64,000 nucleotides of DNA, taken from assembly GCA_949751835.1 (NCBI GenBank), contig CATKHK010000041.1, positions 327,715 to 391,714 on the forward strand, read 5' to 3'. The DNA comes from Blepharisma japonicum. Taxonomy: Eukaryota > Ciliophora > Heterotrichea > Heterotrichida > Blepharismidae. The notes under the pieces are model-generated. The model worked only from the letters and a program-made list of their open reading frames with translations, did no database searches and was not told the origin of the DNA. The position numbers and the translations under genes were made by a program. Below, piece after piece: positions 1-64,000 of this stretch. The first letter of the stretch is position 1; the number at the start of each line of letters is the position of its first letter.

Positions 1-1697
1 GCTGAGGCTAGAGTCATTTGACAACCCTCTTGACTTATTTTTGAATAATCATGATTTTTTGCTAATTTAAGGAAATTAACATAGGCTGTATCAAGAAGAT
101 CAACTGTTAATGACTGAAGATCCAATGAAATTCCTCATTTTTTGGGCATTTCCAAATTTTTTGATTTGCTTTGTAGCATTCTCAGCACTGGATAATTTGC
201 ATATGCTAGTTTATTGATTATGAAAGCAGATATTTCAGAAGGCTCAATTGCCAAATATTCATTTGTAGGTCTTTCGCTCTCCAGCATTTTGTACAATTTA
301 TTTTCTTTGAACTCTACATTTGGCTTTTCAACCAAGTCCCTAATTTCCTCAGGATAGCTTTCAGGGAAAACTGATTTAACCTTAGAATTCGCCCCCAGGC
401 TAGTATAAAACCTAACAGAGTCCGGCAGTTTTCCATGCTTTTCTTGTGGCTCTTTAATTCCGTTCTTATAAAAAGTAACAGTTTTATCATCCATATTCAA
501 AAAGATCCCAATCTTGTCCCCTTCTTTCCAGCTTTCCCATTTATATATTTCGTTATTTTTATCAAAAATGCTTGAATTTGACTGATAAGAAAAGGATGAA
601 AAATTGATATCAGACCAAGCTGAAAAATTGCTATATTTCGAGTCCACCACCCCAAGCATATATGAATCATTGTATGGCCCAATAGTAAATTCAAAGTAAT
701 ATAAGCCTGAAAAATATTCTTCTTCTCCTAAAGTAGTTGTCCAGCCTGCTGAAGCTGATACTTCTAAATTATACTCAGAAAAAGTTGTATTTGGGCCTGA
801 TTTTGTAGGACTCCATCTTGGAGCGATTGATCCTAAATTTTTTAAAACAACTAGAGGCTGATAAATTGATTCAAGAGCAGCTCGAAGCCTGTCTGTACGC
901 TCTATTTGTAAAAATCGAAGAGCAAGCATTAAAGTGGAGCTTAGATTCCCTGATGCAATGCAAAGACCAAAATAAGGCGCCAAGCATGACAGCTTGTCTA
1001 TTTTTTTCATTTTTTCAGAGTCATTGCTAATAATAGAATCAAAAAACTGGGAAATTTCTCCCAAACTTTCAGAAATTGTAGGCTCAGCTGTTTGCAATGA
1101 CAAAGGAGGAATCACACTCAAAATATCTGAGGCCTGTTTTATAATTCTTTGATAAAGTTCAGGTTTTAAGTCTCCTACACACTCAATAAGGAAAAGCAAA
1201 GTGCTCAATCCCATTTTAATCGCAGCGGTTGCAGTAGTTGACAAAGTTCCTTGTGCTGCACTCGATTTATTTTCTTCATTTTTGGTTTTCAGCTTTCTAA
1301 ACTGCTCAGTTCTCAATAGCCCTTCAAACGATCTCATTATGCATTGAAGCTTGACAAGAATTTCTTTAGAGCTTGCATCTTCGCCACGCTTTCTCAAAAT
1401 GTCCTCAATAATATTTTTGATGGCATCTCCATGCTTTTCTCTTAGCCTATCATGGTTGTTTAAGCTTAAAATCATGGCCTCCTCTTGGTCTGTGTTGACG
1501 TCTTCTTCTTTTAACTTTGTATGATCGAAGCCAGGAACTTCGTAATTCTCAAGATCAGCACGGACCAGAAGCTTGCCAGTATTAAAAATTATAGAAGGGT
1601 CATCTAAAAGTTCAAGATCTTGGTGAATTGTTTTCGTCACAGCGGTGAGATCAAGGCCTTCTACACGTGATACAATTTCACTTGACGAGTTTCCCAT
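1..1697 (-). CDS. SPRY-domain protein, 3' end beyond the window
   Basis: The gene starts with ATG at 1697. It reads through an in-frame TGA at 135-137, as Trp, and stays open to base 1, so the C terminus lies outside the window; about 565 residues are visible. The N terminus MGNSSSE has Gly2 followed by small residues, a typical N-myristoylation context. Residues about 60-300 are helical with no family I recognise. Residues about 305-445 resemble a SPRY domain (GLYYFEFTIG, then MLGVVDS, then GDKIGIFLNMDDKTVTFYKN, which is the classic G-D-x-I-G...D...F-x-K-N-G pattern). SPRY domains mediate protein-protein contacts in very large scaffold, ubiquitin-ligase and channel proteins; which of these applies cannot be told here. 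It is transcribed divergently from the EF-hand gene across only 180 bp. The SPRY call is firm; the overall function is unknown. Confidence 0.8.
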
Positions 1698-1877
1698 TTA
1701 TTATAACTGATATTCGCTTGGCAAAAATGACAAGCATAATTGAAAGAGATATTAATTAATAATTAGTCACATAACCGCCTAAATAAGCGAAATTATCCTA
1801 ATGCAAAAACTAGTAATACACAAAACAGTTACAGATATTTTAAATAGAAACATATAATTAAGCCATAAAAGTGATTA
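1698..1877. promoter_or_regulatory. Short divergent intergenic region (presumed bidirectional promoter)
   Basis: These 180 AT-rich bases separate the start codons of two divergent genes, the SPRY protein and the EF-hand protein. Any promoters for both must lie here or inside the genes. No recognisable element stands out, and the promoter role is inferred from position only. Confidence 0.35.
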
Positions 1878-2339
1878 ATGAGTGTCCCAGAATTTGATGA
1901 AGTCAACCAAGGTCTCAGAGAGCTTAAAGAAGTTTTTGATTATTTCGATAAAGATAGAAGTGGGGAAATAGATTCAAGCGAATTGGTCCAGCTTCTCAGC
2001 TGTCTTGGTGAAAATCCAGTCGAAGAAGAAATTCAGGATATGATTGATGCTATGGATGAAGATAAAAACGGAAAAATAAGCTGGGCTGAGTTTTCAAAAG
2101 AGTTTATAAGGAGAAGAGGGAAAAGAGACATTGACAAAGAAATTCAAACGCTGTTCGGGATGTTCGATCGAGATGAAACGCAAATAATAACAAAGGAAGG
2201 CGTCCATTATATGATGAACAATGTATTGAAAGAGAAAATTACTATGCAAGATGCAGATGATATGATAAGAGTGGTATCAGGAAGTCGAGGGTATATAACT
2301 TTTGAAGAGTTCAAAAAATTGATGAAAGATGGGATTTAA
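1878..2339 (+). CDS. Calmodulin-like EF-hand protein
   Basis: This 153-residue protein, about the size of calmodulin, ends at TAA. It has four EF-hand positions. Loop 1 (residues 24-35, DKDRSGEIDSSE) and loop 2 (60-71, DEDKNGKISWAE) carry all canonical Ca2+ ligands, including Glu at position 12. Loop 3 (97-108, DRDETQIITKEG) lacks the central Gly and the terminal Glu. Loop 4 (about 133-144) lacks the first acidic ligands. Only the N-terminal lobe is therefore expected to bind calcium well. The protein is probably a cytosolic Ca2+ sensor of the calmodulin/centrin group; the pattern of two good and two decayed hands is more like a divergent CaM-like protein than true calmodulin. No intron or TGA codon is needed to read it. 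It is convergent with the kinase gene downstream. Confidence 0.88.
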   Translation: MSVPEFDEVNQGLRELKEVFDYFDKDRSGEIDSSELVQLLSCLGENPVEEEIQDMIDAMDEDKNGKISWAEFSKEFIRRRGKRDIDKEIQTLFGMFDRDETQIITKEGVHYMMNNVLKEKITMQDADDMIRVVSGSRGYITFEEFKKLMKDGI

Positions 2340-2530
2340 TTGTCAGCAAATTTGCTGATACTTACATTATTTACTTAATTGCTCTGGTAATTGAGCGGCC
2401 ACCAGGAATGTTATTGATGCATATAAAAAATAGCTTAGGAATGAATTTTCTCAGTGGAATACATCAAAAAATTAAATATAGTTACGCTATAGCTGGCAGC
2501 TTCGTTTTTCTTATAGGTATAAATCAATTT

Positions 2531-5287
2531 TTAAAATCCTGCGTCCCAGTTCCTAGGTATTGACGATTTAAATTCTTCTAATTCAGTATCAATAACCTCA
2601 GGCACAGACGTATCGCTATCTTCGCTTTCCTGATTTAGCACTTGGTCCCATGGATCATGCAGTTCTGCATCATCTTCTTCTATATCTTCAAAATTATCGC
2701 CAACATCTGGTGTATAAGGAGGCACAACCGTTTGATGTAGTAGCCCTTCTCAATCAAATCCCGCAAACCATTCATGTTTTTTTAGATTTTCAATTGAGCC
2801 TCCACTTCTATGTTCTCCTAATTTACTTAAAAGTTGTCCTATCAGTGATTTAGCTGAATCACTTGGTCCTTCTATATCAGAAGGATAATCCAAATTCATG
2901 TCAAGTATGGCTTCATAGATTTTATAAGGATCTTCTTCATCTTCTCCAAAAGGTACTCTACCACATAGAAACTCATATAGGCATATTCCTAGGCTCCACA
3001 AATCTGCATTTTTATTATACCCCTTCCCCACAATTGCTTCTGGGGACATATAATGATATGTTCCAACTAAGGTATAAGTTCTACCTTGAACCTGTTTAGC
3101 TGTCCCAAAATCGATCAGCTTAATAAAACCATTGGAGTCAACCATAACATTATCAGGCTTTACATCTCTATAAATGATATCTCTTTCGTGAAGATATTGC
3201 AGAACAAGAACTAAAGATGCAATATAGAACTGAGAATCGCTGTTACTGAGGAGACCAATGTGCCTTAGAATCATGCTGAGCTCTAAACCATGAACATACT
3301 CTAGCAGAAAATAAATTCGTTTTTCATCTTTATATGTTCGCACCATTTTTACTATGAATGGGTGATCTATTAATAGCAAAATATGCTTTTCAAGAAGCAA
3401 ATGCTCCTGGATTGCATAGACATCGATTTTCCTTCTGGAAATAGCTTTAAGTGCATATAGCTGAAAAGCACTAGCAGGTCTTACTAAGTAGACTTTTCCA
3501 AACATACCTTTTCCTAGCAGTTTTATAACAATAAGGTCTTTAAGCTCTACCCTTTCGTCTTCAATTTTTATTCTTTTAAGCAGCTGCTTCCTCATATTTT
3601 CATTTACAAGCTGAATAAAGTCATTATTTTGTATAACCCACACCGTTACACTACCATTCGCAACGGCTGTAACTGTCGAAATGTTATCAATTAAAAACCC
3701 TCTTTCTCCAAAATAATCATGCTTCATCACAGTTCTAACAAGTTCTCCATTTTTTCTCAAATCTACTTTGCCTCGCTTCACAATGTAAACTGAATCAATA
3801 GGAGTCTTTTCTTTTATAATAGTTTCGCCTTCTGCATATTTTACACTTCGAATTATTCCAAACAATTCTTTCATTTTTGTGCTGTCTAGAGTATTGAAAA
3901 GGTAAACTTTTCTCAGTACATTGGTAGCAGCATTTTCCTTGACGACATCTTCATATCTGCCACCTATACTGACTTCAAAGCGATATTTAGTAAGTTCTCC
4001 AACTTTCATATCAGATGAAGCAATCATGTCGTCTTCGTATTTTTGGTCTTCAGCAAGTGCTTGAGTTACATGAACATCACCTACTGCAGTTCCTTTATCT
4101 GCAAAAAGTTGAGTCGTCTTTGCAAATTGGAGCCTGCCTGTGATAATTATGTACAGTTTTGAGTTGCATAAGGTTCCTGCTTGGATTACAATATCACCAC
4201 CTTTGTAGCTTTTTATATGGAGTTCTCGAATAATAGAGTCTTTTTGGTCTTTATTTAAATAGCTTAGAGTTTCAGATTTATTTATAGCTTCCATTATTGT
4301 GTTTTTCTCAATAATATCTTGAAGCTGATTTCCTAATGTTTTTTGCAGAGTTTCTCTGCTTAAAGAGACACATTTTACAGGCCCTTCAATAGCTACACAA
4401 GTAGCTGATCGCGGAGCATTTGTAAGTAGTGCCATTTCTCCAAAATAGCCTCCAGCATGTAGCCTTGCTATTTCTTGCGACCCTTTTTGTACCGAAACTG
4501 TTCCTTCTTTTATTATAAACAGTTGCTGTCCGCTTTCTCCTTCAGAAATGATTTTCTGGCCCGAAGTGTATTTGCAGGCCACAAGCGAAGCAGCTAACGA
4601 GTCCTTTTGCCTTGAGCTCAACGGTTGCAATAAAGCTACTTTTTCCAGAAATTCTCTATTTTGTTCATAAATTTGCGTATTCATTTCTTCAATAACTTTT
4701 CTAAAGGTCTGTCTTTCAATCCCTCACAACAATGTTTTATCCAGACATCTTACGGTTGCAGACCTCGGATTATCATGAAGTAAGGCAAGTTCTCCAAATC
4801 CTTCTCCTGGATGGATTCGATTGACTCTTTTACCATTGACAAGAACTTCAAGGACCCCACTTTTTACAACATAATACGATCTTGAAGGCTTTTCTTGCTC
4901 AAAGACTGTGCTTCCAATTTGAAAGATGTAGAGCTGCATTGATTCGGCGACCATATCTTTGTCTTCATCAGTTAGGCTTGTAAAAATAAAATGATTGTTC
5001 AAGGCTGTTATTATAAGTTTCTTGTCGTCTTGAGATTTTTGGGCTTGGGGATCAATTTCAGCATCTTGAGCTTCTATGTAAGCCATCCCTAGTGGCATTG
5101 GAGATTTTGATTTTTTCTTTTTTTCTGCTTGCTCTCTTATTGCAGATTCTTCATCATGGACTGCACTTTTTTTGCGGTCCGGCTTTGGGACTCTGTTTAA
5201 AAAGGTTCTTTCTTCACCTGTGCCGTCGTTGTTTTTATCTGCTTCTAAGTAGCGGTTTGGTTTTAATTTCATGCATAGTTGGCCCAT
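2531..5287 (-). CDS. cGMP-dependent-type protein kinase (PKG-like), four cNMP-binding modules
   Basis: The gene encodes 918 residues on one exon and ends at TAA. I chose the ATG at 5287, giving MGQLC, because Gly2 plus Cys5 is a dual myristoylation/palmitoylation context that would tether the kinase to membrane. The domains in order are: cNBD1 at about 100-205 (FGELALL...PRSAT, intact phosphate cassette); cNBD2 at about 214-331 (FGEMALL...PRSAT, intact); cNBD3 at about 332-440, degenerate; cNBD4 at about 461-576, which has FGERGFL but no phosphate-binding Arg; and an AGC kinase domain at about 579-835 with GKGMFGKVY, YRDVKPDN, DFGTAK and SPEAIVG. The tail has the AGC features FDW and NFED. 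Two TGA codons (4724-4726 and 2750-2752) encode Trp; the second is the conserved Trp of the AGC C-terminal tail. Four-module PKGs are known from apicomplexans and ciliates. Cyclic GMP as the activator is inferred from the family. Confidence 0.93.
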
Positions 5288-5704
5288 TCTTATTATAATG
5301 ATATTGATATTTTTCAATTAATTGTTGCGAATTGGAATTTTAAAGAGAAGAGATTTAAACTCGTATGATTTAATGGTTGATTAAAATTTAACTCTACATA
5401 AGAATAGAAATGGTATTTAAATAAATCAAAGATGACTCAGAATGATGCTTTATTCTTAAAACACTATTTGGAGATGGAAAGAATAGTTAAAATTTATCTC
5501 TACTTAGATTTTGTAGTATAAAATCTTAGCAATTTCTGCAAAAATTATACGCTTTTCATTTTTCTCTTCAAGCCATCAGAGCAAATATTTTGATTTTATC
5601 TGTTGGAATTCTTTTATTAGTTAATTACAGTGCATCCTTTTAATAGTAGAATTAGGAAGCTTAATTATAAGTCAGTAATAAAAATATATATCTTTTATAT
5701 GAAA
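5288..5704. other. Intergenic region, nothing recognised
   Basis: About 417 AT-rich bases lie between the kinase start and the 3' end of the four-helix membrane protein gene. There is no open reading frame of note and no repeat or RNA structure that I can support. It presumably holds the kinase promoter and the 3' end signals of the neighbouring gene, both transcribed leftward. Confidence 0.4.
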
Positions 5705-6460
5705 TTACACTCCAATCACAATATTTGCTGATTTTATTTTTTTGAGGCCTTTATCAAATGCTATCTTTTTGAAGCTTAGCTTAGCTGTGCGATTTTGTGC
5801 ATTAACATTTTCATACACTTTTTTATCATCAGCAACATTTTTTGAGTTATCCACTGCTATTGAGTCATTTATTGTAAGAGTTTCTTGATTATTAACTGCG
5901 AAAAACTTTTTCATAGTTTTTTGCTCAGCTATTGAGTTTACGGAGTCCTCTTGTGTTTCAGTAACCTTTTCACAAGCCACTGATGAGAGCTTTTGTCTTT
6001 GCCTGAAAAAATTAGATATAGCAATTGTCTGAATACAAAATACGTTTATTGTTAAGGAGAGGAATAGACCTGTAATATAAAGAATGGAGGCGTATAGATC
6101 TTTAGTATCTGTATTTTTGCATGTTGAAGATATAGATTGCATACAATACTCATCACGCCAACTGCATAGCTTGAAAGATGATTTAGCTAAGTCAAAGATA
6201 ATATAAAAAACACTTAAAATCCCAGTAACAATAAAAGACAGAATAGATGGGATTTTCAAGTATTTTATCTTCAAAACTGCTGTGGATATTGTATATAATG
6301 CTCCACTCAACAGTCCAAAAATAAATATAAGAATTCTTACTCAGTCAACTCATTTAGTATCGCCCTTGTACCCAAGGGCTGCATAGGGGAGAGTCAGAGT
6401 GCATATAATAACTGTGGCTGCAGGAAGCAGAAGTTTGGAGGAGAATCTGAAATTTCTCAT
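5705..6460 (-). CDS. Small four-helix membrane protein, function unknown
   Basis: This gene encodes 251 residues and ends at TAA. The start is ATG at 6460, giving MRNFRFSSKL; from there the frame crosses two in-frame TGA codons read as Trp (residues about 37 and 40). Four hydrophobic segments are seen at about 8-29, 40-62, 70-92 and 123-150. The loop between helices 3 and 4 carries three spaced cysteines (CSWRDEYC...C), which suggests a disulphide-stabilised extracellular or lumenal loop as in tetraspan proteins. The C-terminal 95 residues are hydrophilic and rich in Lys, Asn, Ser and Thr, and probably cytosolic. I see no named family motif (no tetraspanin CCG), so 'tetraspan-like' describes topology only. 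It lies upstream of, and is co-oriented with, the PKG gene. Confidence 0.72.
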
Positions 6461-8149
6461 ATTTTCTTAGAATTAATTTTCTTGTGCACTTATACTTATC
6501 ACATTAATAATATCTATCAAAAGCTAATTATAATTTATCTTGTTAAAGCTTTGCATATAAAAATTAGGCTTCTTCAAATATACAGTAGAAATATTAATTT
6601 AAATCAAAACAGTCGATGAAATCGTTATAAATAATGCTAGTTTTATTATACTTAGTTAAAGAAATTTTTGATTATTTATATATGAACTTAAATTATTTCT
6701 TTCTTGAAATAGCTTAATGCATAATATTCTATATTTAAATGTAATTAGAACACTTTAAGGAGTAAAAGATAAAGTCTATAAGTTTGCAACCATACTGCGT
6801 CATGAGTGTTTTTAGGTTGTAATGAATTTCTTATTCTTAGGATACGGCTTATAATTTAAAATGAAGGTAAGGAAAATTTTAATAGAACTACAATATAAAG
6901 CCTATGAAGTCACTGAGACTATTTTGCAGTTCTTATTTTGATTGTAGCAGTTTTTCTTAATATTTAGTAAACAATCGAAATCTGCTTTAAAAAACTCTGG
7001 CTTTTAATCCCTTCGTATATAAGCAATAAAATTGGTAAGCAGAAGCTTGCAATAAATCTTGATTCGGTTTAAAACAACTTTAGATAATTGAAATTAATCA
7101 CTGCTTTAAATTAAAAGTGCTCTGAAAGCAAATTCCTTAATATTTTACCAGGCTAATAACGATCATTTCATAGAAAAATAAGTTATTATTGGGATTAAAA
7201 TGTTGCTAATGATAAAGTAATACAATTATAAATTTGATTCTAAATTAAAGGTCTGCAAATATTGCTCATCTTCTTTCTAAAAAATTAAATAATTCGACTA
7301 TGGGGTGCGAATTCGACAAAATAAAAGAAATATTATTTCATTCCTTTATAAAAAAATTCATTTTTTTGGGTGATATTAGATATATTTCAGTTTAGTATAC
7401 AAAGAAATATCTAAATATAGTGAGCAATTATACTATTTATTAATAATAATTGATTCATTGTTTTCATATAAAGACAAGAGAATGTTGGCTAATCCTTATA
7501 ATAGCTTAAATAGTTCAATCTTATTAAGAGTGAAATGAAGTAAAAATTATTGAATAAATCGATGAAATTAAATATTACGATGAGTTTATTCTTAAATTAG
7601 TAGTAAGTAGCTTCTTATTTCCTATATATTCATCTAATTAGCAGAATTCCTTTTCCTTATTTATCTTTCAACAGGGAGAAGGAATTTATATGAATTAAGC
7701 AAATTTTACTTATATTTGCCTTAGTGAGAGCAAAAAGCTTCATATTAATTACTAGAGACTCAAACCTTTTACTTATGAATTTTTAACTAATCCAGCATTT
7801 TAATTATAAAATGAAGCCTTTTGGTAATGCATTTTTCTTTTTAGACAACAAAGTTAATCCTTATAGTCAAAGTCAAACTATTATTTTTAGTATAGGATAA
7901 TTAAATTTTGTAAAGATTTTACAATTATATATTTTATGAAGATTTTAGATTTTTCATTTCTGCTTTATTTTAGGCATATATTCTAACATTTTAAGTCATC
8001 AGAACTCTAGATATAAATTCAAATATTTCAATGAAATTTTATTACATTAAAATACATCAATATTCATCACTAAAATTTAGATGATAAATTTTTCTTGACG
8101 ATTATATATATTTAACCTAATAAAATTATGACGATATTTATAAACTTTA
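6461..8149. other. 1.7 kb non-coding region between divergent genes
   Basis: This very AT-rich stretch has no coding-length frame on either strand, even when TGA is read as Trp. It separates the divergent starts of the four-helix protein gene and the first giant receptor gene, so it may hold the regulatory DNA of both. I could not identify a tRNA, a hairpin or a homologue of the other repeats in the window. Confidence 0.4.
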
Positions 8150-11100
8150 ATGGGAGAATATAAAATCTTCTTATCAAGGCACTGGCTCAAGACAATATTT
8201 TTCTTGTCATTCTATCTCTCATTTGTCAAAAGTGACACATCATGCGATCCAGACCTTTGTGCTAGCTGCGCGGGAAGCGTCTCTTTTATTTGCACAACAT
8301 GTAATACTTCTCCGAGTACAACAGTTATACTTAACAGCGTTTGCTTACCTAACTGTCCTTATGGTTTTTCTACGAGTCCTTGTGCATCTACTACAAATGC
8401 TGTAGTTGATGTGAGTTTTAACCAAAATACTTTTAGCGGTCAATACGGTCCTTTTATAACAGGTACAAGCTCATCAACTTATCAATTTTTTTGGAGTCCA
8501 GAAAGTGTTGACCCAATACCAGCTTACCAGCAAGGATTATATTTTGATGGAACTGGCCAATATTTATCAACTGATGGCACCTTTTATCCAAATTATGCTG
8601 TCGCTTTTTGTATGTGAATAAAGGTAATTGGCCCTGATCCAAGCAAAGATCTTTTATATTTGAATCCTGGAAGTGGAACTACAATGCTGAGGGTCAACAC
8701 TCAAGGTGGGCTTAGGCTTGTGCTAGAAACAAAATCAGGCACTCAAGGATCAATAGTTAATAACTCAAAGAATTTAGTGATAATAAGCACTAGCTGATAC
8801 TTTGCTTCATATACAATCACATTTTCTTCCTCAGCTGGGTCAACAACGATGACTCAATATTTGAATGGCGCCTTGGATAACACAGTAACAACTAGTGGTC
8901 AGCTTTTCAGATGGTATACCGCAGGGACTCAAACACTTATTATAGGAAAAGGGCCATATGGTAATTATAATGGATGAATCTATAGCTTTAAATTCTGGAA
9001 TACAGACTACTCAGACTGGACAACAGAATATAAAGTTGTTTGTGGATCTGCAACAAACTCTTGCTTTATTAGCTGTGATTATAAGAAATATTGGAATGGC
9101 TCTACCTGCTCAAGTTGCCCAAGTCAATGCACAAAAGGATGCATTGATAATACAAAATGTGTTTGCTATGATTCTCTTTGTGGAGTATGCACAGGATGGG
9201 GCTCAGGGTTATGCTCTACGTGTTCTTCGAATACCTCGGGAGGTGGAGCAACTCCTTGCGCTTGCACCTCAGGGTTATATAGCGCAGATGGCTTTACTTG
9301 TACAAGCTGTCCAGCAGGATGTGCTGGATGTACTGGAGGAAGTTATTATCAATGCACTTCTTGCCTTTCAAACTATTATTTCTTGACTACAATGTGTCTC
9401 AGTTCATGCCCTACAGGCTATACTCAAGATTCAACTAATCATATTTGCACACTGTCCACAACCACTACTCTCTCTTTAGTTTTTCAGAATCAAATTGCTC
9501 TTGACACTCTCAGTGGGGTTACAGTAGGGTCGTCCAATACAAACAAATACCCAAATTGGGAAGCAACTGATCCAATTCCTTCCATTGATAGAGGCTATTA
9601 CTTTACAGATTCTTATTATATGACATTGTCCTCACTACAAATATCCCCTTATTTTACAATCACAATATGGATAAATCCTTCAGGTTCTGGTCATGTTGTA
9701 ACAAAGTACAGTACTGACAATTATTTTTATTTGTCTATTACTTCTTCTTATTACCCTTCTCTTAAGCTTATTCTCAACGATAATTCTTCACTTACTCTTA
9801 CATGGTCTACAAGTCTTTACAACGCATGGCATAATGTAGCGTTTACAGGCACAATTGATACAAGTGGGAAGACGGTTATGAAGATGTATATCGATGGGTC
9901 ATATATAAATACTGCTACCTCCTCCAGTGCATCTCCATATATAGACCAAGGAACACTTTGAATTGGGCGGCAGTCATACTCGAATGGATTTCAAGGGTTC
10001 TTATGGAGCGTTAAAATTTATAACGATAATACTCTTTATAATTCTGAATGGAAAACATCTAGCTGTGCTACTGGATGCTCAAAATGTCCGTCAGAATTAC
10101 TTTGCCCCAGCACTTGTGACTTTGGAAAATTTTTATCTTCAGGATCTTGTGTGTCATGTAATGCATGCACTTATGGATGTAGAAGCACTGATACTTGTAG
10201 ACTTTGTAAATATAAAGAATGCACAGCATGCACTTTATTTGATGGGGATTGCACAGCTTGTATTACAAATGCTAGCTTATCAGGAGGAGTCTGCTCTTGT
10301 AATTCTAATACTATTTGGTCTTCTACAACCTCAGCATGCGATATATGTGATAATTTATGCACAACTTGTTCTGGAACTTATTACTTCCTTTGTAGTAGCT
10401 GCAGTGGCTCAGCAGTTCGTGTCGGGAATGTTTGTTTAAATGCTTGCCCATATGGCTTTTCGACAACTCCATCATGCACAAGTATTTCGACTACAGTTAT
10501 AGATCAAACATTTGACACCGACTTTTTAGGAGCTTATGGGATTTTCACAACTGGAACTTCGGCTTCTACTTATCAATTTTGGAATAGTCCTGAAACACTG
10601 GATCCTACTCCTGCTTATAAAAGAGGCCTCTATTTTACTGGCGGACAGTATTTAGTATCAAATACAAATATTTATTTAAGCAACAGCGTATCAATGGGGT
10701 TATGGGTTTATGTGGTGACAGCTGGCGATATTCTTCAAAAGCAAACCAGACTTTCACTAAGTTCAGCAGGAGTTGTGACAGCGACTTTAGAAAATCCATC
10801 TCAATCTACAATATCAGCATCGACTGCAACTCTGTCATTTTCTGGCTGGATTTATCTCTCTTTTACAATTACTTATACAAGTGGAGCAACAACAATTACA
10901 GCATATAAAAATGGATCTGCTGGGACAACAGTTTCAAATACGGGTTATCTTTTCAGGGATTTAGCTTCTGATTTATTGTATCTTGGCAAAAGTTCAACAT
11001 CTTCTACCTTCGTTGGTTTTATTTATTACTTTAGCTTATGAAATGCTGCAATCACTGATTTTTCATCAAAAATTTCTATACCTTGTGGAACTACTACTTC

Positions 11101-14100
11101 TCCTTCTTCTTGTCTCTGGGCCTGTACAATTACTCAATATTATGGCACGTCGTCATATACGTCATGCAATGGTAGTCCTAGTTGTGGAAATTTAGGGTGC
11201 AGAAGATCAGGATCATGCAATATTTGTAGCGATCCTTTATGCGCTAAATGCACTGGCTTTGGATCTAATTTATGCTACTTGTGTGTTACCCATGCTTCCG
11301 GAGGATCAACAACTCCTTGCTCATGTGATTCGAGCTATTATACTTCAGCTGATGGGTTTTCATGTCTTTTTTTATGTAAAACTGGATGTGCTAGTTGTTC
11401 AGGATCAGGGTATTACCAATGCACGTCTTGCACAACAAGCTACTACTATTTAAACGGACTTTGCCTTACTTCATGCCCTACTGGATACACCCAAGATTCT
11501 ACAAACCACCAATGCACTTTAACTTCCAGCAATCCTGTATCTCTTGCTTTACAAAATTTAATTATGCTTGATAGCGTCAGTGGCTTTACAGTTGGTTCCT
11601 CAAGCACTAATACTTATCCATCATGAACAGACTCAGCAGACCCTGTACCTTCAATATATCGAGGGTATTATTTTGCTACTTCATCAACAATGTCTATGAC
11701 CTCTTCCATGATCATCAGTCCTTTCTTTACTGTTACAATTTGGGTGAAGGCAACAGGCTCTGGAGTCTTATTTCTTAAGCTAGATGGGTCGAATAATATG
11801 TTCAAAATTATTTTTGAAACTTCAGGAGCACCAACAATAACGCTTAGACTTTCAGATTCTTCTATAGTTACATTAACTGGAGGGACAGATTTGCGCAATG
11901 CTTGACACAATATTGCTTTCACCGGAGATATTGTAAGTGGGAATACAAACATTTACTTTTATACAGATGGAGTGTTAAAATCAAGCAAAGTTTCAGGGAA
12001 CGCATCTCCATTTGTTGACTCAGGAACTTTATACTTGGGAATGTCAAATGGATCCTTTGGGTTCATTGGATTTTTATGAAGTCTAAAAATATTTAATGGA
12101 AATACTCATTATAATGATGAATGAATTACCAGTGGTTGTCCAAGTGGATGCTCTACTTGCCCCTCTGAAAAGCTATGTCCAGATACTTGCGCTTGAGGAA
12201 GTTTTACAAATACTGATGGGACTTGTACAGGATGCTCTTCTACTTGCTCTCCACATGGATGCAGAAGCACTGATACTTGTATCCTTTGCAAGTACAAGGA
12301 ATGCACTGCATGCACTAAATTTGATGGGGATTGTACAGCTTGTATTACCAATGCTAGCTTATCAGGTGGTGTTTGCTCTTGCAATTCTGGTAAATTTTTA
12401 GTTTCTTCAACTATAACATGTGAATCATGTGATAATTTGTGCTCAACTTGTGCTGGAACTTATTATTTTCTTTGCAGTGCTTGTAGTGGCTCTGCAGTCC
12501 TTGCAGGAAATGTTTGTTTAAATGCTTGCCCATATGGATTTTCTACAAGTCCATCTTGTACAGTTACCTCTAATTCGGTTATAGATCAAACATTTGACGC
12601 CGACTTTTTAGGAGCTTATGGTATTTTTAAGACATCAAACTCAGACACTACTTATCAATTTTGGAATAGTCCAGACACCACAGATCCTATTCCTGCTTAT
12701 AAAAGAGGTCTCTATTTTTCAAGTGGACAGTTTTTAGTTTCAAATACAAACATTTATTTAAGCAACAGTGTGTCTATGGGATTATGGATTTATGTAACAA
12801 GTGCAGGAGATATCCTTCAAAAACAAACCAGACTCTCATTTAGCTCATCTGGAGTGGTGAAGGCTACTTTGGAAAATCCATCTCAATCTACTATATCAGC
12901 AACTTCTACAGCTTTATCAGCATTTTCAGGGTGAACTTATCTCTCCTTTACAATTGCTTATACAAGTGGAGCAACTACTATTACAGCTTATAAAAATGGT
13001 TCGGCTGGAACAACGCTCTCGAATACAGCTTATATTTTCAGAGATGCAGGCTCTGATTTATTATATCTCGGCAAGAGTTCTACTTCTTCTTTTTCTGGCT
13101 TTATTTACTACTTTAGTTTATGAAATTCTGCAATCACAAATTTTTCGTCTAAGTTTACTATCCCATGTAGCACAAGCTTAGACACTTCTTGCCTTTGGTC
13201 TTGTACTATAGCACAATACTATGCTACATCAACTTGTGCATCATGCAGCTGTGGAGGTTTAGGATGCAGAAGAGCAGGATCATGCAATGTTTGTTATGAT
13301 CCTTTATGCTCTAAATGTTCAGGTTTTGGAGCCAATTTATGCACTTTGTGTGTCAATTATGCTTCTGGGGGACTAACAACACCTTGCTCATGCGATCCTA
13401 ATTATTCTCTCTCAGCTGATGGTTTTTCTTGTGTTTTTAGTTGTCCCACTGGATGTGCTGGATGTTCGGGACCATTATATTATCAATGTACTTCTTGTCT
13501 CACAAACTATTATCTTTTAAGTGGACTTTGCCTTAGCTCATGCCCAACCGGATACACTCAAGACTCTACAAATCAACAGTGTACTTTATCTTCAACTACT
13601 GTTGTATCCCTTGCCTTAGAAGATTTAATTAAGCTTGATACCGTTAGTAGCTTTACTGTGGGATCTTCCAGTTCAAATACATATCCATCATGAACAGATT
13701 TAGCTGATCCTGTCCCTTCTATAGGTCGCGGCTATTATTTTACCAGTGCATCATCAATGTCTTTGAGCTCTTTAAAAATCAGTCTATTTTATACAGTCAC
13801 AATGTGGGTAAAACCAACAGCTCAAGGAAACCTTTTTCTTAAGCTGAATGGATCTACTGAGATGTTTAAAATTGTGTTCACATCTTCAAAGTGGCCAACA
13901 ATTACCTTAACTCTTCAAGATTCATCCTCAGTTACCTTGTCAGGGTCTACTAATTTATTCAATAGTTGGCACAATATTGCATTTACTGGTGACATTGCAA
14001 GTGGAAAGACAAAAATATTTTTCTACACAGATGGATCATTAATATCGAGTCAGCAATCTACAAATGTGTCTCCTTTCATTGATGCTGGATCATTATATCT

Positions 14101-17100
14101 TGGATATTCTAATGGAGCAAGCAGCTTTACCGGATTTTTATGAAGCGTAAAAATATTCAATGAAAACACTCACTCCCTAGATGAATGAAAAACTTCTGGC
14201 TGCACAGGATCTTGTTCTACTTGTCCTTCTGAGCTAAAATGTCCTGATAATTGTGATTTTGGGTCATTTTATTCGTCTGGATGTGTAGCCTGCTTTGGAT
14301 CTTGCTCACCTTATGGATGTAGGAGTTCTCTGACTTGCAGATTATGTTTACAAAAAGAATGTAAAGAATGCACACTATTTGATGGGGCATGCACTAGTTG
14401 TATAGACCGAGCAACATTAACTAGTGGATCTTGTGCCTGCGATTCTAATGCAATTTGGGTTCAATCCACTCAGACCTGCGAGTATTGTGATGCTTTGTGC
14501 AGTCAATGTTCAGGATCATACTATTTTCTCTGTAGTACTTGTACAACTGGAAAAATCTTAGTAGGAAATGTTTGTTTACTTGAGTGTCCTTATGGTTTTG
14601 TAGGCATCTGTTCAAGTGTTACTTCTCAAGTTATAACTCAATCTTTTGACCAGAATTTTGCAGGATCTTATGGAATATTCACAACAGCTACGAGCTCATC
14701 GCTTTATCAGCCTTTTAACACGCCTGAAACCAACGATCCCATTCCTGCAATGAACCGAGGGCTCTATTTTTCAAGTGGAAAATATTTAGAGTCAAGCGTT
14801 TCCGTTTATTTGTCTTATAGTTTTTCTCTTGGCTTTTGGGCTTACGTAGAAAGTGCTGGAGATTTATTTGAAAAACAAAACAGACTAATTATCAATTCTA
14901 GTGGTGCTGCAACAATTTTACTAGAAAGCCCAAGCTTATCTACAACAACTGTAACTACTGGAATAATAAGTTCTTCAGGCTGATCATATTATTCAATTAC
15001 TTTATCATATTCTTCAGGCTCTACTACAGCTACAGTATATATAAACAATATTGCAGGATCTCCAAGCAGCACAAATGACTATATCTTTAGAGATGTTTCC
15101 TCTAAAACAATTCTGATTGGAGCAAGCACTTCTTCAAGCTTCTCTGGGTTTATTTACAATTTCAACTTGTGGAATAGTCCTATTACTGGTTTTAGCACTC
15201 AGGTAAATGATGATATTTGTGGAGTAGGGAAGGGAAGTAGCTGCTTATGGGCTTGTGGTTTTGGATCCTATAAAGAAACTGGAGGATCATGCTCTCTTTG
15301 TAATAGCTGCTCTAAAGGCTGCACAAGGGCAAAATCATGTAATGTATGCGACGAAAAACTTTGTAGCATATGCACAGGATTTGGAACAAACCTTTGTACA
15401 CATTGTGTTACTTATGCTTCAGGATCTCCGTGCTCGTGTGATGCTGGATATTCTTTGTCAACAGATGGATTTTCTTGTGTTATTTGCAGCACAGGCTGCT
15501 CTTCTTGCAATGGGTTTAACTATAATGAATGCACTGCTTGTAATAGCCCCAATTATTATATAAATGGTCTTTGTGAGCCTAGCTGCCCAACAGGATACAC
15601 ACAAAACTCTGCGACTCATAATTGTGACCTATCTTCATCACTTGCATTGTATTTGAATCTTATTGATCAGCTTCGTCTTGATACTGTAAGTGGATTTACT
15701 GTTGGGAGTGATAGCACAAATACTTATCCCAGTTGGGATAATTATGATCCTATTCCAACAATTCAAAGAGGATATTATTTTACTGGTTCAAGCTACATGA
15801 CTTCTAGTTTAAAGTTTAGCCCTTATTTTTCTCTTTCTACTTGGGTAAAAGGCTTAAATGATGGCTATTTTTTAACAAAATATAATACGTCAGTGTATCT
15901 TTCGATATCTTTTACTGGTGGAATCCCAACACTTACGATAAAACTAAAGGATGGAACTACAATTTCAGTTTCAGGATCTTCAAGCATTTTTAGTACTTGG
16001 AACTATTTATCATTTTCTGGAGAAATCTTAAGTGATGGCACTACAAAGATTATCTGCTATGCCAATGGTGTATCTGTTAACACTCAAATATCAGGATCAC
16101 TAAACTGATTTAGGGATAGTGCTTCAGGAAGCTTAATTTTAGGCACAGATCAAACTTTGGCTAATGGCTTTAAAGGATATGTTTGGAACCTGTACATATA
16201 TAATGATAATAGTTATGCGATAACTGATTGGGTTACCTCAGGGTGTAATGGTTGTTTGCATTGTCCAGCAGATTTAACCTGTTTAAGTGAATGCAGTTTA
16301 AACACATATCCAACCTCTTGTTCTCCATGCAAAGGAACAGGATGCACTTATGGCTGTGTAAGAGGTTCGACATGCAGACTTTGCAAAGCCAAAGAATGCT
16401 TATCTTGCAATTCTTTTACTGGAGCTTGTCTCAGCTGCATCACAAATGCAAGTCTTTCAGGAACAACTTGCCAATGTAATCCAAATGCTGCATATTCTGA
16501 TACATCAGAGAGCTGTGAGCCTTGCAATAGTGCTTGTGCTTTATGTTCTACCCCAACATGGGCTGGCTGTATTTCATGCTCAAGCACTCGTTATCTTTTC
16601 GAAAGTTTATGTATCGGCTATTGTCCAACGGGATACTCAAAATCAGCAAATACGTGCATAATAGATTCATCAGGGGCATATGTGTATAATTTGAGGCCAA
16701 ATCAGATTAAAGATGAGGTTATTGATCTTCAATCTAGTATTGTTACAAGCACAGGAAGTGATAAAAGCTTCTATCCAAGTTATAAAGCATCAGATCCTTA
16801 CGCAGCTCAATACCGTGGATACTATTTTAATGGAAAATCTTATATGAGTATAGCTTCAACTCCTAAGGCTCTAGTTCTTGCTCCTAAATTCACTATTTCG
16901 ATCTGGCTTAATCCTGCTGTATCCTCTTGTGATCTATTTGGAAAGCAGTCAAATTCTATATCAGTTTCACAGATTTTTAAGCTCAGCTTATCATCCTGAA
17001 ACCCTTCCTTGAAAATAAAGCTAAATAATGGCTCAACCGTCTCATACGCCAGTGCAAACAGTCTTAATCAAAATCAATGGAATTTATTGATTGTTTCTTC

Positions 17101-19534
17101 AGATATTTCAGCAACTCCAGCTCAAATAATATCATTCAGCATAAACTCAGTTCTAGATATATCAAGTGACTTAGGCACGTCTTGATTTGAAGATCTGCAA
17201 GACACTTATAAAATTACAATAGGTTCATCATTTTTATCAACCTCAACACTAGGCAACTACTTCTCTGGCTTTCTTTGGGATCTGAAAATCAGGAATAAAA
17301 TTGTTGATTTTGCTTCTTTGTCCTCTAACTCCTGCTCTCAATGCTCTTTATGTCCTGTTGATAATTCAGGCGAATGTATACCTAACTGTAAGATTTCTGA
17401 GTACTGGAATGGAGCACAATGCTCATCTTGTAACAATACATGCTCAGCTGTTGGCTGTGTAAAATATGACAAGTATTGTAATTTGTGTAGCAATGTTCTC
17501 TGTAGTGTTTGCAACGATTTTATCTCTAGATCATGCCTTCAGTGCAAGACAAACGCTTATTTGTCATCTGGGGAATGCATATGTAACAACGGATATTTTT
17601 TAAATAAAACTCAAGAAGTATGCACACGATGTGATACAAATCAGTACTCAATCAATGGAGTTTGTAAAAACTGCCCAAATAAGTGCACCTCATGTTTTGA
17701 TTCATCTCTCTGCTATACATGCATTGATAAGGCTGAACTGATACATAATAGTTCGTGTATTTGCAAAGCTGGGTATAATGGAACTAACTGCGATGTGGCT
17801 TATTTTGAAGCCAATCTGACAGTCAATGCTGATAATTCTTTAAATCTTACGTTCTCTCAAAATCTTATGAATAATATTACGCAAAACGAGCTCTATATAA
17901 GTGTTGGAGGTGTTTCTGTATCAGACTATATCTGGACAGTGGAAAGAATAAATGATAAATTTTATAATATCTCACTGAATTTTTCTGTTGAAGTTGATAG
18001 CAAAGCTCCAATAATTGTAAAATTCATGAATTTGGCACATTTTGTATCAGAAACAAATGCACTGCCTAAGAACGATACTCTGGAAGGAAATCTCTATCAT
18101 TATAATCCGTATTCAAGCAGTCAAGCAGCCGATGCAGTTACTAGCCAAACAACAGCTGCAGTTCAGTCAATTGTTGGAACTTCATTAGCAGTTTCATTTA
18201 TTAATCCTAATCCAGCCTGCTTATGGAGTATGCTGAATACTCTAAATTATATTGGATACTTAGGCCTTTCCAAAATTCCAATGAGCGATTCATTATATGC
18301 TTTCGTTAAAAGTTTGAATGGCAATTATTATTTGCCAAACTTATTTGCATTAATGATTGATGAAGATCAAGGAAATGAGCCGTATGCTCAAGCAAAAAAA
18401 TATGGATACGACACTGATCTGTTTTTACTCAATATTGGAAGTGCCATAACAACACTTGGAGCAATTATAGCTTCTTTTCCTATAATTTATTTCTTATCGC
18501 GCTGTTCTCACAGATACTTAGCTAAAAAGCTACTTGGATTATTAAAAAATTATAAATGGTCAATTTTCGTGAGATTTTGGATACAAAGTTATTTAGACAT
18601 TACTGCTGCTGCACTTATAGGCTTACTGAACGTAAGTTTTATTTAGTTTTCATTTGGAAATGCAGCTCAGGGTACCAATACATTAATTTGTCTTGGAATT
18701 TTTGTAAAATTTATTTAGGCTTTCGCTTCGATTTCTCCTATATTATTCTTTATGTTTTCTTATAAAAACCTACCAAAAATCCAAGAAAAGGAAAAAGGCT
18801 TTGAAAAGCTCTGGAGTTCATTCTTTTACGAGTTCAAAAATGATCAAGGACTGATGAGCACTCAATACTATTCTTTATTTTTTGCAAGAAGACTTATCTA
18901 TATCATAATTTTGACTCAGCTTAACGACTATCCAGCATCTCAAGTCATAATAAGTACAGCGCTTTCTGTTGTAAGTGTTATATATTTGATCAGATATCAG
19001 CCTTATGAAGAGTTTATTCTTCAAATTACAAATACAATCACTGAAATTTTAATCATGGCTTTTATCGGATTAATGTCTGCAAACCTTTTTGACTTGTCAT
19101 CAGATATGCAAGATCAATTCGATCTAGCATTATTTTCAATTGCAATAGGAATTATGGTAGCTCAGTCCGCTTCATCAGTAGCAATTTTTGGAAAAACATG
19201 CTATGAGCTCATTAGAGAAGGAATTCGAATGAATTCACCACCGTCAGACAAAGATAATGATAAGTTAGGCAGAAAAAATTCTAGAAAAGTGGCACATCTT
19301 GATGTCAGTCCGGCCAATTCAGCTGAAATGAATAATATAACTGAGAATAATTGATTCCCTGAAGAAGAAATCCAGGAAACCTCGGAACTGCCTAATGAAG
19401 ATTATTCTAAATTAAGTAGAAGTAATTCAAGGAAAGTTGCTAATCTTGATGAAATTCCTACAAGTCCAACTGAAATGAATCGTATAATTGAGAGTATTAA
19501 ACTTCCCGAAATTACCGAAGAGGATCTCGAATAA
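8150..19534 (+). CDS. Giant LamG-like/Cys-rich surface receptor with C-terminal polytopic membrane domain (paralogue 1)
   Basis: The gene encodes about 3,784 residues in three exons (8150-18631, 18647-18703, 18719-19534) and ends at TAA; every internal stop in frame is TGA, read as Trp. A signal peptide occupies residues 1-28. Nine jelly-roll (laminin-G/ConA-like) modules follow, at about 8405-9035, 9466-10060, 10490-11075, 11525-12120, 12570-13150, 13595-14185, 14625-15195, 15630-16230 and 16680-17310. They show the signatures RGYYF or RGLYF, then a central Trp strand, SWHNIAF-like and GFLWSLKIY-like ends. Cysteine-rich furin/growth-factor-receptor segments (CxxC, GCRSTDTC, CPTGYTQDSTN) separate them. 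The last Cys-rich block (17320-17790) leads to a juxtamembrane region and about seven helices (about 18430-19210), then a cytosolic tail with two RKVAxLD-type repeats. The protein is probably a plasma-membrane adhesion or carbohydrate-recognition receptor; the ligand is unknown. The membrane domain recalls TRP-like proteins, but channel activity is not shown. Confidence 0.9.
10097..14233 (+). repeat. Two-lectin repeat units in giant gene 1
   Basis: Measured from the conserved Glu-Leu-x-Cys-Pro block, two consecutive coding units start at 10097 and 12170 and end before 14234, giving lengths of 2,073 and 2,064 bp. Each unit encodes Cys-rich segment, lectin A, Cys-rich segment, lectin B. A third, more diverged unit follows and ends with the last lectin pair. 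They match the units of giant gene 2 but are more diverged from one another. Confidence 0.85.
18632..18646 (+). other. 15-nt intron 1 of giant gene 1
   Basis: The sequence is GTAAGTTTTATTTAG. Read through, it ends in an in-frame TAG; spliced out, it joins ...LLN to FSFGN... and continues the membrane domain. The same position is interrupted in the second giant gene. The A at intron position 10 fits the branch point of heterotrich mini-introns. Confidence 0.93.
18704..18718 (+). other. 15-nt intron 2 of giant gene 1
   Basis: The sequence is GTAAAATTTATTTAG. It lies 57 nt after intron 1 and ends in an in-frame TAG if retained. Splicing joins LGIF to AFASIS. The position is identical to intron 2 of the second giant gene. 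Confidence 0.93.
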
Positions 19535-20919
19535 AAATCTAAATATTTCTTTTTCAAAATTTTTAATGCTTCGCAATATATTTGATGGTTTTTTTTAACA
19601 GGCTCTATAGCTGCCTCATTTTGTTTTTATAACCTCTATCGTTTTATTATTAATTTTTATTTCACAATAGCAGATCAAAAATCTTCTCTATATATTTTTA
19701 TGTTTTGCAATTATGTGGCATAATACATCATAATCTCATTATTACTTATGACCATACCAACTATAGGATTTCTTTATATCATACCCACTGTGCCTTTTAA
19801 TCTTTCTAAAATTTTATTCACATTCATCAGGATGAATAACACTAGAAAAGTTGCAAATATCGATAGCAGTTCAGCCATTCTAGGTTAGATAAATCATATT
19901 ATGGAGAATAATGAGCTCACTGATATTAGCATATTAACAACGATTAATATTAAGCTATAGTTCTTTTTAAAAATATATTTAATATAACTTTTTTCAGATT
20001 TTTATCGCTTTACCTTATTCTTCGCAACTTTCTTTTTATCATAGAACCCTTCAATATTTAATCTATGATATTGAAACTTATATATCTCTTCGTCCTCTCA
20101 TTCACCAAACTATTTTGGCAGTTTCCAATCTCCTGTGCTGCTCCAAGGAAAACTCAAATATGACAACTTTGAGTCATTCAGCAAGAGAAGCATGCAGCTT
20201 AGCATTATTAGATTCTATAATTTATAAATCATGGCTTAGCCAATGCTAAAAAATATGTTAACTCCTTTCTCCTTGATTAAGTAACACATTATGCTTGGGG
20301 AAACTAGAATAACAGCAAATTAGCTAAGCTCTTAAATTAACTATTGCTATAAGTAGTTTTTAGAGTTTTCTTCAATTTAATTCTGGGTTTTTAAAGAACT
20401 TTCACTTGTTTAATTCAATTTAGCTTGAGCTCTTCAGTTCTATTGTGATTAATTTGACTAGGAGGAGAAAGATTGAATTTGGATAAACAGTTTAGTAATC
20501 TTAATGAATCTAATTGATTTTATCCATCTTATTTTTATAATCCTGAAATTTGATCATACCTTAAAATTATCTATAATTTTTCCTTAATTCCTCATGAGAA
20601 AATATTAACAAATCCCATTTTAAAGCTAAAATTTTATAAATATAATATGAATACTCTTGAAGCTGCCTCCCTCTAGTGCTAATAATTTGATTTTGGGTTT
20701 TAAAACTTCTACTGCTCATCATTCTTTAATTAGAAAATCAATGACTGAACTCTTTAAAAGCATTGATTCTTAAATTCAAAAGAAGAATTCGGAATGAAAC
20801 ATAAAATTTAATTAGGATTTTATTCACCAAAAATCAAGCGAAAAATTACTATAAAAATAATTATTTCAAATAGAGAAATTTGCCAATATCTAGCATGCAT
20901 TTCCTTTCATAATTAATAA
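19535..20919. other. Intergenic region between the two giant genes
   Basis: About 1.4 kb of AT-rich DNA with no intact gene. The only structure I recognise is a decayed copy of the cytosolic-tail repeat near 19838-19960. The remainder presumably contains the 3' end signals of gene 1 and the promoter of gene 2. Confidence 0.5.
19838..19960 (+). pseudogene. Decayed copy of the giant-receptor C-terminal tail repeat
   Basis: Read in the frame beginning at 19838, the DNA encodes NTRKVANID followed by a TAG stop and then INHIMENNELTD. This parallels the tail repeats of giant gene 1, which read NSRKVAHLD...MNNITENN and NSRKVANLD...MNRIIES. It lies about 300 bp past that gene's TAA. It looks like a third tail repeat, or the end of a lost paralogue, left behind and mutated. 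Confidence 0.6.
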
Positions 20920-23900
20920 ATGGGAGAAAATTTTTTCTTTTCAAGAAGCTTCATAAAGCTTATTGCTATATTCCTTTTGTATTTTTCTTCAGTAGAAAGT
21001 GCACCATGTGATAACGATCTTTGCTCAAACTGCGATCCAAGTAATATCGCTTTTATATGTACCACTTGCAAAACTACTCCAAGTACAGCATTATTGCTCA
21101 ATACTGTATGCATACCTAACTGTCCTTATGGGTTCGCTACAAGTCCTTCTTGCACAGCTAATACAAATGCAGTTGTAGATGTGACTTTTGATCAAAGCTT
21201 GTTTAGTGGATCATTCGGCCCTTTTATTACTGGAACAAGCTCATCTACTTATCAATTTTTTTGAAGCCCAGAAACTGTAGATCCAATTCCAGCTTATAAA
21301 CAAGGGTTATATTTCAGCGGTAGCGGTCAGTACTTATCAACTTCAAATGCATTTTATCCAAATTATAACGTTGCATTATGCTTATGAATAAAACCAATTA
21401 ATCCTAGCCAAAGCAGCGATCTCTTATATATAAGTCCTGGGAGCGGAACTGAATTGCTTAGAATTGATACCTCTGGAGGTCTTAGACTAATTCTAGAAAA
21501 GAAAACTGGAGGACAAATTACAACTGCTGTAAATTCAGGCAATAGTTTGTCATTAGCAAGCAATATATGGTATTTTATTTCTTATACAGTCTCCTTTTCT
21601 ACCTCAGCTGGATCTACAACAATGACTCAATATTTGAATACAGTCGTTGGCCAAACGGTCACAACCTCAAACCAGCTGCTTAGATACTACCTAGCAGGAA
21701 CACAAACGCTTATTATCGGAAAAGGGCCATATGGTAATTATAATGGGTGAATCTACAGCTTTAAGTTTTGAAATACAGGTTATTCAAGCTGGGCAACAGA
21801 ATATAGCACTGTTTGTGGGTCTGGAACAAATTCGTGCTTTGTCAATTGTGCTTATGGGCAATATTGAAGTGGTTCAAGCTGTATAGCTTGTGCAAGCCAG
21901 TGCTCAAATGGATGTTATGCAGCTAATAAATGTAATTGCTATGATTCTCTTTGTGCTGTATGCACAGGATGGGGTTCAGGGTTATGCACTTCATGCACTA
22001 CACATGCTTCAGGAGGAGGAGCTACAGCTTGTTCTTGCAATCAAGGGTATTACAATTCAGATGGATTTACATGCTCACCTTGCTATACAGGATGTTCTGG
22101 ATGCACTGGAAGCAGTTATTACCAATGTACTTCTTGTTTTTCAAGCTATTATTTCTTGACTGCAATGTGTCTAAGTTCATGTCCTGCAGGTTACACTCAA
22201 GACTCAACTAATAATGTCTGTACTCTTTCTACAAACAATCCACTTTCAGTTGCTTTTCAAGATTTAATATACCTTGATAATGTTAGTGGAGTTACAGTAG
22301 GGTCATCCAATTCAAATAAATACCCGACTTGGGAATCAAGTGATCCAATTCCTTCCATTTATAGAGGTTATTACTTTACTAGCACTTACTATATGACACT
22401 ATCTTCTTTGGTGATATCCCCATATTTCACAGTCACAATATGAATTAATGCTTCGGGAGCCGGAAATATTGTAACTAAATACAATTCTGGCAATTATTTT
22501 CTTCTTACTATAAATTCATCAGGATATCCTTCTCTTCAGCTTCAACTCAATGATGCTTCAACAGTTACAATTGCAGGATCAACAAGCGAATTTAACGCCT
22601 GGCATAATATAGCATTTACAGGAACAGTTAATTCAAGTGGAAAAACAGTGATAAGTCTCTATATTGATGGATTATCTATAAGTAGTGCCACTTCAAGTAA
22701 TGCCTCACCATTTATAGATACAGGAACATTTTATATTGGACAGCAGTCAAGCTCGAATGGGTTTACAGGATTTTTGTGGTGTGTTAAGGTGTATAATGAT
22801 AATACCCTTTATAATATTGAATGAAAAACTAACTGTCCTAGTGGATGCTCGGCTTGCCCTTCGGAATTGCTTTGCCCAGACTCTTGCTCTTTTGGATCAT
22901 TTTTATCTTCTGGATCTTGCACAACATGCGCTTCATCATGCTCTCCATATGGATGTAGAAGTACTGATACTTGTAGACTTTGCAAATATAAAGAATGCAC
23001 GACATGCACTTTATTTGATGGACCTTGCACAGCTTGTATTACAAATGCTAGTTTATCAGGAGGAGTCTGCTCTTGTAATTCTAATGCTTTTTGGGTTGCT
23101 TCATCTGCAACATGCGAATTTTGTGATAATCTGTGCTCTACTTGTACTGGAACTTATTACTTCCTTTGCAGTGGATGCAGTGGCTCAGCAGTTCTTGTTG
23201 GAAATACTTGCTTGAATGCTTGTCCTTATGGATTTACTTCAAGTCCATCATGCATAAGTATTTCAACCACGGTTATAGACCAAACATTTGATACCAGTTT
23301 TATGGGAACTTATGGTATTTTCCAAACTTCGACTTCGGCTTCTACTTATCAGTTTTGGATGAGTCCAGACTCATTGGATCCTATTCCTGCTTATAAAAGA
23401 GGTCTCTATTTTTCAAGTGGACAGTATTTAGTATCAAATACAAACATATATTTAAGCAGCAGCGTATCTATGGGGCTATGGATCTATGTGCTAACAGATG
23501 GTGATATCCTTCAAAAACAAACCAGGCTATCGCTAAGCTCAGCAGGAGTCGTGACAGTAACTCTAGAAAATCCATCTCAATCTACTACATCAGTGTCAAC
23601 TACAGCTTTATCAGCATTTTCAGGGTGAACTTATCTCTCTTTTAGTATTACTTATACAAGTGGAGCAACTACTATTACAGCCTTTAAGAATGGAGTTTCT
23701 GGGACAACACTTTCTAATGCTGCATATCTTTACAGAGATGCAGCGTTGGATGTTTTATATCTCGGAAACAGCTCAACATCTTCTAGCTTTATCGGATTTA
23801 TTTATTACTTTAGCTTATGAAATACTGCAATCACTGATTTTTCATCTAAGCTTTCTATTCCTTGCTCCACAAGCTTAGATACTTCTTGCATTTGGTCTTG

Positions 23901-26900
23901 CACAATAGGCCAATACTATTCTGCATCGTCTTGCACTTCATGCAATAGTTGTGGGAATTTAGGATGTAGAAGAGCAATTTCATGCAACATTTGTGATGAT
24001 GCCTTATGTTCTCAATGCTCAGGATTTGGAACAAATTTATGCACTTTGTGTGTTACTCACGCTTCAGGAGGATTATCAGTTCCTTGCACATGCAATACAA
24101 ATTATATGGCTTCTACTGATGGGTTTTCTTGTATTTGGGCATGCTTTACTGGATGTGGTGGATGCTCTAGCACAGGTTATTATGAATGTACTTCCTGCTT
24201 CACAGATTATTACTATTTAAATGGGCTTTGCCTTAGTTCATGTCCTACTGGATATACTCAGGATTCAACAAATAATTTATGCACTTTATCTTCGAATCCA
24301 GCTATATCCCTTGCTTTACAAGACTGGATTAAGCTGGATGCTGTTTCAGGCTTTACTGTTGGGTCTTCAAGCTCCAATATGTATCCATCCTGAACAGACT
24401 CTGCAGATCCTGTACCCTCTATTTATAGAGGCTATTATTTTACAAGTGTATCTTTAATGTCTTTAAATTCAGTAACAATTTCTCCATTTTATACAGTCAC
24501 AATTTGGGTTAAAGCTACAGCTTCAGGAAATCTCTTTCTTAAGCTGAATGGATCTACTGAAATGTTCAAGATTATTTTTACATCTTCAGGGTGGCCAGCT
24601 ATTACACTTACACTGCAAGATTCATCTAGTATTTCTTTATCAGGATCAACTAGTCTATTGAATTCTTGGCATAATATCGCATTTGCAGGAGATATTGTTA
24701 ATGGCTATTCAAAGATTTATTTTTATACAGATGGAGTTCTAACAGGTAGCCAAACTTCATCAAATATTTCGCCATTTATTGACTTAGGATCTTTATATAT
24801 AGGCTTATCAAATGGATCTAGTGGCTTTACAGGATTTTTATGAAGTTTGAAAATATATAATGGAAATAACCATTATTTAGATGAATGAATAACATCTGGA
24901 TGTGCTAGTGGATGCTCGACTTGTCCTTCGGAATTGCTTTGCCCAGACTCTTGTTCTTTTGGATCATTCTTATCTTCTGGATCCTGCACAGCATGCGCTT
25001 CATCATGCTCTCCATATGGATGTAGAAGCACTGATACTTGTAGACTTTGCAAATATAAAGAATGTACGACATGCACTTTATTTGATGGAGCATGTACAGC
25101 TTGCATTACAAATGCTAGTTTATCAGGAGGAGTCTGCTCTTGTAATTCTAATGCTTTTTGGGTTGCTTCATCTGCAACATGCGAATTCTGTGATAATTTG
25201 TGCTCTACTTGTGCTGGAACTTATTATTTCCTTTGCAATGGATGCAGTGGCTCAGCAGTTCTTGTTGGAAATACTTGTTTAAATTCTTGTCCTTATGGGT
25301 TTACTTCAAGTCCATCATGCATAAGTATTTCAACCACGATTATAGATCAACCATTTGATACCAGTTTTATGGGAACTTATGGTATTTTCCAAACTTCGAC
25401 TTCGGCTTCTACTTATCAGTTTTGGATGAGTCCAGACTCATTGGATCCTATTCCTGCTTATAAAAGAGGTCTCTATTTTTCAAGTGGACAGTATTTGGTA
25501 TCAAATACAAATATATATTTAAGCAGCAGCGTATCTATGGGGCTATGAATCCTTGTGCTAACAGATGGTGATATCCTTCAAAAACAAACCAGACTATCGC
25601 TAAGCTCAGCAGGAGTCGTGACAGCAACTCTAGAAAATCCATCTCAATCTACTACATCAGTGTCAACTACAGCTTTATCAGCATTTTCAGGGTGAACTTA
25701 TCTCTCTTTTACTATTACTTATACAAGTGGAGCAACAACTATTACAGCCTTTAAGAATGGAGTTTCTGGGACAACACTTTCTAATGCTGCATATCTTTAC
25801 AGAGATGCAACGTCTGATGCATTATACCTTGGAAAAAGCTCCACATCTTCTAGCTTTATCGGATTTATTTATTACTTTAGCTTATGAAATACTGCAATCA
25901 CTGATTACTCATCTAAGCTCTCCATTCCTTGCTCCACAAGCTTAGATACTTCTTGCATTTGGTCTTGCACAATAGGCCAATACTATTCTGCATCGTCTTG
26001 CACTTCATGCAATAGTTGTGGGAATTTAGGATGTAGAAGAGCAGTTTCATGTAACATTTGTGATGATGCCTTATGTTCTCAGTGCTCAGGATTTGGAATA
26101 AATTTATGCACTTTGTGTGTTGCTCACGCTTCAGGAGGATTATCAGTTCCTTGCACATGCAATACAAATTATATGGCTTCTACTGATGGGTTTTCTTGTA
26201 TTTGGGCATGCTTTACTGGATGTGGTGGATGCTCTAGCACAGGTTATTATCAATGTACTTCCTGCTTCACAAATTATTACTATTTAAATGGGCTTTGCTT
26301 GAGCTCATGTCCAACTGGATACACTCAGGACACAACAAATAATTTATGCACTTTATCTACGACTTCTGCTGTATCACTTGCCTTACAAGACTTAATTCAG
26401 CTGGATACTGCTTCCGGCTTTACTGTTGGATCTTCAAGCTCCAATCTTTATCCATCGTGAACCGACTCTAATGATCCTGTACCTTCTATTTATAGAGGCT
26501 ATTATTTTACAAGTGCATCTTTAATGTCTTTAAATTCATTGACAATCACTCCTTTCTATACCGTTACAATTTGGGTTAAAGCTACAGCTTCAGGAAATCT
26601 CTTTCTTAAGTTGAATGGATCTACTGAAATGTTCAAAATTGCTTTTACATCTTCAGGGTGGCCAGAAATTACACTTACACTGCAAGATTCATCTAGTGTT
26701 TCTTTATCAGGATCAATTAGTCTATTGAATTCTTGGCATAATATTGCATTTACAGGAGATATTGCTAGCGGATATTCAAAGATTAATTTTTATACAGATG
26801 GAGTTTTAACAGGTAGTCAAACTTCATCAAGTATTTCGCCATTTATTGACTTAGGATCTTTGTATATAGGTTATTCTAATGGATCTAGTAGCTTTACTGG

Positions 26901-29900
26901 ATTTTTATGAAGTTTGAAAATTTATAATGGAAATACCCATTATTTAGATGAATGAATAACATCTGGATGTTCAAGCGAGTGCTCTACTTGCCCTTCTGAA
27001 TTACTTTGCCCAGACTCTTGCTCTTTTGGGTCATTTTTATCTTCTGGATCTTGCACAACATGTGATGGATCTTGCTCGCCATATGGATGCAGAAGCACTG
27101 ATACTTGTAGACTTTGTAAATATAAAGAATGTACGACATGCACTTTATTTGATGGACCTTGCACAGCTTGTATTACAAATGCTAGTTTATCAGTAGGGAT
27201 CTGCTCTTGTAATTCTAACGCTTTTTGGGTTGCTTCATCTGAAACATGTGAATTATGCGATAATTTGTGCTCAAATTGTGTTGGAACTTATTACTTCCTT
27301 TGCAGCAGCTGTAGTGGCTCAGCAGTTCTCGTAGGAAATGTTTGTTTAAATGCTTGTCCATATGACTTTTCAATAACTCCATCGTGTACAATTACCGTTA
27401 CTTCTATTATAGATCAAGCATTTGATACTAGTTTTATGGGAACTTATGGTATTTTCCAAACTTCGACTTCTTCTGCTACTTATCAATTTTGGAATAGTCC
27501 AGACTCATTGGACCCTATTCCTGCTTATAAAAGAGGTCTCTATTTTACAAGTGGACAGTATTTGGTATCAAATACAAACATTTATTTAAGTAACAGCGCA
27601 TCTATGGGGCTATGGATCTATGTGCTAACAGATGGTGATATCCTTCAAAAGCAAACCAGGCTATCGCTAAGCTCAGCAGGAGTCGTGACAGTAACTCTAG
27701 AAAATCCATCTCAATCTACTACATCAGTGTCAACTACAGCTTTATCAGCATTTTCAGGATGAACTTATCTCTCTTTTACTATTACTTATACAAGTGGAGC
27801 AACTACTATTACGGCCTATAACAATGGAGTTTCTGGGACGACACTTTCAAATGCTGCTTATATTTACAGAGATGCAGCGTCTGATGTATTATACCTTGGA
27901 AAGAGCTCAACGTCTTCTAGTTTTGTCGGATTTATTTATTACTTTAGCTTATGAAATACTGCAATTACTGATTTTTCATCTAAGTTCTCTATTCCTTGCA
28001 GCACAAGTTTAGATACTTCTTGCATTTGGTCTTGCACAATAGGCCAATACTATTCTGCATCGTCTTGCACTTCATGCAATAACTGTGGGAATTTAGGATG
28101 CAGAAGAGGAATTTCATGTAGCATTTGTGACGATCCTTTATGTTCTCAGTGCTCAGGATTTGGAACAAACTTATGCACTTTGTGTGTTACTCACGCTTCT
28201 GGAGGATTAACAGTTCCTTGTGCATGCGATACAAATTATATAGCTTCTGCTGATGGATTTTCTTGCATTTGGGCATGCACCTCTGGATGTGCAGGATGCT
28301 CTAGCACAGGCTATTATCAATGCACCTCCTGCTTCACAAATTATTACTATTTAAATGGAATGTGTCTTACTTCATGTCCTACTGGATACACTCAGGATTC
28401 CACAAATAATTTATGCAATCTATCTTCGACTACTGCTATATCTCTTACTTTGCAAGATTTGATCCAGCTTGATACTGTTAGCGGCTTTACTGTTGGATCT
28501 TCAAACTCCAATATTTATCCATCGTGAACCGACTCTGATGATCCTGTACCTTCTATTTATAGAGGTTATTATTTTACAAGTGCATCTTTAATGTCTTTAA
28601 ATTCACTGACAATCACTCCTTTCTATACTGTTACAATTTGGGTTAAAGCTACATCTTCAGGAAATCTCTTTCTTAAGTTGAATGGATCTATTGAAATGTT
28701 CAAAATTGCTTTTACATCTTCAGGGTGGCCAGAAATTATACTTAGACTGCAAGATTCATCTCATGTTTCTTTATCAGGATCAATTAGTCTATTGAATTCT
28801 TGGCACAATATTGCATTTACAGGAGATATTGCTAGCGGATATTCAAAGATTAATTTTTATACAGATGGAGTTTTAACAGGTAGCCAAACTTCATCAAGTA
28901 TTTCACCATTTATTGACTTAGGATTTTTATACATTGGCTATTCTAATGGATCTAGTAGCTTTACTGGATTTTTATGAAGTTTGAAAATATATAATGGAAA
29001 TACCCATTATTTAGATGAATGAATAACATCTGGATGTCCAAGCGGGTGCTCTACTTGCCCTTCTGAATTGCTTTGCCCAGACTCTTGCTCTTTTGGGTCA
29101 TTTTTATCTTCTGGATCTTGCACAACATGTGATGGATCTTGCTCGCCATATGGATGTAGAAGCACTGATACTTGTAGACTTTGTAAATATAAAGAATGTA
29201 CGACATGCACTTTATTCGATGGACCTTGCACAGCTTGTATTACAAATGCTAGTTTATCAGTAGGGATCTGCTCTTGCAATATTAATGCTTTTTGGGTAGG
29301 TTCATCTGCAACATGCGAATTATGTGATAATTTGTGCTCAAGTTGTGCTGGAACTTATTACTTCCTTTGCAGTGGGTGCAGTGGCTCAGCAATTCTTGTA
29401 GGTAATGTTTGTTTAAATGATTGCCCATATGGCTATTCAACAAGTCCATCGTGCATAAGTATTTCAACTACAGTTATAGATCAATCATTTGATACCAATT
29501 TTATGGGCGCTTATGGTATTTTCCAAACTTCAACTTCGGCTTCTACTTATCAGTTTTGGAATAGTCCAGATACTACGGATCCTATTCCTGCTTATAAAAG
29601 AGGTCTATATTTTTCAAGTGGACAGTATTTGGTATCAAATACAAACATTTATTTAAGTAACAGTGTATCAATAGGGCTATGGATCTATGTGATAACAGAT
29701 GGTGATATATTTCAAAAACAAACAAGACTTTCATTGAGTTCAGGGGGAATTGTGGCAGCTACTCTAGAAAATCCATCTCAATCTGCTACATCAGTGTCAA
29801 CTACAGCTTTATCAGCATTTTCAGGGTGAACTTATCTCTCTTTTACAATTACTTATACAGGTGGAGCAACAACAATTACGGCCTATAATAATGGAATTTC

Positions 29901-32900
29901 AGGGACGACACTTTCAAATGCTGGCTATCTTTACAGAGATGCAGCGTCTGATGTATTATACCTCGGAAAGAGCTCAACATCTCCTAGCTTTATTGGATTT
30001 ATTTATTACTTTAGTTTATGAAATACTGCAATTACTGATTTTTCATCTAAGTTTTCTGTACCTTGTGGTTCGAGCTTAGACACTAATTGTCTTTGGTCTT
30101 GCCCAATTGCTCAATACTATGACACATCGTCTTGTGCATCTTGCAATAGTTGCGGGAGTTTTGGATGCAGAAGAGCAGTATCATGTAGCATATGTGATGA
30201 TCCATTATGCTCTCAGTGCTCAGGCTTTGGAGTGAATTTATGTATTTTATGTGTAACTCACGCTTCTGGAGGATCGACAGTTCCTTGTACATGCGATACA
30301 AATTATATAGCTTCTGCTGATGGATTTTCTTGCATTTGAGCATGCACCTCTGGATGTGCAGGATGCTCTAGCACAGGCTATTATCAATGTACCTCCTGCT
30401 TCACAAATTATTACTATTTAAATGGAATGTGTCTTACTTCATGTCCTACTGGATACACTCAGGATTCCACAAATAATGTATGCAATTTATCATCAACTAC
30501 TGTTATATCTCTCACTTTGCAAGATTTAATCCAGCTTGATACTGTTAGCGGCTTTACTGTTGGATCTTCAAACTCCAATATTTATCCATCGTGAACTGAC
30601 TCTGCTGATCCTGTACCTTCTATTTATAGAGGTTATTATTTTACAAGTGCATCTTTAATGTATTTAAATTCATTGACAATCACTCCTTTCTATACTGTTA
30701 CAATTTGGGTTAAAGCTACATCATCAGGAAATCTCTTTCTTAAGTTGAATGGATCTACTGAAATGTTCAAAATTGCTTTTACATCTTCAGGGTGGCCAGA
30801 AATTACACTTACACTGCAAGATTCATCTAATGTTTCTTTATCAGGATCAATTAGTCTATTGAATTCTTGGCACAATATTGCATTTACAGGAGATATTGCT
30901 AGCGGATATTCAAAGATTAATTTTTATACAGATGGTTTATTAATTTCAAATCAAATCTCAACTAATATATCTCCTTTCATCGATATAGGATTTTTATACA
31001 TTGGCTATTCTAATGGATCTAGTAGCTTTACTGGATTTTTATGAAGTTTGAAAATATATAATGGAAATACCCATTATTTAGATGAATGAATAACATCTGG
31101 ATGTTCAAGCGAGTGCTCTACTTGCCCTTCTGAATTGCTTTGCCCGGACTCTTGCTCTTTTGGGTCATTTTTATCTTCTGGATCTTGCACAACATGTGAT
31201 GGATCTTGCTCGCCATATGGATGTAGAAGCACTGATACTTGTAGACTTTGCAAATATAAAGAATGTACGACATGCACTTTATTTGATGGACCTTGCACAG
31301 CTTGTATTACAAATGCTAGTTTATCAGTAGGAATCTGCTCTTGTAATATTAACGCTTTTTGGGTAGGTTCATCTGCAACATGCGAATTATGTGATAATTT
31401 GTGCTCTACTTGTGCTGGAACTTATTACTTCCTTTGCAATGGGTGCAGTGGCTCAGCAGTTCTTGTAGGTAATGTTTGTTTAAATGATTGCCCATATGGT
31501 TATTCAACAAGTCCATCGTGCATAAGTATTTCAACTACAGTTATAGATCAATCATTCGATACTGATTTTATGGGAACCTATGGAATTTTTACAACTTCTA
31601 CTTCAGGCTCTACTTATCAATTTTGGAATACCCCAGATTTATTGGACCCCATTCCAGCATTTAAAAGAGGGCTTTATTTCTCTAGTGGGAAGTATTTAAT
31701 ATCAGATACGAATATTTATTTGAGCAATAGTGTATCTATGGGATTATGGGTTTATGTTGTAACTTCAGGGGATATTCTGCAAAAGGAAACAAGACTTTCA
31801 CTAAGCTCATATGGAGCTATAACAGTAATATTAGAAAGTCCTTCACAATCAACAACAACCATAACAACAGCCTCAGCAACACCATTTTTAGGTTGAACAT
31901 ATTTATCTCTATCAATTGAATATACAAGTGGATCAACAATAATTAAAACTTACACAAATAATTCCCCTCTAGACTCACAGTCAACTTCAGATTATATTTA
32001 TAGAGATCTATCTGCAGATTATTTATATCTTGGAAAGAGTTCAACGTCATCTACATTTGAAGGTTTTATTTATTACTTTAGCTTATGGAATGCAGCAATT
32101 ACTGACTTTTCATCTAAGTTTTCAATTCCTTGCAGCTTAAGCTTAGATACTTCTTGCCTTTGATCTTGCCCAATGACTCAGTATTATGATACGTCATCCT
32201 GCTTATCGTGTAATAGCTGCGGAGATTTAGGATGCAGAAGAGCAATTTCGTGCAGCATCTGTGAAGATCCTTTATGCTCTCAGTGTTCAGGTTTTGGAAC
32301 GAATTTATGCACTTTGTGTGTTACTCACGCTTCTGGAGGTTTAACAGTTCCTTGCACTTGTAATACAAATTACATAGCTTCTACTGATGGATTTTCTTGT
32401 ATATGGGCATGCACCTCTGGATGTGCCGGATGCTCCAGCACTGGCTATTATCAATGTACTTCCTGCTTCACAAATTATTACTATTTAAATGGAATGTGTC
32501 TTACTTCATGTCCTACTGGATACACTCAGGATTCCACAAATAATTTATGCAATTTATCTTCGACTACTGCTATATCTCTTACTTTGCAAGATTTAATCCA
32601 GCTTGATACTGTTAGCGGCTTTACTGTTGGGTCTTCAAACTCCAATATTTATCCATCGTGAACCGACTCTGCTGATCCTGTACCTTCTATTTATAGAGGT
32701 TATTATTTTACAAGTTCATCTTTAATGTCTTTAAATTCACTGACAATCACTCCTTTCTATACTGTTACAATTTGGGTTAAAGCAACATCTTCAGGAAATC
32801 TCTTTCTTAAGTTGAACGGATCTACTGAAATGTTCAAAATTGATTTTGCAACTGCAGGATGGCCAAGAATTACTTTAAAACTACAAGATTCATCTATTGT

Positions 32901-35900
32901 TTCTTTATCAGGGTCTACTAGTTTATTCAACAGCTGGCACAATATTGCATTTACTGGAGATATTGTAAGCGGAAACACGAAAATAAGTTTCTATGAAGAC
33001 GGATTGTTAATATCAAGCCAAGCTTCAACAAATGCGTTTCCTTTCATTGATGCTGGGATATTATATCTTGGATATTCAAGTCGTGCAAGCAGCTTTGTAG
33101 GCTTTTTATGAAGTGTAAAAGTTTTCAATGGAAACACTCATTTCCTAGATGAATGACAAACTACTAGTTGTGCTGGATCTTGCTCAAATTGTCCTTCTGA
33201 GTTGATATGTCCTGATGACTGTGAATTTGGCTCCTTTTATTCTTCTGGATCCTGTACAGCATGCGCTGTATCTTGCTCATCTCATGGGTGCAGAAGTTCT
33301 CTTACCTGCAGGCTCTGCCAAAACAAGGAATGCACAACTTGCACTTTATTTGACGGTCCTTGCACAGCTTGTATTGCAAATACAAATTTATCAGGAGGTG
33401 TTTGTTCTTGCACCTTGAATGCGTTTTGGGTCCAATCTTCAGAAACTTGTGAAATTTGTGATAATCTTTGTTCAACTTGCTTAAAAACGGATTATTTTGA
33501 ATGCAGTGCTTGCACTGGCACAAAAGTTTTGGTTGATACAGTCTGCTTAAATGAGTGCCCATACAGTTTTACTTCAAGTCCATCTTGTACAAGCTCAATG
33601 TCGACTATAATTGACCAGAGCTTTGATACTGCATTCCAAGGATCTTATGGGATTTTGACAACTTCCAGTTCTTCTTTGACCTACCAATTCTTCAGCAATC
33701 CTGATTCTACAGATCCTGTGCCTTCATATGCTAGAGGTCTCTATTTTTCTGGGTCACAATACTTGCAAGCTAATGTGAACATTTATATTAGCTATCAATT
33801 TTCAGTTGGACTCTGAATTTATACTATTAGTCATGGAGATATTTTCCAAAAGCAGGCAAGGATTAAATTGGCATCTAATGGAATAGCAAATATCATATTA
33901 GAAAGCCCATCCCAAACAACAACTACAGTCACTACTTCTTCATTGATTTTTAATGGCTGGTCATATTTATCTTTAACAGTTTCATATTTGTCTGGCTCGA
34001 CTACTACTGTCATTTCTGTGAATAATGTTGCTGGGACTACAATTGTGTCTACAAATTTGCTATTTAGAGATGTTTCTTCTGATATCCTGTATATAGGAAA
34101 AAGTACATCTTCTGGCTTTAACGGTTTTATTTATTATTTCAGCTTATGGAATACTGCTATCTCTGATTTTTCAGCAAAGCTTTTAGTTCCTTGTGGATCA
34201 AGTTTATCTACTTCATGCCTTTGGTCTTGCGATATAAGCCAATATTATGATGGAATTTTTTGTCAATCTTGCAATTCATGTGCCTTAGGATGCAGCCGAG
34301 GAGTTTCATGTAATATATGCTATGATCCTCTTTGCTCGATATGTAGTGGGTTTGGGTCAGGATTATGCACTCAGTGTGTCAGCCATGCTTCAGGAGGAGG
34401 GGCTACTGCTTGCTCATGTGATGTTAATTATATTCAAGCAACTGATGGATTTTCATGCATTTGGGGATGCACTATAGGCTGTGGAGGCTGCTCGGGAACA
34501 AGTTATTACCAATGCACTTCTTGCTTAACAATGTACTATTTTATATCCGGATTATGCATTACTGTTTGCCCTACAGGATATACTCAAGATTCTGTAAATA
34601 ATCAATGCACTTTGGTTTCAAACCTCTCTTTTAGCCTCCAATTCCAAGACCTAATATACTTAGACACAGTAAGTGGAGTCCAAGTTGGCTCTTCAAGCAC
34701 AAATACTTATCCTACATTTGAAAGCACTGATCCAGTCCCTTCAATATATCGAGGCTACTACTTCGTCTCTAATTCTTATATGCTTTCAACTTCTCTCATA
34801 TTAAATACTTACTTTACAGTCACAATATGAGTAAAGCCTATTTCCTCAGGATATTTGATGCTAAAAATTAATGGAAGTGATGAAATTTTCAAAATTTCAT
34901 TGTCAAGTAGTGGAATTCCGACACTAAAGATAAGCCTTCAAGACCTATCAACTGTGTCAGTTAGTGGCCCATCAAATCTTTTTAATAGTTGACATAATAT
35001 TGCATTCACAAGCGATATTATTAATGGAAAGATGAAAATTTATTTCTATAATGATGGTACTCTTTCAGCAAGCCAATTATCAGCTAATGCATCTCCATTT
35101 ATTGATTTAGGCACTTTAAAGCTTGGAGCATCATCTGGAAGCAATGGATTCACAGGATTTTTGTGGAGCTTAAAGGTATTTAACTCAAACTCAAATTATC
35201 TTGATGAATGACAAACAACAGGATGCTCTGGTGGGTGCTCAAGCTGCCCTTCAGAGTTAATTTGTCCTGACAACTGCAATTTTGGGTCCTTTTATTCAAG
35301 CGGTTGTACAACTTGTGATTCGAGTTGCAGTCCATATGGATGTAGGAGTTCTCTTACTTGTCGGCTGTGCCTGCAAAAAGAATGCTTGGAATGCACACGA
35401 TTTGATGGAGCATGCACTAGCTGTATAGACCGAGCTACCTTAACCAGCGGAGTTTGTGCATGCAATTCCAATGCCTTTTGGGTTCAATCTTCTCAGACCT
35501 GTGAATATTGTGATGCTTTGTGCGCTCAATGTGCAGGAGCCTACTATTTTCTATGTAATACCTGCACAACTGGTGAAATTTTAGCTGGGAATGTTTGTTT
35601 GCATGAGTGTCCTTATGGATTTGGAAGTGGCTGCTCAGTCGTTTCTACTCAAGTTATAACTCAATCTTTCGATCAGGATTTTTCAGGGTCATATGGAATA
35701 TTCACAACAGCTACAAGTTCCTCCACTTTCCAATTTTTTAATACTCCTGAAGCAAATGATCCTATTCCTGCTAAGAATCGAGGGCTCTATTTTTCGAGTG
35801 GCAAATATTTAGAGTCAAGCGTTAGCATTTATTTGTCTTATGAACTGAGTTTGGGATTTTGAGCTTATGTAGAAACCGCTGGAGATTTATTCGAAAAGCA

Positions 35901-38900
35901 GAACAGAATAATTATCAATTCTAGTGGCTCAGCTAAAATCATACTAGAAAGTCCAAGCTTAGCAGCAACAACAGTTACTACTGGGACGATAAGCTCTTCA
36001 GGCTGGTCATACTATTCAATAACTATATCATATTCTTCAGGCTCTACCACAGCTACAGTCTATATAAACAACATTGCAGGAACTCCTAGCAGTACTAGCA
36101 ACTATATTTTTAGAGATATTGCTTCTCAGACGATTCTAATTGGAAAAAGCTCTTCTTCAAATTTTTCTGGGTTTATTTATAATTTCAACTTATGAAATAG
36201 CCCAATTACTGACTTCAGTGCTCAGGTAAATGATGATATTTGTGGGATCGGACTCGGCAGCAGCTGCTTATGATCTTGTGGCATTAATTATTATTATTTA
36301 AATACTGGAGGATCATGCTCACTTTGCAATCATTGCTCTCTTGGATGTGCAAGGGGAGTATCGTGCAGTATTTGTGAAGATAAGCTTTGCGCTGTATGCT
36401 CTGGGTTTGGGCCAGGTATTTGCACAACTTGTGTTGCTCATGCCTCAGGATCTGTGTGCACCTGTGATTTTGGCTATAATTTATCATCAGATGGATTTGC
36501 TTGTAATATATGCAGTAACGGCTGCTCTTCCTGCAGTGGAATCAATTATTATCAATGTTTAACTTGTGTGAGCCCTTATTATTATATCAATGGTCTCTGT
36601 GAGCCTAACTGCCCTACAGGATATACTCAAAACTCTATAACTAACAACTGTGACTTATCATCATCTCTTGCATTATATTTGGATCTTACTGATCAGCTTC
36701 GCCTTGATAAGGTAAGTGGATTTACTGTTGGGAGTGATAGCACAAATACTTATCCCAGCTGGGATCCTTATGATCCTATTCCGGCGATTCAAAGAGGATA
36801 TTACTTTACAGGAGCAAGCTATATGACTACTAGCTTTAAATTCAGCCCTTTCTTTTCTATATCATCTTGGATAAATGGCCTAAACGATGGCTATTTTTTA
36901 ACAAAATATGATAGCTGAGTGTATCTTTCTATCTCTTTTGCAGGCGGAATCCCAACGCTTACTGTAAATCTGCTCGATGGAACCACAGTTTCAGTATCAG
37001 CATCTTCAAGTCTTTTCAATGCTTGAACCTTTTTTTCATTTTCTGGGCAAATTGCAAGTGATGGCACTAGTAAGTTTATATCTTATGTAAACAGCATTTT
37101 AATTGATACTCAAATATCAACCTCATTAAGCTTTTTAAGAGACACTAATTCAGGAAGCTTGATTTTAGGTGCAGATCAAACCTTAGCTAATGGCTTTGAA
37201 GGATACGTTTGGAACTTGCGAATATATAGCGATAATAATTACGCTATAACTGACTGGACTATATCAGGCTGTGGGAGTGGCTGCTCATACTGTCCTTCTA
37301 ATTTAGTATGCTTAAGTGGATGCAGCTTAAATACTTATCCGAGTTCTTGCAATTCATGCAAAGCAGAATGTAATCATGGTTGTGTATATGGATCTACATG
37401 CAGACTTTGCAAAGCAAAGGAATGCTTATCTTGTAATACTTTTACTGGAGCCTGCCTTAGCTGTATATCTAATGCAAGTCTTTCTGGAACAACTTGCAAA
37501 TGCATTGCAAATTATATATATGTTGATTCATCAGAGAGCTGTGAGCCTTGTAAACATAGTGCTTGTGCGACGTGTTTCGTACCTACATGAGCAGGCTGCA
37601 ATTCATGTTCGAGCTCCCTTTATCTTTTTGAAAGCTTATGCATCAAAAAGTGCCCCTTAGGATACTGAGCATCAGCAAATAAGTGTTCAGCCAATGGAAC
37701 TGGTGGATATATTTATAATTTAAGGCCAAGTCAAATTAAGGACAAAGTTTACGATCTTCAGTCTGGCATTATCGCAAGCACTGGGAATGACACAAACTTT
37801 TATCCAAGCTATCAAGAATCAGATCCTTATGCAGCTCAATATCGTGGATACTATTTTAATGGGAAATCCTACATGAATATAACTCCATCTTCTAGAACTC
37901 TAGTTCTAGCTCCTAAATTTACGATGTCAATGTGACTAAACCCGTCAAAATCATATTGCGATCTATTTACTAAGCAATCAATATCTACATCTGTCATAAC
38001 TTATTGGAAACTAAGCATATATTCATGATACCCTTCATTAAGAATTAGGCTAAATGATAACTCCACAGTATTTTATACAAGCACAAGTAGGCTTATCCCA
38101 AGCGAATGAAATTTATTGACAGTTTTTTCAGATATTTCAGTCACCCCTGCCCAAATAATTTCATTCAGCATAAACACTAGCCCAGATATATCAAGTGACT
38201 TAGGCTTTTCTTGGTTTGAAGACATTGAAGACTCATTCAAAATTACTATAGGTTCATCATTTATATCAAATACGACATTTGGCAACTATTTCACAGGATT
38301 TCTATGGGATTTGAAAATTAGGAACAAAATTGTTGATGCTTCTTCTTTATACTTAAACTCTTGCTTCCAGTCCTCTTATTGTCCAATTGAGAATGAAGGA
38401 GTATGCATCCCTAATTGTGCTATTTCTGAGTATTGGGATGGGATGCGATGTACTCCCTGCAATGATGCATGCTCAGGTGTCGGGTGTGTGAGATATGATA
38501 AAACTTGCAATTTGTGCAATAATGTTATATGCAATATCTGTGACGATTTTATAGCTGGATCTTGTCTTCAGTGCAAGGAACATGCTTATTTGTCATCTGG
38601 TGAATGTATATGCGATAATGGATATTATTTGAACAAAACTCAAGAAGAGTGCTTGGAATGTGAGCCAAATCAATATTCAGTCAATGGGATTTGCAAAAAC
38701 TGCCCCAAAAAGTGTGGCTCTTGCCTCGATCCATCTGTTTGCTATACATGCATTGAAACAGCTGAATTATCGCAAAATACAACATGTGTTTGCAAAATCG
38801 GGTACAATGGAACTGAATGCACTCCAGCTTATTTTAAAGCTTATTTGGCAGTGAATGATGATAACTCATTGAACCTCACGTTTTCTGAGAATCTTATATA

Positions 38901-40431
38901 TATTATTTCGAAGTATGATATAGCCATCTATGTGTCAAATATTTCTACATCAGATTATTCCTGGACAATGGAAAGGGTGAATAATACATTTTACATGATT
39001 TCTTTATCTTCTTCAGTTGAAATTAGCAGCAATACTCCAATAATCTTAAAACTGCTCAATTTAACTTATTTTGTTTCAGAAACAAACGCAGTGCCTGAAA
39101 ACGATACTTTAAATGGAAATCTTTACGACTATAATCCAAATGCTAGTACTCAGACTGTTAAAGCTATAACAAGTCAAACAACTGCGGCTATTCAATCTAT
39201 TATAGGAACTTCACTAGCTGTCGCATTTATTAATCCTAACCCAGCCAGCTTGTGAAGTTTGTTGAACACCTTAGATTATATTTCGTGCTTAGCCCTTACT
39301 AAAATTCCAATGTCTGACTCATTCTATGCATTTGTGAAGAATATGAATGGATATCATAATCTGCCAAATTTTTTCGATTATTTTATGGTAGAAAGCCAGG
39401 GAACTAAACCTTATGATCAAGCAGTGAAATATGGATATAATAGCGATTTATTTTTACTTAATGTTGGAGGGATGATCACAATGCTTTTAATTATTTTTTC
39501 TACACTTCCTATTGTATATTTTTTATCAAAATGAGGATTTTCTAGAAAATATTTAGCGAGAAAGCTAGAAGGATTATTAAAGATTTATAAATACTCAATA
39601 TTTGTGAGATTTTGGATACAAACTTATTTAGATATCAGTATTACAGCTCTTGTAAGCTTATTAAACGTAAACTCTATTTAGTTCTCTTTCGGCAATATAA
39701 CTCAAATTACAAACTCATTGATATGCTTATGAGTTTTTGTACGATTTATTTAGGTATTTGTTTGTATAACCCCTCCCTTAGTTTTCATGCTGTCTTATAA
39801 AAACCAATCAAAAATTCAAAACAAAAATCTCATCTTTTCAAGTCTCTGGGGTTCATTCTTTTATGAGTTTAAGAACAATAAAGGGCTTTTAAGTACCCAA
39901 TTTTATACCCTATTCTTCGGAAGAAGATTTATTTACCTTTTGAACATTACTTTTCTTAATGAAATTCCAGAATTTCAAATCGCAGTTAATGTTATCCTTT
40001 CCGTTACAGCCGTTCTCTTTTTAATTAGATACAAACCTTATAACGAGCCAATTCTTCTGGTTGCTAATACTATGAGCGAAATAGCTACGCTGCTTATTAT
40101 GGGACTGCTTTCTGCAAATCTCTTTGATTTATCATCAAGCATGCAAGGCCAATTTGAAACTACTATGATTGCAGTTGCAATTGGGGTTATGGCAATTCAG
40201 TCAGCTTCATCCGTAGCAATTTTTGGCAAAACCTGCTACCGCCTTATTAAGATTGGAATAGAAATGAATTCTCCTCCGAAAGATAAGTTTAACACCAAAG
40301 TGAATGGTAAAGAAAACAGGCGAACTACTGAACTCGACAGTATTCCATCAGAATTAAGCCGAAGTGTACTCAATAATACCCCTGCTGATATGAGTATAGA
40401 CGAGGATCAAATTACAAAAATTATACTTTAA
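20920..40431 (+). CDS. Giant LamG-like/Cys-rich surface receptor with C-terminal polytopic membrane domain (paralogue 2, expanded)
   Basis: The gene encodes about 6,493 residues in three exons (20920-39666, 39682-39738, 39754-40431) and ends at TAA. It has the same plan as its upstream neighbour: a signal peptide (MGENFFFSRSFIKLIAIFLL), a Cys-rich block, then 17 jelly-roll modules with Cys-rich spacers. These comprise two N-terminal lectins (about 21165-21790 and 22225-22820), seven A/B pairs from about 23245 to 37250, and one distinct final lectin at about 37705-38350. A Cys-rich block (38355-38830), a juxtamembrane region and about seven membrane helices (about 39430-40250) follow. In-frame TGA = Trp codons are numerous, for example at 25546-25548 and 30340ff, where sister repeats have TGG. 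It is one of the longest single polypeptides to expect in such a genome. It is presumably exported to the cell surface, with a very long stalk-like ectodomain. Function and ligand are unknown. Confidence 0.9.
22867..35256 (+). repeat. Tandem coding array: five 2,067-bp units and one 2,055-bp unit
   Basis: Units measured from the Glu-Leu-x-Cys-Pro block begin at 22867, 24934, 27001, 29068, 31135 and 33202. The first five steps are exactly 2,067 bp (689 codons) and the sixth is 2,055 bp, ending at 35256. Each unit encodes a Cys-rich segment, lectin A (RGLYFSSGQYLVSNTNIYLS), a Cys-rich segment and lectin B (SLTITPFYTVTIWVKA). Long stretches are nearly identical between the units from 23 to 33 kb, while the last unit is clearly diverged, so recent expansion affected the middle of the gene. 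Confidence 0.92.
39667..39681 (+). other. 15-nt intron 1 of giant gene 2
   Basis: The sequence is GTAAACTCTATTTAG, with an in-frame TAG if retained. Removal joins SLLN to FSFGN, as in giant gene 1. Confidence 0.93.
39739..39753 (+). other. 15-nt intron 2 of giant gene 2
   Basis: The sequence is GTACGATTTATTTAG. Removal joins ICLWVF to VFVCIT and keeps the frame into the remaining helices. The spacing from intron 1 (57 nt of exon) equals that in giant gene 1. Confidence 0.92.
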
Positions 40432-40984
40432 AATAATTCGGAAAATAAAATTTAATTACCAAAATAATTATTAGAGGATTTCGATATTTGTTTTGACAGA
40501 AATTTTGTAGCATTCAACATTTTGCTCTCTTTTATTAAAATGTCCTCTTGTCTTGCTCGTAATTCATGCTTTCCTCCATGCTCATATTCTCTTTTTCATT
40601 CACAAGCCTACCTTTTGTATTTTCAAAGTCATTAATCAGAATTTAAATATTGAATTTTCTGCAAAAACTGAGATTTTCAGCTCATCTGCTTCTCTTTGAA
40701 GCAAATTTCTAGCTTCTTCCATGTTTCCTTCATCCAATTAGTTCTCCAGCCTCTTTTAAGATTTCTGCAGCTTAACTCTATGGAAATTAACCATTACATC
40801 TTTCAATTTTAATGAAATCAATTGCATCATTTTCATTAAAAATCGGAATATTTTAGGCAGGATTTTTTTTCAATTTGTTCTCCAGTCCTTATCAGTCTGT
40901 ATATGTGCTTATCACAAAAGTGCATGTCTATATGCGATAAAATGAGATAACAACAGAAAATAATAGTTTTGAAACCAGGGTGTT

Positions 40985-41345
40985 AGAGAATTCTGAAACT
41001 CTAAACAATGGCACACATGCATTGCTCAGCTGCCTAACAGTAATATTTTTTGTTTTGATAATTGCCCGAGTTCTGGGATTTCATTGACAATTGATGAAAA
41101 TTATAAAGTTCAACAGCTACCATCCTGCAAATAATCATCAGCTATCTATTTCAATAATAGTGCTTATTACATTAGAGGAGTTGATAAAAATTGAAAATCT
41201 TTAGATTTGATTTGCATGAAATATAATGGATCAAATTATTCCCACTCCCAAAAGCTGATCGCAGTTGCAATAGTGTAATGTTTAATGGAATGTTTTGATT
41301 TCTGGCATGTAAATAAAAATCTTTCAAGGTATTTAATTGGTAGAA
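40985..41345 (+). pseudogene. Decayed Kelch-domain fragment
   Basis: The plus strand encodes NSETLNNGTHALL, then after a frame change QLPNSNIFCFDNCPSSG, SLTIDENY, a TAA stop, SSAIYFNNSAYYIRGVDKN and, after another shift, PKADRSCNSVMFNG with a further stop. These match, in order, the double-Kelch protein at 52958-56496 (KLNHGSC, ELPNGELFCFG, SSAIFYKNSVYCFGG, PKVDRLCNSVIF). Stops and frameshifts mark it as a dead copy of one Kelch domain. Confidence 0.72.
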
Positions 41346-41507
41346 GTACTTTCATAGCAGTTTTACTCCCTAACGTTATAAAATATTATATTCTTCCTTT
41401 TAAAATATTCTTGCTTTGTTTAACAATATCTACTGTTTAATAAGATCTAGCTTATTTTTCGTAATTTTAATAAAAGGCTGCTGATATTCTTTCAAGTGCC
41501 AAAAATT

Positions 41508-41523
41508 AATTCCACGTGGAATT
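41508..41523. repeat. Perfect 16-bp palindrome downstream of receptor copy 1
   Basis: AATTCCACGTGGAATT is its own reverse complement. It lies about 185 bp past the stop codon of the minus-strand receptor gene. The sister copy has AATTCCACATGGAATT at 45518-45533, at the same distance from its stop and inside a conserved 3' flank. It could be a hairpin in the 3' UTR or a binding site for a dimeric protein; neither is shown. Confidence 0.5.
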
Positions 41524-41708
41524 TAGGAATTTTTGCACGTACACAAGATAGCCTATAAAAAATACAAGCAAAAAATATATTATATAATTCATATACTTCA
41601 ATATTGAAGGGTTTTACTTATATCAATAGTTAATTTTATCTTTTTTGAAATAGACTTAGGATTATAAATTTATACGAATAGTGAATAGGGACAATTAAAT
41701 GGTTTATT

Positions 41709-44700
41709 TTAAGTGTAATAAAATTCGATGTTTTCGGTAATAACTGGCAAATCCTCTTTACTTTCTGCAGCTTTGTCAGCAAAACTGGTTTCACACAGCA
41801 TTTCTTGCCTTGCTTTGTTGATTTCCTTGGCGCTAACTTTCCTCCCCAAAGAAAATCTAAATAATACACTGATGTCGAATTGTTTCCCGGTTGAAATTAA
41901 GGTCGGATAATATTTGCAGTTCATGTATACTCCAAAGATGACCATTGGTATCCACCCAAGGAATTGAAGCATATATCACACAGCAACTAGTTTATTAGGA
42001 TAAATCCAATATGAAGACGAAAGAATAGTACTCCATATCAATGCACAGTATGAAATATTTGTCCATAAATTATACCTATGATAATTATAAGGCTTTTTCT
42101 TCCGTAAAAGCAGTAAAAATGAGACGAAGGCTAGAATGTAGATAAGCCCAAATAAAGATTGATCGTAAGGTCTTAGAATTTTATTTAAAATGATAATGAA
42201 AACTTGAAGCATTGCTTTTGAAATCAAGTAAAAAGGAGCAACTCTTATATTAATATGATCATTTGAGTGGTTTCAGTAAGGCTTCAAGATAATTGCAAGC
42301 GGTAAATAAACAATTAAAATAGAAATCGAGAGTATTCCCATATATAAATGAGTATCTTTTCAGCAAAAAACTGAGCAATCTCATCTGACAAAGCTATCTG
42401 AAAGTTTATTTCCAATGGCTTGATCACATTGAACCACGCTTATTAAAAATGATACAATTGGTAGAAAGCAAATATTCCCGAGCAGCAAAATAAGCATTCC
42501 AGAAAATTCTCCCAAAAAATAAAAAATAAAGAATGAATGTTTTGAATCAACCCCTAAAAGAATATTTAAGCCTATATAAATTCATGCCCCTCCAGCACCT
42601 AAAGTAAAATATGAGAAATACCAAAATTTATTTCTTTCTATCATTCATTTTAAGTTTAAAGCAACATATCCAGCAAGCATGCTAGAGTATTCATCATATT
42701 CCTTTATATCAGGACTCATAGCTAAAAATTGTAAAAAATTGATAAAAATGATCAAGAGTTCAAGATAGTCTTCAAATTTAGCTGGAACTTTTGCAGTTAA
42801 TTTTCTAATACAAATATGTTTTCAATTTTTCAATGAGAAATAAGTTGCCAAACCTGCGACAATCAACACACAAAAACAAAAGCTATAAAAAATAGCTGCA
42901 CCTTTAATCGAGTACACAATTAATTTTTTATCAAAGGGACATTCACCCTTCTCAATCACATCAGAGGGATAAGTAGAAGTCGTATTATCATTTCATATTA
43001 TTGTTTCATAAAAGGAAAAGAGTTGAGTAGTACCTCAATCGTATTGTCCGACTAGATGGTCGTCCAATGCGCTTTGATCTTCTTCTCACCTAAAATTAAA
43101 TACTCCCATCAATCCTGTGCTTCTATCGTTAGATCCTGGAGCAATTGAAACAGTTCCCGAGCAGCCTGTAAATTTTTGCTTTCTAAGATTGGCGTTTAGT
43201 ATCAAGGGATGTTCTATATTTTTGCCTTGAACAATAGTAAATTTGATACCATTTGCCAAAAGCATTGCAGAATCAAAAGAAAAGCACCTGTAAACCAGCT
43301 CATCTCCTCGGGAGCCATGACTCTTTTGCAAACTATTTTTAACTTCTTTCCCATATTCTCCTACCCAATCAATTTGATCAATAATTATGCAATTATAAAA
43401 TAATTCATTCAGTTTATATATTTGGATCGGGTCCGTTTCTGTTAATGTGTAAAAAGTAACTTTAGCCCAGTGTAAAAGCACAAAATTGTTTCTTCTAAAG
43501 CCAATATCATATAAATCTTCAATAAAATAAAAAATCCAAGGTGGTGCGATGAAAAGAATATAAATTCTAATGTTCGAATCGAGGGCTTTAAGTAATCATG
43601 GCTTATACTTATCAAAATCGCTGCGTCTATAATTTGCATTAATCATCCTTTCATCTCTAGGGTTTTCAATTTTTATATTTGACTTATTTACTAAAGCTTC
43701 GAAATAGTTGTAGATTGCAACATTTGCAATTGAATTAATATAGTACACATTGACATGTTTTCAATTAAATACTGATAAAAGACTGAATAGCACTCCTACA
43801 TTGAATCGTTGATCCTTATAAACTCTCATGAATTCAGGAAATGCTGCTTCATCAGTTAGTTGTGCAACTGGGGCAAATTCTGATATTTGAGGAACCGAAA
43901 TATTGAATTTCCTGAGTGTAGTGATGTATCCTATGCAAGTAGTTGAAGCGTAGCTTGTTAAAAACCCGACTCCAATGCTATCTTTTAGCTGACTAAAACA
44001 GTTAAAGGCATATGTTGCATTGAAAACATCTGCTCCACAATCAGTATGAGTAGTCTGAAACTCAAATCCTTCTAAAAAGTGAGAGCTTGATATAAGTTCT
44101 AATGCATAATTTGCTCCTCACTTTATTCTATGTCCATAAGCGCTAATTGGGAAGCCTGGATTGGTGTCACCATCAGCAATAGAAATAGGGATGCTTGTGA
44201 TAGGGGAGTTGGGAAATAGTGTGGAATTTCCCGGAAAAATTATTTGGCTGCTTATTGTAATTTCGTTTTGGAAAATTTCTCCAACTTTAACTCTTTCATT
44301 ATTTTGAATATTCACTAAAGAAAATCTTGGAAGTGGGTGATGCTGAAACGTTTTTTGTTCTAAAAGATCTCTCAATGCAATTCTATCCTGGACTTCACTG
44401 AAATTTAAAATCAATTGAATGAAACTTATACAGCTCAAGGTTTCATAGCTTATAGAATCAAAAGAATCTTCTAAACCTTTTTCAACAAATGCCAAAATAC
44501 CATTTTCATCTGCGCCTCATAAACTTTTACTTCCCAAAATAATTCCACTACCTAAATTAAAAATATTTTTGTCTTTTAAGCTGTTTATCAACAGTTTTGT
44601 AATTTCTCCGCTAGTCAACATAATAATATTCCTATTTCCAATTTTTTTAATTTCTTTTCCCACAAATAAGTCAGACAAATTTGGGTCTTTGATATCAGCA

Positions 44701-45179
44701 CAAATGTAAATGCTGACTGTTTTATTAGAAAATTCCAGGGATATGTCTTTTTGCAAGTTATCAGAAATGACAATAAATTTATTTCAATTTAAGAAATCAA
44801 CTAGCACTGAAAGAGCATTTTGATGCGCTTTTGATGAATAATGGGTAAAAAACCTCCAATCATTGTATGAATTTTCAATATTTTCAAGACTGATAACTAC
44901 TGACTGGGTTTGACCTGCGAAGTTATTGATGCACTCAGCCAAAGAAAAGCTTGAAGTCAAGTCAATAATGGCTTGTATGTCCTCGTATTGATATAAAACA
45001 TCAGAGCAAGAAGAAATCAAAACATTCTTCAAGTTTATTTGATCGGAAAAAGTTTGTAACAGCGAGGCTGATAAGTTAGCTGCAAGGTCTAAATCTGTCA
45101 AATCACTATAAAATAATCCTATAAGCAATTGGCACCAAGTAATAGGAAAGAAAAAGTTAAAAATTCAATAAAATTTCAT
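41709..45179 (-). CDS. Tandem-PBP1 (ANF-receptor-like) multi-pass receptor, copy 1, intact
   Basis: This gene encodes 1,156 residues in one exon and ends at TAA. The start is ATG at 45179, giving MKFYWIFNFFFPITWCQLL, a signal peptide that itself contains a TGA-encoded Trp. Residues about 18-320 and 325-698 each look like a periplasmic-binding-protein type 1 fold. The first has DLTSSFSLAECI, a W-x-x-F...H...Q-x-A-L stretch and LVNIQNNERVKVGEIF. The second has GANYALELISSSHFLEG, CIGYITTLRKF and TGCSGTVSIAP near its end. About nine hydrophobic segments follow at about 745-1085, then a polar tail. Such ectodomains bind small ligands such as amino acids in class C GPCRs and ionotropic glutamate or natriuretic-peptide receptors. 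Two in series on one chain with this membrane domain is unusual. Ligand and coupling are unknown. It is the downstream member of a tandem duplication. Confidence 0.85.
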
Positions 45180-45713
45180 TTTTTATCACGCTGGCTCAAT
45201 GCAAAGATTTTCAACCATTAAGCTGATAAAAATAAATTTGGCAATTATTAGTTTGTCTTTGATATTAAGAACTTAAAACTTTTGCATTATTTGATTTAAT
45301 AAAAAAATTAATTATGAATTTTCACTAAAATATTATGTTCTGCCTTTTAAAGATTGCAATGCATAAAATCGACTATTTTAAAGTTATTCTCTCTAAATCT
45401 AGTATTTTTTATATTCAAGATATCTATTTAACAATATCTATTGCTCAAATAAGAGCTAGCTTATTTTTCGTAATTTTAATAAAAGGCTACTGATATTCTT
45501 TCAAAGTACCAAAAATTAATTCCACATGGAATTTCATAATTTTCCACGTAAAAGCAATTTTGATTCATCATAACATATAAAAATATATTATATATCATAT
45601 ACTCCAATATTGAGTATTTTACTAATATCAATAGTTAATTTTATCTTTTTGAAATAAGCTTAGGACTATAAATTTATACAAATAGTGAATATAGAAAATA
45701 TAAATGGTTTATT
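45180..45713. other. Intergenic region between the duplicated receptor genes
   Basis: These 534 bases hold the 5' flank of receptor copy 1 and the 3' flank of copy 2. The part from about 45460 is recognisably the same as 41450-41708, including the near-palindrome at 45518-45533. The duplicated unit therefore included about 250 bp of 3' flanking DNA. No gene is seen. Confidence 0.6.
45518..45533. repeat. Near-palindrome downstream of receptor copy 2
   Basis: AATTCCACATGGAATT is the counterpart of the perfect palindrome at 41508-41523, with one central mismatch that makes it imperfect. It sits about 180 bp beyond the stop codon of copy 2. Confidence 0.45.
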
Positions 45714-48700
45714 TTAAGTGTAATAAAATTCGATGTTTTCGGTGATAACTGGCAAATCCTCTTTACTTTCTGCATCTTTGTTAACAAAGCTGGCTTCACA
45801 TAACATTTCTTGTCTTGATTGGTTGATTTCCTTGGCGCTAACTTTCCTCCCTAAAGAAAATCTAAATAATAAACTGATGTCGAATTGTTTTCCGGCAAAA
45901 ATTAAGCTTGGATAATGTTTACAGTTCATGTATATTCCAAAAATGGCCATTGATATCCACCCAAGGAATTGGAGTGTATATCACACAGCAACTAGTTTAT
46001 TAGGGTGAATCCAATATAGAGACGAAAGAATAGTACTTCATATCAATGCATAGTACGAAATATTTGTCCATAAATTATACCTATGATAATTATAAGGTTT
46101 TTTCTTTCGTAAAAGCAGTAAAAATGAGACGAAGGCTAGAATATAAATAAGCCCAAATAAAGATTGATTATAAGGTTTTAGGATTTTATTTAAAATGATA
46201 ATAAAAACCTGAAGCATTGCTTTTGAAATCAAGTAAAAAGGAGCAACTCTTATATTTATATGATCATTTGAGTGGTTCCAATAAGGCTTCAAGATAATTG
46301 CAAGTGGTAAATAAACAATTAAAATAGAAACTGAGAGTGTGCCAAAATATAAATGAGTATCTTTTCAGCAAAACACTGAGCAGTCTCATCTTACAAAGCT
46401 ATCTGAAAATTTATTGCCAATAGCTTGATCGCACTGAACGATACTTATCAAAAATGATACAATTGGTAGAAAGCAAATATTTCCAAGCAGCAAAACCAGC
46501 ATTTGAGAAAATTCTCCCAAAAAATAAAAAATAAAGAATGAATATTTTGAATCAACGCCTAAAAGAATGTTTAAGCCGATATAAATTCATGTCCCTCCTG
46601 CACCTAAAGTAAAATAAGAGAAATACCAAAATTTATTTCTCTCTAACATTCCTTTTAAGTTCAAAGCAACATATCCAGCAAGTACGCTAGAGTATTCATC
46701 ATATTCCTTTATATCAGGACTCATAGCTAAAAATTGTAAAAAGTTAATAAAAATCATAAAGAGTTCAAGATAGTCTTCAAATTTTGCTGGAACTTTTACA
46801 GTTAATTTGTCAATGCTAATATGTTTTCAATTTTTCAGTGCGAAATAAGTTGCCAAACCTGAGACAATAAGCACACAAAAACAAAAGCTATAAAAAATAG
46901 CTGCACCTTTAACAGAAAACACAATTAATTTTTTATCAAAAGGGCATTCGCATTCCTCAATCACATCAGAGGGATAAGTAGAAGTCGTATTATCATTTCA
47001 TATTATTTTTTCATAAAAAGTAAAGAGTTGAGTACTGCCTCAATCGTATTTCCCGACAAGATGGTCATCCAATGCACTTTGATCTTCTTCTCACCTGAAA
47101 TTAAATACCCCCATAAGTCCTGTACTTCTATCATTAGATCCTGGAGCAATTGAAACAGTTCCCGAGCAGCCTGTAAACTTTTGCTTTCTAAGATTGGCGT
47201 TTAGTATTGAGGAATCTTCTATATTTTTCCCTTGAGCAATAGTAAATTTGATACCATTTGCTAAAAGCATTGCAGAATCAAAAGAAAAGCATATGTAGAC
47301 CAGTTCATCTCCTCGGGAGCCATGCTTCTTTTGTAGGCTGTTTTTTATCTCTTTCCCATATTCTCCTACCCAATCAATTTGATCAATAATTATACAGTTA
47401 TAAAATAATTCATTCAGCTTGTATAGTTGGATTGGATCTGTTTCTGTTAATGTGTAAAAAGTAACTTTAGCCCAGTGTAAAAGCAGAAAATTGTTTCTTC
47501 TCAAGCCAATATCATATAAATCTTCAACAAAATAAAAAATCCAAGGTGGTGCGAAAAAAAGAATATAAATTCTGATGTTCGAATCGAGGGCTTTAAGTAA
47601 TCATGGCTTATACTTATCAAAATCACTGTGCCTGTAATTTGCATTAATCATCCTTTCATTTCGAGGATTTTCAATTTTTATATTCGACTTATTTACTAAA
47701 GCTTCGAAATAGTTGTAGATTGCAACATTTGCAATTGAATTAATATAATATACATTGATATGTTTTCAATTAAATACTGACAAAAGACTGAATAGCACTC
47801 CTACATTGAATCGTTGGTCCTTATAAACTCTCATGAATTCAGGAAATGCTGCTTCATCAGTTAGTTGTGCAACTGGGGCAAATTCTGATATTTGAGGAAC
47901 AGAAATATTGAATTTCCTGAGTGTAGTGACGTATCCTATACAAGTAGTTGAAACGTAGCTTGTTAAAAACCCGATTCCCATGCTATCTTTTAGTTCGCTA
48001 AAACAGTTAAAAGCATATGTTGCATTGTAGACATCTGCTCCACAATCAGTATGAGTAGTCTCAAACTCAAATCCTTCTAAAAAATGTGAGCTTGATATAA
48101 GTTCTAATGCGTAATTTGCTCCTCACTTTATTTTATTTCCATAATTGCTATGTGGGAAACCTGGATTGGTTTCACCATCAGCAATAGAAATAGGGATACT
48201 TGTAACAGGAGAGTTAGGAAATAACATAGAATTTCCCGGAAAAATTATTTGGCTGTTTAATGCAATTTCATTGTGGAAAATTTCACCAACTTTATACCTC
48301 AAGCTCCGTTATGAGCTGACCTTTGGGTAATTCTCTCCATGCAGTCACAGTGCTTGAATAATTTTTGGACTGGCATGAAGTTGTGAGAAAGATGCCCACA
48401 TTGATTAATAACAATGCGCTTATTATAACTCTTTCATTATTTTGAACGTTTACTAAAGAAAATCTTGGAAGTGGGTGATGTTGAAACGTTTTTTGTTCTA
48501 GAAGATCTCTCAATGCAATTCTATCCTGCGCTTCGCTAAAATTTAAAATCAATCGAATGAAATTTATAAAACTCAATGCTTCATAGCTTATGGAATCAAA
48601 AGAATCTTCTAAACCTTTCTCAACAAATGCCAAAATGCCATTTTCATCAGTGCCTCCTAAACTTTTGCTTCCCAAAATTATTCCACTGTCTAAATTTAAA

Positions 48701-49317
48701 ATGTTTTTGACTTTTAGGCTGCTTATTAACAATTTTGTAATTTCTCCTTTAGCCAAAATAATAATATTCTTAGTTCCAATTTTTTTTATTTCTTTTCCTA
48801 CAAATAAGTCAGACAAATCTGGGTCTTTGATATCAGCACAAATGTAAATGCTGACTGTTTTATTGAAAAATTCTAATGAAATGTCTTTTTGCATGTCATC
48901 AGAAAGGACAATAAATTTATTTCAATTTAAGAAATCAACTAGCACTTTAAGTGCATTTTGATGCGCTTTTGATGAATAATGGGTAAAAAACCTCCAATCA
49001 TTGTATGAATTTTCAACATTTTCGAGGCTGATAACTACTGATTGGGTTTGAGCTGCGAAGCTATTGATGCACTCAGCCAAAGAAAAGCTTGAAGTCAAGT
49101 CAATAATGGTTTGTATATCTCCGTATTGATATAAAAAATCAGAGCAAGAAGAAATCAAAATATTCTTCAAGTTTATTTGATCAGAAAAAGTTTCCAATAG
49201 CGAGGCTGACAAGTTAGCTGCAAAGTCTAAGTCTGTCAAATCACTATAAAATAATCCTATAAGCAATTGACACCAAATAATAGGAAAGTAAAAGTAAAAA
49301 ATTCAATAAGGTTTCAT
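45714..49317 (-). CDS. Tandem-PBP1 multi-pass receptor, copy 2, interrupted by a TA-bounded insertion
   Basis: This is the tandem paralogue of the gene at 41709-45179, with the same signal peptide type (MKPYWIFYFYFPIIWCQLL, ATG at 49317), two PBP1 domains, about nine helices and the same C terminus, ending at TAA. As sequenced it cannot be read straight through. After about residue 297, in the segment after NNER at the junction of the two PBP1 domains, a 133-bp insertion (48295-48427) adds about 44 foreign codons. It then creates an in-frame TAA at its far edge (48292-48294) and shifts the frame. Omitting exactly 133 bp restores the frame and gives 1,156 residues, identical in length to copy 1; no other break is seen. 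It is either a real gene whose insertion is removed from DNA or is polymorphic, or a newly disabled gene. Confidence 0.8.
48295..48427. mobile_element. 133-bp TA-bounded insertion, candidate retained internal eliminated sequence
   Basis: Against the uninterrupted sister gene (CCAACTTTAACTC at 44281ff), copy 2 has extra DNA flanked by TA on both sides: the left TA is at 48293-48294 and the right TA at 48426-48427. Only excision between the two TAs reproduces the sister sequence. The element begins TACCTCAAGC and ends GCGCTTATTA; with the flanking TA both ends read TATA-(A/C)... inward, followed within a few bases by AAGC, a weak inverted similarity. TA-bounded IESs are known in Blepharisma and Paramecium germline DNA. 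It codes for nothing recognisable and has no GT-AG alternative that restores the frame exactly. Confidence 0.7.
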
Positions 49318-50425
49318 TTTTTATCACGTTAGTTCAATACAAAGATTATCAGCCATTAAGCTGACAAAAGAACTTTGACAATTATGAGTTTGTCTTTGAA
49401 ATTAAGAACTTAAATTTTGGCATTATATGATTTAATAAAAAAATATGTGAAATTTAAATTCTGATAAGATGGCTTAATAATTAAAATCTTTAAAAATAAT
49501 GTAGTTAATTTAATTTCCACTATTCAAAATTTTCGAGCCTTTATTAGAATCCAGAATGCAAATTGCAGATGTTTTGCAAGAGCTTACATCAAGTCATTTT
49601 TTTTGGTTATTTATAAGTTTTGACTCAAGCATTTTTTTTAATCTAATATTAGGATTCTACTTCTAGAAGTCTTCATGCTTGGCCTCACTTTGACATTTTA
49701 TAACAATCAAAATTATTTGGGATAGTTTCATGATGCTAACAGCCTTTGTTACTGTCGGTATCACTAACAAGACAATTAATATTAGCTCAAAAAATTGTCG
49801 TATTACTAGACTAAAACTTGTAATTTTCCTGGTGGAATCTGTATTTGGTAAAACAAGAGCATTAAAAAAGGCTAATACCTGAAAGAGAGGGTAAAGCTCC
49901 ATAAGTTGGCACTTCATATTACTAATCGCAAATTGGGTCAACTCTAATCCCCTCCGCCTCTGTGTGTTAGAAAAATCTTGCTCTTTCTTAAAGGGGATTT
50001 ATTTATATGTTTTACCATAACCAATATGAGCCAATGTTTTCTTTCTCTTTTTTTTGACATAAGTATTAATTTTAAAGTAATTTCATAAACTACCAGCATT
50101 TCAAAAAATTGGAATTAGAATGATAGTAGCTTGCTATTTTACAGAGAGAAATTTAAGAATGATTGGGAATATCTAAAAAATAAAATCAATGAATTGGAAA
50201 TTTATTAAATAAGCATCCTTTATAATAAATTTCTAATTCTAATAAAATTTATATTCAAAACCAAAAATTGTTTTTATTTTACTTCCCATTACCTAAAATA
50301 ATTTCTTTTCATTATTAAGGAAGACATTATCATTATTATTTTTGAATTCGCTGACTAGTGAGTATTTTATTATTTTTTCATTTAATAGATTTTCAACATA
50401 ATAATTCATTATAGAAAGAATTTAT
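49318..50425. other. Intergenic region upstream of the receptor pair
   Basis: 1.1 kb with no convincing gene. The minus strand is open from 49999 to 49663 and encodes a hydrophobic stretch (ELILIVLLVIPTV). Its only ATG lies well inside and there is no homologue in the window, so I treat it as chance or as a degraded membrane-protein fragment. The first part presumably contains the promoter of receptor copy 2. Confidence 0.4.
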
Positions 50426-52618
50426 TTATTTTTTAAGTCTTTTACGCCATTTAGATAAGATTTTTTTTTGGATAATACCTCTAGTTAAAAATTGCAAGAA
50501 GGACTGAATTGAACTTTCGTAGACTTTTAATAGCTTTCAATATTCTCGCATCAAATTTGGACAATCTTCGCTTAGTTGCTCAAGAGGGATGCTTTTTAAA
50601 ATCTCTTTAACTAAATATTGAGTTTTTAGTAGCTGATTTTTTTTATAAATTGAAAATTTCTGCTTGAAATTAACTTTATTTCTTTCTAATTCTAACTCAT
50701 TTATATTTTCTTCAATCATTGGAATCAAGAGGGAATTAATTCGGTTTATATATAATGCTGATTCAGGAATTTTATTAATAAGTTCTTTGTCTCAAATTTT
50801 TTGGTTGATGCACATTTGCAAGGCTGGAATAAACTTTTTATTGCTTATCATATTTCTGATGTCAATCTCAATTTCTTTAATGGTAACCAAAGCAAGTCTA
50901 TCAAAAGTATGCCTTCCTTTTTTGGGTAAATTCTTGACCATTTTTATGATTTTTGGAAGTTGTTTTGATTTCAGCAAATCTTTTCGATCTTCAAATTCAG
51001 CTCCAAAACACCTAAAATCTCACAAACATCGTTTTCTGATAACTTTAGGTAACATTTTTACAATAGGCCGGCATCTTTCTTTATCTATTTTTCCAGTTCA
51101 ATTTTTATTTCGCATTTCTAGTCTCTGGATAATGTCAAAATTTATATTTTCTGGTCCAATATATTCGAATATGAGTGAAATATCTTTGGCTCTCCTAAAG
51201 AATGAAATTATTATATCGTTATAATTAGGAAGATCTTCATCTAGGGCTTCTTCAACGAAAGTTTTCAATCTATCTACAATTTGCTCTCTATAATTATTAA
51301 CAAAATTAAATTTATCCATTTCTTGAAGTCTGAGAAAGTTCGAGAGAAAGGATTTCATATCATTTTTCTCCAATTGGCCTATTAATTTATCATAAACGTC
51401 TGCTATTAATTCATTATATTTTCCCTGATACTTATTATAAATGCTGGAAAAATTAAATAGCGTATTGTTTTTGGCATCTAAATTTATCATAAATAACTCA
51501 GTAACCCTAAGGCAAACCTCAAGATTTTTATCTAATTTTCTTATAAAAAATTCTTCCATTCTTTGAGATAATCTTATTTGCAGGCTTTTGAGCTGATTAA
51601 TGAATTCATTACCACCAATTTTACTAAATAATAATTCAAAATTAGCTAATTGGATCAAATCTTTGAAGTTACATAAAAATTTAGCATCATCTTCTAATGT
51701 TTCTTGGTTTCCAATTGGATTTTTTAATTTTTCTAAGATTAAGTATTCAAAATTGTGGTCATAGCACTTATATTTCAATTTTAATCATCTCTCCTCGAAT
51801 TTTCTTAGAATTTTAGAAGCTCTGCGATGAAATGACTTTATATTGTTGCATTGATTAACAAATTGCAAAAACTCATCATCTATACGAGGAGTATCCAAAT
51901 CGGGGGGCAGTTTCTTATAAATTTTTTTATCATTGTCAAGGCCAAACAGATGTTTTTTAAATTTAAGCTCCTCTAAAATTTTTATTTTGATATTTTTTTT
52001 TAATTGATGAGCATCCTCTCATTTATTAAATATTTTAGTTATACTTGCAAAATTGCTTTTTATTGTTTTATATATTGAAGGGAGCAACATAACATAATCA
52101 CCTGATACTTTTTCGTAAACAATTTCCTTTATTTTGCCTAAATACTTTGTAAATCTGTCATGATATTTATCAATTATGGTTTTATCGAATATTTCTGAAA
52201 TAGCTATTTCTTTAGTTGATTTATAAAGTAAAACGAAGGAAACTTTTTCGTCATCAAATACATTTTCAAGCAATCACTTTTTATTTGGTAAGTAGCTTTC
52301 TATCTTATTTCTTAGGTGAATAAAAATATCAGTAACACCTAAATTTAGTATCATTGTAGCAGGAGCTTTTTTAAGGATTTCGATGAGCTTAGTAAAAGGC
52401 TTCTCATAATCTTTAAAGTTACTTTCTTTTGCTTCTGATTCTAATCTTTGGATTTTTCTAATTCAATTCTTTGCTTTTTTAATATCTGAGTCGGCATTTA
52501 AGGATGAAGCTTTTAATTTGATACTCTTTTGAGCGTTACTTATTTTTCTTGCAAATTCATCTAATCCCTGATCATATTCTGTAGCTTTAGAATAAAAATC
52601 TTTGCCGCTGCTACTCAT
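50426..52618 (-). CDS. Large helical protein of unknown function
   Basis: The gene encodes 730 residues in one exon, starting MSSSGKDFYSKATEYDQGL at 52618 and ending at TAA (50426-50428). Several in-frame TGA codons are read as Trp, for example after MREY near 50538 and after FNK near 52020. The protein is hydrophilic, rich in Lys, Asn, Ile and Leu, and predicted by eye to be helical throughout, with heptad-like leucine spacing. There is no signal peptide, membrane helix, zinc motif or catalytic motif that I can identify. The overall look (long helical bundle, basic C terminus) resembles tethering-complex or scaffold subunits, but no family can be named. It is co-oriented with the Kelch gene upstream, separated by 339 bp. 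Confidence 0.75.
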
Positions 52619-52957
52619 AATAATCAATAAAATAAATTGTAGATTTTCCTAATTTCTCGTAGGGATTCAGCAACAGAATTAAAAATATTTCATGAAACTC
52701 TGCTATCTATGTAATTTAATAGCTAAAATTCCATTGGAAACCAATTAGAAGCCTAAAATTAAGACTATCTTAAATTTTTTTATAACGAGATAATTCACAA
52801 GCAATTAATTTATTTGAAGAGTATTCCATAAAATCAGTAATTTCAAAGGAAGATAATCAGCATGCAATAAAGCAAAGTTCTCCAAATACTTACAGGCAAA
52901 TATTCAATAGAAATAAATAATCTAAACAAAAATAAACTAAATTTTATTATTACTCAA
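52619..52957. other. Intergenic region, nothing recognised
   Basis: 339 AT-rich bases between two minus-strand genes; it should contain the promoter of the helical protein and the 3' end of the Kelch gene. No repeat or RNA feature is apparent. Confidence 0.4.
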
Positions 52958-55900
52958 TTAATTTTCGTCATGCTCAATCATTGTTTTTTCATCTAAGTTA
53001 AACACATAATATTTATCAGGATTTCTAATCCCAATAAATAATGATCTTTTATTGATTGAGCAATACAATTGAGCAGGATAGGGACTACTGATTATAGATT
53101 TTCCAACTTGTTTCCAAACTGCATAGTCTCCAACTTCGCTTTCATATATAGAACTACCACATTCAAGTAAATAAAACCTTCCTGTGTCAATCAAGATTTT
53201 TCTTTTGAATTTTTCAAACTCAAAAGGCACTCTTCAGAAAAAGTTGCCTTCAATTGAATACTGCAAAATATGTTGGCTTTCAAATCCAACAATCAAGATA
53301 TTTTTATTGTAAATGATGCAGTGGCACCCACCATCGGGCTGTGGTAGTGGATTTAATCTAATTCATTTATTTAGCTCCAAATCAAATCTCTGTGATAAGG
53401 TTATTGACTCAAAATGTTCTGCCACTCCTCCAAAGCAGTAAATATTATTTTCAAAATAAATAGAAGAAGAGAAATAGCATGGAGTTCCAGATGGCAGAAT
53501 TCGAATCCTTCAACTTTTGCAATCAATTATCAGCGAAAGTCCAGAAAGCGGATTTTTCCCCCCAAAGCAAAATAACTCACAATTTGGAAGCTTGCATACA
53601 CATGCACAATGATCTAGCAATACTGGAGTATCCAGTTCTCTCTCGTCTTCTTTATTATTTTCAGTGTCATAAATAAAAAGATAAGTTTTGTTTTCGACTT
53701 CCTTAGTAAGATAAATGAAGTTATCTTGGTTGAAGTCGTTAATATAGCAATTGTAAATGTCTTCGTCACTATTTATCTCCTCGTCAGATGGCGAACTTTC
53801 TTCACTTGAAGTTGCGAATTTTTCCCCTTTGATTATCGTTGAGATTGGAAGATGATGACTTTCAAGGATTGAGTCCTTTATAGGCTTTTGTTTCAAACCT
53901 TTAAAAGGATTAGGCAGCAGACCAATAAGAGGGTCTGCTTCGTCTGTGTTTTTCGGTTTTGTTTCATGTTTTTTATTTTTAATTGCTTTTTCTTTCTTCT
54001 CTACCTTCTTAACTGACTCAGAAATAGGTACTTTTTCTTCTTCATCATTAATCAGCATTTCCTTCAAGTTTGTTGTTATATTCTCTTCTTCATTATTAAT
54101 CGGCATTTCCTTTAAGCTTGCTTTTATATAGATTCCTCCTTTATTGAATAAATAAGACATTTGAACAGCGTAAGTAGATATTGAGTTTGCTATTTGCTTC
54201 CATTTGCTCTCATCACCAACTTCGCTTTCATAAATCAGACCATTACACTCTATCAAAACTAGTCTCTCTGCACTTATCAGGATTTTTTTTTGGTTTTCAG
54301 CAAATTCATAAGGGATTGTCCTGAAGGAGTCACTATCAATTGAATATCATAAAAGATTTTTATTATAAAACCCTGAGATCACAATATTATCTTTGAATAT
54401 CACAGAATTGCAGAGCCTATCAACTTTTGGCAGCGGGTTCAATTTGATTCATCGATTTTCACTTAAATCATATTTCTCTGAGAGGGGCAAAGCCTTAGCA
54501 TTATTGTCCTTCCCCCCAAAGCAATAGACGCTATTTTTATAAAAGATAGCTGATGAATAGCAACAAGGTGTTCCAGATGGTAGGGGGCGAGCTAAATAAT
54601 TTTTATCAATTATCAAAGTAACCCCAGAGGGCGGATCTCGCTTTCCAAAACAGAATAACTCACCATTAGGAAGTTCAGCAATGCATGATCCATGATTTAA
54701 TTTCTCTTGAGGATTCAATAATTTCACTTCTTCCTGGCCACTTTTAAAGTCATAAACTATTAAATTAGTTCCATTAGTAGCATCATAAATAAGGTAAAGA
54801 GTTTGTGGGGAAACATTTATTTTTTCTTGATTATCTTGTCTAAGTGCTGTTAGATATAAAGCAGAACTCTGATTTCTGAAAGTGCGCCAGACTTTATGAG
54901 ATCTCTATCAGTTCTCAAATATTTTTTATTGTCAAAAATAGCAGTGTCTTCAGATTTTAACTCTTTAAGGTTATACAGCTGATAAGCAGTTATTCAATTG
55001 AACTGGCTTTGAGAATTTTTGATTTTATCTAATTTTTTTTGGAAAGATTCTTTAGCTAAATTAAGCTGAAAATTAAGGGAATCTGCTTGATTTTGGATTT
55101 TTAGCTGAACCTCTTTATTTAAATCTTCGATATTTTCAAGGGTTTTTTTATTCTCTTCATCCAAACCAGAAATAGTATGGTTTACTTTCGATAGGCAATC
55201 ATAGATATCATTATGTTTCTTATTGAACTCTTCAAGTAGGCTTTGATTTTTAAAGTTTCAGTCATCAAATTTTGCTTTGTTTTTATCATTATCATCGGCC
55301 AGACCAGAAATAGATTTATTTACAATTAAAAACTTATCGTTGGCTTCGCTTATCTGCCTATTGAGATCATCTATAACTGGATTCAGCAGAGAATTAAATA
55401 ATTTTGTTTGATTTTCAATTTTGTTTTGGATTTCTTTATTTAATTCTTCAATTGCTAATTTATTCTTATCATTCTCATAGACCAGGCCAGAAATGGATTG
55501 ATTTACATTTTTAAGCTTATCTTTGAGTTCGATTAGCTGATTATTAAGATCATCTATAGCTGAATTCAGCAGAGAATGAAATAACTTTGCTTGACTTTCA
55601 ATTTTTGTTTGGAATTCTTTATTTAAATCTTCAACTTTTGCTTTGCTCTTACCGTTCTCATCTAATAGACTAGAAATAGATTGATTAACATTTAAAAATT
55701 TATCGTCGACTTTGTTTAGGTTCTTATTGAGATCATCTATAGCTGAATTTAACTGAGAATTAAATAATTTTGTTTGAATATCAATTTTGATTTGAATTTC
55801 TTTATTTAATTCTTCAAAATTTGCTTTGTTCTTATTATTCTCATCTTCCAGGCCAGAAATAGATTTATGTAGCTTTACGAGGTTATCATTAGCTAATCTG

Positions 55901-56496
55901 CCATGATCTTCTAGTCCGTTTTCTATACTAAGCAATCTTCTATTTAAATAAATTTCAAATTTGTCTTTAACAAAGCACTCAATCATTCTCTGAATTTCCT
56001 CGCTCAATCCACAAAACAGTTTTAGGTTACTATGAGATTCTGGGTTTATTGGAATCATTGTTTTAATCATTTCAATGGCAGCATCAGGCTGTAAAGTCAA
56101 TAGCTTCAGCAATGGGTCTTGCTCTCGTTTTGATATTTTCTGAGTTTTGGAAATATTCTCAAAGCAATTTGATATTACCCTTAAATCAATATTTAGCTTT
56201 TCTATGCTTTCTTTAAGGCTATCTTGTGAGCTCCAAATGCTTTGGCTAAAGGAATTAAGCATCTTTTTCTTTATTTTCTCTTTTTTAGACTTTGCTTTAG
56301 CTAGGAGTTCAATGATTGCATGCTTGGTTTCTTCATTTGGGGAGAGATAAATGCATTCAAAGTTATGAAACCTATTGGAAAATTTAAGATGTTTTCCTAG
56401 ATGCACTTCGCATATGTAAGTTTCAGGAGATGAACATTGGCATACATATTCAATATCAAGTTCGCAGTCTGGATCGAAGCATCTATTATCCGCCAT
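52958..56496 (-). CDS. B-box-like zinc / coiled-coil / double Kelch-like protein
   Basis: The gene encodes about 1,173 residues, start MADNRCFDPDC at 56496, stop TAA, assuming one 17-nt intron at 54876-54892. Residues 6-48 form a B-box-like zinc site (C-x4-C-x7-C-x-C-x7-C-x2-H-x3-H-x7-H). Residues about 50-200 form a helical module shared with the neighbouring TPR proteins. Residues 212-500 are coiled coil built of 61-residue repeats (SISGL..EN...ELNKEIQ). Two Kelch-like beta-propeller regions follow, with the matching blocks LPNGELFCFG, LPSGTPC, SSAIFYKNSVYCFGG and NRWIKLNPLP, separated by a charged Lys/Glu/Ser linker. The plan is like TRIM-type or actin-associated Kelch scaffolds, without a RING finger. 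It is divergent from the TPR gene at 56820. In-frame TGA codons encode Trp at conserved Kelch positions. Confidence 0.8.
54876..54892 (-). other. Candidate 17-nt intron or frameshift in the Kelch gene
   Basis: On the gene strand the sequence is GTCTGGCGCACTTTCAG. Upstream coding runs to ...RTDRDLIK and downstream coding resumes with NQSSALYLTALRQ in another frame; without removal the first frame ends at TAA shortly after. GT-AG ends and exact frame repair support an intron. It lacks the GTA...TATTTAG signature of the 15-nt introns, so a frameshift or sequencing error is possible. Confidence 0.5.
55130..55863 (-). repeat. 61-residue (183-bp) coiled-coil repeats in the Kelch gene
   Basis: Repeats beginning with S-I-S-G/S-L start at residues 212, 273, 334 and 395, with a shorter fifth one from about 441. 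Each contains E-E/D-L-N-K-E-x-Q...K-L-F-x-S-x-L-N...DDLN. The constant 61-residue spacing shows expansion of a coiled-coil segment by tandem duplication. Confidence 0.8.
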
Positions 56497-56819
56497 ATTT
56501 ATAGAATTCAGAATTCTGCTCTACCTTTATCAACAAGCAAAATATAATCAAACAGTATTTTGGTAAAATTAAGATTTAAATAGAAGAGTGATCCTAAATA
56601 TGTTTTAAGGCTTATATCATAAGCCTTTCCTCTTAGCAAGAGTTCAAAATGAATTATAAAATAAATGGATTAATAGTTGAGCCAAGCTTTTCTTAGAGAT
56701 AATCATAACTTTTTTATCTAAATTAAGCTTGCAATAACTGTTATAAGATTTCATATAATCTGATGTCTAATATAATTGACTTAGGAGTCTAAATTTAATG
56801 GAAATATAATTGTAAGAAT
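56497..56819. promoter_or_regulatory. Divergent promoter region; its TPR-side half is duplicated at 61874-62126
   Basis: 323 bp between the divergent starts of the Kelch and TPR genes. The stretch from about 56571 to 56819 reappears as its reverse complement at 61874-62126, next to the start codon of the second TPR gene. The copied DNA therefore included the 5' flank. Conserved blocks include AGAAGAGTGATCCTAAATAT and the last 50 bases before the ATG. Promoter function is inferred from position and conservation. Confidence 0.55.
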
Positions 56820-58499
56820 ATGAGCACCATCAAATGCGATTGGACAAAATGCGACCGAGAACCTGAGTTTTCATGCAACTGCGCTTCCATTGATAAGTAT
56901 TTTTGCAGAGAACACTGTGGGAGTCATTGCATATCTAGTAAAGGACCTCATGATCCCATCTCATTATTTTATGAGCCTGTTGAAGGTACAAAAGAAGCGA
57001 TCCTTAGCTTTCTTGAAGAAGAAAAATCAAAAATTGAGGAAACAAGAGCTAATATAATCGCTTCTTTTTCTCAAACTCTTTGCTGTCATCAAAATATCCT
57101 TGCACAAGTTTTAAAAGAAATTGACTCTTATTCTACAAAAATTGGCAATTATGTTGAAAAAATCTGGATAACACAAAATCTATCAAGACTGGAGAAAGAT
57201 CCATCTTTAAATTTGTTAGCTTTACAATCAAATGAAGCTATCGATAAAGTTAGAGCAATTTTTATAGCAAGATCAAATAATAACATAATGTTATTTTGCA
57301 ATATAGAAAGTCAAATTGATTCAATTATCAAGAGCTTCTATGAAGAAAAGTCTAAATTTATTTCAAATGAAAAGCATTGTGAATTAAAAAGCAATCTTAA
57401 AGAAGGAATGAATTTTAAGAATGAAGGGGAAAATTTACAGCGAACACTAGACAAGTATAAAGAAGCTATCAGAATTGATCCAAATGATGCTGATGCATAC
57501 AAAAGCATAGGAGATATCTTCTATAATGAAAAGAGATATGAAGAAGCAGTAAAACATTACAACGATGCAATTAGAATCAATCCAAATTATGCACTTTATT
57601 ATACAAGTAAAGGAAATGCTCTAAATGAGTTAGGGTGAAGAGAAGAAGCTATAGAATGCCATAAAGAAGCTATCAGAATTGATCCAAATAATGCATATGC
57701 ATACAATGGCATAGGACTTATCTTCTATAATGAAAAGAGAAATGAAGAAGCAGTAAAACATTACAACGATGCAATTAGAATCAATCCAAATGGTGCAAAT
57801 TATTATTATAATAAAGGAAATGCTCTTAAAGTGTTAGGCAGAAGAGAAGAAGCTATGGAATGCTATAAAGAAGCTATCAGAATTGATCCAAATAATGCTG
57901 ATGCATACACAGGCATAGGAATTATCTTAAAAAATGAAAATAAATATGAAGAAGCAATAAAACATTTTAACGATGCAATTAGAATCAATCCAAATTATGC
58001 AACATATTATAGAAATAAAGGAAATGCTCTTAGAGAGTTAGATAGAAGAGAAGAAGCTATGGAATGTTATAAAGAAGCTATCAGAATTGATCCAAATCAT
58101 TATTTTGCATACAATGGCATAGGAATTATCTTAAAAAATGAAAATAGATATGAAGAAGCAGTAAAACATTACAACGATGCAATTAGAATCAATCCAAATT
58201 ATGGACTTTATTATATAAATAAAGGAGATGCTCTAGATGAGTTAGGCAGAAGAGAAGAAGCTATGGAATGCTATAAAGAAGCTATCAGAATTGATCCAAA
58301 TAATGCACCTCTATACAATTGCATAGGACTTATCTTCTATAATGAAAAGAGATATGAAGAAGCAGTAAAACATTTTAACGATGCAATTAGAATCAATCCA
58401 ATTTATGCAGATTATTATAAAAATAAAGGATTAGCTCTGGAGGAGCTAGGCAGATTAGAAGAAGCTATGGAATGCTTTAGCATAGCTAAAAATTTATAA
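56820..58499 (+). CDS. B-box-like zinc / TPR-repeat protein A
   Basis: The gene encodes 559 residues and ends at TAA; one in-frame TGA (57636-57638) is read as Trp at a site where other repeats have Arg. Residues about 6-50 carry a B-box-like zinc pattern (CDWTKC...CNC...CREHC...HC). Residues 50-200 form the helical module shared with the Kelch protein. From about residue 210, ten TPR-type helix pairs alternate as AIRIDPN and AIRINPN forms, in 68-residue doublets. TPR arrays bind peptide ligands or partner proteins, so a scaffold role is likely; these very regular consensus repeats resemble TPR proteins common in ciliates and bacteria. It is a close paralogue of the genes at 60398-61873 and 62758-64000. 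Its 3' flank resembles that of the latter. Confidence 0.9.
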
Positions 58500-58760
58500 A
58501 ATGTATTAATCTTATCAATAATAAAATATCTCTTCCTAATTAATTATATATATATTTATTAAAATTAGCAGTTTCAGAAACAAACTTTATTTTTAAAATA
58601 AAAGCTCAAAAGAAATGAATCTGTTTATAAAAATAGAGCTAAGAATAAGGCAACCCTTTCAAATGAACTCAAATGACTTTTAATCCTAAATGATGCCCTT
58701 TACTCTGCAGCTAAACAGCTATTGCGTATAGGACTAGTATTTCAAGGATAGTACATAGGA
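58500..58760 (+). repeat. 3' flank of TPR gene A, copied at 62490-62757
   Basis: The sequence after the TAA, with blocks such as ATGAATCTGTTTATAAAA, TGCCCTTTACTCTGCAG and ATTTCAAGGATAG, recurs in reverse complement downstream of TPR gene C. The two genes were thus duplicated with about 260 bp of 3' DNA. Confidence 0.75.
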
Positions 58761-58914
58761 GAAAATCTTTAAATCAATGATGAAATGGAAAATTGCTGAA
58801 ATAAACTTAAAGGGTTAAAATATGTTTGAGTGATTAAAATAAGTGTCATATTTAAAATTTTCTGATTAACTTTTTTTATTCAAATCGAAATTGTAGTAAT
58901 TAGCATTCTTCAAG

Positions 58915-59270
58915 TCTGCAACATCAATGTATATTCCTCCTTTATTGTATAAACAATGCACGTGATCAGGAATATAATCGATTGCTGAGTCTGCTATTCA
59001 TCTCCAATTCGTGTAACTTCCTCTTTCTTTTTGCAAACTCATAAGGAATTGCCGAGAAAGAGTCGATATCAATTGAGAATAGTCAAAGAATTCTATTACT
59101 AAATCCAGACATCAAAATCTTCCCATCAAATATTATGCTATTGCACATTTGATCAGCTTTTGGCATTGGAGTTAATTGAATTCATCAATTTCGATCCAAA
59201 TCAAATCTACTAGATAGAGTTAAGTATTCATAATCATCCCTCCAAAGCAACAGACACTTTTTTGAAATAG
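58915..59270 (-). pseudogene. Decayed Kelch-domain fragment
   Basis: The minus strand encodes a CFGG turn, then SSRFDLDRNWWIQLTPMPKA, DQMCNSIIFDGKILMSGF, SIDIDSFSAIPYEFAK and, after a frame change and a deletion, GSYTNWRWIADS...LYNKGGIYID. In order these match the Kelch gene (SEKYDLSENRWIKLNPLPKV, RLCNSVIFKDN, SIDSDSFRTIPYEFAE, ESKWKQIANS, LFNKGGIYI). The fragment has no start, lacks the rest of the domain and is frameshifted. Confidence 0.75.
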
Positions 59271-59384
59271 ATATTTCCGAACGATATACTCTCTTCCAAG
59301 AGGTTTCAGGTAAGTTACTAGGCACAGAAATATAAAATTAAAATGTTTAGAGGAAACCCAAGAAATGCAATTTTTTATTTAAAT

Positions 59385-60200
59385 AATAATAAATCATCAT
59401 GCACAACATCTATGCAGGTTGCAGGTGTGACGCAGTCGCATCTTTGACTATCCAATATAGGCCTTTGCAGATATCCCTAAGGCAAGACTTTTGCTCCATA
59501 ATGATGCGTCATGCATGCTAAATCATGCTTTAAGGAAATAAGCTGGTTATCTGAATAAGATCATCATGATTCACCATATTTAACATCCTAGAAATTATGG
59601 CAGCAAAAATGAAGAAGTCTTGTATTAAGTGAAATTTATTCATCATGCAGGTACAGGTGTGACACAGCTTCATATTTGAAAATCCAATATCAGTCTATGC
59701 AGAATTCGCTAATCCATACAACCTACAAGTATACATAGCTGTGCATTAAAATTAAATTTCTGTTAGAAAAAATGCAAATATCAGGCTGCAAAGACATTTA
59801 TAATAAAAGCCATATAAATTGTATCGCATTTAAAACCAATAAATTTAGCATCTGAATTAAGGCATCATTATTCACCAAACACGACATGCTGAATGAAATC
59901 AAAGCAAGTGAAGGTCTTGAACTACAATATGCTTCAATTTATGCTGGTACATTCTTCAGGTGTAACGCAATCTCATTATTGAAATAATTATTCATCATGC
60001 ACAACATTAATGCAGGTTGCTGGTGTGATGCAGTTGCACCTTTGAAAATCCAAATCTTAGCCTGCGCAGAATTCACTAAAGCTGAAGGCTTGTCCCTTAA
60101 TGATGTGCCAGGTATTCTACATTGTGTTTTGAGCAAATAAATTCACATAAATTAAATGTCAGCTACAAAAATGAAATCAGCCTTATAGAGATATTACAGC
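59385..60200. repeat. Cluster of diverged non-coding repeats
   Basis: Three related blocks start near 59391, 59637 and 59985. Shared pieces are CATCATGCA, then CAGGTTGCAGGTGTGACGCAG or close variants, TTTGAAAATCCAATAT and TGCAGAATTC. A weaker partial block lies near 59940. Between them, CATCATGATTCACCA and CATCATTATTCACCA suggest a longer unit of roughly 250-350 bp. No frame is conserved among the copies. The origin is unknown: decayed gene fragments, a MITE-like element or an RNA gene family are all possible. Confidence 0.55.
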
Positions 60201-60397
60201 TAAGAAAAAATGGGCAAGTCTCTAAAGAATGTGGATTGTGCAAGCAAAATTGAACACGTTCAAGTCATCATTAATTGCTATATTTTAAAATTATTAAAAA
60301 TTTGTAGCTTTAACTGCTAAATTTTAATAAATCTATATAATATTATAAATAAAAGGGATCTGATAAAATTTATTTATTTTTGATAAGATTAAACAAT

Positions 60398-61873
60398 TTA
60401 TAATTTTTTAGTTCTGTTAAAGCATTCCATAGCTTCTTCTCTTCTGCCTAACTCTCTAAGAGCATCTCCTTTATTAAAATAATAACCTGCATAATTTGGA
60501 TTGATTCTAATTGCATCGTTAAAATGTTTTACTGCTTCTTCATATCTATTTTTATCATAAAAGATATTTCCAGTGCAAAAGTATGCATCAGCATAGTTTG
60601 GATCAATTCTGATAGCTTCTTTATAGCATTCCATAGCTTCTTCTCTTCTGCCTAACTTATCTAGAGCTAATCCTTTATTTGTATAATAAAGTGGTTCATT
60701 TGGATTGATTCTAATTGCATCGTTGTAATGTTTTACTGCTTCTTCATATCTCTTTTCATTATAGAAGATATCTCCTATGCCATTGTATGCATCAGCATAG
60801 TTTGGATCAATTCTGATAGCTTCTTTATAGCATTCCATAGCTTCTTCCATTCTGCCTAACTCATCTAGAGCATTTCCTTTATTTGTATAATAAAGTGATT
60901 TATTTGGATTGATTCTAATTGCATCGTTGTAATGTTTTACTGCTTCTTCATATCTCTTTTCATTTTTCAAGACAAGCCCTATGCCATTGTATGCATCAGC
61001 AGAGTTTGGATCAATTCTGATAGCTTCTTTATAGCATTCCATAGCTTCTTCTCTTCTGCCTAACTCAGATAGAGCTAATCCTTTATTTGTATAATATGTT
61101 GCATAATTTGGATTGATTCTAATTGCATCGTTGTAATGTTTTACTGCTTCTTCATATCTCTTTTCATCTAAAAAGATATTTCCTATGCCATTGTATGCAG
61201 TAACATCATTTGGATCAATTCTGATAGCTTTTTTATACTTGCCTAGTGCTGGCTGTAAATTTTCCCCTTCATTCTTAAAATTCATTCCCTCTTTAAGATT
61301 GCTTTTTATTTCACAATGCTTTTCATCTGAAATAAATTTGGACTTTTCTTCATAGAAGCTCTTGATAATTGAATCAATTTGACTTTCTATATCGCAAAAC
61401 AACTTTATGTTATTATTTGATCTTGCTATAAAAATTGCTCTAACTTTATCGATAGCTTCATTTGATTGTAAAGCTAACAAATTTAAAGATGGATCTTTCT
61501 CCAATCTTGATAGATTTTGTGTTATTCAGATTTTTTCAACATAATTGCAAATTTTTGTAGAATAAGAGTCAATTTCTTTTAAAACTTGTGCAAGGATATT
61601 TTGATGACGGCAAAGTGTTTGAGAAAAAGATGCGATTATATTTACTCTTGTTTCCTCAATTTTTGATTTTTCTTCTTCAAGAAAGCTAAGGATCGCTTCT
61701 TTTGTGCCTTCAACAGGGTCATAAAATAATGAGATGAGATCATGAGGTCCTTTACTAGATATGCAATGACTCCCACAGTGTTCTCTGCAAAAATACTTAT
61801 CAATGGAAGCGCAGTTGCATGAAAACTCAGGTTCTCGGTCGCATTTTGTCCAATCGCATCTTATGGTGCTCAT
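60398..61873 (-). CDS. B-box-like zinc / TPR-repeat protein B
   Basis: The gene encodes 491 residues, from MSTIRCDWTKC at 61873 to TAA. An in-frame TGA at 61526-61528 stands exactly where gene A has TGG (K-I-W-I-T), which confirms UGA = Trp. The N-terminal 200 residues are nearly identical to gene A (zinc pattern and helical module). Eight TPR units follow, two fewer than in gene A, so 204-bp doublets have been gained or lost. It is inverted relative to gene A, and its 5' flank is the reverse complement of that of gene A. The likely role is an adaptor or scaffold protein; the partner is unknown. Confidence 0.9.
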
Positions 61874-62757
61874 ATTCTTAGGATTATATTTTCCATTAAT
61901 TTAGACTCCTAAGTCAATTATATTGGACATCAGACCATATGAAATCCTATAACAGTTATTGCAAGTTTAATTTAGATAAAAAAGTTATGATTATCTCTAA
62001 GAAAAGCTTGGCTTAACTATTAATCCATTTATTATATAATTCATTTTGATCTCTTGCTAAGAGGAAAGATTTTATGATATAAGCTTTAAAACATATTTAG
62101 GATCACTCTTCTATTTATTTTCGTATCTCATTGCCAAATTTCAAGCTGAAATTCAGTTTTATTTGTCACTATCAATAAAATTTATCCAAATCAAAATTTT
62201 CGATTATTCGTCATGAGATAATAAAGCTAGCTATAAATAAAATCATTCAAATTGAATGCCAAATAATGGAAACTTTTTAATAGGTCTTGAAAACGAAATT
62301 TGGCATCATTGTCTAAAATGAAAATCCGCGCTTGAGCTGTAAATTGTGCAAGAGTATGATTGTTTCAACTCTTGATTTTTACTTTGCAATTTAAATGAAA
62401 ACGCAATCTGGATAATAAAGCTAAAGATATGCATAAAATAAGGCAAATCAATTATTCAAAATTAATTTATGCTTCCTCTAATTACTATCCTTGAAATGCT
62501 AGCCCAATATTTCAATAGCAGCTTTATCTGCAGAGTAAAGGGCATAATTTAGAATTAAAAGATTTTTGATAGTTTTCATTAGTATTTCAAAGATATCACT
62601 TAATCTTTGTTATAATTTTATAAACAGATTCATGTATTTTTGGGCTTTTATTTTAAGATTAAAGTTTGTTACTTTAAATGCCAGTTTTATTAAATCTATA
62701 CATATAATAAATTGAGATCTAGGGAGATATATTTTATTATTAATAAGATTAAACATT
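61874..62757. other. Intergenic region: copied 5' flank of TPR gene B and 3' flank of TPR gene C
   Basis: 61874-62126 is the inverted copy of the 5' flank at 56571-56819. 62490-62757 is the inverted counterpart of the 3' flank at 58500-58760. The middle part (about 62127-62490) is AT-rich with no recognised content. Confidence 0.65.
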
Positions 62758-64000
62758 TTATAAATTTTTAGCTATGTTATAGCATTCCATAGCTTGTTCT
62801 GTTCTGCCTAACTCATTTAGAGCATTTCCTTTATTTCTATAATAAAGTGGTTCATTTGGATTGATTCTAATTGCATCGTTGTAATGTTTTACTGCTTCTT
62901 CATATCTCTTTTCATTATAGAAGATAAGTCCTATGCCATTGTATGCATATGCATTATTTGGATCAATTCTGATAGCTTCTTTATGGCATTCCATAGCTTC
63001 TTCTCTTCTGCCTAACTTATATAGAGCTAATCCTTTATTAAAATAATAATCTGCATCATTTGGATCGATTCTAATTGCATTGTTGTAATGTTTTACTGCT
63101 TCTTCATATCTCTTTTCATTATAGAAGATATTTCCTATGCCATTGTATGCAGCAGCGTCATTTGGATCAATTCTGATAGCTTCTTTATAGCATTCCATAG
63201 CTTCTTCTCTTCTGCCTAAATCAGATAGAGCATTTCCTTTATTTCTATAATAATCTGCATTATTTGGATTGATTCTAATTGCATCGTTGCAATGTTTTAC
63301 TGCTTCTTCATATCTCTTTTCATTATAGAAGATATTTCCTATGCCATCATATGCAGGTGCATGATTTGGATCAATTCTGATAGCTTCTTTATAGCATTCC
63401 ATAGCTTCTTCTCTTCTGCCTAACTCTCTAAGAGTATCTCCTTTATTTCTATAATAACCTGCATAGTTTGGATTGATTCTAATTGCATCGTTGTAATGTT
63501 TTAATGCTTCTTCATATCTCTTTTCATTTTCAAAGATAAGTCCTATGCCATAGTATGCAGCAGCATCATTTGGATCAATTCTGAGAGCTTCTAAAAAGCA
63601 TTCCATAGCTTCTTCTCTTCTGCCTAACTCTCTAAGAGCACTTCCTTTATATATATAATAAAGTGCATCATTTGGATTGATTCTAATTGCATTGTTGTAA
63701 TGTTTTACTGCTTCTTCATATCTCTTTTCATTATAGAAGATAATTCCTATGGCATTGTATGCAGCAGCATCATTTGGATCAATTCTGATAGCTTCTTTAT
63801 ACTTTTTTAGTGCTGGGTGTATTTTTTCCACTTCATTCTCAAAGTTCATTCCCTCTTCAGGATTGCTTTTTAATTCAAATTGCATTTCATCTGAAATAAA
63901 TTTTGACTTTTCTTCATAGAAGCTCTTGATAATTATATCAATTTGTCTTCCTATATCACAAAATAACTCAATGCTCTTTGTTGATCTTGCTGCAAAAATT
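62758..64000 (-). CDS. B-box-like / TPR-repeat protein C, N terminus beyond the window
   Basis: The frame is open from the right edge (64000) to TAA at 62758, giving about 413 residues of the C-terminal part. The first visible residues (FAARSTKSIELFCDIGRQID, then IIKSFYEEKSKFISDE) are the end of the helical module of genes A and B, so the zinc-binding N terminus lies outside the window. Ten TPR units follow in RIDPN/RINPN alternation; one is RIDPN where RINPN is expected. A methionine at 63885 is internal, not the start. It is the third member of the local family, in the same orientation as gene B. Confidence 0.88.
   Translation of the reverse strand, partial: IFAARSTKSIELFCDIGRQIDIIIKSFYEEKSKFISDEMQFELKSNPEEGMNFENEVEKIHPALKKYKEAIRIDPNDAAAYNAIGIIFYNEKRYEEAVKHYNNAIRINPNDALYYIYKGSALRELGRREEAMECFLEALRIDPNDAAAYYGIGLIFENEKRYEEALKHYNDAIRINPNYAGYYRNKGDTLRELGRREEAMECYKEAIRIDPNHAPAYDGIGNIFYNEKRYEEAVKHCNDAIRINPNNADYYRNKGNALSDLGRREEAMECYKEAIRIDPNDAAAYNGIGNIFYNEKRYEEAVKHYNNAIRIDPNDADYYFNKGLALYKLGRREEAMECHKEAIRIDPNNAYAYNGIGLIFYNEKRYEEAVKHYNDAIRINPNEPLYYRNKGNALNELGRTEQAMECYNIAKNL

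Follow-up and report, generated by a model that had tools for sequence, protein, structure and literature searches.

The window analyzed here is the last 64 kb of the 391,714-base contig C41, and the somatic Blepharisma assembly that we searched comprises 45.2 Mb in 224 contigs. Long open frames in the window are read under genetic code 4, in which TGA encodes tryptophan, and they include a tandem pair of receptor genes, copy 1 and copy 2, both on the minus strand (Table 1). The Pfam ANF_receptor match in copy 1 corresponds to a ligand-binding region, and the part of copy 2 upstream of its interruption (341 residues) matches the same family weakly, at an E value of 0.006, which is below the Pfam cut-off. 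In a protein database search that scored 8,000 candidates, all seven proteins returned for copy 1 were from Blepharisma stoltei, the closest at 79% identity and the next at 42%; with the nearest protein this distant, B. stoltei itself is rejected as the source of the window. The window also holds two giant single-frame genes: one at 8150-18646 (3,498 aa) with nine Laminin_G_3 stretches, and one at 20920-39681 (6,253 aa).

Table 1. Features of the receptor pair (window positions) and large inserts in three further receptor genes (contig positions)
Feature	Position	Strand	Details
Receptor copy 1, uninterrupted	41709-45179	-	3,471 bp; 1,156 aa; Pfam ANF_receptor, E 9.8e-24
Receptor copy 2, interrupted by insertion	45714-49317	-	3,604 bp
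133-bp insertion (one TA counted inside)	48295..48427	-	defined by alignment to copy 1; GC 39.8%; open for 44 codons in host frame
Left TA of terminal direct repeat, gene's 5' side	48426..48427	-	exact repeat
Right TA of terminal direct repeat, gene's 3' side	48293..48294	-	exact repeat
In-frame TAA created by the insertion	48292..48294	-	ends 341-codon product
Case 2 (L033), 374-bp insert	C112:73910-74283		repeat TAAAA; joined gene 1,149 aa, the length of its close paralogue
Case 3 (L040), 185-bp insert	C112:57122-57306		repeat ATA; joined gene open
Case 4 (L046), 211-bp insert	C93:71592-71802		repeat TGGAAAAA in frame-restoring register; not TA-bound

The 133-bp insertion in copy 2

Copies 1 and 2 are identical at 1,040 of 1,156 residues and are colinear except for one insertion, which accounts for the entire length excess of copy 2 (exactly 133 bp). 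The exact terminal direct repeat of the insert is the 2-bp TA. A TA-containing repeat arose by chance in 3.3% of 200,000 simulated random insertions and in 3.2% of cases in a simulation of 40,000 trials. When the 133 bp were deleted in silico, the gene read through 1,156 codons and a stop, equal to copy 1. Because undoing any clean insertion restores the frame, this result is not independent evidence; the informative facts are the TA repeat and the lack of other damage in the gene. A first-pass annotation of this DNA had described a TA-bounded 133-bp insertion in copy 2 relative to copy 1, and the exact length, the TA repeat, and the colinear gene bear this out. It had also attributed a frameshift and a TAA to the extra DNA. 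The TAA does end the product of the interrupted frame, and it lies just outside the 133 bp, where the frameshift brings the right TA and the adjacent flanking A into one codon; no in-frame stop occurs within the insert. The predicted return to the frame and length of copy 1 upon removal was correct, with the 1,157 codons counted in the annotation including the stop.

A second, longer repeat, TATAA, surrounds the insert with a period of 131 bp, and removal at this repeat leaves the gene out of frame, with a stop at codon 310 (index 309 from 0). We found no terminal inverted repeat in the insert, whose ends inside the TA repeat match over 2 bp and then differ. Among family coding windows, the GC content of the insert ranks above the 95th percentile (38.3%) and below the 99th (41.4%). 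A DNA search of the assembly that skipped very common words gave a single match, the insert itself, and two translated searches of the somatic assembly likewise returned no other copy or coding relative, which rejects a captured gene fragment.

Handling of the insert at the RNA or protein level, either as an unusual intron or as a frameshift that adds approximately 44 residues, would be compatible with the host frame, which runs open across the insert and scores best for coding among the six frames, and also with the 18 frame-restoring GT/GC-AG removals available near the insert (e.g., GT-AG removals of 31 or 109 nt). The coding score itself lies at the lower limit of what real coding windows show, and it also falls inside the intergenic range. 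The inserted segment is absent from P0001, the only close protein found in B. stoltei, and from all 28 of the 28 aligned family members, so an ancestral coding segment lost from copy 1 is rejected, and the lack of extra residues at this position in these relatives argues against a frameshifted coding segment as well. A tiny intron is also rejected: none of the 18 removals is 15 to 16 nt, and B. stoltei introns are predominantly 15 and 16 bp according to the available text of PMC9942806. Taken together, these points leave RNA- or protein-level handling highly improbable.

Selective constraint and age of the insertion

The comparison of copy 1 with copy 2 gave a dS of 0.27, a dN of 0.049, and a dN/dS of 0.18, with a ratio of 0.22 upstream of the insertion and 0.17 downstream. 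Using P0001 as the outgroup, we placed 44 amino acid changes on copy 2 (14 upstream and 30 downstream) and 41 on copy 1 (11 upstream and 30 downstream), with 31 assigned to neither branch. Five family members used as outgroups gave 39 changes on copy 2, 36 on copy 1, and 41 unassigned. P0001 is nearly equidistant from the two copies (903 and 900 identical residues of 1,147), which suggests that the duplication probably occurred after the split from B. stoltei. The substitution patterns indicate that copy 2 is not decaying and is under purifying selection, and an old pseudogene is rejected by both the dN/dS and the near-equal numbers of changes on the two branches. Given this constraint and the balanced branch changes, the insertion is either very recent or normally missing from the working gene.

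If the insertion is very recent, it could be a plain insertion, of a TA-targeting mobile element or of repair filler, that permanently disabled copy 2, and the signal of selection would simply pre-date it. Tc1/mariner-type insertion also produces a TA repeat, and the repeat at copy 2 is compatible with an element of this type. In addition, neither an uninterrupted copy 2 nor a third near-identical gene is present among the 40 best assembly matches to copy 1; the DNA search with the insert itself included too little flank to reveal an empty site. By contrast, inverted repeats and a higher copy number would be usual for a fresh mobile element, although a somatic assembly does not show germline copies; the copy 2 insert has no inverted repeat longer than 2 bp. 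A recent plain insertion is the main alternative to a retained internal eliminated sequence (IES), but we consider it rather unlikely.

The lack of an excised copy 2 among those 40 matches is also relevant to an assembly effect, in which micronuclear reads or a minority molecule would have supplied the consensus while most somatic molecules are excised, and here it counts against the explanation. Tandem genes that are 92% identical are presumably hard to assemble, and assemblers are described as giving a simplified picture of partly retained IESs in the available text of PMC9942856, both of which would favor such an effect. The published end sequence of the BogoMITE element has no match in the assembly at up to one mismatch. 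This also counts against an assembly effect and rejects broad germline contamination of the BogoMITE kind, though the species may simply lack that element. On balance, we view an assembly effect as improbable.

Interrupted genes across the receptor family

The receptor family related to copy 1 is very large. Copy 1 and three relatives from B. stoltei, used as queries against the assembly, yielded 161 rows, corresponding to 108 distinct genes on 30 contigs, and a further search (41 rows) added three genes, all on contig C93, for at least 111 members listed, many of them in tandem arrays. Each search covered the best ~40 of 316 to 348 first-look candidates, ranked by score; therefore, broken genes are under-represented in the survey. 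Five of the 111 genes are apparently shortened by >100 residues: copy 2, C112:70857, C93:71791, C93:31255, and C93:16213 (with 18529). The last two lie at C93:31255-33480 and C93:16213-19020. A reading of 76 kb of contig C112, except for 499 bases, revealed 14 uninterrupted genes, two genes interrupted by a single large insertion, and decayed relics. In one of the genes counted as uninterrupted, at 47316, a stop precedes the end of the match by 8 codons. The 185-bp insert on C112 emerged only from this reading of the sequence and not from the family searches. Receptor relics are present in L033 (reverse complement) at 808-1958, 2374-2962, and 11-125.

Besides copy 2, a single large insert breaks the frame in each of three receptor genes (374, 185, and 211 bp; Table 1). 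The remark in the first-pass annotation that no other such break was seen thus fails beyond the window, where further family members are broken by small indels as well. Its reading of the element as a retained IES still has the TA ends, the restored frame, and the constrained, intact gene in its favor, but the insertion is not a one-off and one of the further inserts is not TA-bound. Three of the four large inserts (copy 2 and the two on C112) are bounded by TA, and the C93 insert has no TA repeat in its frame-restoring register. The 374-bp insert and the C93 insert lie within longer imperfect direct repeats (~13 and ~20 bp, respectively), which makes their ends harder to place than those of the copy 2 insert; allowing a slide of 9 bases in either direction gives a ~13% chance of a shared TA. 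Compared with one another, the three TA-bound inserts have no match longer than 12 bp, and a search of the assembly gave a single match for each.

The C112 gene with the 374-bp insert differs from its intact paralogue at a dS of 0.21 and a dN/dS of 0.19, with a ratio of 0.50 over 125 upstream codons and 0.16 downstream. Within this pair, 30 changes fall on the interrupted lineage and 27 on the intact lineage, with 30 unassigned; downstream of the insert, the numbers are 26 and 19. The C93 gene, once joined across its 211-bp insert, is open over the 533 codons checked, with one TAA reported further downstream.

These cases bear on a recent plain insertion in both directions. To account for them, it would require events too young for a second lesion in at least copy 2 and the two C112 genes, and it would also have to involve three TA-bound inserts that each have a single match in the assembly. 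On the other hand, the family does lose members: the genes L044 and L045 lack a large insert but each contain two small frame breaks, and these breaks, together with the relics on C112, indicate that ordinary gene loss is also under way.

A proposed retained IES and its relation to known systems

A TA-bounded insert in an otherwise intact, constrained gene fits an IES better than it fits an old disabling insertion. We therefore lean toward the reading that the 133 bp is an IES of a germline receptor gene that was kept in the somatic assembly of Blepharisma. Normally, cuts by the excision machinery at both TA sites would leave a single TA behind and give back the receptor of 1,156 codons. Excision would have failed or been skipped in most somatic copies of the sequenced cells, and unexcised copy 2 would encode a truncated product of 341 residues. 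We infer the germline limitation, excision, and retention of the 133 bp because together they would explain the TA ends, the constrained frame, the lack of a coding relative, and the recurrence of single inserts in the family. Several features of the insert count against an IES: its GC content is above the IES mean, its ends match as an inverted repeat over only 2 bp, it has a single match in the assembly, and removal at TATAA breaks the frame. The lack of an uninterrupted copy 2 among the 40 best matches counts against it as well, as do the imperfect repeats around cases 2 and 4 and, at case 4, the missing TA and the downstream TAA. Retention that enters an assembly would also be unusual, because published values for residual IES retention in MAC-enriched DNA of B. 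stoltei do not exceed 0.02.

Retained IESs at these sites would mean that germline DNA persists in the genes of a single large surface-receptor family in a heterotrich other than B. stoltei, and that the efficiency of excision helps to set which receptors a clone has. An on/off switch is a possible role for the copy 2 insert. Very doubtful, in our estimation, is the broader proposal that IES retention is used or tolerated to turn members of the receptor family (>100 genes) on or off in the soma. If it were true, the working receptor set would differ between clones or after each conjugation, and this culture would have the four single-insert receptor genes in the "off" state. The state of a retained IES is reportedly inherited epigenetically in Paramecium, and a clone could retain the inserted form through such inheritance. 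Because the interruptions recur in the family, inefficient excision, reduced dependence on individual members of so large a family, or another general cause is at least as likely as a switch; given the three further interrupted genes and the small-indel breaks, background retention or gene loss needs no special switch. Plain insertions would instead illustrate the loss of members from a large receptor family. For annotators, a further consequence of retention would be that genes of this kind, which are split in the assembly, may be miscalled as pseudogenes or as two genes, and the presence of several retention candidates within one receptor family is worth checking.

We found no earlier report of the copy 2 locus among the papers listed on Blepharisma IESs, macronuclear genomes, and receptor gene families, which is not proof of absence, and no comparable case in the available part of a Paramecium bursaria population study (PMC7702705). 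The available text of PMC9942856 reports 39,799 IESs in B. stoltei, of which 30,212 (76%) are TA-bound, with TA and TAT/ATA among the commonest repeats; among the four receptor inserts, the proportion is three of four. Approximately 70% of these IESs are intragenic, which its authors take as implying precise excision. Like them, the copy 2 insert has a TA-containing terminal direct repeat, lies within a gene, leaves that gene intact and in frame when removed precisely between the repeats in silico, and has a length within the known range (first peak at 65 bp, maximum of 7,251 bp). Unlike them, it is present in a somatic assembly, lies in the non-periodic length range and at no published peak, has an inverted match of only 2 bp, and has a GC content above the B. 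stoltei mean of 33.3%. B. stoltei IESs of ≥115 bp have mostly repetitive content (PMC9942856), whereas our insert has one match; germline copies, however, would be invisible in the somatic assembly. In the B. stoltei MAC, some retrotransposon sequences are described as partly excised.

Among MITE-type IESs, BogoMITE is like the insert in being short, non-coding, and bounded by a TA-containing repeat, as described in the available text of PMC9942856. Unlike the insert, BogoMITE measures ~389 bp, has a C-rich inverted repeat ~30 bp long, and occurs thousands of times in the germline. The terminal inverted repeats expected of a MITE or a Tc1/mariner element are lacking at copy 2, and the insert has one match in an assembly that does not display germline copies.

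The closest functional comparison is with the Paramecium genes mtA and mtB, for which differential IES retention or excision sets the mating type and occasional partial retention is known, according to the available text of PMC11334263. As in those genes, retention or excision of an IES would decide the function of a gene in a surface-protein pathway. Both states are known for mtA and mtB, whereas one state is seen at copy 2. The sense would also be opposite: in P. tetraurelia, IES excision removes the promoter of mtA and turns the gene off (PMC11334263), whereas excision at copy 2 would restore the gene.
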